NCBI RefSeq assembly: GCF_003605755.1 | Contig: NZ_RAHJ01000018.1 | Coordinates: 744,001 to 808,000, forward strand | DNA: 64,000 nucleotides | Source: Tsuneonella suprasediminis | GTDB taxonomy: Bacteria; Pseudomonadota; Alphaproteobacteria; Sphingomonadales; Sphingomonadaceae | Reading direction: 5' to 3' | Shown: positions 1-64,000 of the stretch, piece after piece | Numbering within the stretch: the first letter of the stretch is position 1 | Layout: every line of letters begins with the position of its first letter | Notes under the pieces: generated by a model | The model's database searches: none | What the model saw: only the letters and a program-made list of their open reading frames with translations | What the model was told of the DNA's origin: nothing | Program-made: the position numbers and the translations under genes

Positions 1-21
1 TCCTGCCGGGGAGAACAACTG

Positions 22-1143
22 ATGCGCCTTGCCATGCGTTTGCCATCGAAAAACTCTGCCGCCGATGCGCCGGATACCGACCCGCGTGAACGGGAATCGG
101 CCGAGATTATCGATCTCGCCAGCCGCAATGCGTTTCCCGCGGTGACGCAGCGCAAGGGGAGGTCCGACGGGCTGGGTCTGGCAGCGGGAGTTGCGTTGGT
201 CGGCCTGCTCGGTGCGGTGACGCTGTGGGGCATGAATGCCGCGCGCACCGGCAAGGAAGAGTCCGCCGAACAACAGGCACAGGCGGTGCAGCAGCAAGCC
301 GCGCCCGCGCCCGTCGTGCCGCCGCAAGCGATTACGCCGACGCCTCAGCCAGAGGCGCAGCCGATGAACATGCCGCGCAACGATCCCGCACCGCAGCCGG
401 TGCTGGCAGCGCAGCCGATGCCGGAAAGTCAGGCCAACCCCTATTCATCCCCGACACTCGTATTCGACGCTAGCAACCTGACATCGCCCATGCTGGACGC
501 GAAGCCGGAAAGCCCGGTGGCGGGCGGTGCGACCGGCAGTGGCAATGCCTCCGACTTTGCCAGTAAGATCGGCGGTGTCGGTGGTGCCCCTGCTCAGGCC
601 AAGGCTATGGTCAATCCGCAAACCACAGTGATGCAAGGCACACTAATCCCGGCGGTGCTGGAAACTGCCATCAATACCGATGTCCCCGGCTATGTCCGCG
701 CAGTGGTCAGTCAGGACGTGCGTAGTTTCGACGGCACCCGTGTGCTGGTGCCGCGTTCAAGCCGCCTGATCGGGCAATACCAGTCGGGCCTGCAAGGTGG
801 GCAACGCCGGGCCTATGTAATCTGGACGCGCTTGATCCGTCCCGATGGCGCATCGGTCAATCTGGCGTCACCTGCGGTTGGGTTTGACGGTACGGCCGGT
901 CTGCCGGGCAAAGTGAACAGCCATTTCTTCAAGCGGTTCGGATCTTCGATCCTGCTGTCGGTGATCGGTGGACTGGCGACCGGCGGTGCGTCGGTCGTGC
1001 TGGGGGGCGGGGCCAGCGCAGCCAGCACGGCCTTGCAGCAGGATGGTCAGATCAGCCCGACTGTGCGCGTGCGACAGGGTGAACCGATCCGCGTTTTCAC
1101 TGCCCGCGATCTCGACTTCAGCCAGGTCGCTGCGGTCAGGTAA
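22..1143 (+). CDS. virB10: VirB10/TrbI-family type IV secretion protein
   Basis: Predicted VirB10, the inner-membrane-anchored channel component of a type IV secretion system that spans the periplasm and contacts the VirB7/VirB9 outer-membrane core. The 373-residue protein has a cytoplasmic N-terminus, one membrane segment at about residues 51-71, a Gln/Pro/Ala-rich periplasmic linker (about 84-130) and the conserved C-terminal VirB10 domain from about residue 195 (PGYVRAVVSQDVRSFDG and YVIWTRLIRPDG are typical). A GGGGAG ribosome-binding site at 8-13 supports this start. The start overlaps a TGA that closes an open frame running in from the window edge, probably the end of virB9. It is followed four bases later by virB11, so a vir operon enters the window from the left. 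Confidence 0.9.
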   Translation: MRLAMRLPSKNSAADAPDTDPRERESAEIIDLASRNAFPAVTQRKGRSDGLGLAAGVALVGLLGAVTLWGMNAARTGKEESAEQQAQAVQQQAAPAPVVPPQAITPTPQPEAQPMNMPRNDPAPQPVLAAQPMPESQANPYSSPTLVFDASNLTSPMLDAKPESPVAGGATGSGNASDFASKIGGVGGAPAQAKAMVNPQTTVMQGTLIPAVLETAINTDVPGYVRAVVSQDVRSFDGTRVLVPRSSRLIGQYQSGLQGGQRRAYVIWTRLIRPDGASVNLASPAVGFDGTAGLPGKVNSHFFKRFGSSILLSVIGGLATGGASVVLGGGASAASTALQQDGQISPTVRVRQGEPIRVFTARDLDFSQVAAVR

Positions 1144-1147
1144 CCCT

Positions 1148-2140
1148 GTGGCGGCAGACGTTCATCCTTTGCCAGCGGGAAGCGTGAGCGAGCGCAGCGT
1201 TTATCTCGATGCCTATCTCGCGCCGTTTCGCCAGTGGCTCGAACGGGATACCGTGACGGAAATCATGGTGAACCGGCCGGGCGAAGTGTGGGTGGAAGAT
1301 GCCGCGTATCCCGGAATGCAGCGGATTGAAGCGCCGGAGATCGACGATCGTCTGGTGCAACGGTTGGCCGAGCAGGTCGCCCGCGTCAGTCATCAGGGCA
1401 TCAATCGCGAACACCCGTTATTGGGTGCCACATTGCCCGATGGTGCGCGTGTGCAGTTCTGCGGACCGCCGGCCGCGCGCAAACACTGGGTCATGGCGAT
1501 CCGGCGGCATCGGCGGCTCGATCTTCCTCTCGACGCATATGATACCGGCCCGCTGATGACCGCCGAACAGGCGGCGATGCCCGATCCGCGCCAGCAGCCC
1601 ATCGCTTATCTTCGCGAGGCGATCCGCCAGCGCAAGACGATCCTGATTTCGGGCGGCACCAGCACTGGCAAAACCACCTTCCTCAACGCCATGCTGGGGG
1701 AAATCCCGCGCGATCAGCGTGTCGTGCTGGTGGAAGATACCCCTGAACTGAGGATGCCGGGCGAAAACGGTGTCGGGCTGGTCGCGGTGAAGGGCGAACT
1801 GGGTGAAGCGAAGGTAACCGCCAACGAATTGCTGCAGGCTGCGTTGCGGCTGCGCCCCGACCGCATCGTATTGGGCGAATTGCGCGGAGCGGAAAGCGTC
1901 AGCTTCCTGCGGGCAATCAATACCGGGCATCCGGGCAGTTTCTCCACCATCCACGCCAACAGTCTGGCTGGCGCGTTGGAGCAGCTTTCGCTGATGGTGA
2001 TGCAAACCGGAATCGGGCTGACCCGATCCGACACAATCGCTTATGCCGCATCGGTGATCGATGTGATCGTGCAACTGGGCCGCGATTCCAGCGGCAAACG
2101 CGGCATTACGCAGATCGCGAACAGCGCCGATATCGCCTGA
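1148..2140 (+). CDS. virB11: VirB11-family secretion ATPase
   Basis: Hexameric traffic ATPase that powers type IV secretion from the cytoplasmic face of the inner membrane. From a GTG start the protein is 330 residues, normal for VirB11. It shows an N-terminal domain, the Walker A loop GGTSTGKT (169-176), an Asp box (VEDTPEL, about 195-201), the Walker B region (GELRGAES, 243-250) and the His box (STIHANS, about 266-272). The open frame continues upstream inside virB10, but the GTG four bases after the virB10 stop is the sensible start; a second in-frame GTG at 1184 is an alternative. No further secretion gene follows, so this is the 3' end of the cluster. Confidence 0.9.
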   Translation: MAADVHPLPAGSVSERSVYLDAYLAPFRQWLERDTVTEIMVNRPGEVWVEDAAYPGMQRIEAPEIDDRLVQRLAEQVARVSHQGINREHPLLGATLPDGARVQFCGPPAARKHWVMAIRRHRRLDLPLDAYDTGPLMTAEQAAMPDPRQQPIAYLREAIRQRKTILISGGTSTGKTTFLNAMLGEIPRDQRVVLVEDTPELRMPGENGVGLVAVKGELGEAKVTANELLQAALRLRPDRIVLGELRGAESVSFLRAINTGHPGSFSTIHANSLAGALEQLSLMVMQTGIGLTRSDTIAYAASVIDVIVQLGRDSSGKRGITQIANSADIA

Positions 2141-2392
2141 CCGGTCTGCCGAAAACCGCATTCCACAATTTGATTCGTTAATGTGGTAAACCGGCCACGT
2201 CCGGGTGAATGCAGGCTTTCCGTAACGTCAACCCGATCATGCTTTCAGGTACGGAGCGCGAAATATCCGAAATCTTGCGTACCGTTTGTTCGAAACAATA
2301 AACCTTCGCTTGCACTATCGTGTGAAATTGACGTAGCTTCCGTTCCGGGAATGAGGCCATACAAAAGTGGCCCGCCAATATGGAGAGGAACT

Positions 2393-5338
2393 ATGCGGGT
2401 AAAGTTTGCCCTGCTTGCCGGAATCTGCGCGTCTGTCGCAGCATTTCCTGCCGCAGCTCAGGATACCACTTCCGACCAAGCCACTGAACAGTCTGGCGAT
2501 ACAGCGAGGCAACAGTCTGCTGCGTCGCTTGGCGAAACTATCGTGGTGACCGCGCAGCGTCGCTCGGAAGCGCTGCAAAATGTACCGATCGCGGTCAGCG
2601 CATTCAGCAGCGAAGCATTGGAAGCGCAGCAGATCGATAACGCCAGCGATCTGCAGCTGACCCTGCCGAACGTTTCGTTTTCGAAGGGCAACTTTACTTC
2701 GGCCAGCTTCACGATCCGTGGTATTGGCGACCTTTGCGTGGGTGTGACCTGCGACAGCGCAACGGCAATCCATACCAATGGCTCGCCGCTATTCGGCACA
2801 CGTATCTTCGAAACCGAGTATTTCGATCTTGAACGTGTCGAAGTTCTGCGTGGGCCGCAGGGCACGCTGTTCGGTCGCAATGCGACTTCGGGCGTGGTCA
2901 ACGTCGTGACGGCGAAGCCCGACCTGTCGGGTTTCCATGTTTCGGGCGATGCCGAATATGGGAATTACGATTCGATCAAGGCCAAGGGCATGATCAACCT
3001 GCCTATCGGCGATACGATGGGTGTTCGCGTAGCAGGTTTCTACCTCAACCGTGATGGCTATACCGACAACCTGTATGACAATACCCGGATTGACGGGCGG
3101 GATATGTTCGCGGTGCGCGGATCGTTCCGCTGGGAGCCCAGTGCGGACACCACATTCGATCTTATGGGATATTACTTCCGCGAAGACGATGATCGTATGC
3201 GGATTCAGAAACAGATGTGTCAGCGCGATCCCACCGGGGTGCTCGGCTGTCTGAACGCAAAGCGCGCGTTCGAGAAAACTAACGGTAATTCGACCCTTGC
3301 ATCGGTCCTGACGTCCACCGAATTTTTCCGCGTTGCCGGTATTCCCGCTGCGCTTCAGGGGCTCGCGCTTGGCAGCGTATATGACGTCAACGACGTGTAT
3401 GCCAATTCGGTCGAACCGTCCGATGTTCGTCAGGTCTATACTGCCTACACGCCCAAGTATTATGCGGATGAACTGCAGATTCAGGCGCATCTGTCGCAGA
3501 ACTTCGGCGCGATGAACCTGTCGCTAACAGGTATCTATCAGGATACCAACGTCGATTCCTCGCAGGATTACAATCTTGGCGTTCAGGACCGCACTGGCTT
3601 CGCCACCGGCCTTGCTACACTAGCGGCGCTTACTCAGTCACCGACGTTAGGAGCGTATTTTCAGCCAATTTATGACGCGCTGACTCCGAACGGCCCGACT
3701 GGCGAGTTGTGCACGTCTGAACCGCGCACCGATGGGCGCGGTGCATACGAAGGTTTTGCCAACTGCAGCAGTGTGCCGCTGGCGTATGACCGTTCGAACC
3801 AGCTGCAGACCTCGTGGTCGGGTGAAGCGATCCTGTCGAGCGACTTCGACGGGCCGCTCAACTTCCTGCTCGGCGGTATCTATGCGACCACGACAGTGGA
3901 AGAAAACAGCTACTTCGTGAATGCGTTCGGGCTGGATTGGGCTTCGGGTGTCGTTGGTACGGTATCAGCTTTGGGCGCAGGCCTGCCGCCTTCGTATTTT
4001 GGTCCATCGTATTATCGCAACAACACGATGAACTTCAAACTGGATAGCTATGGTATCTTTGGCGAAGTCTATTACGATATCAGCGATCGGCTGAAGCTGA
4101 CCGGCGGCCTGCGTTATAACAGTGATAAGAAATCGGTTACTGCACGCACGACTTACCTCAACTTCTTTAATCCGTTTTCCAACGATGGCGATCCGTTCGA
4201 TTCACCGATCGTGCCGCTGACCGGGCCGAGCGGATTGTATGATGCCGATGCGGGTACACCGGGCCAGCAGCTTGTACAGCAGCGCAACGTGTCGTTCGAC
4301 AAGATTACCGGACGTGCGGTGCTCGATTTCCAGATCACGCCGAACAACCTGCTCTATGCATCGTATTCGCGTGGCTACAAATCAGGGGGGATCAACCCAC
4401 CGCTTGCGCCGGTCTTCGCTGTGCCAGAGAGTTTTTCTCCGGAAAGCATCGATGCTTTCGAAATCGGCAGCAAAAACACTTTCGCGAACGGGGCGTTGCA
4501 GCTCAACGCGACGGCGTTCTACTATAAGTACAAGAACCTTCAGCTCAGCCGCATCGTTGCACGGACTTCGGTCAACGACAATATCGATGCCAATATCTGG
4601 GGGCTTGAGCTTGAATCGGTCATCCGGCCCGATCGGAACTGGATGATCAATCTCGGCTTCAGCTATCTGCATACCGAAGTGGCTGGCGATCAATACTTCT
4701 CGAATCCGCGTGATCCGGGCGGCGGCGATCCGAATGCTGTGATTATCAAGGATCTCACCAACGCGTCGCTGTGCGCGGTAACAGCGCCTACAGCCGGACT
4801 GGCTGCGGCATACGTCACCGGGTTCAACTCCAATCTCGGGCTGCAGGGGCCGACATCGTTCGGGCCGAATTCAGGCATCGCTTCGCTGGGGGCATTCAGC
4901 GTCTGCTCGGCGCTCCAGGCGAATATCCCGACGGGTAGTGGCATCCAGGTGCTCAGCCCCGGCGTCGAAGTCAATCTGAAGGGCAATGCACTGCCGCAGG
5001 CGCCTGAGTTCAAGGCTTCGGCCGGTGTTCAGTACACCGCCGAGTTCGGTGGCGGTGTCACGCTGGTTCCCCGCTTCGACATCGCGATGACGGGTACGCA
5101 GTACGGCAACGTGTTCAACGGCAACGTGAACCGGATTGCACCGTTCGTTCAGGCGAACGCGCAGATCCAGCTCAACGGGCCGGACAAGCGCTGGTACGTA
5201 CGTGGGTTCATCCAGAACATCTTTGACGACAGCTCGGTCACTGGCCTGTATGTCACCGATGCGTCTTCGGGTAACTTCACCAATATCTTCACCCTTGATC
5301 CGCGCCGTTATGGCATCGGGGTCGGGTTTAACTTCTAA
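2393..5338 (+). CDS. TonB-dependent outer-membrane receptor
   Basis: Outer-membrane beta-barrel receptor that takes up a substrate using energy from TonB. It is 981 residues with a signal peptide (1-22, cleavage after AAA before QD), a TonB-box-like stretch and plug domain (ETIVVTAQRRSEALQNVP, about 45-62), then a long barrel ending in a C-terminal Phe (GVGFNF), the signal read by the BAM complex. The chosen ATG has a GGAGAGGAA ribosome-binding site and begins the signal peptide; the longer in-frame extension lacks both. Sphingomonads carry many such receptors. The ligand cannot be told from sequence, and no siderophore or glycan genes lie beside it. Confidence 0.9.
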   Translation: MRVKFALLAGICASVAAFPAAAQDTTSDQATEQSGDTARQQSAASLGETIVVTAQRRSEALQNVPIAVSAFSSEALEAQQIDNASDLQLTLPNVSFSKGNFTSASFTIRGIGDLCVGVTCDSATAIHTNGSPLFGTRIFETEYFDLERVEVLRGPQGTLFGRNATSGVVNVVTAKPDLSGFHVSGDAEYGNYDSIKAKGMINLPIGDTMGVRVAGFYLNRDGYTDNLYDNTRIDGRDMFAVRGSFRWEPSADTTFDLMGYYFREDDDRMRIQKQMCQRDPTGVLGCLNAKRAFEKTNGNSTLASVLTSTEFFRVAGIPAALQGLALGSVYDVNDVYANSVEPSDVRQVYTAYTPKYYADELQIQAHLSQNFGAMNLSLTGIYQDTNVDSSQDYNLGVQDRTGFATGLATLAALTQSPTLGAYFQPIYDALTPNGPTGELCTSEPRTDGRGAYEGFANCSSVPLAYDRSNQLQTSWSGEAILSSDFDGPLNFLLGGIYATTTVEENSYFVNAFGLDWASGVVGTVSALGAGLPPSYFGPSYYRNNTMNFKLDSYGIFGEVYYDISDRLKLTGGLRYNSDKKSVTARTTYLNFFNPFSNDGDPFDSPIVPLTGPSGLYDADAGTPGQQLVQQRNVSFDKITGRAVLDFQITPNNLLYASYSRGYKSGGINPPLAPVFAVPESFSPESIDAFEIGSKNTFANGALQLNATAFYYKYKNLQLSRIVARTSVNDNIDANIWGLELESVIRPDRNWMINLGFSYLHTEVAGDQYFSNPRDPGGGDPNAVIIKDLTNASLCAVTAPTAGLAAAYVTGFNSNLGLQGPTSFGPNSGIASLGAFSVCSALQANIPTGSGIQVLSPGVEVNLKGNALPQAPEFKASAGVQYTAEFGGGVTLVPRFDIAMTGTQYGNVFNGNVNRIAPFVQANAQIQLNGPDKRWYVRGFIQNIFDDSSVTGLYVTDASSGNFTNIFTLDPRRYGIGVGFNF

Positions 5339-5365
5339 AACGGAATTCTCAGTTGGAGAGGGGAG

Positions 5366-5395
5366 AGGCCGGGCCGCAAGGTCCGGCCTTTCTTT
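5366..5395 (+). terminator. Rho-independent terminator of the TonB receptor gene
   Basis: A ten-base-pair GC stem (AGGCCGGGCC with GGTCCGGCCT, one G-U pair) around a GCAA tetraloop is followed by TTTCTTT. It begins 28 bases after the receptor stop codon. Confidence 0.85.
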
Positions 5396-5427
5396 ATCCG
5401 TTTGCCACTTGTGTCAGTGAGCTGCGA

Positions 5428-6174
5428 TCAACCTTGGGATTTGCCGAAAGGAGAAAAATCAGTGGTAGTGTCATATACATCCACCCCTTCGCGCCGCTTC
5501 AGCGTGCCGATCACCAGATAAGTAACCGGGGTTAACAAGACTTCCCACATGGTTTTGATAAACCATTGCGACACAACGACCTGCATGAGCTGTTCCGGCG
5601 GCCATCCGGCCAGCCCGTAGAACGCGAGTGGATAGAAGATCAGGCTATCCAGCCCTTGACCCACGACGGTCGAACCGATGGTGCGGCTCCACAGCTTTTT
5701 CCCACCGGTCCATACCTTCATTTTGGCGAGTACGATCGAATTGGCGAACTCGCCGGCCCAGAATGCTGCCATCGATGCCAGCACGATGCGCCACGAATTG
5801 CCGAACACGAATTCGTAAGCCTCTTGCCCCGGCCAGCCCCTCGCCGGAGGCAGGGCGACGACGACCCATGCCATGAAAGCCATGAAGGCCAGCGCCGCGA
5901 AGCCGGTCCAGATGACCCGGCGTGCACGGGCGAAGCCGTACACTTCGGTCAGCACGTCGCCGATTATATAACTGAGCGGAAAGAACAATACCCCCGCACC
6001 GAACGACCACTCGGTGCCACCTGGCAGAGTTACGAAACTGGGTTTCGCCGCACCGATGATGTTGGAGAGGAGCAGGATCGCGACGAACGCCGCCATGATA
6101 AAATCGTAATAGCGAAAATGCCGCGGTGCGACGGCATCTCCTTCGACGCGGGTGATATATTCTGCCATGCTCAC
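5428..6174 (-). CDS. yhhQ: Queuosine precursor transporter (YhhQ/VUT family)
   Basis: Inner-membrane transporter of the YhhQ family (DUF165), which imports queuosine precursors such as preQ0/preQ1 for modification of tRNA wobble position 34. The 248-residue protein has about six hydrophobic segments and family-typical stretches: LLSNIIGAAK near the first helix, LSYIIGDVLTEVYG, and GEFANSIVLAKMK. A second Met two codons in (MAEYI) is an alternative start. It is convergent with the TonB receptor and ends just past that gene's terminator. Family assignment is firm; the substrate is taken from the family. Confidence 0.85.
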   Translation of the reverse strand: MSMAEYITRVEGDAVAPRHFRYYDFIMAAFVAILLLSNIIGAAKPSFVTLPGGTEWSFGAGVLFFPLSYIIGDVLTEVYGFARARRVIWTGFAALAFMAFMAWVVVALPPARGWPGQEAYEFVFGNSWRIVLASMAAFWAGEFANSIVLAKMKVWTGGKKLWSRTIGSTVVGQGLDSLIFYPLAFYGLAGWPPEQLMQVVVSQWFIKTMWEVLLTPVTYLVIGTLKRREGVDVYDTTTDFSPFGKSQG

Positions 6175-6227
6175 GCTCTATGCCGATTTGCGCTGCGCGA
6201 AAAGCACGCTATGCGCCTCCACAGCGC

Positions 6228-6304
6228 GCGCCCGTAGTTCAACTGGATAGAGCACGAGCCTTCTAAGCTTGGAGTTGCAGGTTCGAATCCTGCCGGGCGC
6301 GCCA
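6228..6304 (+). tRNA. tRNA-Arg (anticodon TCT)
   Basis: A complete cloverleaf of 77 nt including an encoded CCA. The acceptor GCGCCCG pairs with CGGGCGC, the T arm is GCAGG-TTCGAAT-CCTGC, and the anticodon stem CGAGC/GCTTG encloses loop CTTCTAA with anticodon TCT. It lies about 215 bases left of the integrated element but is not its target. Confidence 0.95.
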
Positions 6305-6517
6305 ATTCGGATACCAAGCCATGGCACCCGTGGATCGCAGTCCTTCAAACGTCTTTACCGGGCCGTAAGGCGCCGATAATGAGGCGGATAAGTGAATCTG
6401 CCAAATTCAATATCTTTCAAGTGCGTCGCATGACGGAAGGCCGAGCGGAGCTACATCCCCCAACAAATACCCGAGTGCGGGATGTAAGAACCACTGATCG
6501 CGCGAAGTATCTGAAAG

Positions 6518-6567
6518 AGATGGTGGGCGCGACAGGGATTGAACCTGTGACCCCACCCGTGTGAAGG
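6518..6567. repeat. attL: displaced 3' part of tRNA-Val(CAC)
   Basis: A 50-base direct repeat of 17382-17431 with two mismatches (6532 A versus G; 6548 T versus C). Read on the minus strand it is the 3' half of tRNA-Val: anticodon loop, T arm, acceptor and CCA. The two mismatches pair with each other in the T stem (A-U here, G-C in the intact gene). No 5' half of a tRNA lies next to it, so it is the left junction left by site-specific integration. The gene-free stretch 6305-6723 otherwise holds only this repeat and the leader of the integrase gene. Confidence 0.9.
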
Positions 6568-6723
6568 ACCGGATACCCCTTCCGGTGGGTTTCGAGGCAT
6601 TCCTAGAAACACTAGAGTTTCTGCGACTTTACAGCTAAATCGGCTCCGGGCGGTTCCGATGTGTTCCTGCCCAAACCGGGACCCGCGCTACCCTAGTGCT
6701 ACCCCTGAAAGGAGATCGGTGGA

Positions 6724-8076
6724 ATGGCTACGGTGGCAGAGGCGCCCAAGGTAAAGGAGAAGCGGGGCCGGGAACGGCTGACCGAGAAGCGGCTCGAGGC
6801 GCTGACGGTGAAGGCGGGCACCCGGGCGGAGATCGCTGACGACATTGTGCGCGAGCTTCGCATCCGTGTGGGCAAGAGCGGCAAGAAGAGCTGGTCCATG
6901 CTTTACCGCGTCGTCCAGCCGGACGGGAAGCGCGGCGAGATGAAGCGGCTGAGCCTCGGGGCCTATCCGAAGGTGTCGCTGGCCGAGGCCCGGACGAAGG
7001 CCCGGACGGCACTCGAACAGGCGGACGATGGCATCGACCCGGCGGCCGTGAAGGAGGAGGAGGTCGAACAGCGGCAGACGCGCACCTTCGAGGCCGTGCT
7101 CGATCGCTTCGTTGAGCTGTACGCGAAGCCCAACACCAAGGACGGCCGCTGGGCGAAGGCGCAGGAGGAGCTCGCCAAGAAGCAGGCGGAGGCCGGAGCC
7201 GGACCGGATGACTCATCCGCGGCGGCAGCGAAACCGCGCAAGATCGGCCGTTGCCCAGCCGAGCGCTTGCTCGCTGACCACGTCGCTCCGAAGTGGCAAG
7301 GCCGCCTGATCGAGACCATCACCCGGGCCGAGGCGCACGAGATGCTGGACGAGGTGATCGAGGAGAGCGGCGCCTCCATCGCGCGGGAGGTCCGCAAGCA
7401 CCTGACCCGGATGTTCAACTGGGCAGCGGACCGGGGGCTGATCGCCGCCAACCCGCTCGCCGGGATGCAGCGGCCGGAGCTCGGCTACGTCTCGCGTGAG
7501 CGGGTCCTGACCGTTGAGGAGCTCGGCCAGATATGGAATGCGGCGAAGGATGCCGCCTACCCCTTCGGTGACATGGTCCGCCTATTGATCCTGACCGGTC
7601 AGCGCCGTTCCGAGATCGCTGGGCTCGAGCGCGGCTGGATCCACACCGAACAGCGCGCGGTCGAGATACCGGCCGCCAGCTACAAGACCAAGCGCCCGCA
7701 CGTGTTCCCGCTGTCCGCCCCGGCGTGGGCATTGGTCGAGGCCCTGCCCAAGTGGAACGGCGGGGACTTCCTGTTCACCACCACCAGCGGGGAGCGGCCG
7801 TTCAGCGGTTTCTCGAAGGCCAAGGCGGCCTTGGATTCAAAGATTGCCAAGAATGCGAAGAAGGCCGAGATCGAGCCGATGGAGCCGTGGACGCTGCACG
7901 ACATTCGCCGCTCGGTCGCAACGCACATGGCCCGCCTCGGCGTGGCCCAGGAACACATCGAGCGGGTCCTCGGCCATGTCGTCGCCGGTGTCGCCGGGAC
8001 GTACAACCGCTACAGCTATCTGGACGAGAAGCGCGCCGCGCTCGAGGCGTGGGGTAAGCTGTGGGTTGCAAAGTAG
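6724..8076 (+). CDS. int: P4-type tyrosine integrase
   Basis: Site-specific recombinase that inserts and excises the island at the tRNA-Val 3' end. The 450-residue protein has the N-terminal arm-binding domain of P4-like integrases (about 15-110), a core-binding region (about 120-250) and the catalytic domain with the full active-site set: Arg294 (TGQRRSEI), Lys321 or Lys323, His392-x-x-Arg395 (LHDIRRS), His418 (LGHV) and nucleophile Tyr427 (TYNRY). A GGAG at 6711-6714 sets the start. It lies 157 bases inside attL, the usual position for tRNA-targeting integrases. An insertion at about 135-180 is Ala/Lys-rich and probably a flexible linker. Confidence 0.95.
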   Translation: MATVAEAPKVKEKRGRERLTEKRLEALTVKAGTRAEIADDIVRELRIRVGKSGKKSWSMLYRVVQPDGKRGEMKRLSLGAYPKVSLAEARTKARTALEQADDGIDPAAVKEEEVEQRQTRTFEAVLDRFVELYAKPNTKDGRWAKAQEELAKKQAEAGAGPDDSSAAAAKPRKIGRCPAERLLADHVAPKWQGRLIETITRAEAHEMLDEVIEESGASIAREVRKHLTRMFNWAADRGLIAANPLAGMQRPELGYVSRERVLTVEELGQIWNAAKDAAYPFGDMVRLLILTGQRRSEIAGLERGWIHTEQRAVEIPAASYKTKRPHVFPLSAPAWALVEALPKWNGGDFLFTTTSGERPFSGFSKAKAALDSKIAKNAKKAEIEPMEPWTLHDIRRSVATHMARLGVAQEHIERVLGHVVAGVAGTYNRYSYLDEKRAALEAWGKLWVAK

Positions 8077-8105
8077 CGCAGCGCCTCACGGCTAGTAGCG
8101 GGGAT

Positions 8106-8118
8106 AAATGAATCATTT
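8106..8118. promoter_or_regulatory. Small palindrome in the alpA leader
   Basis: AAATGA-A-TCATTT is a perfect six-base palindrome around one base, in the 148-base gap between the integrase stop and alpA. It has the shape of a repressor or activator operator. No protein can be assigned to it from sequence. Confidence 0.35.
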
Positions 8119-8183
8119 CTCCCCCACACCGGGGATAGACCATTACAATTCGCTCGACCCCGATCAAATAGCGTAATTAATAG

Positions 8184-8216
8184 CTCCTCGCTTCCTTTCG
8201 TAACCGAAGCGAGGAG
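8184..8216 (+). promoter_or_regulatory. Hairpin burying the alpA ribosome-binding site
   Basis: A perfect 11-base-pair inverted repeat: CTCCTCGCTTC at 8184-8194 and GAAGCGAGGAG at 8206-8216, with an 11-base loop. The 3' arm contains the GAGGAG ribosome-binding site of alpA (8211-8216, 8 bases before its ATG). A transcript starting upstream would fold the site into the stem and block translation. No U-run follows, so it is not a normal terminator. The structure is seen; a regulatory role is inferred. Confidence 0.6.
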
Positions 8217-8224
8217 ATCGGAAC

Positions 8225-8413
8225 ATGAGTACTGACAATCAGCTCGTCCTCGACTTGCGGGGTGTAATCGAGCTGACCACCCTCTCGCAATCGACCATCT
8301 ATGCGATGGCCAAGAAGGGCGAGTTTCCCAAGCAAAGGCGCATTGGCAGCAATCGCGTCGTCTGGCTGCGGTCGGAGGTGGTCGCGTGGCTCGAGCAGAA
8401 GCTCGCCGCCTGA
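8225..8413 (+). CDS. alpA: AlpA-family DNA-binding regulator
   Basis: A 62-residue winged-helix protein of the AlpA/MerR-like excisionase group. The pattern LTTLSQSTIYAMAKKGEFPK (HTH) followed by RRIGSNRVVWLRSEVVAWLEQ (wing and closing helix) is classical for AlpA. In P4-like elements and Gram-negative phage-inducible islands, AlpA proteins activate or direct excision and can switch on the replication genes downstream. Here it stands between int and the primase-helicase pair, with the same orientation. Its ribosome-binding site lies in a hairpin, suggesting tight translational control. Confidence 0.85.
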   Translation: MSTDNQLVLDLRGVIELTTLSQSTIYAMAKKGEFPKQRRIGSNRVVWLRSEVVAWLEQKLAA

Positions 8414-8509
8414 TCGAAATCCCCGCGCCGAATGGAAAGGCCGCCCGCCTCGAAGGAGTGAGACGGACGGCCAGAGGTTCCATCGGTTGGACGAGAGGAG
8501 AGCTCATCC

Positions 8510-9175
8510 GTGGGCGATAATACTGAATCCCATGCCGGGGACGAAGGCCGGAGCGTTGAAGCCGGTCCCTTCGATGATACGCTGAATTTCCTACGTTTGA
8601 TGCGTCACGATGGTCGCTGCGTACTCTCTGCCATTTGCCCGGATGGTGGTGGCATCGAGACGCGCACCTTCGAGCTCGACGCGCCGGAGCCGATGCGCGC
8701 ATGGCTGTACAGGTGGAACGGCAAGCGCAACCTCTACTGGACGCCCAACACGGTGAAGGCAGACGCTGACCCGAACCGCAAGCCCAGCGAGGCGGACATT
8801 GAGTGGCTGGACATGCTCTTTGTCGATGCTGACCCCGGCAAGCGTCACGATTGGACCGAGGAGCGCCAGCGCATCCGCAGCGCCTTCGAGAGCTTCGACC
8901 CGCCGCCGTCCGCCATCGTGGACAGCGGCAACGGCTTTCAGGCCTTCTGGCTGCTGGTGCCGGAGGATCGGCAATTCATCGGCGGACATCCGGTCGCCAT
9001 AGCGGAGGCCAAGCTCTACAACGTCGCGCTTCGCGACAAGCTGGGCGGCGATAACTGCCAGTCGCTCGACCACCTCATGCGCCTGCCCGGGACCCGCAAC
9101 CTGCCAAACAAGAAGAAGCGCGATGCAGGCCGCGTGGAACGCGCCTCCTTGGTTGTTAAGTGGCCGACCGCATGA
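8510..9175 (+). CDS. RepB-like primase, catalytic subunit
   Basis: Predicted DNA primase domain of the archaeo-eukaryotic type (RepB_primase-like) that would start replication of the excised island. The 221-residue protein has a GTG start with GAGAGGAG nine bases upstream. Visible motifs are the metal-binding VDADP (105-109), SGNGFQAFW (139-147) and the conserved HLMRLPGTRNLPNKKK block (188-203). In many elements this domain is fused to the helicase; here the two are separate genes joined by an ATGA overlap, so the products are probably made in equal amounts and act together. Confidence 0.75.
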   Translation: MGDNTESHAGDEGRSVEAGPFDDTLNFLRLMRHDGRCVLSAICPDGGGIETRTFELDAPEPMRAWLYRWNGKRNLYWTPNTVKADADPNRKPSEADIEWLDMLFVDADPGKRHDWTEERQRIRSAFESFDPPPSAIVDSGNGFQAFWLLVPEDRQFIGGHPVAIAEAKLYNVALRDKLGGDNCQSLDHLMRLPGTRNLPNKKKRDAGRVERASLVVKWPTA

Positions 9176-10983
9176 TGTACCGACTAGCAGATTTCACGCC
9201 CGCGCCAGCCGAGAGCGCCGTTCCGGCCGCCGGACAGGGGAAGGTGCAGCTCGAGCGCGAGCCACCGCGCCTGAAGGACCTAGACGAGCTTCCCGAGCGG
9301 GTGACGCCGCGCACCCGAATGTTGATCGTGCAGGGCGATGACCCGGACGATCAGCTCAAGTACGCTTCCCGGTCTGAGGTGACTTTCGCGGTCTGCTGCG
9401 AGCTCGTCCGGGCCGGGTGCGATGATGACACCATCGCGGCTGTGTTGCTGGACCCGGACTTCGGCATCTCTGCCCACACCCGCGCACAGAAGCGGTCCCT
9501 CGAGTATGCTGCCCGGCAGATCGAACGGGCGCGGGCCGAGGCCGAGGAGCCGATGCTCGCCCGGCTGAATGCCGACCACGCCGTGATCTTGTCCTATGGC
9601 AACGCCTGCCGCGTGGTCTCGTGGCAACCGAGCGAGGTGGACCCCAATCGGCAGGAGATGGTCGTCCAGTCCTTCGCTGACTTCAAGAACCGCTACCTGA
9701 ATGTGCGGGTGCAGGTGGGCGTCACGAAGGAGAAAGCCCCGGTCTATGCCCCGGCCGGCAAGTGGTGGCTCGAGCATCCCCTCCGGCGCCAATATCGCAG
9801 CGTGGTGTTCCGACCGAACGAGGAGGTGGACGACCGGCTTGAGTACAACATCTGGCGCGGCCTCGCTGTCCAGCCGCGCGCGGGCGAATGGCCGCTGTTG
9901 CGGGAGTTGATCGAGGACGTGCTCGCTGCCGGAGATCGCGCCGGGGCCAAGTACCTCCTGAATTGGGCCGCCTATGCGGTTCAACGCCCCGAGCGGCGGG
10001 CGGAAGTGGCACTGGTCCTCCGGGGCGGCAAGGGCACCGGCAAGAGCACCTTCGGCCGCCTTATGAGCCGAATATTCGGCCAGCACGGCACGACCATCGC
10101 CAGCTCGCACACGATGACCTCCAACTTCAACAAGCCGCTGCACGATTGCTGCCTCTTGTTCGCGGACGAGGCGCTGGCGCGCGGGGAGGCGAAGGCGGAG
10201 GGGATTATCAAGAGCCTCATCACCGAGCCGAACATCATGATCGAGCCGAAGGGCGTGGACGCCTTCCCGTCGCGCAACCGGCTCAAGGTCATCATCGCAT
10301 CGAACGAGGAGTGGGTTGTCTCGGCCAGTGCGGACGAGCGGCGCTTCGCAGTGTTCGACGTGTCGCCGGATAAGGCCTTCCCGCCGGGGAGCCCGGAGAC
10401 TGACGAGCGGGTCCAGTGGTGGATCAAGTTGAACAACGAGATCGACAACGGCGGCCTCGAGGCCTTCCTGCATGATCTGTTGGCGATGGACCTCGGCAAC
10501 TGGCACCCGCGTCTGGACGTGCCGCAGACGGCCGCCCTGCGTGAACAGAAGATCAAGACCCTCCTGCCGATGCAGGAATGGCTGCTGGACGTGATCGAAG
10601 CCGGAATCATCCCCGGGCAAGCTCCGCACGGGGCCGAGCTGAACGTCCGCTCCTCGAATGAGCGGGACAGGCGTGACGGGCGGCCGGGGCCGCAGGACAC
10701 AAGCGAGAGGGACAGGCGCGACGGGTGCGCCGGACTCTATGACTTGATGCGGCAGTCCAGCCCCGCGCTTCGCAATGTATCGGAGCCGCGCCTAGGCAAA
10801 TTCTTGAAGGAATGGGGGTTCGAGAATTACAAGCACCAGCAGAAGGGCGATTGCTGGCGCGGCTGGATATTTCCGCCGCTGGCGGACCTTCGGGACCGCT
10901 GGCGCAAGGCCTTCGGCGCGTGGGCGTTCGATGAGCCGGAGGACGGCTCCCCGGCCGAGTGGGCGAACGGCGCGCCATACTGA
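9172..10983 (+). CDS. SF3-type replicative helicase (phage/plasmid primase-helicase family)
   Basis: Replicase helicase of the P4/DUF5906-like family, expected to unwind the island origin. From the ATG in the ATGA overlap the protein is 603 residues (a GTG four codons earlier is possible). An N-terminal region of unclear function (1-240) precedes the ATPase: Walker A GGKGTGKST (285-293), Walker B LLFADEA (328-334), sensor Asn377 (IIASN) and an Arg-finger-like ADERRFAVFD (387-396). Near residue 500 a short duplicated ERDRRDG segment looks like a recent tandem repeat. The cluster of iterons begins nine bases after the stop codon, as in satellites whose origin lies next to their replicase. Confidence 0.85.
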   Translation: MMYRLADFTPAPAESAVPAAGQGKVQLEREPPRLKDLDELPERVTPRTRMLIVQGDDPDDQLKYASRSEVTFAVCCELVRAGCDDDTIAAVLLDPDFGISAHTRAQKRSLEYAARQIERARAEAEEPMLARLNADHAVILSYGNACRVVSWQPSEVDPNRQEMVVQSFADFKNRYLNVRVQVGVTKEKAPVYAPAGKWWLEHPLRRQYRSVVFRPNEEVDDRLEYNIWRGLAVQPRAGEWPLLRELIEDVLAAGDRAGAKYLLNWAAYAVQRPERRAEVALVLRGGKGTGKSTFGRLMSRIFGQHGTTIASSHTMTSNFNKPLHDCCLLFADEALARGEAKAEGIIKSLITEPNIMIEPKGVDAFPSRNRLKVIIASNEEWVVSASADERRFAVFDVSPDKAFPPGSPETDERVQWWIKLNNEIDNGGLEAFLHDLLAMDLGNWHPRLDVPQTAALREQKIKTLLPMQEWLLDVIEAGIIPGQAPHGAELNVRSSNERDRRDGRPGPQDTSERDRRDGCAGLYDLMRQSSPALRNVSEPRLGKFLKEWGFENYKHQQKGDCWRGWIFPPLADLRDRWRKAFGAWAFDEPEDGSPAEWANGAPY

Positions 10984-10991
10984 CCCCGGCA

Positions 10992-11242
10992 AGACGGGTC
11001 CGCAGGCGGGTCGCAGACGGGTTCACCTCGCCCGAAACCACGCAAATTGTGGGTCGCAGACGGGTTAGACGGGTAGGCGGGTCGCGCGGCAATTCAGCGC
11101 GATAGGGAACCCAAAGGGGGGTCGGAGGCGGGCGCTTCGATTATTCCTGACCTCCTATCTAACCCGTCTAACCCGTCTAACCAGTCTTTCTCCAAGGTTT
11201 CTGCGGCTCTCCGGCAGACGGGTTTAGGCTCCGCAGACGGGT
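10992..11242. repeat. Iteron array, candidate replication origin of the island
   Basis: Eight perfect copies of AGACGGGT. Six are direct (10992, 11015, 11058, 11067, 11216, 11235) and two inverted (11162, 11171); three near-copies lie at 11004, 11075 and 11180. Two triplets with 8-9-base spacing, in opposite orientation, face each other across 79 bases (11083-11161). The whole lies in the 464-base gap directly after the helicase gene. Iterons beside a replicase gene are the hallmark of plasmid and satellite origins; the role is inferred, the repeats are seen. The rest of the gap to 11447 holds no further gene that can be supported. Confidence 0.65.
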
Positions 11243-11447
11243 CGAGCCGTCTTGTTGGGCTTATGCCTGGGCCATGTGGCCTGCCGCCTGCCGTTGTGGC
11301 CGTCTGGCCTAACGCGCGCGGGCGCGAGATCGGCGCGGCCGGAGCCGGAGCTGGCCCTATCCGAGGGCAAGGCCGCCGGATGCCGCGCCATCGTTTCCAC
11401 ATCGCCGTGCCTGCACCCCGGCCGAGGGTAGCGGCGAGGGGTAGCGG

Positions 11448-12131
11448 TCAGGCGTTCCGGGCGATGCTCTGGTCCAGCGCGGCAATCTGTTTTCTCAGTC
11501 CGTCGATTGTGCCCTGTTGGGCATCCTTGAGCGTCCGATTGGCTTTCCATGCGGCACTGACCTTGGCGCTTGCCTGCTTTGCGCCCTCGTCGGCTCTTTG
11601 GAGGACCTCGGCCCACTGGTCGTCAGTCATGGAGTAATCTTCGCCATGCTGGTCATTCCACGCAGGCCAATGCACATCGCTCAGCGTATCGGTGAGGTCC
11701 TTGAGTGCCGCCTTAAGCGCGGTCTTTGCCGCCTCCACGGGCGCGTCCTCGGTGCCTTCGAGGGTGACAAGATACCAGTCTAAGGCTCCCTGAATCATCT
11801 GCTCCACGCCATGCGCGTCATGCTCGCCTATCTCGATGGGCTCGCCTACCGGGTCGCTCGTCACCCGCTGCGCAGTCCACAGTGGTTCGTCTATCGACTT
11901 GGCGACCCGCGCGGCGCGCTCCTCGGCCTCGCGCAGACGAATGGCGAGCGTTTCCCGATGCATTATCCGGGTCTGGAGATTGCTGTCTTTCAGTTGTCGC
12001 CAAACGGGAGCTCCGGCGTACCAAGCCGCGCCGATTGCCGCTGCGCCAGTAATAAGCGTCTGGTAGTTGTAAATGAAGTTGCCCGCTGCCGCGAAGAACG
12101 CCGCAAACAGATGTGGAGCGGTAGCTACCAT
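11448..12131 (-). CDS. Hypothetical membrane-anchored coiled protein of the island
   Basis: No family recognised. The 227-residue protein starts at an ATG with GGGGGA upstream; the open frame extends further but without a ribosome-binding site. A hydrophobic stretch at about residues 8-40 (FAAFFAAAGN through GAAWYAG) predicts one or two membrane passes. The remainder is charged and helical, with a coiled-coil-like segment rich in Arg/Glu near 55-80 and another at the C-terminus. It runs against the rest of the island and is flanked on both sides by paired GGGGTAGCG motifs (11426-11446 and 12231-12252). Membrane anchoring could suit an exclusion or defence role, but that is a guess. Confidence 0.55.
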   Translation of the reverse strand: MVATAPHLFAAFFAAAGNFIYNYQTLITGAAAIGAAWYAGAPVWRQLKDSNLQTRIMHRETLAIRLREAEERAARVAKSIDEPLWTAQRVTSDPVGEPIEIGEHDAHGVEQMIQGALDWYLVTLEGTEDAPVEAAKTALKAALKDLTDTLSDVHWPAWNDQHGEDYSMTDDQWAEVLQRADEGAKQASAKVSAAWKANRTLKDAQQGTIDGLRKQIAALDQSIARNA

Positions 12132-12259
12132 CGTGATCCCCCAATGCCCCCCGGAGCCTGCCCTCTCAACGGGCCGGGCCGCCCGCCGCCGCTCCATCTT
12201 TTCCGTGACCGCCGTATGGCGGTGAGAAAGGGGGTAGCGGCACGGGGTAGCGCGCTGTC

Positions 12260-12577
12260 TTAAGCCGAAGCCTTCTTGTAGCCGATCTTCTTGAGGAATT
12301 CAGGCCAGCCATAATACCGATCGGCTCCCGGTCGGGGCTCCACGCCGTGCTTTTCGAGCGCCGCAAGTATGTCCACGTCTGGGCCGTGCTTCTCTTCGTC
12401 CGCAGTCAGCTCCATCTTAGAGAAGCCCGATGACATATACTCCCGGAAACTCACCGTGAGTAAACGATCAGGTGGGGGGTCGCGGTGGGTCCATCCAGCA
12501 AAGTCAATCTTGCTGCTACCTCGGACCCAGCCGTTCGGCGTGAGGTGCATTTCGTCAATTTCGTCACTTGCCGACAT
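12260..12577 (-). CDS. Hypothetical protein of the island
   Basis: A 105-residue acidic protein with no family I recognise and no membrane segment or signal peptide. The middle carries FREYMSSGFSKMELTADEEK and the end is WPEFLKKIGYKKASA. A GGGAGAAG element lies upstream of the ATG on the minus strand. It is oriented with the membrane protein gene to its left and divergent from the TerS-like gene, so a promoter for each direction should lie in 12578-12715. Possibly a small regulator. Confidence 0.5.
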   Translation of the reverse strand: MSASDEIDEMHLTPNGWVRGSSKIDFAGWTHRDPPPDRLLTVSFREYMSSGFSKMELTADEEKHGPDVDILAALEKHGVEPRPGADRYYGWPEFLKKIGYKKASA

Positions 12578-12715
12578 TTTGCTTGCTTCTCCCTGAGGCC
12601 GACATTGTCGACCCGAGCATTAAATGTGTGATCAGGCGCGTGATTTTCAACCTGCTGAGTTTCTCATCAACGCCCCGCCGTTCGTTCCGTTGGCCCCGCC
12701 AGCTATCGTTCGGCC

Positions 12716-13216
12716 ATGAAGCTGACCGACCGCCGCAAGAGGGCCTTTCTCAAGGAATTGGAGCTGCACGGCATTGCGACCCGGGCCGCCCGCGCCGCCA
12801 GCCCCCGCGCGTCCAGCCGGTACGGCGCAATCCAGACCTTCAAGGACGAGCGGGCGCGTGACCCCGAGTTCGCCCGACAATGGGACGAAGCGATGCAGTC
12901 GGCCGAGGCCAGCATCGAGCACGAGATTTACCGCCGCGCGCAGGAAGGCTGGGACGAGCCAATCTATGGGGGGCGTCACCGTGAGCGCATCGTCGGCACG
13001 GTCCGCAAATACAGCGACCGCCTGCTCGAGCTGCGCGCCAAGGCCCTGCTGCCCGCGTACCGTGAAATCTCGTCGGTGTCCGTCAATGGCCGCGTGACGC
13101 ACAATCTCGATGCCGGTGTCTTGGGCGATGCCGTGGCGAAGGTCGCTGTGCAGATGGCCGAAGGCCTGCGGTCGCTGCCCGCCCCGGCCCGGATGATCGA
13201 AAATGAACCGCGATAG
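12716..13216 (+). CDS. Terminase-small-subunit-like protein (orphan)
   Basis: A 166-residue protein matching the HTH terminase small subunit pattern of many tailed phages: an N-terminal helix-turn-helix (RKRAFLKELELHGIATRAAR), then DPEFARQWDEAMQSAE, EIYRRAQEGWDEPIYGG and the signature IVGTVRKYSDRLLELRAKAL. In phages TerS recognises the packaging site and directs the large subunit. No large subunit is encoded here. In staphylococcal satellites an orphan TerS diverts the helper phage's packaging machinery to the satellite genome, and that is the favoured reading. It opens a rightward gene string in which each gene overlaps or nearly touches the next. Confidence 0.65.
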   Translation: MKLTDRRKRAFLKELELHGIATRAARAASPRASSRYGAIQTFKDERARDPEFARQWDEAMQSAEASIEHEIYRRAQEGWDEPIYGGRHRERIVGTVRKYSDRLLELRAKALLPAYREISSVSVNGRVTHNLDAGVLGDAVAKVAVQMAEGLRSLPAPARMIENEPR

Positions 13217-13616
13217 AGCCCTCGATGACCTCGCCTTCATGGTGGGTTGCCAGATGATGGGGCCGGACGGCCGCCGGGCGCTTCGCATGTCGCTGTTGAT
13301 GGAGATGGGCGAGGAAGCCCCGGGCACCCCTGAGCTCGCCGTCCTGTGGCACGAGGACCGCCTGATGCGCGGGGAACGCGAGCCGGTGTCGGTCTATGAC
13401 CGCTGGGTGCTGGCGCGCGCCCGGGACGCGGCCGAGCGACCCATCTTCGATGAACACTTCTGGCGAATGCGCCGTGTTGACCTCATTCGCGCGGGCTTCG
13501 ACCGCAAGGAGGCCCGCGACGTGATCGCCGCCATCCGCCTGTCCTTGGGCCATGCGCCCGCCATCGAAAATGACGAAGGAGACGACAATGGGAATTTGGA
13601 ACAGCAAGCGGCCTGA
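13203..13616 (+). CDS. Hypothetical protein of the island, TerS operon
   Basis: A 137-residue soluble protein, no family recognised. It begins 14 bases inside the end of the TerS-like gene, so translation is coupled. It is rich in Arg and Glu and predicted mostly helical (for example LIRAGFDRKEARDVIAAIRL), with an acidic tail (ENDEGDDNGN). Position beside TerS suggests a role in packaging or in altering helper particles, but nothing in the sequence proves it. Confidence 0.6.
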   Translation: MNRDRALDDLAFMVGCQMMGPDGRRALRMSLLMEMGEEAPGTPELAVLWHEDRLMRGEREPVSVYDRWVLARARDAAERPIFDEHFWRMRRVDLIRAGFDRKEARDVIAAIRLSLGHAPAIENDEGDDNGNLEQQAA

Positions 13617-14001
13617 CGGCCCGGAGCCGGAGGCAATCGCCCAACCGGACCGCCTGAGCGAGATCGCCACCGACAAGGCCGAGGCCGCTGCCCGCTTCTC
13701 GTCCGCTATCGCCGCCGCCGGGGAGGCGATGGTCGCGCTCTTCGATGCCGACCGGGCATTCCTCGCTGAGTACCGGCGCCGCCACGGCTCGGAGGCCTAT
13801 TCGCCCTCCCGCATGATGCACCAATTTCGCGGCTCGCTGTTGGGCGAGCTCGAGCTGAATGCCCCGGACCTGCTCTCGCACCTGAATCAGCCGCGCCAGT
13901 CCCGGGCGCGGGCGGAGACGGTCGCATCGTTGATAGCCCGGCAGGTCGAGAATGACCTCTCCTCCGTGCCGCAACCTCAGCCGAAGGAACCATCACAATG
14001 A
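13588..14001 (+). CDS. Hypothetical helical protein of the island, TerS operon
   Basis: A 137-residue protein from an ATG with AAGGAG six bases upstream; the open frame has an earlier ATG at 13552 but this ribosome-binding site favours 13588. The start lies 28 bases inside the preceding gene. The centre is Ala-rich and helical (KAEAAARFSSAIAAAGEAM), with a Pro/Gln tail (SSVPQPQPKEPSQ). No family recognised. It overlaps the next gene by four bases (ATGA). Confidence 0.55.
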   Translation: MGIWNSKRPDGPEPEAIAQPDRLSEIATDKAEAAARFSSAIAAAGEAMVALFDADRAFLAEYRRRHGSEAYSPSRMMHQFRGSLLGELELNAPDLLSHLNQPRQSRARAETVASLIARQVENDLSSVPQPQPKEPSQ

Positions 14002-14372
14002 CTGTACCCAAGAAGCAAATCATCCGGTCGATGACCGTTGACGAGATTTCGACCGTGGACGTGCCCGCACAGAAGGGCGCCACCGCCGTCCTGCTCAAGA
14101 ACGGCGCCACCCCCATCCGCAAGAACGCTGCCGAAGTGGCGGCCGGGACGGCGGAGCCGCTGTATAAGGCGGCCGAGTACGGGGACGCGATGATGGCGCG
14201 CGCCGGGGAGATCGCCGTGGAGAAGGGCTGTACGCCCGGACAGGCGCTCCTCGACCACTCCGGCACCGATAGCGTGCTGATCGAGCTGGCCTGTGCCGAG
14301 CGCTCGGCCGAGATCGCCTTCCGCAAGGTCCGCACCGATGCGGTCTATGATTCGAGCCCACAGTGGAGCTGA
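13998..14372 (+). CDS. Small protein with a phage XkdF/prohead-protease-like motif
   Basis: A 124-residue protein. Its N-terminus, VDEISTVDVPAQKGATAVLL followed by Lys, resembles the stretch found in XkdF-type and other phage prohead assembly proteins (EISLVDRPANPGA...K). The remaining sequence is helical and of no recognised family. It is far too short to be a complete protease. If the resemblance is real it may be a relic or a decoy acting on helper capsid assembly, as satellite proteins such as P4 Sid or SaPI CpmB do; this is inference only. It overlaps both neighbours. Confidence 0.5.
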   Translation: MTVPKKQIIRSMTVDEISTVDVPAQKGATAVLLKNGATPIRKNAAEVAAGTAEPLYKAAEYGDAMMARAGEIAVEKGCTPGQALLDHSGTDSVLIELACAERSAEIAFRKVRTDAVYDSSPQWS

Positions 14373-14698
14373 CCCCGGAGGCGGCCCGCAACGGCTATCT
14401 CGCCCTGTTCGATGACCGGACCCGGGAGGCGCACCTGGCCGCGCTGATCGACGCCCGAATCAACGAACCGAGCCGCTGGCCCACCGTCGCAATCGTCCGC
14501 AAGATCGCACGGCTGTTCGAGGTCCCGGCGGCCGAGCTCGGTGCCTTCTTTGGGCTGTTGTGCCAGCCGGGCGCCCGGGGCGGGGTATGGGTGGACGTGA
14601 TCCGCTCGCCCGACACGGCCGAGCTGGTCTCGGTCGAGGCCCTGTCCCGGCGGCAGCTCGTCTCCTTGGGCATGATGCGGACGATGGTGGCTGGCTGA
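14363..14698 (+). CDS. Hypothetical protein of the island
   Basis: A 111-residue protein with a GTG start placed ten bases inside the end of the preceding gene. No family recognised. It is soluble and helical; the segment WPTVAIVRKIARLFEVPAAE resembles the first helices of Cro/C1-type DNA-binding domains, though too weakly to call. It ends three bases before the next small gene. Confidence 0.45.
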   Translation: MELTPEAARNGYLALFDDRTREAHLAALIDARINEPSRWPTVAIVRKIARLFEVPAAELGAFFGLLCQPGARGGVWVDVIRSPDTAELVSVEALSRRQLVSLGMMRTMVAG

Positions 14699-14701
14699 CC
14701 G

Positions 14702-14884
14702 ATGGGGTGGCCGAGCTATCTCCCGTCGCCCAACCGGCGCCGCGATGTGCACGGGGAGCCGGAGCCGATGCAGACCCGGCCGTGCCTGCGTTGCCGCAAG
14801 CCCTTCGAGAGCGAGGGCGCGCATAATCGGCTCTGCCGTCCGTGCACAAACAGGGCGGGGGAGACGAGCCCCTTTGCACTATAG
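14702..14884 (+). CDS. Small zinc-ribbon-like protein
   Basis: A 60-residue protein with two CxxC knuckles (CLRC and CRPC, 16 residues between them) forming a probable zinc ribbon. A second ATG at 14768 with GGGGAG nine bases upstream would give only the 38-residue finger, and may be the real start. Such small ribbon proteins are common in phages and satellites near regulators. Last small gene before the RloC-like ATPase. Confidence 0.5.
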   Translation: MGWPSYLPSPNRRRDVHGEPEPMQTRPCLRCRKPFESEGAHNRLCRPCTNRAGETSPFAL

Positions 14885-14954
14885 TTGAACCAATCGAGAA
14901 CAATACTGGCGAACACCTTTGACTCTCAGGTGTTTCCGAGTCAGCTATTTGTTC

Positions 14955-17294
14955 ATGTTCAGCAAGTTCGTCATTCGCAATGTGGGGGTATTGCGTGCGT
15001 TCGACACGCCGGGGTCCCCAAAGCTCTCGCAGCTCACGCTGTTCTATGGAGGGAACGGGAGGGGAAAATCGACCCTGACCTCAGTCCTCCGGGCGGCCCG
15101 GGATGGTTGCTCAAACACTGTCCTCGCTCGCCAATCTTTGGGCAATGGTGGCGCCGCGCCGGATGTCACCCTCATCGCTGACGCCGGGAATATCCGCTTC
15201 GAGAATGGCAAGTGGAAGTCAAAGAGCGCGCCAATCGAGGTGTTCGACACCACCTTCATTGCCGACAACATCTATGCGGGCGAGCTGACCGAGCTGGCCC
15301 ATGATCGCGGTCTCTTCACAGTCATCATCGGCAAGGACGGCGTGCGGCTGGCAACCCACCTCGAGCACTTCAACGAGATCAACCGCAAGACGGCTGCGGA
15401 ATTGAAGGCGGCCGAAACGGCCCTTGCCGAGGACAAGCCCGCCGACATGGGGCTGGACGAGTTCTTCGCGCTGGCGCCCAACCCCGATTACGACAAGCGC
15501 CTCGAGGATGCCGAGCGCGCTGTGAAAGCGGTCCAGCAGGCGGACAAGATCGCTGCCCTAAAGCAGCTCGAGGAGCTGCCCGTCCCCGCTCTCCCGGCCG
15601 GGATGGCCGCCGCCCTCGCTAGCACCGTCGCTGACATTGATACCTCGGCTCGGGACCGCTTGCTCGAGCACTTCACCCGCTTCCACCTCGACAAGAAGGC
15701 CGAGGAGTGGATCGGCTACGGCTTGGACCACATCCACGATGATTCCTGCCCCTTCTGTGGGCGCGAGGACGTGGATCAGGCGGGCATGGTCACGCTGTAT
15801 GGGCAAATCTTCGGGGACACCTACAAGGCCCATCTAGCGACGGTCCGGGAGCTCGGGGTCGAGGTCGATAGTGCGTTGGGCGAGGACACCCGCACCGGCC
15901 TGACTGCCAAGGTCGAGACGAATGCCGAGGCGGCCCGCAAATGGGGCGAATACGTCCGGCTGGATAAGCCACTCCCGGAGATGGCCGAGCTCGGTCCCGT
16001 GATCGCGGACGCCCACAAAGCGGCCAAGTCGCTGTGCGATAAGAAGCGCGCGTCCCCGTTGGACAAGCTCGAGGCCGAGGCGGAGCTCTCTGAGATCGCC
16101 GCCAAGATCACGGCCGCAAATGACCTCATCAATGCATACAACGAGGCCGTTGTCGCCATCAATGACGCCACTGCGAAGGTCTCGACCGCCACGCCGACCA
16201 ACTTGGCGGTCGCACAGGCGACCCGCGACAACGTGAAGAAGCGCATCGCCCGGCATGATGCGGGGGTACAGAAGCGGGTCGATGCCTACTTCCGAGCCAA
16301 GAAGCGGGACGCGCGGACGCGCAAGACCCGGACCTACATCCAGAAGAAGCTCAAGGACGTGAACGAGGCCTCGGCCGCGCAGTACCACAGCCGCGTGAAT
16401 CACTACCTCGGCCGCTTCGGCGCCAGCTTCACCATCTCGAAGATCACCAACAGTATGCAGGGCAACTCGGGCCAAGTGGACTACGGGTTGCTCATTAAGG
16501 GCGAGACCGTCGCGCGCGGACGGGGGCGGCAGGCGGACGCCATCCCCTCATTCCGCAACACGCTGTCGGCCGGGGACAAGACCACGCTCGCCTTCGCCTT
16601 CTTCCTCGCCATGCTCGACAGCGACACAGGCCTCGCCGGGAAGACAGTGGTGGTCGATGACCCGCTAAGCAGCCACGACAGCCATCGCCGGTATATGACG
16701 GTCGAGGTCATCAAGGAGCTGTGCGGCCGCTGCCGCCAGATGATCGTGCTGTCCCACGACGAGCACTTGCTCCTCGACATCGAGGCCCGTTGCGCGGGCA
16801 CCCCATGCACGGCCTTCAAGATCGACTTCGCCACCGGGGGCCAATGGTCGGAGGCCTCGGTCGTGGACTTGGACCTCCTTTGTCGGGCTCGGCACATCGA
16901 GATGATTGACGAGCTGACCGCCTACGTTGATCGGAACGAGGGCGATCATGCCAAGGTGGCCCTCACGGTGCGCCGGGTCCTCGAGACTCACTACAGGCGA
17001 TACCGGGCTTATTTCACCCCCGATCAAAACCTCGGCTCCATCGTCAAGGCGATTGCGAGCGAGGGATCGTCGCACCCCTGCCATCGGGACCTCACTCAGC
17101 TCGACCGCTGCAACAATGCGACGTGTGACGACCATCACGGCGAGAATGCCAACACGGGAAGCGCCCGCACGCTCGGCCCCGACGAGGTGAAGGTGATCGC
17201 CACCGACGCACTCGAGCTCATCGGCGCGCGGCGGCCCGCTTCGAGCTCGCATGCCTCGGCTGGGGCCGCTGCGACGGCCGCTCCTGTGTCGTGA
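14955..17294 (+). CDS. RloC-like AAA_13 ATPase, candidate anti-phage effector
   Basis: A 779-residue ABC-type ATPase of the AAA_13 group, which includes RloC and PrrC, tRNA-cleaving proteins that abort phage infection. Seen: Walker A GGNGRGKST (32-40), coiled-coil-rich middle with a zinc-hook-like CPFCG (265-269), ABC signature LSAGDK (537-542), Walker B TVVVDDPLSSHD (564-575) and switch His LSHDEH (599-604). The C-terminal domain has Arg673-x3-Glu677 followed by His707/His710, comparable to the Arg-x3-Glu...His triad of PrrC-type anticodon nucleases. Length and order fit RloC. The ATG at 14955 starts the ATPase fold; an upstream TTG is less likely. It sits at the element's right end, a usual cargo position for defence genes. 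Nuclease activity is inferred. Confidence 0.7.
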   Translation: MFSKFVIRNVGVLRAFDTPGSPKLSQLTLFYGGNGRGKSTLTSVLRAARDGCSNTVLARQSLGNGGAAPDVTLIADAGNIRFENGKWKSKSAPIEVFDTTFIADNIYAGELTELAHDRGLFTVIIGKDGVRLATHLEHFNEINRKTAAELKAAETALAEDKPADMGLDEFFALAPNPDYDKRLEDAERAVKAVQQADKIAALKQLEELPVPALPAGMAAALASTVADIDTSARDRLLEHFTRFHLDKKAEEWIGYGLDHIHDDSCPFCGREDVDQAGMVTLYGQIFGDTYKAHLATVRELGVEVDSALGEDTRTGLTAKVETNAEAARKWGEYVRLDKPLPEMAELGPVIADAHKAAKSLCDKKRASPLDKLEAEAELSEIAAKITAANDLINAYNEAVVAINDATAKVSTATPTNLAVAQATRDNVKKRIARHDAGVQKRVDAYFRAKKRDARTRKTRTYIQKKLKDVNEASAAQYHSRVNHYLGRFGASFTISKITNSMQGNSGQVDYGLLIKGETVARGRGRQADAIPSFRNTLSAGDKTTLAFAFFLAMLDSDTGLAGKTVVVDDPLSSHDSHRRYMTVEVIKELCGRCRQMIVLSHDEHLLLDIEARCAGTPCTAFKIDFATGGQWSEASVVDLDLLCRARHIEMIDELTAYVDRNEGDHAKVALTVRRVLETHYRRYRAYFTPDQNLGSIVKAIASEGSSHPCHRDLTQLDRCNNATCDDHHGENANTGSARTLGPDEVKVIATDALELIGARRPASSSHASAGAAATAAPVS

Positions 17295-17302
17295 AATCTC
17301 GA

Positions 17303-17327
17303 GGGGTAGCGAGAGATACGCTACCCC
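17303..17327 (+). terminator. Inverted GGGGTAGCG repeat after the RloC-like gene
   Basis: GGGGTAGCG at 17303-17311 and CGCTACCCC at 17319-17327 form a perfect nine-base-pair hairpin with a seven-base loop, nine bases after the stop codon. No U-run follows, so termination is uncertain. The same nonamer recurs elsewhere in the island and may instead be a protein-binding site. Confidence 0.4.
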
Positions 17328-17381
17328 GAGAATACCCCGGTGTGGAATGGTGGGACCATCTTTCCAGCTAAGTGCCTGAAA

Positions 17382-17431
17382 AGATGGTGGGCGCGGCAGG
17401 GATTGAACCTGCGACCCCACCCGTGTGAAGG
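17382..17431. repeat. attR: element-supplied 3' part of tRNA-Val(CAC)
   Basis: Right-hand copy of the 50-base repeat at 6518-6567 (two mismatches). It completes the tRNA-Val gene, so integration restored a functional tRNA. The longest identical run between the copies (17413-17431) covers the anticodon loop, the usual crossover site for integrases of this type. Confidence 0.9.
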
Positions 17432-17459
17432 GTGTGCTCTACCGCTGAGCTACGCGCCC
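17385..17459 (-). tRNA. tRNA-Val (anticodon CAC), island integration target
   Basis: A 75-nt cloverleaf with encoded CCA. The acceptor GGGCGCG pairs with CGCGCCC, the anticodon stem CACCC/GGGTG holds loop TTCACAC with anticodon CAC, and the T arm is GCAGG-TTCAATC-CCTGC. The 5' half is host DNA and the 3' half is attR of the island. Confidence 0.95.
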
Positions 17460-17532
17460 ATCTCGTTCGCGAAGCGGCGCCTTTGCCATCACCCTGCGGC
17501 GATGGCAAGAGGCGATCCGCGTTCGGTCTGTC

Positions 17533-19422
17533 TCAATCTATCAATGCGGCCAGCGTTGCCAGCCAGCGCGCCATAGGGCGCGATTCGCGCGGCTGCACCG
17601 CTGGCGCGCATTCGAGGCAATAGGCCTGCATTCCCTGCGCGCGCATCAGCCGCTCCAGATCGCTGCTGACTTGCGCCAGTTGCGCTTGCTGGCGGCCTGC
17701 CATCACGGCGACCATGTCCGGGCCGGTCGCAACGGCTGCGCGGCCGTGGGAGTCGCCGCCCTGAACGATCCGCTTAATGATCGTGTCGTAGCGGGTCTGT
17801 TCCTTGCCAAGATATTGTGCGTGCCAGTCGCCATCCTTCAGCTTCGCCTGTTTGGCGACCCATTCGAGTGCATCGGGCAGGCCGCCGAACTGATCGACCA
17901 GCCCGATCTGGCGCGCGGTTCCGCCATCCCACACACGCCCTTGCGCGATCTTGTCGACCGCCTCGGTCGACATCTTGCGCGATTGTGCCACGCGGGTGAG
18001 GAACTGACGGTATCCGTTTTCGATGCCCGATTGCATGATCGCTTCGATTTCGGGATTGAACCCGCCGATCAGATCGGGTTGCCCGCTGAGCGGAGTGGTC
18101 TGCACACCATCTGAATGAACGCCATGGTCGGCCAGCGCTTTCTCGAATGTCGGGACGACAGCGAAAATGCCGATCGATCCGGTGATCGTAGTGGGTTCGG
18201 CAAATATCCGGTCGCCCGGTGTCGATACCCAGTATCCCCCACTGGCGGCGAGGTTGCCCATAGACACTGCCACCGGGATACCCTGCGCCTTCAGGCGAAG
18301 GATCGCGCGGCGAATTTCCTCGCTGGCCATAACCGAGCCACCGGGTGAATCGACCCGCACCACCAGCCCGGCCAGATCGTCGTCGAGTGCATCGTTCAGC
18401 AGGCCTGCAATACGGTCGCCCCCGGCAATGCCCGGTCCGGCATCGCCATCGACGATTTCGCCTGCGATGGTAATCACGCCAATCGGCTTGCCCGGCGTTT
18501 CCGGTGCATTATCCGCCAGCCAGGGATCGAGATCGACACTGGCAAATGCACCCGGATCCTTGTCCCACGGATCTTCGCCCACGATCTTGGCGACGCGTTG
18601 GCCGAATTCGACCCGGTCGCCCAGCTTGTCGACCAACCCGGCATCGAGTGCGGCCTTGGCAAAATCGCCGTTGGCAGCCTGCACCCATGCCGTGGGGTCT
18701 TTGGTGATCTGGTCGATCTTTGCCTTGGGCCGTGCCTTGGTGACATCGGCCTTCCATTCGCTCCACAGCGATCCGTAGAGCTGGGTGTAATTCTCGCGCG
18801 CCGGTTCCGACATGTCGGACCGGAGATAAGGTTCGACCGCGCTTTTATAGGTGCCGACCTTGAACACATGCGGATCGACTTTGAAGCGCTTCAGAAGGTC
18901 GCCGTAATACAGATGTTTGCCACCCGGCCCGGCAGCGACAGCGCCACCCATCGGATCGGCCCACACCTCGCTGGCATGGGCAGCGAGCATCACGCCATCG
19001 TCGGTATAGACCGTGGCGAAAGTCAGCACGGGTTTCTTCGCGGCGCGCACCCGGTCGAGTGCGGCACCCACGGTTTCCATCGCGACCTGACCGCCGCCCA
19101 TGAAGCGCGACATATCGATCACCACTGCCTTGATCCGATCGTCGTCAGCCGCGGTATCGAGTGCGTGGACCAGATCCTGCACGTCGAATTCGCCCGCAGG
19201 CGCTTCGCCTGAAAGCAGGACGGAAAAAGGATCGATGGCCGATTTTTCTTCGACGATGGAACCGTCGAGATCGAGCATCAGTGCCCCTTCGCGAACATGG
19301 CCGGGGTTGGGCCGCGCTGTCAGGACCATATAGAGAGCGGTGAAAAACAGCAGGAGGAAAACCAGCGAAAGCCCGTCTTTGATGGCGACGAGCAGGTGCC
19401 AGACCTTGCGGGCAAACGACAT
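17533..19422 (-). CDS. sppA: Signal peptide peptidase SppA, 67-kDa type
   Basis: Membrane-anchored serine protease that degrades cleaved signal peptides at the periplasmic face. The 629-residue length fits the long two-domain type with tandem S49 folds. An N-terminal membrane segment lies at about 15-36. The Ser-Lys dyad is visible: general-base Lys193 in the first domain (VGTYKSAVEPY) and nucleophile Ser394 in the second (NLAASGGYW). It is divergent from pyrB. Its 3' end faces the tRNA-Val gene 73 bases away, so it marks the first host gene beyond the island. Confidence 0.92.
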   Translation of the reverse strand: MSFARKVWHLLVAIKDGLSLVFLLLFFTALYMVLTARPNPGHVREGALMLDLDGSIVEEKSAIDPFSVLLSGEAPAGEFDVQDLVHALDTAADDDRIKAVVIDMSRFMGGGQVAMETVGAALDRVRAAKKPVLTFATVYTDDGVMLAAHASEVWADPMGGAVAAGPGGKHLYYGDLLKRFKVDPHVFKVGTYKSAVEPYLRSDMSEPARENYTQLYGSLWSEWKADVTKARPKAKIDQITKDPTAWVQAANGDFAKAALDAGLVDKLGDRVEFGQRVAKIVGEDPWDKDPGAFASVDLDPWLADNAPETPGKPIGVITIAGEIVDGDAGPGIAGGDRIAGLLNDALDDDLAGLVVRVDSPGGSVMASEEIRRAILRLKAQGIPVAVSMGNLAASGGYWVSTPGDRIFAEPTTITGSIGIFAVVPTFEKALADHGVHSDGVQTTPLSGQPDLIGGFNPEIEAIMQSGIENGYRQFLTRVAQSRKMSTEAVDKIAQGRVWDGGTARQIGLVDQFGGLPDALEWVAKQAKLKDGDWHAQYLGKEQTRYDTIIKRIVQGGDSHGRAAVATGPDMVAVMAGRQQAQLAQVSSDLERLMRAQGMQAYCLECAPAVQPRESRPMARWLATLAALID

Positions 19423-19532
19423 ATGCGGATTATTCCCCTGAATACAGTATTGCGTGCGGCCAGCCTATCGGTTCGATGGCGTGGGCGCCAGTGTGAAACC
19501 GCTTGACCGGCTGACCTCACTCGACCAAGGGC

Positions 19533-20579
19533 ATGACTTCAATGACATCGGCGGAAAAATCTTCGGTAGCTGGCGTTCCAGCGGGCCGTTACCCGGCGGG
19601 CGCACTGGCGTTTCCGCATCGCGACCTCGTGGCGATCGGGCGGCTGGAACGGCATGAAATCCTCTATCTGCTCGACGAAGCGGAACAGTGGGTGGCGATG
19701 AACCGTGGTGCTGACAAGCACACCGACTTGCTGGCCGGGCTTACGGTTATCAACGCCTTCTTCGAAAACTCCACCCGCACGCTGCTGAGCTTCGAGATCG
19801 CTGGCAAGCGACTTGGGGCGGACGTGGTCAATATGCATGCCGCGCAGTCGAGCGTGAAGAAGGGCGAAACGCTGATCGATACCGCGATCACGCTGAATGC
19901 GATGCGGGCCGATGCCATCGTCATTCGCCACGGCAGTTCGGGCGCGGTCGAGCTGATTGCCGAACAGGTTGATTGCCCCGTTCTCAATGCCGGGGACGGG
20001 CAGCATGAACATCCGACGCAGGCGCTGCTCGATGCACTGGCGCTGCGCCACGCTTTGCGTGACCGGGGGCACGCGGCCGACGATTTCACCGGGCTGACGG
20101 TAACGATCTGCGGCGATGTGCTGCACAGCCGGGTCGCCCGGTCGAACATCCTGTCGATGCAGGCGATGGGGGCCAGTGTGCGGGTCTGCGCGCCGCCGTC
20201 GCTGATGCCGGCCCATGTCGATGCGATGGGGGTGGAGATATTCCACGATTTCGACGCGGCACTGGCCGGAGCGGACGTAGTGATGATGCTCCGCCTGCAA
20301 AACGAACGGATGAGCGGCCAGTTCATCCCCAGCCCACGCGAATACCGGCACCTCTATGGGTTGAGCAAAGCGCGGCTGGAGCTGGCCGCGCCCGATGCAT
20401 TGGTGATGCATCCCGGCCCGATGAACCGCGGGATCGAAATCGATAGCGATGTGGCCGATATGGCAGACCGCTCGATCATCACCCGGCAGGTGGAAATGGG
20501 TGTGGCGATCCGCATGGCCTGCCTCGACGTGCTGACGCGCCGCCGACGCGGGGTTGCCGGGTGGGGAGACGCGGCATGA
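19533..20579 (+). CDS. pyrB: Aspartate carbamoyltransferase catalytic chain
   Basis: Joins carbamoyl phosphate and aspartate to form carbamoyl-aspartate, the committing step of pyrimidine synthesis. The 348-residue protein shows the carbamoyl phosphate loop STRT (80-83, in [13 protein letters not shown]), the QSSVKKGET segment, [11 protein letters not shown] and the late [11 protein letters not shown] motif. A few extra N-terminal residues precede the first conserved block; a Met three codons in is an alternative start. Its stop overlaps the next gene by four bases, and the partner encoded there is a dihydroorotase-like protein, as in bacteria whose ATCase needs such a subunit for assembly. 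Confidence 0.93.
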
Positions 20580-21799
20580 AGCAGGCGCGACCTCTCACGA
20601 TTACCGGCGGCAGGCTGGTCACTCCCGATGGCGTGTGTGACGGTGCGCTGCGGCTGGCCGATGGCATTATTGCCGGGTTCGAAGGGCCGCACGATGGCGA
20701 CGATATTGTCGATGCCAAGGGGGCGCTGGTTATCCCCGGTCTGGTCGATCTGGGGGTGTTCGCCATCGACAAGGGGGCGTTCCATTTCGGCGGGATTACC
20801 CGTGCCGCGCTGATGCCCGATCAGAACCCGCCGCTCGATTATCCGGCGCGGGTCAACTTTATCGCCAAAAGCGGGAAGCCCGATATGTGGGTTCATCCAC
20901 TGGCAGCGGCGACCGCAGGGCTGGCGGGTGCGGAACTGGCTGAAATTGCTTTGATGCGCGAAGCGGGCGCGGTCGCCGTGGCGACGGGGCGGCGTTGGAT
21001 CGCGGATTCGGGTGTGATGCTGCGCCTGCTGCAATATGCCGCGATGCTCGACATGGTGGTGGTTAGCCACGCCGAAGATGGCGGCCTGACGGGCAAGGCA
21101 GTGGCCACTGCCGGCGAAATCGCCACGCGGCTGGGTCTGCCTGCTGCGCCGTCTCAGGCAGAAGCGCTGGCGGTGGCGCGCGATATTGCGCTGGCCGAAC
21201 TGGCCGGGGCGCGGCTGCATATCCGCCAGATGACGACACGTGCTGCCCTCGATCTGGTGCGCGCTGCGAAGGCGCGCGGGGTTGCGGTAACTGCGGGCGT
21301 CACTCCGGCGCATTTCATGCTGTCTGACCTCGCGACGATGGATTTCCGCACCTTTGCCCGTCTGTCGCCCCCGCTCCGCTGCGAGGACGATCGCCATGCC
21401 GTGCGGGAGGCGCTGGCCGATGGTACGATAGATGTCATTTCCAGCGGCCACGATCCGCGTGGCCCGGAGGACAAGCGCCTGCCGTTTGCCGATGCCGAAC
21501 CGGGGATGGCCGGAGCTGAAACGCTGCTGGCGATGGCGCTGACGCTGGTGCGCGACGGGATCGTCGATCTGCCGCGCGCGGTCGAATTGCTGGCGACCAA
21601 CCCGGCGCGCATCCTTGGCGTGAAAGCGGGCGCACTGGCCGCCGGATACGAAGCTGACATCGCGCTGGTCGATCCCGAACGCCCGTGGATCATCGACCGC
21701 CGCAAAATGGCCGCCAGTGCTGGCAACACCCCGTTCGACGGGCAACCGACGCAAGGCCGGGTCACCGCGCTTTACAAAGGCGGCGTCGCAGTCGGCTGA
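20576..21799 (+). CDS. pyrX: Dihydroorotase-like protein lacking metal ligands (PyrC' / PyrX type)
   Basis: Has the amidohydrolase fold of dihydroorotase (407 residues; [17 protein letters not shown] and [20 protein letters not shown] are typical), but the zinc-site residues are gone. The usual DxHxH after the first strand reads [11 protein letters not shown], and the late TDHAPH motif reads SSGHDPRG. Such inactive homologues (PyrC' in Pseudomonas) form a complex with PyrB and are needed for ATCase stability rather than catalysis. The ATGA overlap with pyrB fits a fixed 1:1 complex. A true dihydroorotase must be encoded elsewhere. Confidence 0.85.
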
Positions 21800-21803
21800 A
21801 ACG

Positions 21804-21840
21804 AAACCGGCCCCTCCCGGTCGATTAGCGGGAGAGGCCG
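21804..21840 (-). terminator. Terminator between pyrX and the SPOR lipoprotein gene
   Basis: CGGCCCCTCCCG pairs with CGGGAGAGGCCG. On the minus strand it is followed by GGTTTCGTTT, so it mainly serves the leftward lipoprotein gene but may act for pyrBX too. Confidence 0.65.
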
Positions 21841-21868
21841 ATCTTCGGTGGTCTGTTGAATGGTGGGT

Positions 21869-23323
21869 TTAGCGACTGGCCATGCGAATGCCGTTGTTTA
21901 CTGCGCCGGGCAGCGGTTTACCCTGGGCCCATTTGAAGCAACCCTGTCCGCGCGCTTTCATGGTGGAGCACATGCTGTTGGCGCCTGCGCTGGCAAAGCC
22001 GCCTGCCGATACGCGGTAGTAGTGCTTGCCCCGGATTTTCGCTTCGGTGATGACCATGTCGTAGTTCGCCAGTTCGGGATAGCGCTTGGCATAGACACCC
22101 CATGCGCGGCGCGCCCCTTGCTTGCTCAGGAACGAGCCGAGCTGGATCAGGTGATTGCCGTTGCCCAGTTTGGCGGTGCGGCTGGCGATGCGTTCCGCCT
22201 CCGACTTGGGTGCGACCGCGCCGTATCGCGCCGGGGCGCGCTGCACCACCGGCCTGGATGCGAAGGCGATGGCCGATTCCATCATCTGCGGTGCGCTGGC
22301 CCCGGTGGGGGTTGGCGTTGAAAAGGCCGTTTCGAACGTGCGCGGCCGGGTCGGCTGCGGTTCCGCGACGGCGAGCGCCGGGGCCGGTTGCGCGGCAGCG
22401 GCGCTTGCCTGAGCAACCGGAGCTGCCGGCGCCGATGCCTGTGCAACAGAAGCGGCCGGGGCAGCGCGCGGAGTTGCCGCTGTCCGGTTCAGTGCAGGCA
22501 GTTCACCGCCGTTGTGTGCGAGCACGGGAGCAGGCGCCATCTGCGGTTCGGGCGCGGCATAGGCGGTGGCTTCTGCGGCAAGCTGTTCGGCGTTCGGGTG
22601 ATTGCCCAGCGCCAGCTGTATCGGCTGACCCGGATCGGCCGCATCGGCTTTGGTGCCGAGCAGCGTGGCCACCCGGGTATTGGCATCTTCCGGGCGCGCC
22701 ATCTGGGCCCATTTGGTCATCCGGGCGTTGAGCTGATCGCCGGGAACATCCTGCCCCGCCATCAGGCGCGCGGCCTGCCAGTTACCGGCCAGAGCATAGG
22801 CATAGGCGAGGTTCTGGCGGGTTTTCGGCGTGTTGTCGCCCGAACGGATTGCATTGGCAAGGATCTGAACCCCCTGATTCGGATCGCCTGCCAGTGCCAT
22901 TGCCAGACCCAGATCGGTGGCCGGAATACTGTCGCGCCAGTCGATCAGCACGGCGCGCGCGCTCTGCTGTTGCCCGGCGGCAGATGCGGCGAGGGCATAG
23001 CTGAGCGCCGTGCGCGGGCTGGTATCGCCCAGCTTCATGGCGTCATCGAAACTGGTCATAGCCGAAGCGAAGCGGCCCGCTTCGAGATAGGCAGAGCCGA
23101 GCGTGGCGCGATATGCGGGATTACGCCCATCGGCCAGAACAGCCGCTTCGGCATGTTCGATGGCCTTGTCTGCCTTGCCTTTCTTCAGCGCGAGTTCGGC
23201 CTGGCTGGCCGAAAGATCGGCGCGCGGCGCGGCTTTCGTCGTGCAGCCGGCGAGCGCCATCGAGGCGAGCGCGGTTCCGGCGACAAGAGCCATCGTGCGA
23301 GAAGTGCGGTTGATGCGGATCAT
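21869..23323 (-). CDS. TPR- and SPOR-domain lipoprotein
   Basis: A 484-residue predicted lipoprotein: signal peptide with lipobox LAGC (Cys27), TPR-like helical repeats (about 35-200, for example ADKAIEHAEAAVLADGRNPAYRATLGSAYLEAGR), a long Ala/Pro-rich linker (about 270-390) and a C-terminal SPOR domain (about 400-475) that would bind denuded peptidoglycan at division sites. The ATG at 23323 has AAGGGGATA upstream; the open frame extends further but into the neighbouring gene. It follows the ribbon-helix-helix and ParA-like genes in the same direction, a grouping conserved in sphingomonads as far as I know. Confidence 0.8.
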   Translation of the reverse strand: MIRINRTSRTMALVAGTALASMALAGCTTKAAPRADLSASQAELALKKGKADKAIEHAEAAVLADGRNPAYRATLGSAYLEAGRFASAMTSFDDAMKLGDTSPRTALSYALAASAAGQQQSARAVLIDWRDSIPATDLGLAMALAGDPNQGVQILANAIRSGDNTPKTRQNLAYAYALAGNWQAARLMAGQDVPGDQLNARMTKWAQMARPEDANTRVATLLGTKADAADPGQPIQLALGNHPNAEQLAAEATAYAAPEPQMAPAPVLAHNGGELPALNRTAATPRAAPAASVAQASAPAAPVAQASAAAAQPAPALAVAEPQPTRPRTFETAFSTPTPTGASAPQMMESAIAFASRPVVQRAPARYGAVAPKSEAERIASRTAKLGNGNHLIQLGSFLSKQGARRAWGVYAKRYPELANYDMVITEAKIRGKHYYRVSAGGFASAGANSMCSTMKARGQGCFKWAQGKPLPGAVNNGIRMASR

Positions 23324-23348
23324 GGTATTATCCCCTTGGGTAACCCTG

Positions 23349-23915
23349 TCAGCGATGCTTGACTTGAGCAGCAAGTGTTTCGATTTCGGGCATTTTCGCG
23401 ATCAATGTATCAAGTGCTTCGGTCACGAGTTGCTGCGCGCTGCAATTGTTGATCGTGCTCGCCAGCTTCAGTTTCAGATGGCGTTCGGCATCCAGTCGCA
23501 AGGTGAAGGCGACGCGTTTGCCCGGCTTGTGTCCCTTGGTGTCGGTATGGCGGGTGGCAGCAACAGCGCGGGCCAGTTCGGCCTGCTGTTCCACCACAAA
23601 CGGACGACGCACGTCGCTGGCAGGATCGTTGAGCTGGCGTTCGGCGGCGCGATCGTTGGCCTGTGCTTCGGCCTCGGCATCTGGATTGTGCGGGGCCGGG
23701 GTGAGATAGATCGGTTCGGCGGGCGCGGGCGCAAATTCCTCACCCATGTCGTTCCAGCCAAGATCTTCCAGCGTTTCGTCGTTACCGGAGAACGTGGACG
23801 GTGCGACGTGCGGCATCGACGCTATCATCGCGTGCTGTGGCCGCATAGCCGGTTTCGCGCCGCCCTTGCGAGCGAGCAGCGAGGGGCTGAGCGAGGCGAA
23901 ATTTGCGTCGGCCAT
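23349..23915 (-). CDS. Hypothetical protein with ribbon-helix-helix-like C-terminus
   Basis: A 188-residue protein. The first 120 residues are Ala/Pro/Asp-rich and probably unstructured. The end (KRVAFTLRLDAERHLKLKLA then NCSAQQLVTEALDTLI) has the strand-helix-helix spacing of ribbon-helix-helix DNA-binding proteins. It lies between a ParA-like ATPase and a SPOR lipoprotein on the same strand. Small RHH proteins often partner ParA ATPases, so a DNA- or cargo-positioning role is plausible. Confidence 0.65.
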   Translation of the reverse strand: MADANFASLSPSLLARKGGAKPAMRPQHAMIASMPHVAPSTFSGNDETLEDLGWNDMGEEFAPAPAEPIYLTPAPHNPDAEAEAQANDRAAERQLNDPASDVRRPFVVEQQAELARAVAATRHTDTKGHKPGKRVAFTLRLDAERHLKLKLASTINNCSAQQLVTEALDTLIAKMPEIETLAAQVKHR

Positions 23916-23939
23916 GTGTGGCGGTCCCTTCCGTGCGCG

Positions 23940-24656
23940 TTACTGGGCAACGCGGCGGCCGAAGCCACCTTGCACACGATTGATGCCCGGAATGGCCGAC
24001 AGCGAATTGGGTGCGGCGAAGATTGTACGGCGAAAATTCTTTTCCAGCCGGTCGGAGACGTAATTCCACAAGGCGGTGACTTCCGCGGCGGAGCGCCCTT
24101 CGGGATCGACTTCCATCACAGTGCGCCCATCGATCATCGATGCGGCGAAATCGGTGCGATGATGCAATGTGACCGGTGCGACTGTGCCGTGCTGGCTGAG
24201 CGCGACGGCGGCTTCGGATGTGATCCGGGCCTTTGGTGTGGCGGCATTGACCACGAAAATCAGCGGCTTGCCAGCGCGTTCGCACAGATCGACAGTGGCA
24301 CCGACAGCGCGCAAATCGTGGGGGCTGGGGCGGGTCGGGACGACGATCAGCTCAGCCACCGAAATCACCGATTGAATCGCCATCGTGATCGCGGGCGGGG
24401 TATCGATCACCGCCAGTTTGAAACCCTGCTGACGCAGAATTTGCAGATCGGATGCGAGGCGGGCGACCGTTGTCTGGGCAAAGGCCGGATATTCCGCCTC
24501 CCGTTCGTTCCACCAGTCGGCCAGCGAGCCTTGCGGATCGATATCGATGAGCACGACCGGGCCTGCACCGGCGCGTTGCGCCTGTACCGCGAGGTGTCCC
24601 GACAGGGTGGTCTTGCCCGATCCCCCCTTTTGCGAAGCCAATGCCAGAACACGCAA
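23940..24656 (-). CDS. ParA-family ATPase
   Basis: A 238-residue deviant-Walker ATPase of the ParA/MinD group that positions DNA or protein cargo. The Walker A motif is KGGSGKTT with its signature Lys near the start (SQKGGSGKTTLSGHLA, residues 7-22), followed by LIDIDPQGSLADWW and VIDTPPAI. The start chosen is a TTG with GGGGGA six bases upstream, which gives the family's usual MRVLALASQKGG opening; a longer open frame to 24722 would add 22 unlikely residues. It is followed by the RHH protein and the SPOR lipoprotein. Chromosome segregation ParA is usually beside parB; none is seen here, so another cargo is more likely. Confidence 0.85.
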   Translation of the reverse strand: MRVLALASQKGGSGKTTLSGHLAVQAQRAGAGPVVLIDIDPQGSLADWWNEREAEYPAFAQTTVARLASDLQILRQQGFKLAVIDTPPAITMAIQSVISVAELIVVPTRPSPHDLRAVGATVDLCERAGKPLIFVVNAATPKARITSEAAVALSQHGTVAPVTLHHRTDFAASMIDGRTVMEVDPEGRSAAEVTALWNYVSDRLEKNFRRTIFAAPNSLSAIPGINRVQGGFGRRVAQ

Positions 24657-24893
24657 GGCTGTTCCCCCTGAATTGCCATTTGCCAAGGCGCACTGCACGC
24701 CTTCCACACAGGGAGATCGCACTTCACCCCTAATATTGAGTTAACGCCGGGGCGGCACACGGCATGCGTTACTAGGGTAATTCCCTCCTATGATGTGAAA
24801 ACGCGGGTGGTAGAAACCTTTTGCTAACGCGCTGTTCACTATGCCAGTCTCTCAAACGGACGGGCAACGCGCATCAAAGGGGGCGCATCCGCA

Positions 24894-26045
24894 ATGAAGC
24901 CGATCTGGCATTATACACTTTTCGCAATGGCCGGGCTGTCGCTTTTGGCCGCCCGCCCGGCATGGGCCGATGTAAAGGCCGGGGTCGATGCGTGGTCTGC
25001 GGGCGATTATGCGCGGGCTGTCGCTGAATGGCGCGGGCCTGCGGCGAAAGGCGATCCCGATGCGATCTTCAACATGGCGCAGGCCTATCGCCTTGGGCGC
25101 GGTGTCGCGGTCGATCTTAAAAAGGCGCAGGCGCTGTATGCCGAAGCCGCCGCGAAAGGGCATCTCAAGGCTGCCGATAACTATGGCTTGCTGCTGTTTC
25201 AGGATGGCAAACGTCGGGAAGCCATGCCGTATATCGAAGCGGCCGCCGGTCGCGGCGATCCGCGGGCGCAGTATCTGCTGGGCATCGCGCATTTCAACGG
25301 CGATCTTGCCCCCAAGGACTGGGAACGTGCCTATGCCTTGCTAACGCTGGCTAACGGTGCGGGGTTGCCGCAGGCCAGGCCGGCGTTGCAGCAGATGGAC
25401 GAATATGTCCCGCTGGCGCAGCGTCAGGCGGCGCAATCGCTGGTTATTCAGATGCGGCAGGATGCCGATGCCACCCGTGCCAGCCAGATGGCAGCCGCCG
25501 ATCTGGCGGCCGACGTTCCTGCCGAAACACAGGTCGCCAGTGCAGCGCCTTCGGTCCTGCCGCGTCAACGCCCGCCCGAACCGGTGGAGAGTGTGGCAGT
25601 GCCGCCATCGCGGCCTGAGGTGCCCGCTGTGACAGAAGCGCAGGCGGCGGTTGCAGAAGCGATGCGCGCCACCGGCACGGAAAGCCCCGCGCGCGCCGGA
25701 GCGGACTTTGCCATGCACAGCCCGCCCGCTGCGCCGAAACCGGTGACGCGCGCGATACGCCGGCGAGAGGAAGCCGCACCGCCATCTGCGCCCGCACCCA
25801 AGCCGGGCGTGCAGCAGAATGGCCCGTGGAAAGTACAACTGGGGGCGTTCTCCGTCGCCGCCAATGCGGACAAGCTGTGGTCGCGCATCGGTGGCCGCGG
25901 TGTGCTGTCCGGCAAAGCCAAATTCGCTGTGCCCGCTGGCCGTTTGACACGGTTATTGGCCGGTGGCTGGCCGACAAGCGCCGCCGCGCAATCCGCATGT
26001 AACGCGCTGAAGGCGGCAGGGCAGGGGTGCATTGTCACCCGCTGA
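24894..26045 (+). CDS. Sel1-repeat and SPOR-domain secreted protein
   Basis: A 383-residue exported protein: signal peptide (1-25, cleavage after AWA), Sel1-like tetratricopeptide repeats at about 28-165 (GDPDAIFNMAQAYRLGRGV, GHLKAADNYGLLLFQDGK, GDPRAQYLLGIAHFNGD), an Ala/Pro-rich linker and a C-terminal SPOR domain from about 305 (GPWKVQLGAFSV) to the end. It is divergent from the ParA group. With the SPOR lipoprotein nearby, two peptidoglycan-binding SPOR proteins flank the ParA-like gene, suggesting an envelope or division function for the group. Confidence 0.85.
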   Translation: MKPIWHYTLFAMAGLSLLAARPAWADVKAGVDAWSAGDYARAVAEWRGPAAKGDPDAIFNMAQAYRLGRGVAVDLKKAQALYAEAAAKGHLKAADNYGLLLFQDGKRREAMPYIEAAAGRGDPRAQYLLGIAHFNGDLAPKDWERAYALLTLANGAGLPQARPALQQMDEYVPLAQRQAAQSLVIQMRQDADATRASQMAAADLAADVPAETQVASAAPSVLPRQRPPEPVESVAVPPSRPEVPAVTEAQAAVAEAMRATGTESPARAGADFAMHSPPAAPKPVTRAIRRREEAAPPSAPAPKPGVQQNGPWKVQLGAFSVAANADKLWSRIGGRGVLSGKAKFAVPAGRLTRLLAGGWPTSAAAQSACNALKAAGQGCIVTR

Positions 26046-26111
26046 TATCGATCAGAGCTATTCTCTCCGCGCGATAACCTGATACGTGCAGCGCTGAGGC
26101 GCGGAGAGAGC

Positions 26112-27392
26112 ATGGCAGACGATATTTCCGCAGCGGATATTCCCCTTCCGGCATCGGACACGGCATCCGGCGCGCAACAACCCGGCGCCTATTCACGTCT
26201 GGAAAGCCTCGACTTCACCCGTGGGGTCGCGGTGATGGGTATCCTTGCGGCCAATATAGTCGGCTTCGGTCAGCCATTTCTGGCCTATACTTGGCCTGGC
26301 GGGTTTGCGACACCGCTCCACGCCTATGACAACTGGCTGTGGCTGGTCCAGTTCGTGCTGATCGACGGGAAAATGCGCGGGCTGTTCACGCTGCTTTTCG
26401 GGGCCGGGCTGGTGCTGTTCATGGACCGTGCCGAGCGGCGCGGCGACAGCGGATGGCGGCAGGTGCGCCGTCTGGCGGGCCTGATGCTGTTCGGTCTGGC
26501 GCATTATTTCCTGCTCTGGCGCGGGGATATTCTCACAGCCTATGCGGCTTGCGGGATTGTTGCGCTGCTGTTCCTCCGCTTAAGGGCAGAGGCGCTACTG
26601 GCTGTCGGGCTGATCGGCTATTCCGCCGGTGCGCTGGTCTATAGCGCGCAATTCGGTGCGTTGTGGGCAGATTGGGCGCCGGGTGGGATATCGCTCAGCG
26701 CCGAGCTGGAAGAATTGCTGGCGCAGGAGCGTGCCGACGGGGCCGCCGAAATGCTGATCGCGCGCAATGGCAGCTATTTCGAATATGTCGAACATGCCGT
26801 GCACGCCCACGCCAGCGAATGGTTGCTGGCAATCGTGCAAGTGTGGCTGGAAACACTGCCGCTGATGCTGATTGGAATGGCGCTCTACCGTTTCGGTCTG
26901 TTCGACGGCTCTGTCGAGCGGCGCACTCAGCTGCGCTGGGGATGGATCGGCGTGGCGACAGGCTCGCTGGCAACCGCTGCGCTGGGCCTGTGGGTGGTGC
27001 GCGACGGGCTGAGTTACAGCGGATCGCTGTTTGCGTTCCTCGGCCCCTCGGCATTTACCCGCCTGCCGGTGGTGGTGGGGCTGGCCGCTCTGCTGGCGGT
27101 GGCCGGGCAGCACGTGCATGGCCGCTTGGGGCGGCGGACTATCGCGGCGGGGCGGATGGCGTTTTCCAACTACATCGGCACATCGCTAGCGATGCTGTTC
27201 GTGTTTCAGCCGCCGGGCCTGCGATTGTTTGGCCAGCTGAACCGCGTGGAACTGTACGTAGTCGTGCTGTTTGGGTGCGGGGCTATGCTCGCGTGGTCGA
27301 AATGGTGGCTCGCTCGCTTTAACTACGGACCTCTCGAATGGGTCTGGCGATGCATGACTTATGGCCGCCGATTTCCTCTGAAACGCCACTAG
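26112..27392 (+). CDS. DUF418 (YeiB-family) membrane protein
   Basis: A 426-residue polytopic inner-membrane protein of the YeiB/DUF418 group, of unknown biochemical role. The opening RLESLDFTRGVAVMGILAANI, the LFTLLFGAGLVLF stretch and the C-terminal domain (FSNYIGTSLAMLF, then WSKWWLARFNYGPLEWVWR) are typical. About ten membrane segments are expected. Related acyltransferase-like proteins suggest a role in modifying envelope molecules, but that is unproven. It precedes the bfd-bfr pair by 57 bases. Confidence 0.85.
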   Translation: MADDISAADIPLPASDTASGAQQPGAYSRLESLDFTRGVAVMGILAANIVGFGQPFLAYTWPGGFATPLHAYDNWLWLVQFVLIDGKMRGLFTLLFGAGLVLFMDRAERRGDSGWRQVRRLAGLMLFGLAHYFLLWRGDILTAYAACGIVALLFLRLRAEALLAVGLIGYSAGALVYSAQFGALWADWAPGGISLSAELEELLAQERADGAAEMLIARNGSYFEYVEHAVHAHASEWLLAIVQVWLETLPLMLIGMALYRFGLFDGSVERRTQLRWGWIGVATGSLATAALGLWVVRDGLSYSGSLFAFLGPSAFTRLPVVVGLAALLAVAGQHVHGRLGRRTIAAGRMAFSNYIGTSLAMLFVFQPPGLRLFGQLNRVELYVVVLFGCGAMLAWSKWWLARFNYGPLEWVWRCMTYGRRFPLKRH

Positions 27393-27449
27393 GGCTTGCT
27401 ATTGCGATTTACTCGCATTAGCTTACGAATCGTCACATGGGAGAACTTC

Positions 27450-27680
27450 GTGTACACCTGCATCTGCAATGCCATCCGTGAATGCGACCTGCGCCGCGCT
27501 GCGCGGCGGTGCGGCGGCGATGCCGAACAAGTCTATGCCGAGCTGGGCAAGCGGCCCCAATGCGGCCATTGCCTGGACGAGGCAGAGGAAATCCTGTTCG
27601 AAGAGCGTGCCCCGGCTCTGGGCGCTATGTCTTCGGGATTTGCTACAGGACAGTCGCAGCTTGCCCGCTCCGCCTCCTGA
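27450..27680 (+). CDS. bfd: Bacterioferritin-associated ferredoxin
   Basis: A 76-residue [2Fe-2S] protein that reduces iron stored in bacterioferritin so it can be released. The four cluster cysteines are in the BFD pattern: C-x-C near the start (YTCICNAIREC) and C-x2-C (PQCGHCLDEAEE). The start is a GTG with GGGAGAA upstream; this places the first CxC at residues 4-6, as usual. It sits 37 bases upstream of the bacterioferritin gene, in the same direction. Confidence 0.9.
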   Translation: MYTCICNAIRECDLRRAARRCGGDAEQVYAELGKRPQCGHCLDEAEEILFEERAPALGAMSSGFATGQSQLARSAS

Positions 27681-27717
27681 CGTCTAAGCTGTCGGTAACG
27701 CAGCACAGGAGACAGCG

Positions 27718-28200
27718 ATGAAGGGTGACGAGAAGGTCATCGAGTTCCTCAACAAGGCACTGACAAACGAACTGACCGCAATCAATCAGTACTGGCTGCA
27801 CTATCGTGTGCTGGCCGACTGGGGCGTGACGAAGCTTGCAGAATACGAACGCCACGAATCCATCGACGAAATGAAACACGCCGATGTTCTGGCCGAGCGT
27901 ATCCTGTTTCTGCAGGGCCTGCCGAATTTTCAGGCGATCCACAGGCTGAAAGTCGGTGAAACGGTAGAGGAAATCCTGCGGGCCGATCTCGCCGTGGAAA
28001 TGGAAGCAATTCCTCTGCTCAAGGAGGCGATCGCCCATTGCGAAACCGTGCGCGACTATACCAGTCGTGAGATATTTGAACGAATTCTGGAAAGCGAGGA
28101 AGATCACGTCGACTTTCTCGAAACTCAGTTCGACATGATCGAGCGGATGGGCTTGCTGAATTACGTGCAATTACAAAGCAAGTCGGCTGGAAGCGATTGA
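27718..28200 (+). CDS. bfr: Bacterioferritin
   Basis: Haem-containing 24-mer iron store. At 160 residues it is of normal length. Di-iron site residues are visible: Glu18 (ALTNELTAINQYW), Glu51 and His54 with the haem ligand Met52 between them (IDEMKHAD), Glu94 (EMEAIPLL), and Glu127 with His130 (SEEDHVDFLE). Together with bfd it forms an iron storage and release unit. Confidence 0.95.
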   Translation: MKGDEKVIEFLNKALTNELTAINQYWLHYRVLADWGVTKLAEYERHESIDEMKHADVLAERILFLQGLPNFQAIHRLKVGETVEEILRADLAVEMEAIPLLKEAIAHCETVRDYTSREIFERILESEEDHVDFLETQFDMIERMGLLNYVQLQSKSAGSD

Positions 28201-28226
28201 AATTACGGGTGTCGGGCGCGTGCGAT

Positions 28227-28574
28227 TTAGCGCGCCCGGGCCCAATGCCATATGCCCTTGGGCGTCGGCCGTGATGTGTCACTCCGCACACTTTGGCCAA
28301 GACCGGAATTGCCAGTTAGTTCAGCTATATCGATTGGCTCGAAGGCGCGAATACCAGCGCGCGACCGGCTGTTCCAGACCACTTCGCCTTGCATATTCCA
28401 TCCTCGATGCCGAAGTTCAACGATTGAGCCGACTTCGGGTGGAGACTGCGTTTTGATCATCAAACCCGATGTCGATACATTGGCGATCGATGCATCGGCC
28501 CAGTCATTGTTGCGACGAATCTTCGCCTTGATGAAGGCGGCCTTTCGTGGAGCTCTGTTGGCATTTCTGCTCAT
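28227..28574 (-). CDS. PilZ-domain protein
   Basis: A 115-residue single PilZ domain, a likely cyclic-di-GMP receptor. The RxxxR motif is at residues 3-7 (RNANR) and the second motif reads NVSTSG (33-38), as required for ligand binding; the strand VGSIVELRHRGWNMQGEVVW follows. The ATG chosen begins just before RxxxR; the longer open frame upstream has no domain features. It converges on bacterioferritin. Confidence 0.8.
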   Translation of the reverse strand: MSRNANRAPRKAAFIKAKIRRNNDWADASIANVSTSGLMIKTQSPPEVGSIVELRHRGWNMQGEVVWNSRSRAGIRAFEPIDIAELTGNSGLGQSVRSDTSRPTPKGIWHWARAR

Positions 28575-28714
28575 CGGATCACTGTTTTTTGCGACGTGTG
28601 GATGACCGTATGGGGGTTGGTCTAAATTTGGATCCAAGGCGGGGCTGGGGAAAATACTATATTTCAGTGTCCTGATGCCGAGACTGAGCATGTTCTGCGA
28701 CGTGGTCTATTACT

Positions 28715-29623
28715 TTATTGTGTCCTTAGAATTTCGCGACGGACGAGCGATTCCAGCCAATCGGCAAATATTAGCACCCGCCTCGTCCTTTCGCGGCGGC
28801 GGGGAAAAAGCAGGTTCATCGGCATGGAATCTGCGCGAAATTCGGGCATGATTTCAACTAGTTCACCTCGGGCGATCGAGTCCTGTATGTCATATGCCGG
28901 GATTTGGATTATGCCTAAACCGGCATGGCAGGCGGCGATCATAGCCTCGGCATTGTTCACCGTCAGCCGCCCGCGAACGGGCTGTGTATATAGCTGACCG
29001 CTGGCAACCCATTCAAAGTGCTCGACCCGCCCGGTGTTGGGCGAGGCAAACAACACCATGCTGTGATCCGACAAATCAGCCGGGATGCATGGGGTTCCGT
29101 GACGCGCCAGATAGTCTGGGCTGGCAACATTGGTCAGCTTTACCTCACCGATTTGACGCGCGACGAGGAAGCTGTTTTCAGGAGTCCCTACGCGCAAGAC
29201 GCAATCGACACCTTCCTCAATCAGATCGGTAGAGCGATCAGTGACGCCCATTATTATATCGATTTCAGGATGTTGGGCGAGAAATTCGCCAATGGCCGGG
29301 GCTACGATCAGTCGACCGATCCGACCGGGCAGATCGACCCGGATGCGACCGCTCAGGCCGCGTTGCGCCGCAGTGAACATATTGCTGAGATCGTCGAATT
29401 CTTCGATTAGCGGCTGACACCGTTCGTAGCATTCAAGCCCATCCTGCGTTGGGGAAACCTTGCGTGTCGTGCGATGAAGCAGGCGCGTTCCGACGATCCG
29501 TTCAAGTTCTTGAATTGCCAGAGAAACGGACGATCGCGGCATAGTCAGCCGATCTGCCGCACGCGTGAAGCTGCCACATTCCACGACGTGGCAGAACACA
29601 TTGAGCAATTCGATCCGGTCCAT
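28715..29623 (-). CDS. LysR-family transcriptional regulator
   Basis: A 302-residue LysR regulator: N-terminal winged helix (LNVFCHVVECGSFTRAADRL, then SSVSLAIQELE) and a periplasmic-binding-fold effector domain (about 90-295). It is divergent from an SDR gene 105 bases away, the usual arrangement for a LysR protein that controls its neighbour. The CrgA/PP2551-like subtype is suggested by GRIRVDLPGRIGRLIVAPAI. Effector unknown. Confidence 0.9.
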   Translation of the reverse strand: MDRIELLNVFCHVVECGSFTRAADRLTMPRSSVSLAIQELERIVGTRLLHRTTRKVSPTQDGLECYERCQPLIEEFDDLSNMFTAAQRGLSGRIRVDLPGRIGRLIVAPAIGEFLAQHPEIDIIMGVTDRSTDLIEEGVDCVLRVGTPENSFLVARQIGEVKLTNVASPDYLARHGTPCIPADLSDHSMVLFASPNTGRVEHFEWVASGQLYTQPVRGRLTVNNAEAMIAACHAGLGIIQIPAYDIQDSIARGELVEIMPEFRADSMPMNLLFPRRRERTRRVLIFADWLESLVRREILRTQ

Positions 29624-29728
29624 CGCTCATTGTTTCAAATATACAACATATGAAGTCAAGAAAGCTCATTTATCCAGCAATGATAAACAGCCAAACGGAT
29701 GTCAGTCACATAATAGGAGGCATTCAGA

Positions 29729-30502
29729 ATGGTCGATCATTCAATCAACGGGAAGACCGCGCTCATTGCAGGCGGCGCCAAAAATCTGGGCGGGTTGCTC
29801 GCCCGAGATCTGGCGGAGCGGGGGGCGAGCTCTGTTGCCATTCATTACAACAGCGATTCGGCAAAGGCGGCAGCCGAAGAAACAGCCGCGGTGATCGAAG
29901 ATGCAGGTGCAAAAGCACATACCTTTCAAGCTGATCTGACGACGGTCGGTGCGATGGAGCAATTGTTTGCCGATGCCGTTGCGGCAATGGGCCGCATCGA
30001 TGTCGCTGTGAACACAGTCGGCAAAGTGCTGAAGAAGCCGATGCTTGAGACGACCGAAGACGATTATGACAGCATGAGCGCAGTCAATGCCAAGTCCGCG
30101 TTTTTCTTCCTGAAAGAAGCCGGAAAGCATGTCAGCGATAACGGCAAGATCTGCACTTTGGTGACCTCTCTGCTGGGCGCGTACACGCCGTTTTACGCGA
30201 CATATGCAGGTAGCAAGGCACCGGTCGAGCACTTCACCCGTGCAGCATCGAAAGAGTTTAGCGAACGCGGAATTTCTGTGACAGCCATTGGTCCAGGGCC
30301 GATGGATACGCCGTTCTTTTATGGGCAGGAATCCTCGGAGGCGCAGGCCTATCACAAGAGTGCGGCGGCGCTTTCACGATTTTCAAAGACGGGACTGACC
30401 GATATCGAAGACATCGTTCCGTGGATTCGCTTTTTGATTACAGAGGGTTGGTGGATGACCGGACAGACAATCCTCGTCAATGGCGGCTATACCACCAAGT
30501 AG
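29729..30502 (+). CDS. SDR-family oxidoreductase
   Basis: A 257-residue short-chain dehydrogenase/reductase. The cofactor loop reads AGGAKNLGG (14-22), a variant of TGxxxGxG, with Asn (VNTVGK) in place; the catalytic Tyr-x3-Lys is YAGSK and the Ser is in TSLLGAY. The basic/small residues after the second strand (HYNSDS) favour NADPH. It ends in the family-typical GQTILVNGGYTTK. Divergent from the LysR gene, which probably regulates it. Substrate unknown. Confidence 0.88.
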   Translation: MVDHSINGKTALIAGGAKNLGGLLARDLAERGASSVAIHYNSDSAKAAAEETAAVIEDAGAKAHTFQADLTTVGAMEQLFADAVAAMGRIDVAVNTVGKVLKKPMLETTEDDYDSMSAVNAKSAFFFLKEAGKHVSDNGKICTLVTSLLGAYTPFYATYAGSKAPVEHFTRAASKEFSERGISVTAIGPGPMDTPFFYGQESSEAQAYHKSAAALSRFSKTGLTDIEDIVPWIRFLITEGWWMTGQTILVNGGYTTK

Positions 30503-30519
30503 CCTCGTATTTCTGACAC

Positions 30520-31416
30520 TTAAACCCCCGTAAATTGCCTGATGATACCGCCGACCTGCGCCATCGCAGCGTCGGCCATCGGGCTGGGCGGGCCGACCGT
30601 GGTGGCGCGGTGATATGTGGCGAACACAATTGGCGCGTCATCGACCGGTATCGCGAATCCAATATCGGCAGAGACTCCCTGCATTCCGGGTGGCGAGCCG
30701 GAAAAGCCGGTCTTGTCGCCTGCGACCCATTCGGCTGGCAACCCGGCTCGCACTTTCTTTGTACCGGTCTGCGTTTCGCGCATCCATTGCTGCAAAGTCT
30801 GCGCTGCTTGCGGAGCTACGCCGCCACGGAAAAGGATTTTGGCCAGAGTGCGCGCCATTGCAACGGGGGTAGTGGTATTTTCCACTCTGCCGGGCAGCAC
30901 AACATTGAGCAGCGGCTCGACGTTATCCAGCCGCGAGACATCGTCCCCCAGACTGCGCCAGAATTGCGTTAGCGCCGAAGGGCCGCCGACGGCGCCGAGC
31001 ACGAGATTGGCAGCTGTGTTGTCCGACAGAACCTGCGCCGCGCGGGCAAGTTCGCGGATCGTCGCACCGGTGACCAGCCGTTCTTTTGCGAACGGCGCGT
31101 AGGATTGCAGATCGCTTTCCCGCCAATACAAAACTTTATCGAGATCGAGCGCACCCTTTGCTGCGCGATCGAGCGCGAGCGCGGCAAGGCTTGCCTTGAA
31201 GGTGGAGCACATGGCGAAGCGTTCGCCGGAATTGTGGCCGATGGTCTGGCCATCCGCTGTATTCAGCAGCATCACCCCCAGTGTGCCGCCGCTACCCACT
31301 TCGATCAGGCGCAGCTTTGCCGTCAGCCTGCCGGATGTGTCCTGTTGCAACGGAACGCAGGCGCCCGCGATGAGCGCGCCAGTCCCGGCGAGAGTGGTGC
31401 GGCGATTGAACTTCAT
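30520..31416 (-). CDS. Class A beta-lactamase
   Basis: Serine hydrolase that opens the ring of beta-lactams in the periplasm. The 298-residue protein has every class A motif: Ser71-T-F-Lys74, SDN (131-133), Glu167 with Asn171 (VEPLLN) and KTG (235-237). A Cys precedes the active Ser (CSTFK) as in several carbapenemases, but the partner Cys after KTG is absent (KTGFSG). The signal peptide has a twin Arg (NRRTTLAG) and ends AGAC, so it may be Tat-exported and lipid-anchored. It overlaps the acetyltransferase gene by four bases. No ampR-like regulator lies beside it. Spectrum cannot be told from sequence. Confidence 0.9.
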   Translation of the reverse strand: MKFNRRTTLAGTGALIAGACVPLQQDTSGRLTAKLRLIEVGSGGTLGVMLLNTADGQTIGHNSGERFAMCSTFKASLAALALDRAAKGALDLDKVLYWRESDLQSYAPFAKERLVTGATIRELARAAQVLSDNTAANLVLGAVGGPSALTQFWRSLGDDVSRLDNVEPLLNVVLPGRVENTTTPVAMARTLAKILFRGGVAPQAAQTLQQWMRETQTGTKKVRAGLPAEWVAGDKTGFSGSPPGMQGVSADIGFAIPVDDAPIVFATYHRATTVGPPSPMADAAMAQVGGIIRQFTGV

Positions 31417-31877
31417 AAGGTGCGTTCCATGCAGATACTAAAATCGTCGGAAACGTAGTCGCCGAATGCGGAGCATTGGGCAAACCCGTTGCGGGCGTAA
31501 AGTGCCCGCGCAGCGTCGAAGGGAGTGGCATTTCCGGTTTCCAGACCCAGCCACACCATCCCGCGATGCCGCGCTTCCGCGATCAGGTGGTCGAGCATGG
31601 CGCGCCCCGCACCTTTGCCGCGATAGGCGGGGGCGGTGCGCATCGATTTCAGTTCCCCCCTGCCGCCGCCGAGATCCTTCAGTGCACCAACGGCGGCCAG
31701 CTTGTCGCCATCCCACGCCGAATAAAATGCCACATCATTGGCCCGCAGACGTTCGGCAGGCATCGCATGCACTTTGCAGGCTGGCGACCACTGGTGCATC
31801 TCGTTCAGATGCAGTTGCAGCAGGTCGAGCACGTCCTGATCGCAAAGGGGATCGGGGCGAATGGAATAGTGGGGCAT
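31413..31877 (-). CDS. GNAT-family N-acetyltransferase
   Basis: A 154-residue GCN5-related acetyltransferase. The acetyl-CoA loop reads RGKGAGRAML (70-79 region, after MRTAPAYRG), and the last motif is ALYARNGFAQC. It resembles the PapA/YsnE-like subgroup (GELKSMRTAPAYRGKG). It is the first gene of a two-gene unit with the beta-lactamase (ATGA overlap). The acceptor is unknown; an antibiotic or small-molecule target would fit the partner gene but is not shown. Confidence 0.85.
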   Translation of the reverse strand: MPHYSIRPDPLCDQDVLDLLQLHLNEMHQWSPACKVHAMPAERLRANDVAFYSAWDGDKLAAVGALKDLGGGRGELKSMRTAPAYRGKGAGRAMLDHLIAEARHRGMVWLGLETGNATPFDAARALYARNGFAQCSAFGDYVSDDFSICMERTL

Positions 31878-31903
31878 TGTGTGTTTACCTTAGGGGGCTG
31901 GCC

Positions 31904-32818
31904 CTAGCTGAATTTATCCGCCTTGCGCCTGCCGAAACGCATGTCATTTTCCAGCCGGGCGCGCAGTTGGGCGTAGAATGCCTCCAGAAAGGCGCGTTCA
32001 TCGCCTGCGCCGGGGGTCCAGCCGATTTTGCGACAGATCGCCGCGTGCACCGCCTCCATCGCTTCGGCCTGATTGTCGCGCAGCACCCGTTCCAACGTCT
32101 GCAATTCGTATTCGCCGTAGATCGACAATTCCTCATCTCCGAAGCGGTATGTTGCCCCGGTCACTTCGCTGGCGCCGTGCGCGCCCCCTTCCACCGAAAG
32201 CGCGCGGGCCAGTTTTGTGCGGGGCGCTTCAACTACCCATGTTCCGGCAATCAGATCGCCAGCGCGCAACGCATCCCGGTTGAAGAACGGGAACAGCGCG
32301 AAAATAAGGAACCACGCCGTTGCGGCCATCGCCGCAGGGCCGCCCGCACCGCTAGGCGCCATCAGCACGAGAATCAGCGGCATAAACAGTTCGATATCGC
32401 GCAGCAGATTGCGGGCGATCACTGCTTCCGGCGTCAACCGACCCGCGCTGCCTGCGGCGTTGGGGCGAGCGGCAACGCGGATACCGACGATCCGTTTGCC
32501 GGGGGTTGCCCCGCGCGGGCCCAGTTCGAACGCCATGAAATATCCGTTCCACGCGATGAACCAGAATATGGTCCACAATACCGCCAGAAACTCGCCGGCA
32601 CCGTCGCCACCTTCCATCTCGCGCAAGGGCAGGCCGATGTAAGCCATCGCTATTGTTACTGCGACAGTGCCAACCAGAAGGATCAGATAGTCTAGGATCA
32701 GCGCACCGATCCGGGCCGACCGTGATCCGACGATAAAGGGCAACGCCAGTCCTTCGGGTGTCAGAACCGTGCGTTGCCGCCTGGCGATAAACGCAGACTG
32801 CCGGTCGCGCATGTTCAT
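31904..32818 (-). CDS. RDD-family membrane protein
   Basis: A 304-residue protein with an RDD domain at about 25-170: three or four hydrophobic segments with the GxRxGALILDYLILL opening and the GATPGKRIVGIRV motif. The C-terminal half (about 200-300) is soluble and of no known fold. It is the last gene of the six-gene MoxR operon and overlaps the SpoIIM-like gene by four bases (ATGA), which fixes the start. Confidence 0.82.
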   Translation of the reverse strand: MNMRDRQSAFIARRQRTVLTPEGLALPFIVGSRSARIGALILDYLILLVGTVAVTIAMAYIGLPLREMEGGDGAGEFLAVLWTIFWFIAWNGYFMAFELGPRGATPGKRIVGIRVAARPNAAGSAGRLTPEAVIARNLLRDIELFMPLILVLMAPSGAGGPAAMAATAWFLIFALFPFFNRDALRAGDLIAGTWVVEAPRTKLARALSVEGGAHGASEVTGATYRFGDEELSIYGEYELQTLERVLRDNQAEAMEAVHAAICRKIGWTPGAGDERAFLEAFYAQLRARLENDMRFGRRKADKFS

Positions 32819-33882
32819 CGCTCTGCACCCGGCGGAACGCGGCGGAATGCGAAGAAATAAGCGCACCAGATCACCAGCATCGAGCCGCCGATTGCGAGCC
32901 GTTCCAGCGTATCGCCCACCAGTTGCCGGGCGAACCCTTCCAGCAGAGCAGCGACGATCAGCATCATCACGACCCCTGCCATCACAATGGCCGCCCGCCG
33001 ACCGCTTTCCGCTGCAGCCGCCATGATCGAGCGCCCGCCAGGAAATGCCATTGAACGCCCCACGTGCAGGCCAGCAGCTCCGGCCAGCAGGATGGCAAAC
33101 AGTTCGGTCGTTCCGTGAACCGAAAGCCATGCGGCGAAATCCAGTGTCAGCCCTCGCGTGGAAAACAGCCACAGCATCGCGCCGAGCGTGGCCATTTCTT
33201 TCAGAAGGATCATCAACGTCGGTATGCCAAATGCAAATCCCAGCGCGAATGCGAGGATCGAAACGCTGGCATTGTTCTGAAACAGATAGGCGGCAAAGCC
33301 TGACAAGCCGCCCGCGCTATCGGCGGTGGACAGCGATTCCATCAATACTGCGCGCGATGCGCCCGGCACGCGGGTGTCGGCGAACTGGCTGGGGACGAGG
33401 GAGAAATACCAGTCCTGATCGCCGCTGACCAGCAGCCACCCGGTCGCCACTCCGGCCACCATCACGGCCAGCGCGACCAGAATTTCCGGCCAGATTTCAC
33501 GTATCGCCCGGCTCAGCCCACCGCCGAGAAATCCGCCGAGCCATCGTACAAAGCCCTGTCGTGGACCATAGACCTGAAACCATGCCCGTTGCACCAGCGA
33601 TTCGAGATAGGCGATTGTCGCGGAATCGAGCGAAGTTTCGCGCGCCACCGCCAGGCTGGATGCAGTGGTGCGATAAAGCGCAGGCAAGGCCAGTACGTCA
33701 TCATCGGACAGGCGGCGCAGGCGGTTCTCTTCCATAGCGGTGACGATAGTATCGAGCCGCTGCCAGTCGCCTTCGCGGGCCAGCCGGAACCTGTCAGAAC
33801 GCAGAGCGGCCGCTTCGATATCGGGTGGCGGGCTGGCGTCCTGTTTTCGGCCGAACAGGCCGCTGAGGGTAGGGGCCTTCAT
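32815..33882 (-). CDS. Stage II sporulation protein M (SpoIIM/DUF95)-like membrane protein
   Basis: A 355-residue protein with a soluble N-terminal helical part (about 20-110) and four to five membrane helices in the second half (IWPEILVALAVMVAGVATG, ILAFALGFAFGIPTLMILLK, ELFAILLAGAAGLHVG, IVMAGVVMMLIVAALLEGF). This DUF95 family is found beside MoxR and DUF58 genes in non-sporulating bacteria. The start overlaps the DUF58 stop by four bases. Role within the complex is unknown. Confidence 0.82.
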   Translation of the reverse strand: MKAPTLSGLFGRKQDASPPPDIEAAALRSDRFRLAREGDWQRLDTIVTAMEENRLRRLSDDDVLALPALYRTTASSLAVARETSLDSATIAYLESLVQRAWFQVYGPRQGFVRWLGGFLGGGLSRAIREIWPEILVALAVMVAGVATGWLLVSGDQDWYFSLVPSQFADTRVPGASRAVLMESLSTADSAGGLSGFAAYLFQNNASVSILAFALGFAFGIPTLMILLKEMATLGAMLWLFSTRGLTLDFAAWLSVHGTTELFAILLAGAAGLHVGRSMAFPGGRSIMAAAAESGRRAAIVMAGVVMMLIVAALLEGFARQLVGDTLERLAIGGSMLVIWCAYFFAFRRVPPGAER

Positions 33883-35207
33883 CCGATCGCTCCACTGCGT
33901 TTGACGGCCAGATAGGCATCGATCAGGCGATAGCCGATCCGATCCCACGGTGCCTCGATCACGTCGATCCCCATCTGGCGCAGACGCTGCAGCACCAGTG
34001 CGCGCTGGCGCGACAGAGTATCGGCAGTGACTGCCATTGCCAGATTATCGAGCGTATCGGGGGCGGCATCTTCCAGATCGGACAGCTCGCTGTCGGCAAT
34101 GGTAACGAACAGCACCAGATGGTGTTCGACCAGTCGCCCAAGGCTTTCGATCATGATTTCTGCCCCGGTCGGGTCAGTGAAATCGGAAAACACCACTACC
34201 ATGCTACGCCGCTGCAACCGGCTGGACAGTGTCGCCAGCGCCAGCGTGAAGTTGGGTTCTTCACTGTGATAATCCAGCGCGGCAGCGGCGGCCTGCAAGC
34301 GGTGGAACTGGCGGGTTTCGCCGTAAAACGGAGTGGCGATTTGCGGGCGGGCGGCAAATCCGAACAGCGACACGCGGTCACCGCCTTTCAGCGCGACATA
34401 GGCAGCGGTCAGCGCGGCAGAAACGGCGCGGTCGATACGCGGCAGACCATCGACGGGTTCGCACATTGCCTGACCGCAATCGAACGCAAACACGATCTGG
34501 TTGTTGCGCTCGCTTTCGTTTTCGCGGGCATAGAGACGGGTGTGGCGCGCGCTGGCCTTCCAGTCGATCCGGCGGCGATCCATACCGGGTTCGTATTCGC
34601 TCAGCGCTTCGAATTGTGTGCCTTCGCCGCGGATACGACGGGCGATCAGGCCGAACTGAGCGTCGCGCAGAAAGTGTTGCAGTGCCGGACTGCGTACGGG
34701 CGACAGATCGGGCCAGATGCGGATAGCATGATCCAGATCGTGCTGCATCTGCCGCGCCCCCAAACCCAGCGGGCCAGTCCAGCGTAGCCAGACCCGGTCG
34801 AGCGTGGCCGTGCCGCGCCGGTTGGGGGTGAGCGTGATATCCCCCTGCCAGGTATCGTTCCCTTGATCGGGGTGCAGGGCCACAAATGCCCGGCCACCGT
34901 CTTCCAGACGGGAATCGAATTCCAGCGCGGCATCGACAGCGCCACCGCCAGCGCGGGCAGACAGGTCGGCCAACACCTGCACGTGCAGCGGCTCCCCCAC
35001 TTCGCAATCGTGCGGCGCGATCACGCGCCAGCCGTCGAGCCGACCGGCCACCAGCGCATCGAGCACGATCACCACCAGCAATGCCACACCCGCCGCGGGC
35101 GCGACCACCCATGCAGCGGGTGCCGCGGCTGCGATCAGCAGGGCCACCGGCGCGGCGAGCGCGGCGATCCATGCTGCGCGGGCAGTGGGGACAAGCGGCA
35201 GCTTCAC
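33879..35207 (-). CDS. DUF58-domain protein
   Basis: A 442-residue protein with two N-terminal membrane helices (about 10-52) and a cytoplasmic DUF58/VWA-like region: the DUF58 core is EYEPGMDRRRIDWKASARH (about 210-228) and the VWA-like fold follows (VFAFDCGQAM, then VVVFSDFTDPTGAE). The start codon is GTG, one base after the MoxR stop. MoxR ATPases and DUF58/VWA proteins act as chaperone pairs that mature or remodel membrane complexes. Confidence 0.88.
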   Translation of the reverse strand: MKLPLVPTARAAWIAALAAPVALLIAAAAPAAWVVAPAAGVALLVVIVLDALVAGRLDGWRVIAPHDCEVGEPLHVQVLADLSARAGGGAVDAALEFDSRLEDGGRAFVALHPDQGNDTWQGDITLTPNRRGTATLDRVWLRWTGPLGLGARQMQHDLDHAIRIWPDLSPVRSPALQHFLRDAQFGLIARRIRGEGTQFEALSEYEPGMDRRRIDWKASARHTRLYARENESERNNQIVFAFDCGQAMCEPVDGLPRIDRAVSAALTAAYVALKGGDRVSLFGFAARPQIATPFYGETRQFHRLQAAAAALDYHSEEPNFTLALATLSSRLQRRSMVVVFSDFTDPTGAEIMIESLGRLVEHHLVLFVTIADSELSDLEDAAPDTLDNLAMAVTADTLSRQRALVLQRLRQMGIDVIEAPWDRIGYRLIDAYLAVKRSGAIG

Positions 35208-35208
35208 C

Positions 35209-36171
35209 TCAGCGCGGGGCCTCGGTCGATTCGACCAGCTCAGCGACCAGCGTTTCGACTGCGCGCCCTTCGATCTCCGCTGCGGGGCTGAGCACGAGGC
35301 GGTGGCGCAGCACAGCCACGGCCAGCGCCTTCACATCGTCGGGGATGACATAATCGCGCCCCTCCAGCGCGGCGCGGGCGCGGGCGGCGTTCGCCAGTTG
35401 TACAGCCGCGCGCGGCGAGGCCCCGCTACTGAGATCGGCATTGTCACGTGTGGCGCGCACCAGCCGCACGACATAGTCGACGATTTCTTCCGCCATTGTC
35501 ACCTGATCGAGCGCTGCGGTCGCTTGTCCGATCGTTTCGCCATTGGCAACGGCTGCGATGCCGAAATCCGCCGGGCGCTGCGGACCCTGGCGCTTCCCGA
35601 AACGGGTGACAATCGCCGCCTCTTCCTCGGACGAGGGATAGGGCACCAGCAGCTTGAACAGAAACCGGTCGAGCTGCGCCTCGGGCAAAGGATAGACGCC
35701 CTGATTTTCAATTGGGTTCTGCGTGGCGACGACCATGAAATGTTCGGGCAATGCATGGGTTTCGCCGTCCAGCGTCACGCGCCGTTCCTGCATCGCTTCC
35801 AGCAAAGCGGCTTGGGTTTTGGGCGGGGTGCGGTTGATTTCGTCGGCTAGCAGCAGGTCGCAGAAGATCGGTCCGCGCGTCAGAGTGAACTGGCTGGTCT
35901 GGAAATTGAACAGGTTGGAACCCAGAATATCGCCCGGCAGCAAGTCAGGCGTGAACTGGATGCGCCCGAAATCGAGGCCCAGCGCAGTGGCGAAACATTG
36001 CGCCAGAAATGTCTTCGCGGTTCCCGGCGGCCCTTCCAGCAACACGTGCCCTTCGGCCAGCAGCGCGACCAGCAGGTGTTCGACGGTTTCCTCCTGCCCG
36101 ACAACGGCCTTGGCCACTTCGGCGCGGATCGCACCGGCAAGGGTGCGAACCTCGGGGAGGGTCATGGTCAT
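35209..36171 (-). CDS. MoxR-family AAA+ ATPase
   Basis: A 320-residue MoxR chaperone ATPase. It shows Walker A (GPPGTAKT, about 48-55), Walker B (LLLADEINR, about 107-115), sensor 1 (VVATQNPIENQG) and a lid domain (SSGASPRAAVQL). The start lies in an ATGA overlap with the DUF4350 gene; the longer open frame upstream is read-through of that gene in another frame. Central gene of the operon. Confidence 0.92.
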   Translation of the reverse strand: MTMTLPEVRTLAGAIRAEVAKAVVGQEETVEHLLVALLAEGHVLLEGPPGTAKTFLAQCFATALGLDFGRIQFTPDLLPGDILGSNLFNFQTSQFTLTRGPIFCDLLLADEINRTPPKTQAALLEAMQERRVTLDGETHALPEHFMVVATQNPIENQGVYPLPEAQLDRFLFKLLVPYPSSEEEAAIVTRFGKRQGPQRPADFGIAAVANGETIGQATAALDQVTMAEEIVDYVVRLVRATRDNADLSSGASPRAAVQLANAARARAALEGRDYVIPDDVKALAVAVLRHRLVLSPAAEIEGRAVETLVAELVESTEAPR

Positions 36172-37451
36172 GGGGCGATAGTCCTTTCCAGCGACTTGAG
36201 CGCGTGCGCGGCACGCAGGATTTCGGATGGGCCACGCGCCTGAGACAGACGAGCGGCGAGTTGGGAGTAAACCGGTGCGTCCGGTGCCCGCCGGGCAACC
36301 GCCGCATCGATTGCGACCGGGTCTGCCGAACGCAGCCCCAGCACCGCCGCCAGCCGCCGGGCGACCAGTGCGGCATAGGGCGCAGTCAGCAGATGCAGGC
36401 GCCGGCTGCGGATCGTGAATCCGGCGGCATTGGCCACCAGTTGTCGCTTGCCGAATGCAATCGCCCGCCCTTCCGCCATAGGCGGGCCAAAGCGGCGAAA
36501 CGCGCGCCATCCCACGATCAGCATCGCGATCAGCAGGCACAGCGTCGCTGCAAGGAACGGCGGGGTGAACGCCAGCGTCAACAGATTCTGTGTGCCACCC
36601 GCACCGGCCAATGTCGTGTCGAAAACGATCGGCAGGTCCATCCCTTCGCGGGCAAGGTTCACCACTTGCGCTGCGAACAGTGCACGGTTGCGATCCGCCA
36701 GCCCATAGTTATTCATCAGGTCAGGTTCGGCCACGACCATGACGTTCCATCGATCTTCGGTACAGTCGTCGGGGGGGATGGCGGCCAGCCCGGCAGCCTG
36801 ATCGAGCACCGGATAGCAACCGCCATCGTCCATATAGCCGACGAGATTCCGCCCTTGGGCATCTTCTGCCAGACCGACGATCCGCCCTTGTGTGAAGGCC
36901 TGCACATATTCCGGGCTGGGCAAAGCGCCTGACTTGCCCAACCCACTCCACCGTGCGGTCCCTTTTTCGACCGGTTCGATCTTTGTCTCCAGCGACAAGT
37001 CATCTCCCAGTTCGGACGCCCATTCGGGGGTGAAGCTGCCGCCCAGCATGACCCAATCGGGCTTGCGGCCGGGGAGTGTGCGTGGCGCGTCGATTGCGAC
37101 CCATTTGGGGATAATCAGCACAGTGGGGCCGATATAGCGGCGATCTTCGATAACCTTGCGAATATCGTCAGCTTCGGCATTGGCGGATGGCGTCAGGATC
37201 AGCAGGCCATCGGTCAGATATTGCTTGCGGCTGCGCGATTGGGAGACATCGTGTCCCTGCCGTTCCAGCATTCGATACAGCGCGGCGTACCCATTAAGGC
37301 CGCGATTGGTCACGTCGGCTTCGGCCACACCGCTCTTGCCGGTTTGTCCACTGCCGATGAAATACAGGGTAGCAAGAAACGCCACTGCGCCGAACAGCAC
37401 CAGCCCCAGAATCACGCGCGGGTTGAAGGCAGAGGCGCCCGTACCACTCAT
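36168..37451 (-). CDS. DUF4350-domain membrane protein
   Basis: A 427-residue protein with one N-terminal membrane helix (about 13-33), a periplasmic DUF4350 domain (about 50-260; GLNGYAALYRMLERQGHDV is typical), a second helix near 290-313 (PFLAATLCLLIAMLIVGW) and a cytoplasmic tail with a basic helical region. It overlaps genes on both sides by four bases. Part of the MoxR membrane-complex operon. Confidence 0.8.
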   Translation of the reverse strand: MSGTGASAFNPRVILGLVLFGAVAFLATLYFIGSGQTGKSGVAEADVTNRGLNGYAALYRMLERQGHDVSQSRSRKQYLTDGLLILTPSANAEADDIRKVIEDRRYIGPTVLIIPKWVAIDAPRTLPGRKPDWVMLGGSFTPEWASELGDDLSLETKIEPVEKGTARWSGLGKSGALPSPEYVQAFTQGRIVGLAEDAQGRNLVGYMDDGGCYPVLDQAAGLAAIPPDDCTEDRWNVMVVAEPDLMNNYGLADRNRALFAAQVVNLAREGMDLPIVFDTTLAGAGGTQNLLTLAFTPPFLAATLCLLIAMLIVGWRAFRRFGPPMAEGRAIAFGKRQLVANAAGFTIRSRRLHLLTAPYAALVARRLAAVLGLRSADPVAIDAAVARRAPDAPVYSQLAARLSQARGPSEILRAAHALKSLERTIAP

Positions 37452-38110
37452 CGGGCGATCCGTTCCAGAGCGAACGCAGCATATGCATCGCGGGCGATCT
37501 GCCAGTCGTCTGCACCGAGTGTGCGGAGCGCGAACAGGCTACGTTCCACACGGGTCGCTATCGTACCGAAGGCCGCACGTGCGGCATCGGGCAGGGCAGG
37601 CAATGCCGCCAGCTCGCGCGCAGTGCTGGATGGATCGACCAGATCGGGGCGGGCATCGGCAATCTGGGTTACACTTCGCTGGAGCAACAAATGCGTCGCT
37701 TCATCGAAGCACCCCTCTGCGGCAAGCCGGTCTGCATCTTCGAGCAAAGCTAGCGCAGCGGCATGGGTAGGTTGCCATTCGTCTTCGCGATAGGAATCGC
37801 TGTGCTTTTGCGGCCGCCAGCCAAGCGTGGGGCCGATCAGTTTCCATAACAGATACAGCAGGGCGGCGATGGCCAGTGCCAGCAAAGCCCATTTCAGCAC
37901 TGGCCATGCATTAACCAGCCAGCGCCCTACCGGGCCCAGCACTTCCGTCAGCCATTTGAACACGGTCTCCAGCCACGCAGGCGGCTGAGCAGTCTTGGGT
38001 TGGGGAATCGGCGCATATTGAATGGAAGAATCCGCGCGGACGGCATCCCACGCTTCGCCTGCTGGCTGCAATTCCCCCGTACTTGTCGTCACAGGAAAAG
38101 GTGGTGACAC
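37448..38110 (-). CDS. DUF4129-like membrane protein, first gene of the MoxR operon
   Basis: A 220-residue protein with one membrane helix (VLKWALLALAIAALLYLLW, about 70-88) and a C-terminal helical DUF4129-like region (ALLEDADRLAAEGCFDEATHLLLQRSV). The start is a GTG. In many bacteria a DUF4129 protein heads the DUF4350-MoxR-DUF58 operon, and the same order is seen here. The promoter should lie in the 28 bases before the start or within the end of pheA. Confidence 0.75.
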   Translation of the reverse strand: MSPPFPVTTSTGELQPAGEAWDAVRADSSIQYAPIPQPKTAQPPAWLETVFKWLTEVLGPVGRWLVNAWPVLKWALLALAIAALLYLLWKLIGPTLGWRPQKHSDSYREDEWQPTHAAALALLEDADRLAAEGCFDEATHLLLQRSVTQIADARPDLVDPSSTARELAALPALPDAARAAFGTIATRVERSLFALRTLGADDWQIARDAYAAFALERIAR

Positions 38111-38138
38111 GCCCGGCGCGCCACCGCAAGCGCAGAGA

Positions 38139-39047
38139 TCAACCGCGCTCGCGTGCCTGGGGGTAAGTGCCTAGAATGCGGAGCTCCTTGCTGTGGTACG
38201 CCAGCTCGTCCAGCGCCCGGTCGACAGCCGGATCGCCCGGTGCACCGAGAATATCCGAATAGAACATCGAAGCAGCAAACCGCGCGCCGATCTGGTAACT
38301 TTCCAGCTTGGTCATATTGACGCCGTTGGTCGCGAACCCGCCCAACGCCTTGTACAGTGCAGCGGGAATATTCTTCACTTCGAACACGAACGTAGTGATT
38401 GCAGGTCGGCCTGCGACCGTTTCAGGGGGCAGCGGTTCGCGGGCGAGCAGCAGAAAACGCGTGGTATTGTCCGCAGCATCTTCGACATCGTTTTCCACGA
38501 TATCGAGACCATATAGGTCTGCTGCCATCGGCGGGGCAATCGCTGCCAGCGTGGGATCGCGCATTTCCGCGACATAGGCGGCCGCACCGGCGGTATCCGA
38601 ATGCGCCTGCGGCTTGATCCCGCGTTTTTGCAGGTAATGGCGGCTTTGTCCCAGAGCCTGCGGATGACTCAGCGCGTATTCGAACGGGCCATGTTTTCCA
38701 TCGGCAGTGGGCGCGGCCATCAGCGCATGATTGATTCGCAGAAAATGTTCGGCAACGATCGACAGCCCGCTTTCCGGTAGCAGAAAGTGAATATCGGCAA
38801 CGCGCCCGTGCTGGCTGTTTTCGATGGGAATCGCGGCTGCGCCGGCGCGCCCGTCTTTCACCGCTTCGATTGCGTCGGCAAAAGAAAAACAAGGCAGTGG
38901 CAGGCAACCGGGGACCATTTCCACCGCCGCACGGTGGGAATTGGCCCCGGGCGAGCCCTGATAGGCGATGGCGCGCGCCGGATCGGCGGCGGCGGCTTCG
39001 GCCATCTGGGCGACCATGGCGCGGGCGGGGGCAGGAAAGCTGTTCAT
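38139..39047 (-). CDS. pheA: Prephenate dehydratase
   Basis: Converts prephenate to phenylpyruvate in phenylalanine synthesis. The 302-residue monofunctional enzyme has the two-lobed catalytic domain (about 27-205; IAYQGSPGANSHRAA opening, IPIENSQHGRVADIH, and the catalytic NTTRFLLL with its Thr-Arg-Phe) and a C-terminal ACT domain (about 215-295) for feedback by phenylalanine (TKLESYQIG corresponds to the ESRP-type ligand site). It is divergent from the cytochrome gene. Confidence 0.93.
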   Translation of the reverse strand: MNSFPAPARAMVAQMAEAAAADPARAIAYQGSPGANSHRAAVEMVPGCLPLPCFSFADAIEAVKDGRAGAAAIPIENSQHGRVADIHFLLPESGLSIVAEHFLRINHALMAAPTADGKHGPFEYALSHPQALGQSRHYLQKRGIKPQAHSDTAGAAAYVAEMRDPTLAAIAPPMAADLYGLDIVENDVEDAADNTTRFLLLAREPLPPETVAGRPAITTFVFEVKNIPAALYKALGGFATNGVNMTKLESYQIGARFAASMFYSDILGAPGDPAVDRALDELAYHSKELRILGTYPQARERG

Positions 39048-39186
39048 TGGCGAAGCGCGCGTAGCTGTGCGTCAATCGGGCGGCAAGGGTTTCCGCTCTT
39101 GCGCGCAGGCAATCGTGCAATTAGAGCGGCCCGCAAGGGGACTTTTACCTTTACCACTTTTGAGAATTCGCGGGATAGCTGCACGC

Positions 39187-39837
39187 ATGGACGACCGTTT
39201 CAACACCGCTGCCGGATGGGTCCTGTTTTCAGGGATCGTCGCACTCGGCCTGTCGAGCCTGAGCGCCAAGTATTTCATGGCCGATAAACACCACGCCCCG
39301 CACGAGATGGGTTATCCCGTCGAAGGCGCGGCGGACGAAGGCGGGGCCGATAAGGGGCCAAGTCTGGCCGAACTGCTGGCCACCGCCGATGTCGCCAAGG
39401 GTGAAAAAGACGCCAAGGCGCGTTGCGGCACTTGCCACACTTTCGATCAGGGCGGCGCGAACGGGACTGGTCCGAATCTGTTCGGCACTGTCGGGGAAGA
39501 TATCGGCCACGGCAAACGCGGGTTCGCATTCTCTGCTGCGCTGGCCGAACATGGCGGCAAGTGGACATACGAAAATCTCGATGCTTGGCTTGCCAGCCCG
39601 AAGGCGTTTGCGCCGGGCACCAAGATGAGCTTCGCCGGTCTGTCGAAGGGTGAAGATCGCGCCAACATCATCCTGTATCTGCGCTCGCTGGGCGGCGGCC
39701 CCGAACTGCCGACCCCGGAAGCTAAACCGGCTGAAGGCGATGCCGCCGCGCCGGCTGATGCGGCATCGGATGCAGCGGCAGCCGAAGAAGCCAAGCCTGC
39801 AGAGGCTGCACCGGCGGAAGCCGCACCCGCCAACTGA
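39187..39837 (+). CDS. Membrane-anchored class I cytochrome c
   Basis: A 216-residue cytochrome c with an uncleaved N-terminal anchor (about 10-29), a linker and a class I haem domain: CxxCH at 80-84 (CGTCH) and distal Met147 (TKMSF). The tail (about 175-216) is Ala/Pro/Glu-rich. It resembles the membrane-anchored CycM/cytochrome c552 electron carriers that feed cytochrome oxidase in alphaproteobacteria. The ATG at 39187 gives the anchor; the longer open frame is in the pheA promoter region. Confidence 0.88.
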   Translation: MDDRFNTAAGWVLFSGIVALGLSSLSAKYFMADKHHAPHEMGYPVEGAADEGGADKGPSLAELLATADVAKGEKDAKARCGTCHTFDQGGANGTGPNLFGTVGEDIGHGKRGFAFSAALAEHGGKWTYENLDAWLASPKAFAPGTKMSFAGLSKGEDRANIILYLRSLGGGPELPTPEAKPAEGDAAAPADAASDAAAAEEAKPAEAAPAEAAPAN

Positions 39838-39896
39838 GCTTTGGCGCGGGCAGTTGCCTTCAGCTTAAATCGTTGAAAGAATTTGCAAGGGCGCCG

Positions 39897-40562
39897 CTAT
39901 TCGGCGCCCTTGAATCCTTGTGCGATCACGTACCACTCGCTCGATCCCTTGCGGCTGGCGGGTGGTTTGGCATGTTTGACAGTCTTGAAGTGCTTCTTCA
40001 GCAGAGCGAGCAGATCGGTATCGGTCCCGCCTGCCAGCACCTTTGCCACGAATGCACCACCCGGCGACAGATTCTCGATCGCGAACCACGCGGCTGTTTC
40101 CACCAGCCCCATCGTTCGTAAATGATCGGTCTGCTTATGGCCCACCGTGTTGGCCGCCATGTCGGACAGCACCAGATCGGCCGGGCCGCCCAGTGCCGAT
40201 TCGAGCGCGGGCGGCGCTTCGTCCGCCATGAAATCCATCTGAAGAATCGTAACGCCCTCGATTGGCTCGGTTTCCAGCAGATCGATGCCGACCACGGCGG
40301 CATGAGGCGCACGCTTGCGGACCACCTGACTCCATCCGCCGGGAGCGATGCCGAGGTCGACCACGCGCTGCGCCCCCTTCAACAGGCGATACTTATCGTC
40401 CAGCTCCGTCAGCTTATAGGCCGCGCGGCTGCGATACCCCTCGGCCTTGGCTTGTTTTACGTAAGGGTCGTTGAGCTGGCGTTCGAGCCAGCGATTCGAC
40501 GATGCAGTGCGCCCGCGCGCGGTTCGCACGCGTTTGTCCGGGTTGCGTCCCGACCGGCTCAT
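39897..40562 (-). CDS. rlmE: 23S rRNA 2'-O-ribose methyltransferase RlmE
   Basis: Methylates the ribose of U2552 in 23S rRNA, a late step in 50S assembly. The 221-residue protein shows the K-D-K-E tetrad: SRAAYKL, VLSDMAAN, AKVLAGG and SSEWYVIAQGFKG; the SAM loop is VVDLGIAPGGWSQV. The start lies in an ATGA overlap with the Ppx gene. A Lys/Arg-rich N-terminal tail fits rRNA binding. Confidence 0.92.
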   Translation of the reverse strand: MSRSGRNPDKRVRTARGRTASSNRWLERQLNDPYVKQAKAEGYRSRAAYKLTELDDKYRLLKGAQRVVDLGIAPGGWSQVVRKRAPHAAVVGIDLLETEPIEGVTILQMDFMADEAPPALESALGGPADLVLSDMAANTVGHKQTDHLRTMGLVETAAWFAIENLSPGGAFVAKVLAGGTDTDLLALLKKHFKTVKHAKPPASRKGSSEWYVIAQGFKGAE

Positions 40563-41866
40563 GCTGCACCTGCCATCAGCGAGCGAAGGATGCCTTCGCG
40601 AATCCCCCGGTCGGCCACGCCCAGCCGGTCGGCGGGCCAGATGTCGAGAATCGATTCGAGGATTGCACAACCGGCGACAACCAGATCGGCCCTGTCATTG
40701 CCGATGCAGGGCAGGGTGCGCCTTTCATCGGGCGACATTGCCGACAGCCGATCGGCAATCCCACGCATCGATTGCGATGGAACGATCAGCCCATCGACAG
40801 CGCGCCTGTCGTATTGCGGCAATTCGAGATGCAGGCTGGCCAGCGTGGTCACTGTCCCGCTGGTGCCAAGCAGGCGGACATCCTCCGCGGCCGTGGCGGC
40901 AGGTGCGATACGCTTCGCGAAGTCAGCGAAGCTGTCGAACACCGTGCGGCGCATTTCGGCGTAACGGGCCAGCCGGGTTTCCGCATCCCCTTCTGAACGG
41001 CCGACCGTGTCGGTCAGCGACACCACACCCCACGGTACACTGACCCAGTCGAGTATGCGCGGAACAGTATCGGTTGGCTCTATCAGTACGAGTTCGGTTG
41101 AACCGCCGCCAATATCGAAAATCACCGCCGGTCCTGTGCCCTGTTCCAGCAATACGTGGCAGCCGAGCACAGCCAGCCGCGCCTCTTCCTGAGCGGAAAT
41201 GATATCGAGCACGATGCCGGTTTCGCGGCGAACCCGCTCGATGAACTCTTCCCCGTTGGATGCGCGGCGGCAGGCTTCGGTCGCTACCGAGCGGGCGAGG
41301 AACACGTTGCGGCGGCGCAATTTGTCGGAGCAGACCTGCAATGCGCCCAGGGCGCGATCCATAGCCGCTTCGCTCAATTGTCCGCTGGCGGCCAGCCCTT
41401 CGCCCAGGCGGACAACCCGGCTGAATGCATCGATCACTGTGAAATTTTCTCCCGAAGGGCGTGCGATCAGCAGGCGGCAGTTGTTAGTGCCAAGGTCGAG
41501 CGCGGCATAGGCCTGCCGCGGATGCGGGGTGCCGCGTGGGTGGCGTGGTTTGTCGGCGGCTGAATTGGGCCGGATTTCGGGCTGGGCCTGCACCTGAGGT
41601 GACTGCACCTGGGGTGACCGGGCCTGAGGCAACTGAGACTGTGCAGGTTTGCCGCCATGCCGCCTGCGCCGCTCTTTGCGCCGATTCGACGCGCCGCGCT
41701 GTGGCTCGGAAGCCTTGGGTTCGCCGCGATTGTCCGGCGACTGGCCGGGTCGACGATCGTTGAGCTGAGGGGGGCCCTTGTAGCGAAAATCGGCTACTTT
41801 GCCGGACTTTTTGCCCCCTTTCCTGCCAGCTCTCCTGTTCGTGTCCGGCGGAGACACGTCCGCCAT
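40559..41866 (-). CDS. ppx: Ppx/GppA-family phosphatase with a basic N-terminal extension
   Basis: Exopolyphosphatase / guanosine pentaphosphate phosphatase of the ASKHA fold. The 435-residue protein has the phosphate loops ALDLGTNNCRLLI and FDIGGGSTELVLI. Before them is a 115-residue Arg/Lys/Gln/Pro-rich stretch with short Ser-Pro-Gln repeats, not found in the usual ~310-residue enzymes of this type; it could bind RNA or polyphosphate. Translationally coupled to rlmE, which may hint at a link between ribosome maturation and stringent signalling; that is inference. Confidence 0.87.
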   Translation of the reverse strand: MADVSPPDTNRRAGRKGGKKSGKVADFRYKGPPQLNDRRPGQSPDNRGEPKASEPQRGASNRRKERRRRHGGKPAQSQLPQARSPQVQSPQVQAQPEIRPNSAADKPRHPRGTPHPRQAYAALDLGTNNCRLLIARPSGENFTVIDAFSRVVRLGEGLAASGQLSEAAMDRALGALQVCSDKLRRRNVFLARSVATEACRRASNGEEFIERVRRETGIVLDIISAQEEARLAVLGCHVLLEQGTGPAVIFDIGGGSTELVLIEPTDTVPRILDWVSVPWGVVSLTDTVGRSEGDAETRLARYAEMRRTVFDSFADFAKRIAPAATAAEDVRLLGTSGTVTTLASLHLELPQYDRRAVDGLIVPSQSMRGIADRLSAMSPDERRTLPCIGNDRADLVVAGCAILESILDIWPADRLGVADRGIREGILRSLMAGAA

Positions 41867-42051
41867 TGTACTCTTTCTCAATAATCCACCCGCGCCGCAT
41901 AAAACCGTCCGCGCACGGGCACCTGTCTGCAATGCTAGCGCTGGTTTGATCGTGGGGCAAGAGATCGGTCACGCATCCCCTTGACCTTGCGGGGCATGGA
42001 AACTAAGTGCGCCCTCTCTCGCGTTGGCAGGGCTTACCGCCGCGCACCCGA

Positions 42052-42125
42052 TGCCCCGTCGTCTAATGGTAAGACTACGGACTCTGACTCCGTCAATTGA
42101 GGTTCGAATCCTCACGGGGCATCCA
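42052..42125 (+). tRNA. tRNA-Gln (anticodon CTG)
   Basis: A complete 74-nt tRNA with CCA. The acceptor TGCCCCG pairs with CGGGGCA, the anticodon stem ACGGA/TCCGT holds loop CTCTGAC with anticodon CTG, and the T arm is TGAGG-TTCGAAT-CCTCA. The LOG-family gene begins 58 bases downstream. Confidence 0.95.
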
Positions 42126-42183
42126 GCTTCTTCGCGTGCTTCTGTATCTTGCCCGCCGCTCTGCCGCGGCCTATCGGGCGGTG

Positions 42184-43086
42184 ATGACTGATGAGAATAA
42201 GAAACAGGAACGCGATCTGAAGGATCGCAAGTTTTACCGCGCCGAACAGGAAGCCGAATTCACCGACAAGGGAACGCCAGATACCCCGCAAACGCGGCAT
42301 CCGGCCTATCGTCTGGCATTTCGCGACACCGATTTCCTGGTTCGCGAAGAATTGCGCCCGGTTCGGTTCCAGCTTGAGCTGCTCAAGCCGGAAATGCTGT
42401 TGGACGAAGCGGGCGTGGGCTCCACGCTGGTGATGTATGGTTCGGCCCGCATTCCGTCGCCTGACAAGGTCGATGAAATGCGCGCTTCCATCACCGATGC
42501 CAATCGCACGGTGGTCGAACGATTGGTGGAGAAGGCGAAGTATTACACCGAAGCGCATAAGCTGGCGAAGATGGTCAGCGAAAAATCCATCGTGGAAGAT
42601 GGCAAGCGCCAGTTCGTGATCTGTTCGGGCGGTGGCCCGTCGATCATGGAAGCGGCCAATCGCGGCGCGAGCGATGCGGGGGCGGAATCGATCGGCCTCA
42701 ACATCGTGTTGCCGCACGAACAGGCGCCAAACAAATATGTGACGCCCTATCTCAGCTTCCAGTTCCACTACTTCGCGCTTCGCAAAATGCACTTCCTGCT
42801 GCGGGCGAAGGCGGTGGCGGTGTTCCCCGGCGGTTTTGGTACGTTCGACGAATTCTTCGAGCTGCTCACGTTAATTCAGACGGGCAAGATGAAGCCGATT
42901 CCGATCCTGCTGTTCGGCAAGGATTTCTGGAACCGCGTGATCGATTTCGAGGCACTGGCCGAAGAAGGAACGATCAACAAAGACGATCTCAACCTGTTCC
43001 GCTGGTGTGAAACCGCGGACGAGGCGTGGGGCCACATCTGCGGATTTTACAAGCTGAACGAGCCGACTCTCAAAGCGCCCTGCTGA
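42184..43086 (+). CDS. LOG-family Rossmann-fold protein
   Basis: A 300-residue protein of the LOG (lysine decarboxylase-like, TIGR00730) family, whose plant members are cytokinin riboside monophosphate phosphoribohydrolases. The nucleotide-binding motifs SGGGPSIMEAANRGA and FPGGFGTFDEFFE (PGGxGTxxE) are complete. It has about 90 extra residues before the fold, typical of the longer bacterial subgroup. True substrate unknown; the start has a GG-rich leader and is just after tRNA-Gln. Confidence 0.85.
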   Translation: MTDENKKQERDLKDRKFYRAEQEAEFTDKGTPDTPQTRHPAYRLAFRDTDFLVREELRPVRFQLELLKPEMLLDEAGVGSTLVMYGSARIPSPDKVDEMRASITDANRTVVERLVEKAKYYTEAHKLAKMVSEKSIVEDGKRQFVICSGGGPSIMEAANRGASDAGAESIGLNIVLPHEQAPNKYVTPYLSFQFHYFALRKMHFLLRAKAVAVFPGGFGTFDEFFELLTLIQTGKMKPIPILLFGKDFWNRVIDFEALAEEGTINKDDLNLFRWCETADEAWGHICGFYKLNEPTLKAPC

Positions 43087-43122
43087 CAGGGTCGGACATT
43101 GCCCCGTGTCGGCGCGAAGAGT

Positions 43123-43163
43123 GGGGGCGCGGCTGTTTGGCAGCCCGCGCCCCCTTCGTTTTA
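43123..43163 (+). terminator. Terminator of the LOG-family gene
   Basis: GGGGGCGCGGCTG and CAGCCCGCGCCCCC form a long GC stem with one bulge around TTTGG, followed by TTCGTTTTATT. Confidence 0.8.
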
Positions 43164-43197
43164 TTAGGCATTACTCCAGTGAACGGAGCAGTGCGCG

Positions 43198-44010
43198 TTA
43201 GTTGAGATTACGCACCGCCTGCTGCCCCAGCGGGCCGTTGCCTGCGCCGAATCCCGGTGCGGCATTGATTGCTGCCAGCACGAATTGCCGTCCCAGCCGC
43301 ACTGCGTGGTCCAACGCCTGCCCGTGACCGATCAGCGTGGCGATGGCGGACGACAGTGTGCAGCCGGTGCCGTGGGTGTGGCGGGTGTCGATCCGCGCGT
43401 GATCGAATTGAACCCAGCGACCGCCCGGCTGGATCAGAGTGTCGATCACTCGCGCGTCTTCGGTATGCCCGCCTTTGGCGAGAACGCAGCAGCCGTGGCG
43501 GTCGGCCAGTTCCGCCGCAGCGTCGATCACCTGATTGGTATCTTCCAGTGTGCGCCCCGCAAGGTGCGCCAGTTCGGGCAAGTTGGGCGTGACCAGCATC
43601 GAACGGGCGAACAGCTTTTCGCGGATCGCCGCGACGGCATCCTCTGCGATCAAAGTCGCGCCGCTGGTGGAAACCATCACCGGGTCGAGGATGACCGGCA
43701 CTGCCGCGTCCAGACCCGCCAGCGCACTGTCGAGCGCATCGACAATCGCGATATCGTGCAGCATCCCGATCTTGATCGCATCCACCCCGATATCGCTGAT
43801 GCACGAATCTATCTGAGTTGAAACCATGTCTGCGGAAAGCGGGGCAATCGCCTGAACCCCGGTGGTATTTTGCGCCGTGATCGCCGTGATGGCGGTCATC
43901 GCATATCCGCCGAGCATCGTGATCGTCTTGATATCGGCCTGAATTCCCGCGCCGCCCGACGAATCGGAACCGGCGATCGACAATATGCGGGGAGGGGGGC
44001 GGTCGATCAT
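43198..44010 (-). CDS. thiD: Hydroxymethylpyrimidine / phosphomethylpyrimidine kinase
   Basis: Phosphorylates HMP and HMP-phosphate to HMP-diphosphate for thiamine synthesis. The 270-residue ribokinase-fold protein has SIAGSDSSGGAGIQAD at the start, the catalytic loop HGTGCTLSSA and VILDPVMVSTSG. The start lies in an ATGA overlap with the DUF1272 gene; the longer frame is read-through. Last gene of the glmM-DUF1272-thiD unit. Confidence 0.92.
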   Translation of the reverse strand: MIDRPPPRILSIAGSDSSGGAGIQADIKTITMLGGYAMTAITAITAQNTTGVQAIAPLSADMVSTQIDSCISDIGVDAIKIGMLHDIAIVDALDSALAGLDAAVPVILDPVMVSTSGATLIAEDAVAAIREKLFARSMLVTPNLPELAHLAGRTLEDTNQVIDAAAELADRHGCCVLAKGGHTEDARVIDTLIQPGGRWVQFDHARIDTRHTHGTGCTLSSAIATLIGHGQALDHAVRLGRQFVLAAINAAPGFGAGNGPLGQQAVRNLN

Positions 44011-44231
44011 GCCGAATGCTTCCGCTGTGTGGATGGCGGGAATTTGGCGTGGAGCGATTTTGCCCGCGTGGGCCGATCCATCAGTTCGCCACCGCAATTA
44101 GGGCAACGATCATCCAGATCGTCGGCGCATTCGGCGCAGAATGTGCATTCCAGACTACAGATGAAGGCACCGGGTGCCTCTGCCGGCAGATCGGTGCCGC
44201 ACCGTTCGCAATCGGGCCGCATGTCCAGCAT
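44007..44231 (-). CDS. DUF1272 zinc-binding protein
   Basis: A 74-residue Cys-rich protein of DUF1272 ([16 protein letters not shown] opening, CSLECTFCAECADDLDDRCPNCGGELMDRP core). Nine cysteines are arranged as knuckles for probably two zinc ions. Function is unknown. Its ATG shares a base with the glmM stop (TGATG) and its end overlaps thiD, so all three are translated together. Confidence 0.9.
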   Translation of the reverse strand: MLDMRPDCERCGTDLPAEAPGAFICSLECTFCAECADDLDDRCPNCGGELMDRPTRAKSLHAKFPPSTQRKHSA

Positions 44232-45568
44232 CAGGCCGCCGCCCGCACAGCGTCGCAGATTGAATCGACCACGCGTTCGACTTGCCCTTCGTCATCGCCT
44301 TCGGCCATCACCCGGATGACCGGTTCGGTGCCCGACGGGCGGATAACCAGCCGCCCGCGCCCGGCCAGTTCGCTTTCCGCGTCTGCAATCGCCTGTTTGA
44401 CATGTGCATCGTCGAGCGGGGCGCCGCCATCGTAGCGCACGTTTTTCAGCAATTGCGGTACAGGGTCGAACTGGTGGAGCATCTCGCTCGCTCGCTTGCC
44501 CGAACGCACGAGGCTGGCCAGCACGCGCATGGCCGCAATAGTGCCATCGCCGGTGGTGGCATGATCGAGCAGGATCATGTGCCCCGATTGCTCCCCGCCG
44601 ACATTGAACCCGCCTGCGCGCATTTTTTCAAGCACGTAGCGGTCACCGACTTTGGCGCGCTCTAGCGTTAGCCCGTGCCCTTGCAGGCAGCGTTCGAGGC
44701 CGAGGTTTGACATCACCGTGGCCACGATACCGCCGCCCTTCAGCGCGCCCTTGCCATGCAGGCGCAGGGCGATGAGCGCCATGATCTGATCGCCATCGAC
44801 CGTTTCGCCCTTTTCATCGACTACGATCAGGCGATCGGCATCGCCATCCAGCGCGATGCCGATATCGGCACCGGTTTCGATGACTTTCGCCTTGATCGCA
44901 TCGAGCGAGGTCGATCCGACTTTGTCGTTGATATTCGTGCCGTTGGGTTCGACCCCGATGGGGATTACTTTCGCGCCCAGTTCCCAGATCGCAGACGGCG
45001 CCACCTGATAGGCGGCGCCGTTGGCGCAATCGACCACAACCTTCAGGCCGTCGAAGCGGATTTCGCTCGACACTGTCTGTTTGACCGCGTGGATATAGCG
45101 GCCACGCGCATCGTCGATCCGCCGGGCGCGGCCGATCTGGCGGGCGTCTGCCAGTGGCAGTTCCTGATCGAGCATCGCCTCTATCGCCAGTTCGTCCGCA
45201 TCGGACAGTTTGAAGCCATCGGGACCGAACAGCTTGATCCCGTTGTCTTCGAACGGGTTATGGCTGGCGGAAATCATCACGCCGAGATCGGCGCGCATTT
45301 CGCGGGTGAGCAGGGCAATCGCCGGGGTCGGCAGCGGCCCGGTCATGATCACATCCATCCCCACACTGGTGAAGCCCGCTACCAGAGCGCTTTCCATCAT
45401 ATAGCCGGAAAGGCGGGTGTCCTTGCCGATCACGACCCGGTGGCGGTGGTCGCCACGCAGGAAGTGCCGACCGGCGGCCTGGCCAACCTTCATCGCTGTG
45501 GCGGCGGTCATCACCCCCTGATTGGTGCGGCCGCGAATGCCGTCGGTGCCGAAGAACCTGCGTCCCAT
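44231..45568 (-). CDS. glmM: Phosphoglucosamine mutase
   Basis: Interconverts glucosamine-6-phosphate and glucosamine-1-phosphate for UDP-GlcNAc, peptidoglycan and LPS. The 445-residue enzyme has the phospho-serine loop [12 protein letters not shown] (about 100), the metal loop ALDGDADR (about 240), the sugar loop GGEQSGH and the phosphate loop [12 protein letters not shown] near the end. The [13 protein letters not shown] opening fixes the start. Confidence 0.95.
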
Positions 45569-45681
45569 CTGTCTCTCAATCTCTCGTCTCGTCAATAGCA
45601 GCCGCCATGCCGTGAACCGGCGAAAATGTCACCCTTTAGTCAGTACCTAGCGCGAAACGAGAATTGCGTTATTCTGGGGTA

Positions 45682-46956
45682 ATGGACGATACAGGGGATC
45701 GCGCTGCACGCGCGCAATCGGCGGAACATCAGCTCGTCAACGTGCGGCTGCCGGCGGGGTGGACACTAACGGGACTGATCGCGGGCCTGCTACTAGGCTG
45801 GGCATTGGCGGGCAGTGCAACGATCGATCCGATACTGGCGATAACCAAGCCGGTTGGCTCTTTGTGGCTCAGGGCCTTGCAGGTCACTATCGTGCCGCTG
45901 GTCGCGGCGCTGCTGGTGCTGGGTATCACGCAAATGGCGCAAGCCGCGCGCGCCGGGGCGGTGGCGCGGCGGATGTTAAGCTGGATAGCTGTAGTTCTGA
46001 TTTTCGGCGGACTGGTGTCGGCCTTTGTCCTGCCGATGTTGCTATCTGTATTTCCGCCGCCCGCTTCCGCCGCAGGCATCCTTTCGGCCAGCACTGGCCC
46101 CGCTCAGGAAGTGCCGGGGATTGGTGCATTCGTCGAATCGCTTGTCGCTCCCAATATCGTGGAGGCGGCGGCCAACACCTCAATGTTGCCGCTGACTCTG
46201 TTCTTCGCCGTATTCGCGCTGGCGCTGGTGCGCCTGCCCGCGGGGCAGCGCGACACGATGATCCAGTTCTTCCGCGCGCTGGCCAACACGATGCTGCTGA
46301 TTATCGGATGGGTCTTGTGGCTGGCCCCGGTGGGCGTGTTTGCGCTGGCAATGGGCGTTGCCGCACAAAGCGGGGGCGCGGCATTCGCGACGCTGGCGCA
46401 CTATATTCTGGTGGTGGCAGCGATGGGCTTCATCGTCATGCTGGGCGGATATGTACTGGCGTGGGTCGCTGGAGGGATCAATCCGCTGCGGTTCACCCGC
46501 GCGATGTTCCCGGCACAGGCTGTCGCGCTATCCACCCAAAGTTCGCTAGCCAGCTTGCCCGCGATGCTGGTCGCGGCGCAGCGACTGGGTGTGCGCGAAA
46601 CCACAGCGGAATTTGTCCTGCCGTTGGCGGTGGCGATTTTCCGTTCGACCAGCCCGGCGATGAATCTGGCTGTGGCGATCTATGTCGCGCATCTGGCGGG
46701 TGTCACCCTTACTCCGCTCTCGCTGGCTGCGGGCATAGCGGTGGCGCTGGTGATTTCGGTCGGGTCGGTCAGCTTGCCGGGTTCGATCAGCTTTGTCGTA
46801 TCCATCGGCCCGATCGCACTGGCGATGGGGGTGCCGGTCGGGCCGCTGGCCCTGCTGGTCGCGGTCGAGATGCTGCCGGATATCATGCGGACGGTGGGCA
46901 ATGTGACGCTGGACGTGGCCGTTACCACTGCTGTCGACCGGACAAGCAAGGATTAA
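45682..46956 (+). CDS. Dicarboxylate/amino acid:cation symporter
   Basis: A 424-residue transporter of the DAACS (GltP/DctA-like) family, driving uptake of acidic amino acids or C4-dicarboxylates with Na+ or H+. Visible are the hairpin-1 region (SLWLRALQVTIVPLVAALLV), the helix-7 TSMLPLTLFF, and the second hairpin/helix-8 stretch (FRSTSPAMNLAVAIYVAHLAG). About eight membrane helices. Exact substrate not predicted. Divergent from glmM. Confidence 0.85.
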   Translation: MDDTGDRAARAQSAEHQLVNVRLPAGWTLTGLIAGLLLGWALAGSATIDPILAITKPVGSLWLRALQVTIVPLVAALLVLGITQMAQAARAGAVARRMLSWIAVVLIFGGLVSAFVLPMLLSVFPPPASAAGILSASTGPAQEVPGIGAFVESLVAPNIVEAAANTSMLPLTLFFAVFALALVRLPAGQRDTMIQFFRALANTMLLIIGWVLWLAPVGVFALAMGVAAQSGGAAFATLAHYILVVAAMGFIVMLGGYVLAWVAGGINPLRFTRAMFPAQAVALSTQSSLASLPAMLVAAQRLGVRETTAEFVLPLAVAIFRSTSPAMNLAVAIYVAHLAGVTLTPLSLAAGIAVALVISVGSVSLPGSISFVVSIGPIALAMGVPVGPLALLVAVEMLPDIMRTVGNVTLDVAVTTAVDRTSKD

Positions 46957-47043
46957 ATTGACTCGGTTGCAACCTTGCCGTCACTCGCGCATTGCCTATG
47001 TGAACCCTCACTACCACTCCAATCCGAATACGGGAGAAACCAA

Positions 47044-47655
47044 ATGGCTTTCGATCTTATCCCGCTGCCTTATGCCGACACGGCACTGGCACCGGCCATT
47101 TCCGCTGAAACGCTGTCGTACCACTATGGCAAGCATCACAAGGCGTACATCGACAAGACCAATGCCGCCATCGAAGGTGGCGAACTGGCCGACAAGTCGC
47201 TGGAAGAAGTGATTGCCGCCGTTCGTGGCAAGAACCAGGGTCTGTTCAACAACGCCGCGCAGAGCTGGAACCACGGGTTCTACTGGCATTCGCTGGCGGC
47301 TGACACCGGCAACCCGTCGGATGAACTCGCTTCGATGATCGACGACGCATTCGGCTCGCTCGACAAGCTGAAGGACGAGCTGAAGGCACGCGGCGCAGGC
47401 CACTTCGCCAGTGGCTGGGTCTGGCTGGTCGAAAAGGGCGGCAAGCTGGAAATCGCGGAAACGCACGATGGCGATACGCTGGCCGATCAGGACGGCAACC
47501 CGCTGCTGACCGTCGACGTGTGGGAACACGCCTATTACCTCGATCACCAGAATGCCCGCCCGGCCTATCTGGACGCAGTGATCGACACAAAGCTGAACTG
47601 GAGCTTCGCTTCGGAAAACCTCGCACGTGGCACCACCTGGAAATATCCGGGCTGA
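47044..47655 (+). CDS. sodB: Iron superoxide dismutase
   Basis: Dismutates superoxide in the cytoplasm. The 203-residue protein has the four metal ligands in the Fe/Mn-SOD pattern: His in SYHYGKHH, His in NNAAQSWNHGFYW, and Asp and His in VDVWEHAYYLDH. The Gln in AAQSWNH is the mark of the iron form. A strong terminator follows. It stands next to the general stress cluster but no EcfG-type promoter was found before it. Confidence 0.93.
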   Translation: MAFDLIPLPYADTALAPAISAETLSYHYGKHHKAYIDKTNAAIEGGELADKSLEEVIAAVRGKNQGLFNNAAQSWNHGFYWHSLAADTGNPSDELASMIDDAFGSLDKLKDELKARGAGHFASGWVWLVEKGGKLEIAETHDGDTLADQDGNPLLTVDVWEHAYYLDHQNARPAYLDAVIDTKLNWSFASENLARGTTWKYPG

Positions 47656-47677
47656 TCCTCGCGAGTCAGCGATTGCA

Positions 47678-47711
47678 GAAAACCCGCTCCGGCTGTCCGG
47701 GGCGGGTTTTT
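47678..47711 (+). terminator. Terminator of sodB, probably bidirectional
   Basis: AAACCCGCTCCGG and CCGGGGCGGGTTT form a long stem around CTGT with a U-run on the plus strand and an A/T-rich flank on the other, between two convergent genes. Confidence 0.85.
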
Positions 47712-47715
47712 CGTA

Positions 47716-48903
47716 TCAGGTTTCTTCGGCAGGTTCGGTGGTTTGCGGATTGCCGATGAACAATGGCTCCCCAAATATGAAGCCGATCAGGTTGGGCCGC
47801 CCGACATGGTCGAAGAACGCGGTCAGGGTTAGCAGAATGGGCACCGACAGCAACGCGCCGAACACGCCCCAGATCCAGCTGAAGTAACTCAGCGCGATCA
47901 GGATCACCACCGGGTTCATCGTAAATCGTGCACCGAGAATCGACGGCGTGACAACGTTCGATTCGACTGTGTGCAGACCCAGATAGGCCGCCGCGGGGAT
48001 AATGCCGAGCAAGGCGGTTTCCGCTGTCCCCACGCCATAGAGCGCCAGCACCGCTGTCATCGCCAGCGGGCCGATATAGGGCAGGAAATTGAGCAGCGCG
48101 GCCAGCCCGCCCCACATCACCGGGGCATCGACCCCCAGCGCCCATGCGCCCAGCGCGACGATCACGCCGACGCCTGCGTTGATGAAAGTGACTGTCAGGA
48201 TATAGGCGGCGACCCGGTCCTGCACTTCGCGGATGACGCGGGCGGCCTTGATACTGCTGCCGAAATCGCTGCGGTCAAGCATCAGGTGGCGGCGCAACCT
48301 GACGCGCGCCTCCACCATGAAGAACGTCATCAGGAACGTCAGCAAGGTTTCCAGCACCACGCTGGGCGTCGCAAAGGCGAGCTGTTCGAACACCGACGGG
48401 CTGGCCAGCACGACTTCGCGCCCGGTATGCCCGGTAATCTGCGCGATCTGCTCGTTGGCCGATGCAATCCAGTGGAAGTTCGCACGCAGTTCGCTGAACC
48501 GCTTGCTGACCTGATCGACCACTTGCGGCAATTGATCGAACAGGGCGACTGCCGGTTGCAGGATCAGCCCTAGCGCCAGCATCATAATCGCACACAGCAG
48601 CAGCAGTGACAGGAACGATGCCAGGACATTGGGCAGCCCCCAACTGGCGAGTTTATCCGCCAGTGGCGACAGAACTATCGTCAGGATCAGTGCGGTGACC
48701 AGCGGCAGGAATACTACCGACCCGATCGACAGCACGAACGGCAGTGCCAGAAACAGTCCCAGACCCAGAATGACCACCAGCGCCGACATCAGCCGCAATT
48801 CCTGCGCGGCGAATGTCATTTGCGTGGAGCTGTCCGATACGCGCGCGGGTTCGCCGCCATCTGGCGCAGACACAGCAGCATCGCGGGATTCGTGGGCGCT
48901 CAT
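47716..48903 (-). CDS. AI-2E-family (PerM-like) transporter
   Basis: A 395-residue inner-membrane protein of the AI-2E exporter/PerM family with about seven to eight hydrophobic segments. Family-typical are LPLVTALILTIVLSPLADKL early and the late NFLPYIGPL and GLHTVESNVVTPSILG stretches. Substrate unknown; some members export autoinducers or ions. It lies after ecfG on the same strand, 73 bases away, and may be read through from the stress promoter. Confidence 0.85.
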   Translation of the reverse strand: MSAHESRDAAVSAPDGGEPARVSDSSTQMTFAAQELRLMSALVVILGLGLFLALPFVLSIGSVVFLPLVTALILTIVLSPLADKLASWGLPNVLASFLSLLLLCAIMMLALGLILQPAVALFDQLPQVVDQVSKRFSELRANFHWIASANEQIAQITGHTGREVVLASPSVFEQLAFATPSVVLETLLTFLMTFFMVEARVRLRRHLMLDRSDFGSSIKAARVIREVQDRVAAYILTVTFINAGVGVIVALGAWALGVDAPVMWGGLAALLNFLPYIGPLAMTAVLALYGVGTAETALLGIIPAAAYLGLHTVESNVVTPSILGARFTMNPVVILIALSYFSWIWGVFGALLSVPILLTLTAFFDHVGRPNLIGFIFGEPLFIGNPQTTEPAEET

Positions 48904-48976
48904 CGCCGTGGAGCCTTATGACAATCGGAACCTGCGATATTGCCGCAAGCGTGGGGTCTGTTCAAGCGGTTCGCAA

Positions 48977-49588
48977 TCAGCGGGTCGGTTCGCTGACACC
49001 GTTGCCCGCGGCCACTTCGTCCAGCTCTTCCAGCAAGGCGCGGTGTGCGCTTTCGTCTTCGGCGGTGCGTTTGGGAATTGTGCCATCTTCCAGCATTGCC
49101 GTCAGAGCAGCGCGGGCGCGGCCCACACGGCTTTTGATCGTGCCCACGGCACAGCCGCAGATATTGGCCGCTTCTTCGTAAGAGAAGCCACCCGCACCCA
49201 CCAGCAGCAAAGCTTCGCGCCGTTCGGGCGGCAGCGTCAGCAGCGCGCGGCGCATGTCGGACAGGTGGATCGGTTCTTCCTGTCCCGCAGGCGCGGTCAG
49301 GATACGTTCGGCCACGTTCTCGTCGAAATCGCCACGGAAACGATTGCGGCGCATATCGGTGAGATAGGCGTTACGCAGGATCACGAAAGTCCATGCGCGC
49401 ATCGATGTGCCGGGCTGGAATCGATCCTGCGCGGCCCATGCCTTCAGCATGGTTTCCTGCACCAGATCGTCTGCCATGTCGGGGCGGCCGCACAGGCCAC
49501 GCGCAAATGCGCGCAGATGCGGAACCACTTCGGTCAGCTCTCGCTTGAAATCGGCCTTCTCGCTGGCCGTTCGCTCGGTCTCGCTCAT
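48977..49588 (-). CDS. ecfG: General stress sigma factor EcfG
   Basis: ECF sigma factor that drives the alphaproteobacterial general stress regulon. The 203-residue protein has region 2 (LCGRPDMADDLVQETMLKAW, MRAWTFVILRNAYLTDMRR) and region 4 (LPPERREALLLVGAGGFSYEEAA, GTIKSRVGRAR). It is held inactive by NepR and freed when phosphorylated PhyR captures NepR. It shares a base with the nepR stop (TGATG) and is transcribed with it from a promoter of its own type, so it is self-activating. Confidence 0.93.
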   Translation of the reverse strand: MSETERTASEKADFKRELTEVVPHLRAFARGLCGRPDMADDLVQETMLKAWAAQDRFQPGTSMRAWTFVILRNAYLTDMRRNRFRGDFDENVAERILTAPAGQEEPIHLSDMRRALLTLPPERREALLLVGAGGFSYEEAANICGCAVGTIKSRVGRARAALTAMLEDGTIPKRTAEDESAHRALLEELDEVAAGNGVSEPTR

Positions 49589-49785
49589 CAGTTCTTGCCA
49601 TCCAGTTTGGAAAGCAAATCCTTGAAACTATCCGGCAATTCTTCTTCCACAACAGAATCGTACAACTGGCGCAGGCCATTGGCCCACCCCGGTTGTGCAT
49701 CTTTTTTCTGTCTGTTCACTGTGTTGCGATCCTTTTCGCCCCCCTGTGATGCAGAATCTTTCGTGTCGTCCTTGTCCGATGTCAT
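49588..49785 (-). CDS. nepR: Anti-sigma factor NepR
   Basis: Small anti-sigma factor for EcfG. The 65-residue protein has the two helices that grip the sigma factor or PhyR: GLRQLYDSVVEEELPDSFKD followed by LLSKLD. A basic, disordered N-terminus precedes them, as usual. A longer open frame to 50022 lacks a ribosome-binding site. First gene of the nepR-ecfG unit. Confidence 0.92.
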   Translation of the reverse strand: MTSDKDDTKDSASQGGEKDRNTVNRQKKDAQPGWANGLRQLYDSVVEEELPDSFKDLLSKLDGKN

Positions 49786-49886
49786 GAACGTCCCAAACAA
49801 TAATGTATCGATACAAAATGCGTCCGCAGTAAACGGCCTGTCGTTGAGTGCGCTACTCCCCGGAATGGCCGTGCTGTCAAGTTGGG

Positions 49887-49911
49887 AACGAAGCCGGGCG
49901 CGCATGGTTCC
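49887..49911 (-). promoter_or_regulatory. EcfG-type promoter of nepR-ecfG
   Basis: On the minus strand, GGAAC-N16-CGTT, a perfect match to the EcfG consensus, about 100 bases before the nepR ATG. The -35 and -10 blocks fall in a near-palindrome, GGGAAC...GTTCCC, so the plus strand also reads GGAAC-N16-GGTT (49885-49909), a weaker promoter pointing at the kinase gene. Confidence 0.8.
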
Positions 49912-49988
49912 CTTGATACTGCCGGGTATGTATTGGCAGACAATGGCTTGCGGCCAATTTTGTCGGCAAGTCGGTTGGGGGTAGTCGG

Positions 49989-51689
49989 TTGAGTAATTCG
50001 GACTTGCAGAATCGCCGGGCACGGCAATTGCTGGTCCAATATCCGCGCGCGGCGCCGCTGGCGATTTTTCTTTTGATTACAGCGATTACCGCCCTCTCTA
50101 TCTTCGCGATAGAGCGGGGCGAGTGGCAGCGCGAACAGGCCGCGATGAGTGAAACAGCGCAAGCAGTCGCCTCTGCGCTGGAACGGCGCGGCAATACCTC
50201 TTCGGCTTATCTGCGTGCAGGCGCGGCTCTGTTCGGCACGGTCGATGCCGTGCCGGGGCCTCTTTTCCGGCGCTTTATAAGCGAACTGCGGCTTGATTCC
50301 GATTATCGCGGAGCGGAAGGTATCGGCTGGGCGATTGCGCTGAAGCCGCGCGATGTCTCCCGGTATGAAGCCGCGCTGAGTGAAGTAACTGCCAGCCGTC
50401 GTGCGGTGCATCCCAAGCCGGCCGCGAATGCAAAGCTGGTGGTGCCCGTCACGTTTTTGCAGCCCGATACCGAACGCAATCGCCGCGCCATCGGGTTCGA
50501 CATGTATTCCGAGCCTGTCCGGCGTGAGGCGATGGACGAAGCGATCCATTCGGTGCGCCCCACCGCCAGCGGCAAAGTCGTGCTGGCACAGGAAGGCAAC
50601 AAGCCAGAGCCGGGTTTTCTGATCTACATGCCTGTGTTCGAAGGGGGGATCAGTGGCCGTAAACTGCGCGGATTTGTCTATAGCCCGTTCAACGCGCAGG
50701 ATTTCCTGATTTCGGCAATGGAGCTGGAAACGCCCGGTGACATGGGTGTGCGCCTGTATGACGGGGCGCCGGGCAAGGAGAATCTGCTGGCGGAACTCGC
50801 CCCGGCGCACCGCACCGGTCGCATTGTGCGTAATCAGGTGAATATCGCCAATCACCCGATGGTGCTGGAAGTGGAATCGGCGCGAGGGGCGGGGCTGTCC
50901 ACGCTGTCGATGCTGACTTTGCTGTTCGGGCTGCTGGTGGCCAGCCTGCTGATGGTGGTGGTGCGGTTGCTGACGCAACAGGCAGCAGAAGATCAGGCCT
51001 CGCTCGAATGGCTGGAAGAACAGAATTCGATCCGCGACACGCTGACCCGCGAACTGAACCACCGTGTCAAAAACACGCTGGCCAATGTGCTGTCGATCGT
51101 CAATCTCACCCGGCGACGGGCAACCGATATTGACGATTTTGCCGACGGGCTGGACGGCCGCATCCGTGCGCTGTCGGCCACGCACGATTTGCTGACATCG
51201 TCGGACTGGAGCACGACTCCGCTCGGCGCGGTGATGCAGGCCGAACTGGCGCCTTATGCCCGCAGCGAAGCGTCGATAGAACTGGAGGGGCCGCATGTCG
51301 AACTGGCGCCCAACGATGCGCTGTCGCTGGGGCTGGCGGTGCACGAACTGGCGACCAATGCCGCGAAATACGGCGCTCTGAGCACGCCGGAGGGCAAAGT
51401 CCGCCTGACCTGGGCGCTGGAAAAAGAAAACCTGGCCAGTATCGAATGGGTGGAAAGTGGCGGTCCCCCGGTCCCCGATCAGCGATCGCGCGGGTTCGGC
51501 ACCGATCTGATCGAAAAGATCGTGGCCCACGAACTGCGCCATCCGGTGCGGCTGGAATTTGCCCGCGAAGGGGTGCGGTGCCGCTTGCTGGTGCCGGTGC
51601 GCCGCCCCAGCGAATTTGAAATCCGCGCGCGCAAACGGGCGGAGCGTCGGCAGACCGGACGGCGCCGTAAAAGCCCGGCATCTCGCTGA
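49989..51689 (+). CDS. CHASE-domain sensor histidine kinase (HWE/HisKA_2 type), PhyR-associated
   Basis: Membrane sensor kinase likely to phosphorylate PhyR. The 566-residue protein has membrane helix 1 (about 23-42), a periplasmic CHASE domain (about 60-300; RGAEGIGWAIALKPRDVSRYE and NRRAIGFDMYSEPVRREAMDEA are typical), helix 2 (LLFGLLVASLLMVVVRLL, about 314-331), the phosphoacceptor His358 (ELNHRVKNTLANV) and an HATPase (HELATNAAKYGALS, RGFGTDLIEKIV). A TTG start with a G-rich site is used. It stands between nepR-ecfG and phyR, the usual place for the PhyK-type kinase. Confidence 0.88.
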   Translation: MSNSDLQNRRARQLLVQYPRAAPLAIFLLITAITALSIFAIERGEWQREQAAMSETAQAVASALERRGNTSSAYLRAGAALFGTVDAVPGPLFRRFISELRLDSDYRGAEGIGWAIALKPRDVSRYEAALSEVTASRRAVHPKPAANAKLVVPVTFLQPDTERNRRAIGFDMYSEPVRREAMDEAIHSVRPTASGKVVLAQEGNKPEPGFLIYMPVFEGGISGRKLRGFVYSPFNAQDFLISAMELETPGDMGVRLYDGAPGKENLLAELAPAHRTGRIVRNQVNIANHPMVLEVESARGAGLSTLSMLTLLFGLLVASLLMVVVRLLTQQAAEDQASLEWLEEQNSIRDTLTRELNHRVKNTLANVLSIVNLTRRRATDIDDFADGLDGRIRALSATHDLLTSSDWSTTPLGAVMQAELAPYARSEASIELEGPHVELAPNDALSLGLAVHELATNAAKYGALSTPEGKVRLTWALEKENLASIEWVESGGPPVPDQRSRGFGTDLIEKIVAHELRHPVRLEFAREGVRCRLLVPVRRPSEFEIRARKRAERRQTGRRRKSPASR

Positions 51690-51772
51690 CACGTAACGCT
51701 GGCACGGCGTTGCCTGCCATCTACGATTTTCGCGCGTTCGCGCCCCTCTCGCCCGTTACGTCAGACACGAAA

Positions 51773-51805
51773 AACCCGGCGAGGGACATCTGTCCTCGCC
51801 GGGTT
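51773..51805 (-). terminator. Terminator between the kinase gene and phyR
   Basis: A perfect 12-base-pair stem, AACCCGGCGAGG with CCTCGCCGGGTT. On the minus strand it is followed by TTTTTCG, so it ends the phyR transcript; it also lies 84 bases after the kinase stop. Confidence 0.85.
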
Positions 51806-51830
51806 GGTTTCGGTGTTGCTGTGCGCGGTG

Positions 51831-52634
51831 TCAGGCCAGCGGGCGGCTTGATCCGAAGAACAGCGCCTGACTGATCGCGGTGCGTACGGTCGATTCCTGA
51901 AACGGCTTGGTGACCAGATAGGTCGGTTCGGGCCGGTCGCCGGTCAGCAGGCGTTCGGGATAGGCGGTGATGAAGATCACCGGCACCGAACCGATCGCCA
52001 GAATATCGTCCACTGCATCCAGACCGGAGGAGCCATCGGCCAGCTGAATATCGGCCAGCACCAGACCGGGGGTCTTTTCGGCAACGACTTCCTGCGCTTG
52101 CGTGCGGGTGGCGGCGGTGCCGCAAATGTCGTGACCCAAAGAGCGGACCAGATCTTCGAGTTGCATCGAAATCAGCGGCTCATCTTCGATAATCAGGACG
52201 CTGGTGGCGGATTCGCGGTCGATTTCCGCCACGGCTTCCTGAACCAGAGCCTCCACCTGAGCGGCGTCCAGCTCCATGATTTCGGCCGTTTCCGGGATCG
52301 AGAAATCTTCCAGCGTCGTCAGCAGCAAAGCCTGACGGTTGAGCGGAGTGATGACTTTCAGCCGATCGCGGGCGGCACTTTCGTGTTCGCCGGTCCCATC
52401 GTTCGGGCGGCCATCGTCGGCCACTTCGAGATAGGCGCTCGACCACACTTTGTTAAATGCGCGGTAGAGCGGGACACGACCGGCCTCGAGCGATTTTTTC
52501 AGCTCGTCGTCGGCCAGTGCGGCCTCCAGCGTAGCGCGCACGAATGTATCACCGGTCGATTGAGAGCCGGTCAGTGCGCGGGCATAGCGGCGCAAATACG
52601 GCAGATTGGAAGCGACTTGATCTCCAAGCGACAT
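51831..52634 (-). CDS. phyR: Anti-anti-sigma response regulator PhyR
   Basis: Master switch of the general stress response. The 267-residue protein has an N-terminal sigma-like domain (1-140; sigma 2-like LPYLRRYARALTGSQSTGD, sigma 4-like LNRQALLLTTLEDFSIPETAEIM) that mimics EcfG to bind NepR, and a receiver domain with phospho-acceptor Asp195 (LVLADIQLADG) and Lys243 (TKPF). The start at MSLGDQVASNLP is standard. It has its own EcfG promoter, giving positive feedback. Confidence 0.95.
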   Translation of the reverse strand: MSLGDQVASNLPYLRRYARALTGSQSTGDTFVRATLEAALADDELKKSLEAGRVPLYRAFNKVWSSAYLEVADDGRPNDGTGEHESAARDRLKVITPLNRQALLLTTLEDFSIPETAEIMELDAAQVEALVQEAVAEIDRESATSVLIIEDEPLISMQLEDLVRSLGHDICGTAATRTQAQEVVAEKTPGLVLADIQLADGSSGLDAVDDILAIGSVPVIFITAYPERLLTGDRPEPTYLVTKPFQESTVRTAISQALFFGSSRPLA

Positions 52635-52664
52635 GTAAACCCTTCCCGTTTGAGATAGCGGGGA

Positions 52665-52689
52665 AACGATGCAGAACAGCGAAGGTTCC
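52665..52689 (-). promoter_or_regulatory. EcfG-type promoter of phyR
   Basis: On the minus strand, GGAAC-N16-CGTT, a perfect consensus match, 31 bases before the phyR ATG. Confidence 0.85.
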
Positions 52690-52783
52690 GCCTGCGAATT
52701 GACAAGCTGTTGGCAACGGGACAAATCACTGCCATCGCACAGAAATTGGTGACAGTTTCTTCTATTGCAATGGGGGGGTACGG

Positions 52784-53527
52784 ATGGTTTCGTCTGATGA
52801 GACGCGGTGCGCCGAATGCCCGCTGCAACTGGCACAGTGTCTGCGCGCTCTCACGGTCGAACAAGTCGAAACCATGCAATCGATCAAGCGCGGGGAACGC
52901 GTGGTCGACCGTGGCGACACGGTTTTCGAACAGGGCAGTGACGGGCACGAACTGTTCACGGTGCTCGAAGGGGTGCTGATGCGGGTCCGCACGCTGGACG
53001 ATGGACGGCGGCAAATCGTCAACCTGATGTTCCCCGGCGATCTGGTCGGATTGCAGGGTGCGTTCGACGATCCGCGCAGTCATTCGGTGGAAGCGATCCT
53101 GCCAGCGCGGCTGTGCGAATTCCACCGCGTCGATTTCCCCACGCTGATCCGTTCGCATCCCCGGCTGGGATACGACATCGTGTGGATGGCGGCGAAGGAA
53201 GAAACCGAGCTGGAAGAACATATCGTCTCGTTGGGCCAGCGTAACGCCCGCGAACGGATCGCCAATCTGGCGGTGTGGATGGTGGACCGCGCACAGGCAA
53301 CCGGCATCGCCCGGCGGGACAACAGCCTCGAACTGCCGATCACGCAGACGCAAGTGGCGGAAATGCTTGGTCTGTCGCTGGTGCATGTGAACCGCACACT
53401 GCAATGGCTGCGCCGCGAAAAGCTGGTTGACTGGCGCAATGGCCGGATTGCCGTGCCCGATATGGAACGCACCAGCGAATTCGCGCAGTTCGAAGGGCGG
53501 CGCATGCAGATGCGGCCGTTTATCTGA
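52784..53527 (+). CDS. FNR-like Crp/Fnr regulator with a four-cysteine set
   Basis: A 247-residue Crp/Fnr regulator: cyclic-nucleotide-like sensor domain (about 25-150), dimer helix and winged HTH (ITQTQVAEMLGLSLVHVNRTL, about 190-210). Cysteines at 9, 12, 19 and 111 match the arrangement that holds the [4Fe-4S] cluster in FNR (three near the N-terminus, one in LCEF), so oxygen sensing is likely. The recognition helix SLVHVNRTL is of the FnrN/FixK type. It is divergent from phyR and may tie oxygen state to the stress cluster. Targets unknown. Confidence 0.88.
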   Translation: MVSSDETRCAECPLQLAQCLRALTVEQVETMQSIKRGERVVDRGDTVFEQGSDGHELFTVLEGVLMRVRTLDDGRRQIVNLMFPGDLVGLQGAFDDPRSHSVEAILPARLCEFHRVDFPTLIRSHPRLGYDIVWMAAKEETELEEHIVSLGQRNARERIANLAVWMVDRAQATGIARRDNSLELPITQTQVAEMLGLSLVHVNRTLQWLRREKLVDWRNGRIAVPDMERTSEFAQFEGRRMQMRPFI

Positions 53528-53624
53528 GGGGCTGAGAGGGCATCTGGTGAAAGCCCCGGCACATCTCCCACCGCACAGCCGAATTGCGGTGAATCAAAAA
53601 AATTTGAAAAATGCGATTCTGCGG

Positions 53625-53649
53625 GGAACCGGTTTTCGGTCGGTGCATT
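53625..53649 (+). promoter_or_regulatory. EcfG-like promoter of the candidate sRNA
   Basis: GGAAC-N16-CATT on the plus strand, one base off the EcfG -10 element CGTT. It lies about 8 bases before the predicted 5' end of the sRNA and has no protein gene downstream on its strand before the terminator. Confidence 0.5.
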
Positions 53650-53656
53650 TCCCTTA

Positions 53657-53745
53657 TGTCACCGCCGAGACCCCCCTCCCGTCCAAGCGGCTGGTGATAC
53701 GATCCCGAAGGGCCTCCGCTCGAATGCGAGCGGAGGCCTTTTTTA
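53657..53745 (+). ncRNA. Candidate GsrN-like stress sRNA
   Basis: About 89 nt in a gap with no open frame on this strand. The 5' hairpin pairs TCACCGCCG (53659-53667) with CGGC-U-GGTGA (53688-53697), leaving a 20-base loop that contains CCCCCCTCCC. The 3' end is a 12-base-pair terminator with a U-run. An EcfG-like promoter precedes it. Caulobacter GsrN, a stress sRNA driven by the homologous sigma factor, has the same plan: an exposed C-rich 5' loop that pairs with target mRNAs, and a terminator hairpin. Its place within the stress cluster adds weight. Sequence homology to GsrN could not be tested here. Confidence 0.5.
53711..53745 (+). terminator. Strong intrinsic terminator of the candidate sRNA
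   Basis: GGCCTCCGCTCG and CGAGCGGAGGCC form a perfect 12-base-pair stem with loop AATG, followed by TTTTTT. It lies 184 bases after the FNR-like gene, far for a simple mRNA end. Confidence 0.9.
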
Positions 53746-53810
53746 TGGCCTGATGAAACGGATGGGCTTGGCGGAACTGTTGCGACACAGAGTTGTGGCG
53801 CGAATGGGTT

Positions 53811-54263
53811 TTAGCGCAGAACGCTTTTCAAACGGGAGAACAGCCCGGTCGCACCTGGGCGCGTTTGGATCGCAGCGAGCAAATCCTCGGGCGCGTAGGG
53901 TTTTTCCAGCACCGGCCCCAGCTCAGCGATGTTGGCCGGGATATCTTGCGGGGCACCGGTTGAAAAAACGATGCGCGGCGGATTGGGCCCGACTGAGCTG
54001 ACCAGCTCGGCCAGCGCCCAGCCGTCGTCGCGATCCGACAGATGCACGTCCAGTATCATCGCATCCGGTTGGTGTGTGCGTAATGCTGCCAGCGCATCGT
54101 CGGACGAATTGCACTGAATCACCCGCGTGGCGCCTGCGCCAAGCAGGGTCTCTTCGATATTCAGCGCCAGAATAGCGTCGTCTTCCACCACCAGCACGAT
54201 GCCGATTGGCGGCGCGGCAGTCGCTTTGCTCCGCTTGTCTGATTTCACCCCTTGGGTTGCCAC
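53811..54263 (-). CDS. Single-domain response regulator, SdrG-like
   Basis: A 150-residue receiver with no output domain: acidic pair at 28-29, phospho-acceptor Asp72 (AMILDVHLSD), a Thr within FSTG (100-103) and Lys121 (EKPY). FSTG is close to the FATG of the FAT-GUY receivers, to which the stress regulator SdrG of Sphingomonas belongs. It sits beside phyR and has a perfect EcfG promoter, so it is probably a phosphorelay partner for PhyR kinases. An SdrG identity is inferred. Confidence 0.75.
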   Translation of the reverse strand: MATQGVKSDKRSKATAAPPIGIVLVVEDDAILALNIEETLLGAGATRVIQCNSSDDALAALRTHQPDAMILDVHLSDRDDGWALAELVSSVGPNPPRIVFSTGAPQDIPANIAELGPVLEKPYAPEDLLAAIQTRPGATGLFSRLKSVLR

Positions 54264-54320
54264 CTGCGCGTGTTCCTCTCGCGCCGCCGGACGGAAAAGC
54301 CGGGGCGATCATATAACGCG

Positions 54321-54346
54321 AACGACAGGCGCCGGAACACCGTTCC
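54321..54346 (-). promoter_or_regulatory. EcfG-type promoter of the single-domain regulator
   Basis: On the minus strand, GGAAC-N17-CGTT, 57 bases before the ATG of the regulator gene. Both blocks match the consensus. Confidence 0.75.
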
Positions 54347-54479
54347 CACGTTCCGCCAAATTGCGCCGCCTCGTGGCACAAATACCACGAATAGAAGCGG
54401 TTAGCGGGCTGTGTGAGAGACGGTTGCCGGTTCGCTGCGATGCGCCCGTCGCGGCGGCTGTGGTGATGGTGAGGCAGGG

Positions 54480-54830
54480 CCATGGATTGCCACGTCGCTT
54501 ACGCTCCTCGCAATGACGAGGGGAGGGTGCGCGCGATGGTATTGGCCAGCCATCGGCAGTGCGACGCTGCACCTGAACCAAACCCACTTCGTGCCTTCGC
54601 GCCTTCGTGTGCCAAACTTCCGCCCGACGTCCCCGCCCATCGCAACGGCTGTGAGAGGGTGAGGTGCGGTCGATGGATTGCCACGTCGCCTGCGGCTCCT
54701 CGCAATGACGATTGGAGCGGACGGACTTTATCCGGGGGCCACTATTCTTCCGGCGTGGAGCCAGCAGAAGCTGGCCCCCGGCTCAGGGCCGGGGTGACGG
54801 TGGGGGCTGATAATATGGGGCGCTCTTCGT
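54480..54830. repeat. Non-coding repeat unit, copy 1
   Basis: First of two related units in a 950-base region without a gene (54264-55216). It begins with the dispersed repeat ATGGATTGCCACGTCGC...CTCCTCGCAATGACGA, repeats that element near 54671-54709, and contains a CTTCGTGCCTTCGCGCCTTC stretch and a GGGGTGACGGTGGGG stretch. The ATTGCC...GCAATGACG ends are imperfect inverted repeats, typical of small dispersed repeats found in many bacterial genomes. Confidence 0.7.
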
Positions 54831-54907
54831 CATTGCGAACGCAGTGAAGCAATCCAACGTGGGGCGGTGGTGTCCATTGCAGCGGTTGTGGAAGAGGCGA
54901 GGTTCGG

Positions 54908-55190
54908 TTCATGGATTGCCGCGTCGCTTACGCTCCTCGCAATGACGAGGGGAGGGTGCGCGCGATGGTATTGGGCAGCCATCGGCAGTGCGACCTTACG
55001 TCCGGACCAAACTCACTTCGTGCCTTCGCGCCTTCGTGTGACCAGCTTCCACCCGACGGTCCCGCCCATCGCAACGGCTGTGAGAGGGCGAGGTATGGTC
55101 GATGGATTGCCACGTCGCCTGCGGCTCCTCGCAATGACGAGAGGTGGGCCGGGGTGACGGTGGGGCTGATAATGTGGGGCGCCCTTCGTG
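54908..55190. repeat. Non-coding repeat unit, copy 2
   Basis: Second copy, about 429 bases downstream of the first and very similar over roughly 230 bases, followed by another GGGGTGACGGTGGGG stretch. A partial element of the same family lies at about 54834-54860. Open frames across this region are reflections of the repeats and have no coding features. Confidence 0.7.
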
Positions 55191-55216
55191 GTGTCACCGC
55201 CCCGACGCAATCGCGC

Positions 55217-56392
55217 TTATAGCTCCTTCTGATAGACCACGTATTCGCGGTTGATCCGGCTGTCGATAGCCTCCGCGATGGCGACCATTCCCTGATTATC
55301 GTCGAGGATCCAGCCGATTTCCCCGCGCGTCGAGCCGTATTTTTCAATCGCATTGCGCCGGATATATTCGATCATCATAAAGGCCAGCTGGCTGGCAAGG
55401 CGCGAGGACTGCAGGCGTTTGCGGACCCCCATCAGCGGCACCCGCATCGTGCGGACCTGCGGATTGCGTAGCCATGTCAGCAGCTTGATCCAGTTGAACG
55501 GGAACAGTTTGCCCTTCATCGGTTTCAGCACTTCGTTAAGATCGGGCAACGTCATCATGAACGCCACCGGTTCCCCTTCGTATTCGGCAACCATGATGAG
55601 GTCTTCGCGCACGATGGGTTTGAACTTCTTGCCGGCATAGGCGATTTCGGCGTCGGTGAACGGCACGAAGCCCCAGTTATCCGACCACGCATCGTTGAGA
55701 ATATCGAGGATCAGGCGCGCTTCTTCGTCGAATTTCGATTTATCGACATTGCGAATGCGGATTTTCGCGTTCTTTTCGCCAGAGGCGACGATGCGCTGGA
55801 TCAGCGGGGGGAATTCCTGCGTAATATCCAGCTCGTAAGTATAAAGCGATTTGGCCTTGGTATAACCGAGCGCTTCGAACCAGTCGCGATAGCGGGCGGG
55901 CTGGTGTCCCATCATCACCGTGGGCGAATGATCGTGGCCCGCCACCAGTTGCCCCGGTTCTTCCCATACGGACATCGACAGCGGGGCAAGAACGCGGTGC
56001 ATCCCCTTGTCACGCAACCATTCTTCCGCCGTGGCGATCAGGCGGGCGGCGATTGTTGCGTCTTCCGCTTCGAACAGGCCCCAGTTGCCGACACCCGGCC
56101 CCATGCCCTGTTCGGGCGGCTGGGCAATCGCCAGATGATCGATATGCGCGGAAATGCGCCCGACCGTACGGCCGCCTTCCTTCGCCAGAAAATGCTGCAC
56201 CTCGGCATGGTCGAAAAACGGGTTCTTACCGGGGGTGACCAGCTCCATCGCTTCCATCCGCAGCGGGGGCACCCAATGCGGATCGTCGGCATGAATCCGA
56301 TAACTGAGATCGACAAAATCCGCGCGCTCGCGCTTGTTCGTGACGGGGATCACTTCTATCTGTCGGTCTGACACGGCAGCAGCCTCGTTCAT
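55217..56392 (-). CDS. Acyl-CoA N-acyltransferase (GNAT)-fold protein
   Basis: A 391-residue protein of a conserved alphaproteobacterial family with GNAT-like folds (DPHWVPPLRMEAMELVTPGKNPFFDHAEVQHFLA opening region in part; GHQPARYRDWFEALGYTKAKSLYTYEL later). Acceptor unknown. The chosen Met has GGAA six bases upstream and gives MNEAAAV; an earlier Met four codons upstream lacks a site. It is divergent from the fatty acid desaturase, so a role in lipid modification is possible but not shown. Confidence 0.75.
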   Translation of the reverse strand: MNEAAAVSDRQIEVIPVTNKRERADFVDLSYRIHADDPHWVPPLRMEAMELVTPGKNPFFDHAEVQHFLAKEGGRTVGRISAHIDHLAIAQPPEQGMGPGVGNWGLFEAEDATIAARLIATAEEWLRDKGMHRVLAPLSMSVWEEPGQLVAGHDHSPTVMMGHQPARYRDWFEALGYTKAKSLYTYELDITQEFPPLIQRIVASGEKNAKIRIRNVDKSKFDEEARLILDILNDAWSDNWGFVPFTDAEIAYAGKKFKPIVREDLIMVAEYEGEPVAFMMTLPDLNEVLKPMKGKLFPFNWIKLLTWLRNPQVRTMRVPLMGVRKRLQSSRLASQLAFMMIEYIRRNAIEKYGSTRGEIGWILDDNQGMVAIAEAIDSRINREYVVYQKEL

Positions 56393-56496
56393 TGTGTGTT
56401 CCATAGGTGTGGGGTAGCTGCGATTTGACCTATGCCATAGCGCGCCACCCCGAAAGGGGCGCAGTAAGGCGTGTCATCGTTTCGGAAAAGCAGATA

Positions 56497-57621
56497 ATGA
56501 ACGCCACTCAACCCGCCAGTCACTCCACCGCCTATTCCGCGCAGGAAGCTCAAACCGCCACGAATGCGGCGATTGATCGCACCCGCTTGCCGGACGACAA
56601 AGTGTTGTTGCGTGCCGCAGTCGATCTGACGCGCGACCTGCATACAGCCAAGCCGGGGATTTACTGGCCCGATATGCTCGGCTCTGCATTCATCGGTTAT
56701 GCCGCGCTGGCCGGGGCAATCCTGACCGACAAGACATGGCTGGCGATCCTGCTGGGGCTGGTGGCGGTGCAGGCATTGTATCGCGCGCTGCTGTTCATTC
56801 ACGAAATTTCGCACATGCACCGCGATGCGCTGCCCGGTTTCCGCACTGTGTGGAACCTGCTGGTCGGCATTCCGATGCTGACCCCTTCGTTCATGTATGA
56901 AGACGGGCACACCATCCACCATTCGCGGACCAAATATGGCACCCCGGAAGACCCGGAATATCTGCCGCTGGCGCTGATGAAACCGTGGAGCCTGCCGGTG
57001 TTCCTGCTGATCGCCTTGCTGGCACCGCCCGCGCTGATGATCCGTTTTGGCATCCTCGCGCCGCTGGGGCTGATTTTCCCGGCGATCCGCAAGATGAACT
57101 GGGAACGGTTCTCGACGCTGGCGATCAATCCCGATTATCGCCGCCGCCCGCCCGCGGAATCGAAGCGGCGCTGGTATATCCTGCTGGAAACCGGCGCGTC
57201 GATCTGGGCGCTGGCGCTGTTTGCCAGCATCCCGCTGCTGGGCTGGCGACCGCTACTGGTGGCGCTGGCGGTGTTTTCGGTGGTCGCAGTGCTCAACCAG
57301 CTTCGCACGCTGGTGGCGCATTTGTGGGAGAACGAGGGCGAGCCGATGACGGTGACCGCGCAGTATCTCGATTCGGTCAACGTACCGCCGCCGGGCATCG
57401 TGGCTGCGATGTGGGCGCCGGTGGGGCTGCGGTTCCACGCGCTGCACCACTTGCTTCCATCGATGCCCTATCACTCGCTGGGCGAGGCGCATCGGCGGCT
57501 GTCGGCGCATCTGGGCGCGGATTCGACGTATCTTCAGGCGAACTATACCGGGATGATCCCGCTGGTCGGGCGGATCGCGGCCAGCACCATGCGCGCACGG
57601 AATAGCGATAAGGCGGCGTAA
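56497..57621 (+). CDS. Fatty acid desaturase
   Basis: Membrane di-iron desaturase, 374 residues. The three His boxes are complete: HEISHMH (about 107-113), DGHTIHH (about 137-143) and HALHH (about 315-319). Four or more membrane segments surround them. The ATG chosen follows AAAAGCAG; the longer open frame is in the promoter region. Probably introduces a double bond into acyl chains of membrane lipids; regiospecificity unknown. Confidence 0.88.
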   Translation: MNATQPASHSTAYSAQEAQTATNAAIDRTRLPDDKVLLRAAVDLTRDLHTAKPGIYWPDMLGSAFIGYAALAGAILTDKTWLAILLGLVAVQALYRALLFIHEISHMHRDALPGFRTVWNLLVGIPMLTPSFMYEDGHTIHHSRTKYGTPEDPEYLPLALMKPWSLPVFLLIALLAPPALMIRFGILAPLGLIFPAIRKMNWERFSTLAINPDYRRRPPAESKRRWYILLETGASIWALALFASIPLLGWRPLLVALAVFSVVAVLNQLRTLVAHLWENEGEPMTVTAQYLDSVNVPPPGIVAAMWAPVGLRFHALHHLLPSMPYHSLGEAHRRLSAHLGADSTYLQANYTGMIPLVGRIAASTMRARNSDKAA

Positions 57622-57698
57622 CAAGCGGTAGCGGACCCGAAGGGCCGGAGCGGGGCGGGCGGCGGCAGTGCCATCAGCCCAGCTTCTTCCCCAATCCG

Positions 57699-58796
57699 CT
57701 ACTCCTCTGTGCGGATCAGCACTGTCTCACCGATCAGCAGGAACAGCATGAACGGCGCCCATGCGGCGAGAAAGGGCGGGTATCCGCCGAAATTGCCCAT
57801 CGCCAGCGCGGCGTTGTCGACCACGAAATAGGCGAAGCCCAGCGCCATGCCGATGATCGCGCGCAGGAACAGCTGGCCCGAACGCGCCAGCCCGAATGCG
57901 GCGACCGCGCCCAGCAAGGGCATCAGCGCAGCGGAAAGCGGGCCGGAAATCTTGTGCCACCACTTCGCCTCCAGCTCCGCGGTGCGGCGACCGGCTTCGC
58001 GGTAATCGGCGATCGAGCGCGACAGTTCCATCAGCGATTGCCCGTCGGGGTTCACGCTGCCCAGCTCGATCTGTTCGGGCGTCAGATCCTGTCCCACAAC
58101 GACAGAGGGCAAGCTGGTGGTTTCAGCGGTGGAGACTTCGAAACGGGTGGCGTCGGTCAGTTTCCAGCCGGGGCTGGCGAAAGTCGCGCTGGCGGCTTTT
58201 GTTTCAGTGGCAATCGCCCCGCTGGGGGCGCGGTCGTAATAGGTCACGCCTTCCAGCCGCATGGCCGCGCCGGTGCCACTGGCATTCGCGGCATAGAGGA
58301 TATTGGTGCCATCGGTGACGTAAACATTGGCCTTCGCCCCCGATGCAGTGGGCATTTTGGCGTAATCGTTGGCTTGCCAGGCCGACAGCGTGGCGTTGGC
58401 GCGGGTCAGCACCCGTTCGTTGAATGCGAAGCTGAGCCCCGATGTCACCAGCGCAGTCAGCAACAGCGGCGCCAGCACCTGATGCGCGGAAAGGCCCGCG
58501 GCCTTCATCGCGATCACTTCGCTGTTCTGGTTAAGCGTCGCCAGTGTCAGAATCGACGCCAGCAGGACGGAGTAGGGCAGGAACCGCGCGATCAGTTGCG
58601 GCGCGCGCAAGCTGACATAGGTCAGCACTTCGGCCTGCCCGTTGCCGGGCGCGGCCAGCACCTTGCCGCTGTTCGACAGCAGGTCGAGCATCAGCAGCAC
58701 CATCACCAGCATCACCAGCACCGCGGCGATCCGCACTACGAATGTCTTGGCGAGATAGCCGGTCAGCGTCTTGCTGGGGAAGAAATCGAGCTGCAT
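57699..58796 (-). CDS. lptG: LPS export ABC permease LptG
   Basis: Inner-membrane permease of the LptB2FG transporter that extracts LPS for the periplasmic bridge. The 365-residue protein has N-terminal helices (TLTGYLAKTFVVRIAAVLVMLVMVLLMLDLL), a periplasmic beta-jellyroll region (about 120-260) and three C-terminal helices. Order and topology fit LptG; it begins 4 bases after lptF on the same strand. Confidence 0.9.
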   Translation of the reverse strand: MQLDFFPSKTLTGYLAKTFVVRIAAVLVMLVMVLLMLDLLSNSGKVLAAPGNGQAEVLTYVSLRAPQLIARFLPYSVLLASILTLATLNQNSEVIAMKAAGLSAHQVLAPLLLTALVTSGLSFAFNERVLTRANATLSAWQANDYAKMPTASGAKANVYVTDGTNILYAANASGTGAAMRLEGVTYYDRAPSGAIATETKAASATFASPGWKLTDATRFEVSTAETTSLPSVVVGQDLTPEQIELGSVNPDGQSLMELSRSIADYREAGRRTAELEAKWWHKISGPLSAALMPLLGAVAAFGLARSGQLFLRAIIGMALGFAYFVVDNAALAMGNFGGYPPFLAAWAPFMLFLLIGETVLIRTEE

Positions 58797-58800
58797 CGGG

Positions 58801-60030
58801 TTATTCCGCCGGGGTCGCTTGCGCGGGGCGGGTCAGTTTGCGCCGCCTGCTGAACAATTTGCCCAGCCGTTTGGACAATTTGGCGAAGGCAGTTTCCAGC
58901 GCCCCGATGGCCTGCCCGCCGGGCACATAGGCCACGCGGTAATACATCCACACGATCAGCGCGCCGAACAGCACGAACGGCCCCCACAGCGCCAGTATCG
59001 GATCGACCCGCCCCATTGTCGCGAAATCGTGCCCGTACTGGTTGATCTTGTGATAGGCGACGACCATCACGATGGACACGAACACGCCCAGCGCGCTGCT
59101 CGATCGCTTGGGTGGAATTGCCAGCGCGACCGCCAGTAAGGGCATCAGCATCATCATGACCACTTCGACCATGCGATAATTGAAACTGGCCTGGCTGGCA
59201 TCGCGCGCCGGTTCGGGGGTGGCCCCGCTCCACCCGATACGCAGCAGTTCGGGCAGGATATATTCGCTTTCCCCTTCGCCGCGTTTGCGGAATTCTTCCA
59301 CCGCGGGCAGATCGATGGGCAGATCCTGCTTGGTGAAGCTGAGCACGCGGCCCGGTTTGCCGGGGCTGTCCTGCACGATGGTGCCATCGGTCAGCCGCAG
59401 GATAATCGTGTTGGGGTTGTCGCTCGTCGCCAGAAAGCGCCCTTCGCGGGCCGAAATCGACAGCACTTCGCCCTTGCCATCGGCCACGCGGGCGAAAATG
59501 CCCAGCAGGCGGCGCCCGTCATCCTCGCTTTCTTCGATGCGGAGCGCCATGCGATCTTTCAGCGTGGTGAATTCACCCACCTTGATCGACGCGCCCAGGG
59601 CGCCGGAACGCAGTTCGTAATCGAGCCGGGCATAGTAATACTGGCTCATCGGCTGGATATAAAACACCAGCGCGGTGTTGGCCATCACCAGCAATACGGC
59701 AATGGCATAGGGCACCCGCAGCAACCGGCCATAGCTGAGGCCGACCGCGCGCATCACGTCCAGTTCGCTGGTCGTGGCCAGTTTGCGGAACGCCAGCAAC
59801 ACACCCAGCAACAGGCCCAGCGGAATCGCCAGACTGGCATATTCGGGCAGCAGCGCGACCAGCATTTTGAACACGATGCCCACCGGCCCGCCTTGCGCGC
59901 CGACGAAATCGAACAGGCGCAGCATCTGATCCAGCGTCAGCAGCGATGCCGCCAGCACGAACACGCCCAGCATCGGCACAAGCGTGAGCCGCAGGATATA
60001 ACGGTCGATAGCGGGAAGAAACTTCAGCAA
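58801..60030 (-). CDS. lptF: LPS export ABC permease LptF
   Basis: Partner of LptG in the LPS exporter. The 409-residue protein has six membrane helices around a periplasmic jellyroll (about 130-270). The opening DRYILRLTLVPMLGVFVLAASLLTLDQML and FRKLATTSELDVMRAVGLSYGRLL (coupling helix facing LptB) are typical. First gene of the lptFG pair. A ~35-residue basic tail follows the last helix. Confidence 0.92.
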   Translation of the reverse strand: MLKFLPAIDRYILRLTLVPMLGVFVLAASLLTLDQMLRLFDFVGAQGGPVGIVFKMLVALLPEYASLAIPLGLLLGVLLAFRKLATTSELDVMRAVGLSYGRLLRVPYAIAVLLVMANTALVFYIQPMSQYYYARLDYELRSGALGASIKVGEFTTLKDRMALRIEESEDDGRRLLGIFARVADGKGEVLSISAREGRFLATSDNPNTIILRLTDGTIVQDSPGKPGRVLSFTKQDLPIDLPAVEEFRKRGEGESEYILPELLRIGWSGATPEPARDASQASFNYRMVEVVMMMLMPLLAVALAIPPKRSSSALGVFVSIVMVVAYHKINQYGHDFATMGRVDPILALWGPFVLFGALIVWMYYRVAYVPGGQAIGALETAFAKLSKRLGKLFSRRRKLTRPAQATPAE

Positions 60031-60133
60031 GCGATCAGGGGTCCGGTTGTCAGATGCAAGCTGCCCTAGCGGGAAATTTGCGGCAGGTCATGCCCCCAAA
60101 ACAGCAGCCCCCTTCCCAGCGGGGATAGGGCGA

Positions 60134-60547
60134 TCAGGCCTTTTCCAGCGTACATTGCAGCGGGTGTTGATTTTCCCGCGCAAAATCCATCACCTGATTG
60201 ATCTTGGTTTCCGCCACTTCATACGGGAAAACTCCGCACACACCCACTCCGCGCTGGTGAACGTGGAGCATCACCCGCGTCGCCTGTTCCAGATCCATTT
60301 TGAAAAACCGTTTCAGCACGATCACCACGAATTCCATCGGGGTGTAATCGTCGTTGAGCATCAGCACTTTGTACTGGCTCGGCTTTTTCGGTTTGGCCTT
60401 GGCCTTGGTGGCGACGCCGAGCTGGCCTTCGCCATCGTGCGCGTCGTCATCGCCCGCCGCGCAAACAGGTCGGGGCAGGTTGGTTTGAGGCAGGGCAGGG
60501 TAGTGCGAAGCGGTCATCATGGCTGCAATATCGTATGCGATTGGCAT
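60134..60547 (-). CDS. clpS: ATP-dependent Clp protease adaptor ClpS
   Basis: N-end-rule adaptor that delivers proteins to ClpAP. The 137-residue protein has the ClpS core (about 55-135): [20 protein letters not shown] with the DDYT motif, and [21 protein letters not shown]. The first 50 residues are disordered. Later Met codons at residues 10 and 11 are alternative starts. clpA is not adjacent. Confidence 0.92.
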
Positions 60548-60634
60548 TGGGCAAGGCGGGACTCACCAGATGCCGTGAAACGGTTAAATCTGTCCAAACA
60601 CGCACCAGCAAAAAACAGTGCGAACAAAACGAAA

Positions 60635-60664
60635 CGGGCCGGACGGTGTGTACCGTCCGGCCCG
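60635..60664 (-). terminator. Terminator of the phasin gene
   Basis: A perfect 13-base-pair stem (CGGGCCGGACGGT with ACCGTCCGGCCCG, loop GTGT), followed on the minus strand by TTTCGTTTTG. Confidence 0.9.
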
Positions 60665-60722
60665 CAATGGTCCTGCCGCTTTATAGGAGAGGAGAGAGAG
60701 TCGGCGGCAGGATAATTCGGGG

Positions 60723-61556
60723 TCAGGCTGCCTTGGTGAATTTTTCGGCGGCAATGCTCATCCGGCTGGAAATCGGCGCGAACGCTTCGTTGGCCAGCTT
60801 CATCGAGGTTTCAGCGTTCTTCGACATGTGGGCAACCATCGCGTCGAAGTTACGGCGCGCCAGTTCGCCTTGCAGCTTGAACAGGTCGGTCGGGCTCTTC
60901 ACCGCGGCGAATTCCTTCATGTCGGCAGTGGCGATTTCGAAAGCGCCCTTGGCCGCTTCGATTTCGCCGCGTGCGATGTCCTGCATGCCGCTCGACAGGA
61001 TCTTGCCCGATTCGACGACAGCTTCGACATTGCCCTTGCTGAATTCGGTCACTTCGCCGGCATAGGCCTTGCTCTTTTCAAAGGCGGTCTTGGCCTTTTC
61101 CTGCAGGTCGCTGGCGGCGTCTTTGATGGTCTTGGTGAAATCTGCGGTCTTGGTCATGATGGTATCCTTGGATTTGGGTGCTGTGGCAGGCTTGGTATTT
61201 TTCGGTGCTGCGGCCTTCTTCGGCGCTGCAACCTTTGGAGCCGGAGCTGCCTTGGCGGGCGCGACTTTGGCTGCCCTGGCAGGTACGGCCTTTTTCGCGG
61301 CAACCTTTGCCGGGCGTTTGGCGGCCGCCTTGCGGGCAACCGGCTTTTTCGCCGGGGCCTTGCTTGGCGCCTTGGCAACGGTTGCTTTAGCCGGTGCGGG
61401 CTTGGCCTCTGTTTTTGGGGCCGCTGCCTTCGGGGCATCGGCCTTGGGGGCCGCAACCTTTTGGGGCGCGGTGTTCCCGGCGGCATCGGCATATGCCTTC
61501 TCGGCAGATGCGTCGGCCTTCAGTTCTACAGTTTTCGGATCGCTGGCATCGGCCAT
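60723..61556 (-). CDS. phaP: Phasin with Ala/Lys/Pro-rich N-terminal domain
   Basis: PHA-granule-coating protein. The 277-residue protein has a histone-like Ala/Lys/Pro-rich half (about 30-130, repeats such as KKPVARKAAAKRPAKVAAKK) and a C-terminal phasin_2 domain (about 134-275; DFTKTIKDAASDLQEKAKTAFEKSKAYAGE and GEIEAAKGAFEIATADMKEFA). The basic half resembles PhaF, which attaches granules to the nucleoid. An internal Met at 134 begins the phasin domain alone. It lies beside phaC with a large operator-like repeat upstream. Confidence 0.9.
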   Translation of the reverse strand: MADASDPKTVELKADASAEKAYADAAGNTAPQKVAAPKADAPKAAAPKTEAKPAPAKATVAKAPSKAPAKKPVARKAAAKRPAKVAAKKAVPARAAKVAPAKAAPAPKVAAPKKAAAPKNTKPATAPKSKDTIMTKTADFTKTIKDAASDLQEKAKTAFEKSKAYAGEVTEFSKGNVEAVVESGKILSSGMQDIARGEIEAAKGAFEIATADMKEFAAVKSPTDLFKLQGELARRNFDAMVAHMSKNAETSMKLANEAFAPISSRMSIAAEKFTKAA

Positions 61557-61570
61557 TGGTTCACGCTCCT

Positions 61571-61635
61571 ATGTTGCACTGCACAAAATAGGCTTCGCAA
61601 TCGCGAAGTCAAGGAATTTTTGTGCAGTGCAACAT
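61571..61635. promoter_or_regulatory. Large nested inverted repeat, candidate PhaR operator
   Basis: A perfect 18-base inverted repeat, ATGTTGCACTGCACAAAA (61571-61588) and its complement (61618-61635), with a further CTTCGC/GCGAAG palindrome in the spacer. Each arm contains TTGCACTGCA, of the TGC/GCA type bound by PhaR, the granule-sensing repressor of phasin genes. It lies 15 bases before the phasin ATG. The structure is certain; PhaR binding is inferred. Confidence 0.65.
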
Positions 61636-61677
61636 CAGTGGAGCACGGCCTGCCGCGCAAGTCGGGGAATGCCGGTA

Positions 61678-63555
61678 TCAGCGCGTCTTCACGTAACGTC
61701 CGGGCGCGTCTTCGATCACGGGGTCTTTCTTTGTTTTGCCGGGGATGCGTTTCCCCTTGGCGGGCACCTGCGTGGCATCGTGTTCCTGCAACCAGCCCAG
61801 CCAGTGCGGCCACCAGCTCCCCGGATGTTCCTCCGCCCCTTCGATAAATTTTTCGAGCGTCGGGGCCGCGCTGTTGCCGGTCCAGTATTGATACTTGTTC
61901 GCGGCGGGCGGGTTGACCACCCCGGCGATATGGCCCGACCCGGCCAGCAGGAACACCGCATCGCCTTTCACATGGCGGGTCATGCGCCACACGCTTTCCG
62001 CCGGGGCGATATGATCTTCGCGCCCGGCCTGAATATAGACCGGGGTTTCGATCCGGGTCAGGTCGATCGGGGTGCCGTCCGCCTCCAGCGCATCGGGCAC
62101 TACCATCTTGTTATCGCGATAGAGGTCGCGCAGATATTCGTTGTGCCACCGCGCGGGCAGATTGGTGACGTCACCATTCCAGTGGAGCAGGTCGAACGCC
62201 GGATACCCTTCGCCCAGCAGGTAATTGTTGACGACATAGTTCCAGATCAGATCGCGGCCGCGCAGCAGGTTGAACGTCGCCGCCAGATAGCGCCCGTCGA
62301 GATAGCCATCGGGCGATAGCTGGCCGATCATCTCAAGCTGGCTGTCGTCGATAAAGCTTTTCAGTTCGCCCGCCTTTTCGAAATCGACCTGCGCGGTGAA
62401 GAACGTGGCGCTTTTCACTTTATCGGCTTCGCCACGCCGGGCGAGGACCGCCAGCGTCGCCGCCAGCGTGGTGCCTGCGACGCAATAGCCGATGGTGTGA
62501 ACCGCGGGCACTTCCAGCCGTTGGCGCACATGGTCGATCGCTTCGATCTGGCTGCGGATGTAATCGTCCCACACAACATCTTTCATCGATGCGTCGGCCG
62601 ATTTCCAGCTCACCACGAAAACACTGATCCCCTGATCCAGCGCCCATTTGATGAAGCTCTTCTTCGGAGTCAGGTCGAGGATATAGAACCGGTTGATCCA
62701 CGGCGGGAAAATCACCAGCGGAACGTCGAGCACGGTGTCCGTCGTGGGAGTGTACTGGATCAACTGATACATCGCCGTTTCGAACACCACTTTGCCCGGG
62801 GTAGCGGCGATATTCTCGCCCAGCCGGAACGCGCTCGAATCGGTATGGGTCAGCTGGCCGCGTTTCAGATCGTCGATCAGGTGGCGCATCCCGCGAACGA
62901 GGTTCTCCCCCTTCGATTCGATCGTGCGTTGCAGAACCACCGGATTGGTCAGCAGGAAATTGTCCGGGCTCATCGCATCGGCCAGCGCCTTGGTCGCGAA
63001 AGCCAGCTGCTCTTTCTTTTCCGCATCGACCCCTTCGACATGTTCGGCGGTCGATACGAAATAATCCGACAGCATCAGATAGGTCTGATGCAGCAGGGCG
63101 TAGGCCGGATGGGTATGCCACGCCGGATCGTTAAACCGCCGGTCCTTGCGCGGAAGCTCCGCCGCGCTGTCTTCTGCATCATCGGTGGCATTCAGGCCCA
63201 GCACGCTTTGCCACAGCTTCAGGCTGTCTTCCGCGAACCTTTGCGTGGCTTCGGCATCGAACGGCGCGGCCTTGGCCCAGCCTTGCGAAATCAGCATAAA
63301 TTGCGCCGGATCGAGCGAAGAGGTGAATATCCCGGTGTTGTCCGTCTTCTCCGCTATAAATTCCAGCCACATGGCGTGAATATGCCGGGCATTGTCGGCC
63401 CATTCGGACATTTCATTCCAGTTTTGAACGGGTTGCGGCGCGCTTTTAGTGTCAAAGATGGTGTCAAACTGGCTCCAGAATTCACGCATCGCTTCGCCTT
63501 GCGCGTTCAGCAGAGTGGCGAACTGGGCACTGGGGCTGGGGGTGTCTTCCGGCAT
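61678..63555 (-). CDS. phaC: Class I polyhydroxyalkanoate synthase
   Basis: Polymerises 3-hydroxyacyl-CoA into PHA at the granule surface. The 625-residue protein is of class I length. The catalytic triad is Cys358 in a lipase-box-like GYCVAGTT, Asp514 (GREDHIAP) and His542 (GSGHIAG). Other typical stretches are PLVIFPPWINRFYILDL and FDLLHWNGDVTNLP. The lipase box has Ala where many synthases have Gly. No phaA or phaB is seen here. Confidence 0.95.
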   Translation of the reverse strand: MPEDTPSPSAQFATLLNAQGEAMREFWSQFDTIFDTKSAPQPVQNWNEMSEWADNARHIHAMWLEFIAEKTDNTGIFTSSLDPAQFMLISQGWAKAAPFDAEATQRFAEDSLKLWQSVLGLNATDDAEDSAAELPRKDRRFNDPAWHTHPAYALLHQTYLMLSDYFVSTAEHVEGVDAEKKEQLAFATKALADAMSPDNFLLTNPVVLQRTIESKGENLVRGMRHLIDDLKRGQLTHTDSSAFRLGENIAATPGKVVFETAMYQLIQYTPTTDTVLDVPLVIFPPWINRFYILDLTPKKSFIKWALDQGISVFVVSWKSADASMKDVVWDDYIRSQIEAIDHVRQRLEVPAVHTIGYCVAGTTLAATLAVLARRGEADKVKSATFFTAQVDFEKAGELKSFIDDSQLEMIGQLSPDGYLDGRYLAATFNLLRGRDLIWNYVVNNYLLGEGYPAFDLLHWNGDVTNLPARWHNEYLRDLYRDNKMVVPDALEADGTPIDLTRIETPVYIQAGREDHIAPAESVWRMTRHVKGDAVFLLAGSGHIAGVVNPPAANKYQYWTGNSAAPTLEKFIEGAEEHPGSWWPHWLGWLQEHDATQVPAKGKRIPGKTKKDPVIEDAPGRYVKTR

Positions 63556-63697
63556 CGTCTCTCTCGCTCCTGCACTTTGGGCTGCATCGGGCGCAACAAT
63601 CTTGGCATGATCTGCTGTTTCGCGGAAACGAAATATCCCCTAAGGCCTTAAACAGCCGCTGGCGCAGTGCCACGGCCTCGAACCAAGCCAGGGAAAG

Positions 63698-64000
63698 ATG
63701 GACGACGAATTCTACCGCATCAAGCGACTGCCGCCTTATGTCATCGCCGAAGTGAACGGGATGCGAGCGGCCGCGCGAGCGGCGGGCAAGGATATCATCG
63801 ACCTCGGCATGGGTAATCCCGACTTGCCGCCGCCCCAGCATGTGATTGATAAACTGTGCGAAGTGGCGAAAAAGCCTGACGCGCACGGCTATTCCCAGTC
63901 GAAGGGAATCCCCGGTCTGCGCCGCGCTCAGGCCAATTATTACGGCAACCGTTTCGGCGTCGAACTCGACCCGGAAACCGAAGTCGTGGTGACGATGGGA
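63698..64000 (+). CDS. Class I/II aminotransferase, truncated by window edge
   Basis: The first 101 codons of a pyridoxal-phosphate aminotransferase ([20 protein letters not shown], then [20 protein letters not shown] and [14 protein letters not shown]). The opening resembles the alanine/LL-diaminopimelate-type (AlaC/DapL) enzymes. The gene is open to the right edge without a stop. Divergent from phaC. Confidence 0.85.

Follow-up and report, generated by a model that had tools for sequence, protein, structure and literature searches.

A probable phage satellite of the PICI type in a sphingomonad

Judged from its genes and their layout, an island of 10.86 kb in the Tsuneonella suprasediminis genome very probably belongs to the phage satellites of Gram-negative PICI type. 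It lies in the window (the whole stretch of DNA analysed, 64 kb) and runs from a displaced tRNA-Val(CAC) 3' end (6515-6567) to an intact tRNA gene (17385-17459). The preliminary description of this DNA had proposed a PICI-type island, and the gene order, the origin with two iteron sets 3' of the helicase, the TerS and the tRNA att site match what the available part of PMC6092414 describes. The features of the island are listed below.

6515..6567, no strand: attL, the displaced 3' end of the resident tRNA-Val (53-nt repeat, 94%; T-stem ACAGG/CCTGT)
6724..8076, plus strand: tyrosine integrase, 450 aa (PF00589 1.1e-18, PF13356 4.6e-18 and PF22022, all above cut-off)
8225..8413, plus strand: AlpA-type regulator/excisionase, 62 aa (PF05930 6.1e-14; phrog_2790 2.8e-15)
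8510..9175, plus strand: primase domain protein, 221 aa (phrog_10514 2.8e-7)
9160..10983, plus strand: SF3-type helicase/replication initiator, 607 aa (PF19263 3.5e-23; phrog_1156 1.5e-50)
10992..11242, no strand: probable replication origin, eight AGACGGGT iterons in two blocks of four (8-mer counts)
11448..12197, minus strand: leftward ORF, 249 aa (relative in L012, 75%)
12260..12577, minus strand: leftward ORF, 105 aa, between origin and terS
12677..12705, plus strand: 29-bp conserved DNA element, 10 nt before terS (present in 11 of 13 copies)
12716..13216, plus strand: TerS, terminase small subunit, 166 aa (phrog_4044 2.6e-30)
13203..13616, plus strand: X1, 137 aa, all-helical (57-80% identical in 10 other loci)
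13552..14001, plus strand: X2, 149 aa (23-82% identity to the window among related loci)
13998..14372, plus strand: X3, 124 aa (65-85% in 9 other islands; phrog_24785 1.3e-5)
14363..14698, plus strand: X4, 111 aa (42-85% in 10 other loci)
14702..14884, plus strand: X5, 60 aa, CxxC-CxxC zinc-ribbon-like peptide (66-80% identity among related loci)
14919..17294, plus strand: cargo, AAA_13 ATPase, 791 aa, candidate defence protein (PF13166 7.8e-37; PADLOC PDC-S06 1.7e-57)
17379..17431, no strand: attR, the island-borne 3' half of the functional tRNA-Val (repeat and T-stem comparison)
17385..17459, minus strand: intact tRNA-Val(CAC), the integration site (tRNA gene)

The integrase, AlpA, primase and SF3 helicase named in the preliminary description were all recovered with profiles. 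The helicase family, PF19263, is DUF5906; VapE-like and TIGR01613 (P4-family primase C-terminus) matches lay below their cut-offs. The primase is the weakest assignment among the island genes, with PF16793 below cut-off (8e-4) beside the PHROG match. In L006, L010, L012, L015, L021 and L022 primase and helicase are fused into single frames of 794-843 aa. The gene string had been called compact and rightward, which is correct for the backbone and not for the whole island, because the two ORFs between origin and terS are on the minus strand; in some relatives the cargo is leftward too. No Pfam, PHROG or NCBIfam match was obtained for the longer of these ORFs, and the shorter had neither an NCBIfam match nor a relative among the 11 related loci.

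Integration at the 3' end of tRNA-Val

The junction repeats at tRNA-Val were seen in the preliminary description, and only their left start had to be moved, from 6518 to 6515; they are 53 nt long, 94% identical and spaced by 10,864 nt. The T-stem in attL is the one found in the tRNA-Val genes of 10 of 11 relatives. The functional tRNA-Val at the island now carries GCAGG/CCTGC, a compensated pair, indicating that the island supplied its own tRNA 3' half and displaced the original. On this comparison of repeats and stems, the island is evidently integrated at the tRNA-Val 3' end by its own class of integrase, with the 3' half of the tRNA replaced. The tRNA-Val islands L011, L012, L022 and L023 end in GCAAG/CTTGC.

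The eleventh relative, G326, has a tRNA with GCAAG/CTTGC and an adjoining fragment of a related integrase. This fragment (L096, 485-919) is 54% identical to the window's integrase and adjoins tRNA-Val; the genome is of the same genus, and the sppA next to the site is 97% identical. The fragment is likely the remnant of an earlier island. The sppA-tRNA-Val neighbourhood is conserved in 12 of 20 loci. No clean empty site occurred among the 11 relatives' stretches examined, and attB could not be demonstrated as uninterrupted because the flank opposite sppA differed in all 11. At the same chromosomal site, G347 (L105, about 950-10,550) has two tRNA-Val copies that enclose a different element of ~9.5 kb, whose integrase (26%) and helicase (23%) are only distantly related; the terS-X block was not found in it.

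A family of related islands

Searches with TerS identified five loci in named genomes and one viral contig; of the 397 genomes of the family, six gave matches, among them the host itself, with two copies, and one repeat of L013. Related loci with TerS number 11 (L006, L010-L015 and L021-L024), from Sphingomonadales genomes and metagenome contigs, and TerS identity to the window across them is 76-95%. L013 lies in Sandaracinobacter neustonicus (G163) and L012 in Qipengyuania proteolytica (G570), both of the same family as the host. The preliminary description had suggested a search for the int-alpA-primase-helicase-TerS order at tRNA-Val; the family found with TerS is located at tRNA-Val and also at tRNA-Arg(CCG) and tRNA-Gly. 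As far as the contigs reach, the order int-alpA-primase/helicase-origin-terS-X1..X5-cargo is fixed in all 11. X1-X5 follow TerS in 10 of them, the contig of L015 ending within terS; in L014 the TerS match begins only at residue 38. A second island of the same family, L006, is present in the host's own genome (contig C13, about 365,360-376,010, at tRNA-Arg(CCG)), and differs from the window island in integrase class, origin class and cargo, which is restriction-modification.

The att-to-att lengths are 10,864 (window), 10,605, 10,633, 10,392, 10,668, 10,196 and 10,148 bp, so that seven of nine measured integrated copies fall within 10.1-10.9 kb. The outliers are G227 (16,899 bp), in which a type III restriction system separates the origin from terS, and G547 (7,801 bp), a divergent shortened copy with TerS at 58% and X1 at 39%. 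Only fragments of X2-X5 are left in G133 and G005. In L013 the repeat is weak (20 nt, 90%) and the tRNA 5' half abnormal. The first 141 bases of the metagenome contig L010 (10,920 bp) recur exactly at its end, which gives 10,779 bp if circular, and a single attP, a tRNA-Gly end of 54 nt that G547 has in identical form, lies between cargo and integrase. L010 may thus resemble an excised island form; tandem copies or a concatemer would be equally able to give the overlap. It was binned with a Tepidisphaera MAG, a label that fits no sphingomonad host and is probably wrong.

The integrase class tracks the tRNA: Val in the window, L012, L013, L022 and L023 (five integrases 59-91% identical, the same range separating the window's from the others), Arg-CCG in L006 and L021 (77-81%), and Gly in L010 and G227 (62%). 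Integrases of different tRNA classes are 35-43% alike. The helicases fall into the clades window/L021 (88%), L006/L015/L024 (82-90%) and L013/L022 (74%), with all other pairs at or below 53%.

A probable replication origin of constant layout

AGACGGGT occurs nine times in the 64 kb against 1.27 expected, and none of 100 shuffles reached nine. Eight of the nine copies lie directly 3' of the helicase stop, at 10992-11242, where the preliminary description had placed iterons. An over-represented 8-mer was found just 3' of the helicase in 9 of 10 islands tested (300 simulations each, its count being reached in 0 to 1.3%); behind the helicase of L023 no iterons were found. The 8-mer goes with the helicase clade: AGACGGGT in the window and L021, AGTCGGA(T) in L006, L015 and L024, GGGGAACG in L013 and L022, GTCCGGGT in L010, and GTCGGT(TA) in L012. 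The positions are alike in all nine islands, with blocks at about 1-100 nt and about 170-265 nt from the helicase stop; L012 has four copies as the full 8-mer and eight as a 6-mer, and L010 has seven copies inside the span and one at 501. Hence the two-block layout is preserved while the iteron sequence changes with the helicase, as would be expected of initiator-iteron pairs. AT enrichment at the window origin is modest, the best 25-mer in the iteron span having 0.60 AT against 0.34 for the region, and this AT-richest 25-mer of the window lies inside the second iteron block, not cleanly between the blocks.

TerS and the DNA element before terS

The TerS had been described as an orphan, and this was borne out: the scanned island ORFs include no large terminase. 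TerS has relatives in 84 of 50,697 phage records. Among 396 genomes of the order, the TerS profile matched 153 with E <= 1e-5, many in frames of 300-500 aa, while strong matches (E < 1e-60) were only four (G000, G227, G570 and G547). Five weaker matches were fetched, and TerL and portal genes were confirmed beside one of them (L070). In viral contigs TerS alone retrieved one relative and the TerS profile ten, nine of these at 31-39% identity. A third, weak match in the host's own genome (C10:25041, E 5e-6, a 443-aa frame) was set aside as not phage, since the ORFs around it look like housekeeping genes.

When the 300 bp before terS were aligned for 11 copies, conservation was confined to the last ~55 bp. 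In 11 of 13 copies, 10 nt separate the core of the conserved element, GCCGTTCGYT-N11-GCCAGCTA, from the ATG that follows; the core is missing from L014, where the terS start is absent, and from G547. Its middle occurs in two versions, CCGTTGGC or GCCAACGG, which resemble each other's reverse complements. Conservation continues into the gene: over terS codons 2-9, third positions of identical residues are 95% identical, compared with a mean of 66.5% and 84% for the next highest stretch of codons. The exact pattern occurs at seven places in the 397 family genomes, each time before an island terS, and in a single viral contig, already among the known loci. Five further places with one mismatch in the 397 genomes were taken as chance because a reversed control pattern gave similar scattered matches.

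The element is a candidate for either a pac/cos-like site or a late promoter/operator, both of which would fit. A packaging site is slightly preferred because conservation extends into terS. Single-strand folding of the region upstream of terS gave no signal, and scans for promoters and terminators did not exceed chance.

The X1-X5 block

X1 was modelled with six helices (predicted, pLDDT 83.5), and its fold search returned no match with E <= 0.001. The model of X3 is of low confidence (pLDDT 55.9), the first 50 residues being unstructured and followed by helices. In a 12-row alignment of X5 the first three Cys are present in 12 or 11 of the 12 rows. X1 and X2 had no phage match, the X1 and X3 profiles, each represented by two short patterns, found nothing in viral contigs, and PDB profile searches gave no usable match.

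Rhizobium phage RHph_Y60 encodes a 363-aa protein whose residues 3-40 match residues 4-41 of X3 at 45% identity (hhalign: 38 columns, probability 92.5). The phage protein is a member of phrog_24785, a family without assigned function matched, among the matches listed, by 9 of the 83 non-backbone ORFs scanned. Its gene lies two genes before the annotated major capsid protein, the head family of which was confirmed, and directly 3' of a gene annotated methyltransferase/prohead protease, only the methyltransferase part of which is supported by profile. The N-terminal peptide common to X3 and a phage protein near a capsid gene is a hint at capsid hijacking. A scaffold role for X3 is proposed from this gene position.

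A tentative model, which we think possible although less probable than not, brings these elements together. According to it, terS-X1-X2-X3-X4-X5 and the upstream DNA element would form an undescribed packaging/capsid-hijack cassette, fixed in all members of an alphaproteobacterial satellite family while integrase, origin and defence cargo swap; X3 would be a scaffold mimic that joins a short helical body to a recognition peptide taken from the N-terminus of the helper's scaffold, and would steer helper capsid protein into small particles for about 10.5 kb.

Putative defence cargo beside attR

The cargo occupies a single variable slot beside attR and varies among islands, being restriction-modification in most and a reverse transcriptase in one. 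We found an Eco57I-type methyltransferase with a PLD-domain protein in L006, an N6/N4 methylase in L010, a C5 methylase with an HNH protein in L013, and a C5 methylase, NaeI and Vsr in L021. L023 has a methyltransferase-domain protein, with Abi_C located before terS, and L024 has a type III restriction system and an M78-peptidase/HTH plus SEC-C pair. The reverse transcriptase of L012 (13046-13987), accompanied by an HTH gene, is possibly a retron or other defence RT. Judging from their families, the cargo genes would protect the host from phages.

Cargo recurs between islands: L014 has the methylase and NaeI of L021 at 96% and 86%, and L011 the L006 pair at 88% and 83%. The pair in L022 is that of L013 at 99% identity, with integrases 84% and helicases 74% alike, which points to recent exchange of cargo or recombination between islands.

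Virion genes and a possible helper

Nine complete islands or forms were scanned (window, L006, the L010 circle, L012, L013, L021, L022, L023 and G227). Pfam was run on 10 window proteins and 18 proteins of relatives, and PHROGs on 83 non-backbone ORFs, of which the best 25 of 62 matched families were considered; for 33 ORFs still unassigned, all families matched in PHROGs and Pfam (16 and 9) were inspected. Among the window's island ORFs that were scanned, Pfam, PHROG and NCBIfam showed none with a match to large terminase, portal, capsid, tail or lysis families, in agreement with the earlier statement that virion genes are missing. The preliminary description had held that terminase, portal or capsid genes in full-length relatives would speak for a prophage remnant; none was found in the nine islands or forms, and none of the best 25 of 62 PHROG families is structural.

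In the window's genome PF03354 had no match, and PF05065 and PF03237 led to a single cluster (L075, contig C21, 246-252 kb) with the only HK97-type capsid and Terminase_6N genes found, which looks like a gene transfer agent (GTA). The region of this cluster held no recognisable relative of the island TerS, and the host genome no recognisable helper.

We infer induction, a helper and packaging of the island. A helper phage would enter or be induced, AlpA would turn the island on, and the integrase would excise a circle. The helicase would bind its iterons and start island replication, and the satellite TerS, at a site on the island (perhaps the element before terS), would direct the helper's large terminase to island DNA. 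X1-X5 may act on capsid assembly or on the late genes of the helper, adapting or diverting them. Particles made by the helper would then deliver the island to new cells, where the cargo would shield the host from other phages.

Other readings of the island

It is very unlikely that the region is a degenerate prophage in which the late genes have gone while the integrase, the replication genes and terS remain. A TerS in a phage family, the peptide X3 has in common with a phage head-region protein and the truncated copies G547, G133 and G005 would all suit such an origin. Yet the same minimal set recurs with intact frames while TerS differs by up to 24% and three tRNA targets are used, the origin layout and the terS-upstream element are maintained, and no fuller version with virion genes was met among the related loci. 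The alignments suggest purifying selection on all of terS-X5. The preliminary description had also argued from intact frames against a dying prophage. In L021 integrase and X2 are each split in two frames, and in L011 X3 is split, so some copies may be decaying.

An iteron origin with a primase-helicase is also known in plasmids. Together with the circular form of L010 it could indicate an integrative mobilizable or plasmid-like element that spreads by conjugation and has terS as a passenger, which we consider very unlikely. Pfam scans of 28 island proteins and the 33 unassigned ORFs found no relaxase, whose conservation in relatives had been named beforehand as counter-evidence to a satellite; the terS-X block had no relative in 72,556 plasmid records at the DNA level; and no part of the islands is more constant than TerS and X1-X5. 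A small chance is left for a satellite carried by gene-transfer-agent particles or by a GTA-like phage, and not by an ordinary temperate helper, given that the only HK97-type capsid and Terminase_6N genes found in the host form one GTA-like cluster and that the weak TerS homologue in L070 is next to TerL and portal genes of the same kind. Against this, the island TerS resembles these at no more than 35-40% across 65-122 residues, the host cluster's region lacks a recognisable TerS relative, and known GTAs carry smaller DNA. The satellite of PICI type is the reading we retain.

Comparison with known satellites

P4-like satellites have an AlpA-like regulator, a P4-family primase/helicase, iterons, tRNA integration and defence cargo, as well as Psu, Sid and Delta genes. 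The island shares the former features; unlike P4 it has a TerS, and the Psu, Sid and Delta families were unmatched in the Pfam, PHROG and NCBIfam scans. A contrast between P4-like satellites and PICIs is drawn in PMC6092414. Capsid-forming cfPICIs have their own capsid and packaging genes, whereas the island scans revealed no capsid genes.

The preliminary description knew of no well-described member in Sphingomonadales, and we likewise found no description of PICI-type satellites in Alphaproteobacteria or Sphingomonadales in the searchable literature, outside which most subscription papers lie; earlier automated detection is possible. The available part of PMC11389934 names the SatelliteFinder study and the VEIME and tycheposon papers.

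PICMIs, as the available text of PMC10803314 presents them, are small and have AlpA, an integrase, replication genes and defence cargo, all of which the island shares. They integrate next to fis and have three core proteins and no capsid-remodelling genes, whereas the island targets tRNA genes and has a larger conserved core including terS-X1..X5. PLE and its TcaP set the precedent of a satellite-encoded scaffold that gives small capsids (PMC10945586, in the portion available); the role proposed for X3 is likened to it by description alone, and the island differs by carrying replication genes and a TerS of its own. It is possible that X1-X5 conceal a second origin of capsid redirection.

The closest likeness in layout is to the Gram-negative PICIs EcCICFT073 and PmCI172, for which the accessible part of PMC6092414 gives an integrase, AlpA, a replication module, accessory genes and, in some, terS. 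The island has the integrase, AlpA, primase-rep and TerS as well, together with an att site in a tRNA gene and accessory genes placed at its far end. The origin of these PICIs directly follows rep and has an AT-rich region with an iteron set on either side; the probable origin in the window directly follows the helicase, its eight iterons grouped four and four. The PICIs lack structural and lytic genes, none of which turned up in the island scans. They use private att sites unused by prophages; the att sites of the island family are in tRNA genes, and G347 has its other element at the same tRNA-Val. Family-exclusive genes are a likeness, X1 and X2 being without phage match. In the same source these PICIs measure around 12-15 kb, are transcribed rightward and are all in Gammaproteobacteria. 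Here the size is 10-11 kb, the 12-15 kb being a typical value and not an exclusion rule, the host is alphaproteobacterial, and X1-X5 have no counterpart in the libraries searched. The island would extend PICI-type satellites to Alphaproteobacteria and give sphingomonad phage biology a satellite family to look for. Several of its parts lend themselves to testing: the block of five conserved genes, the possible packaging site, the origins and initiators that are exchanged as pairs at fixed geometry, and the site of defence-gene swaps.
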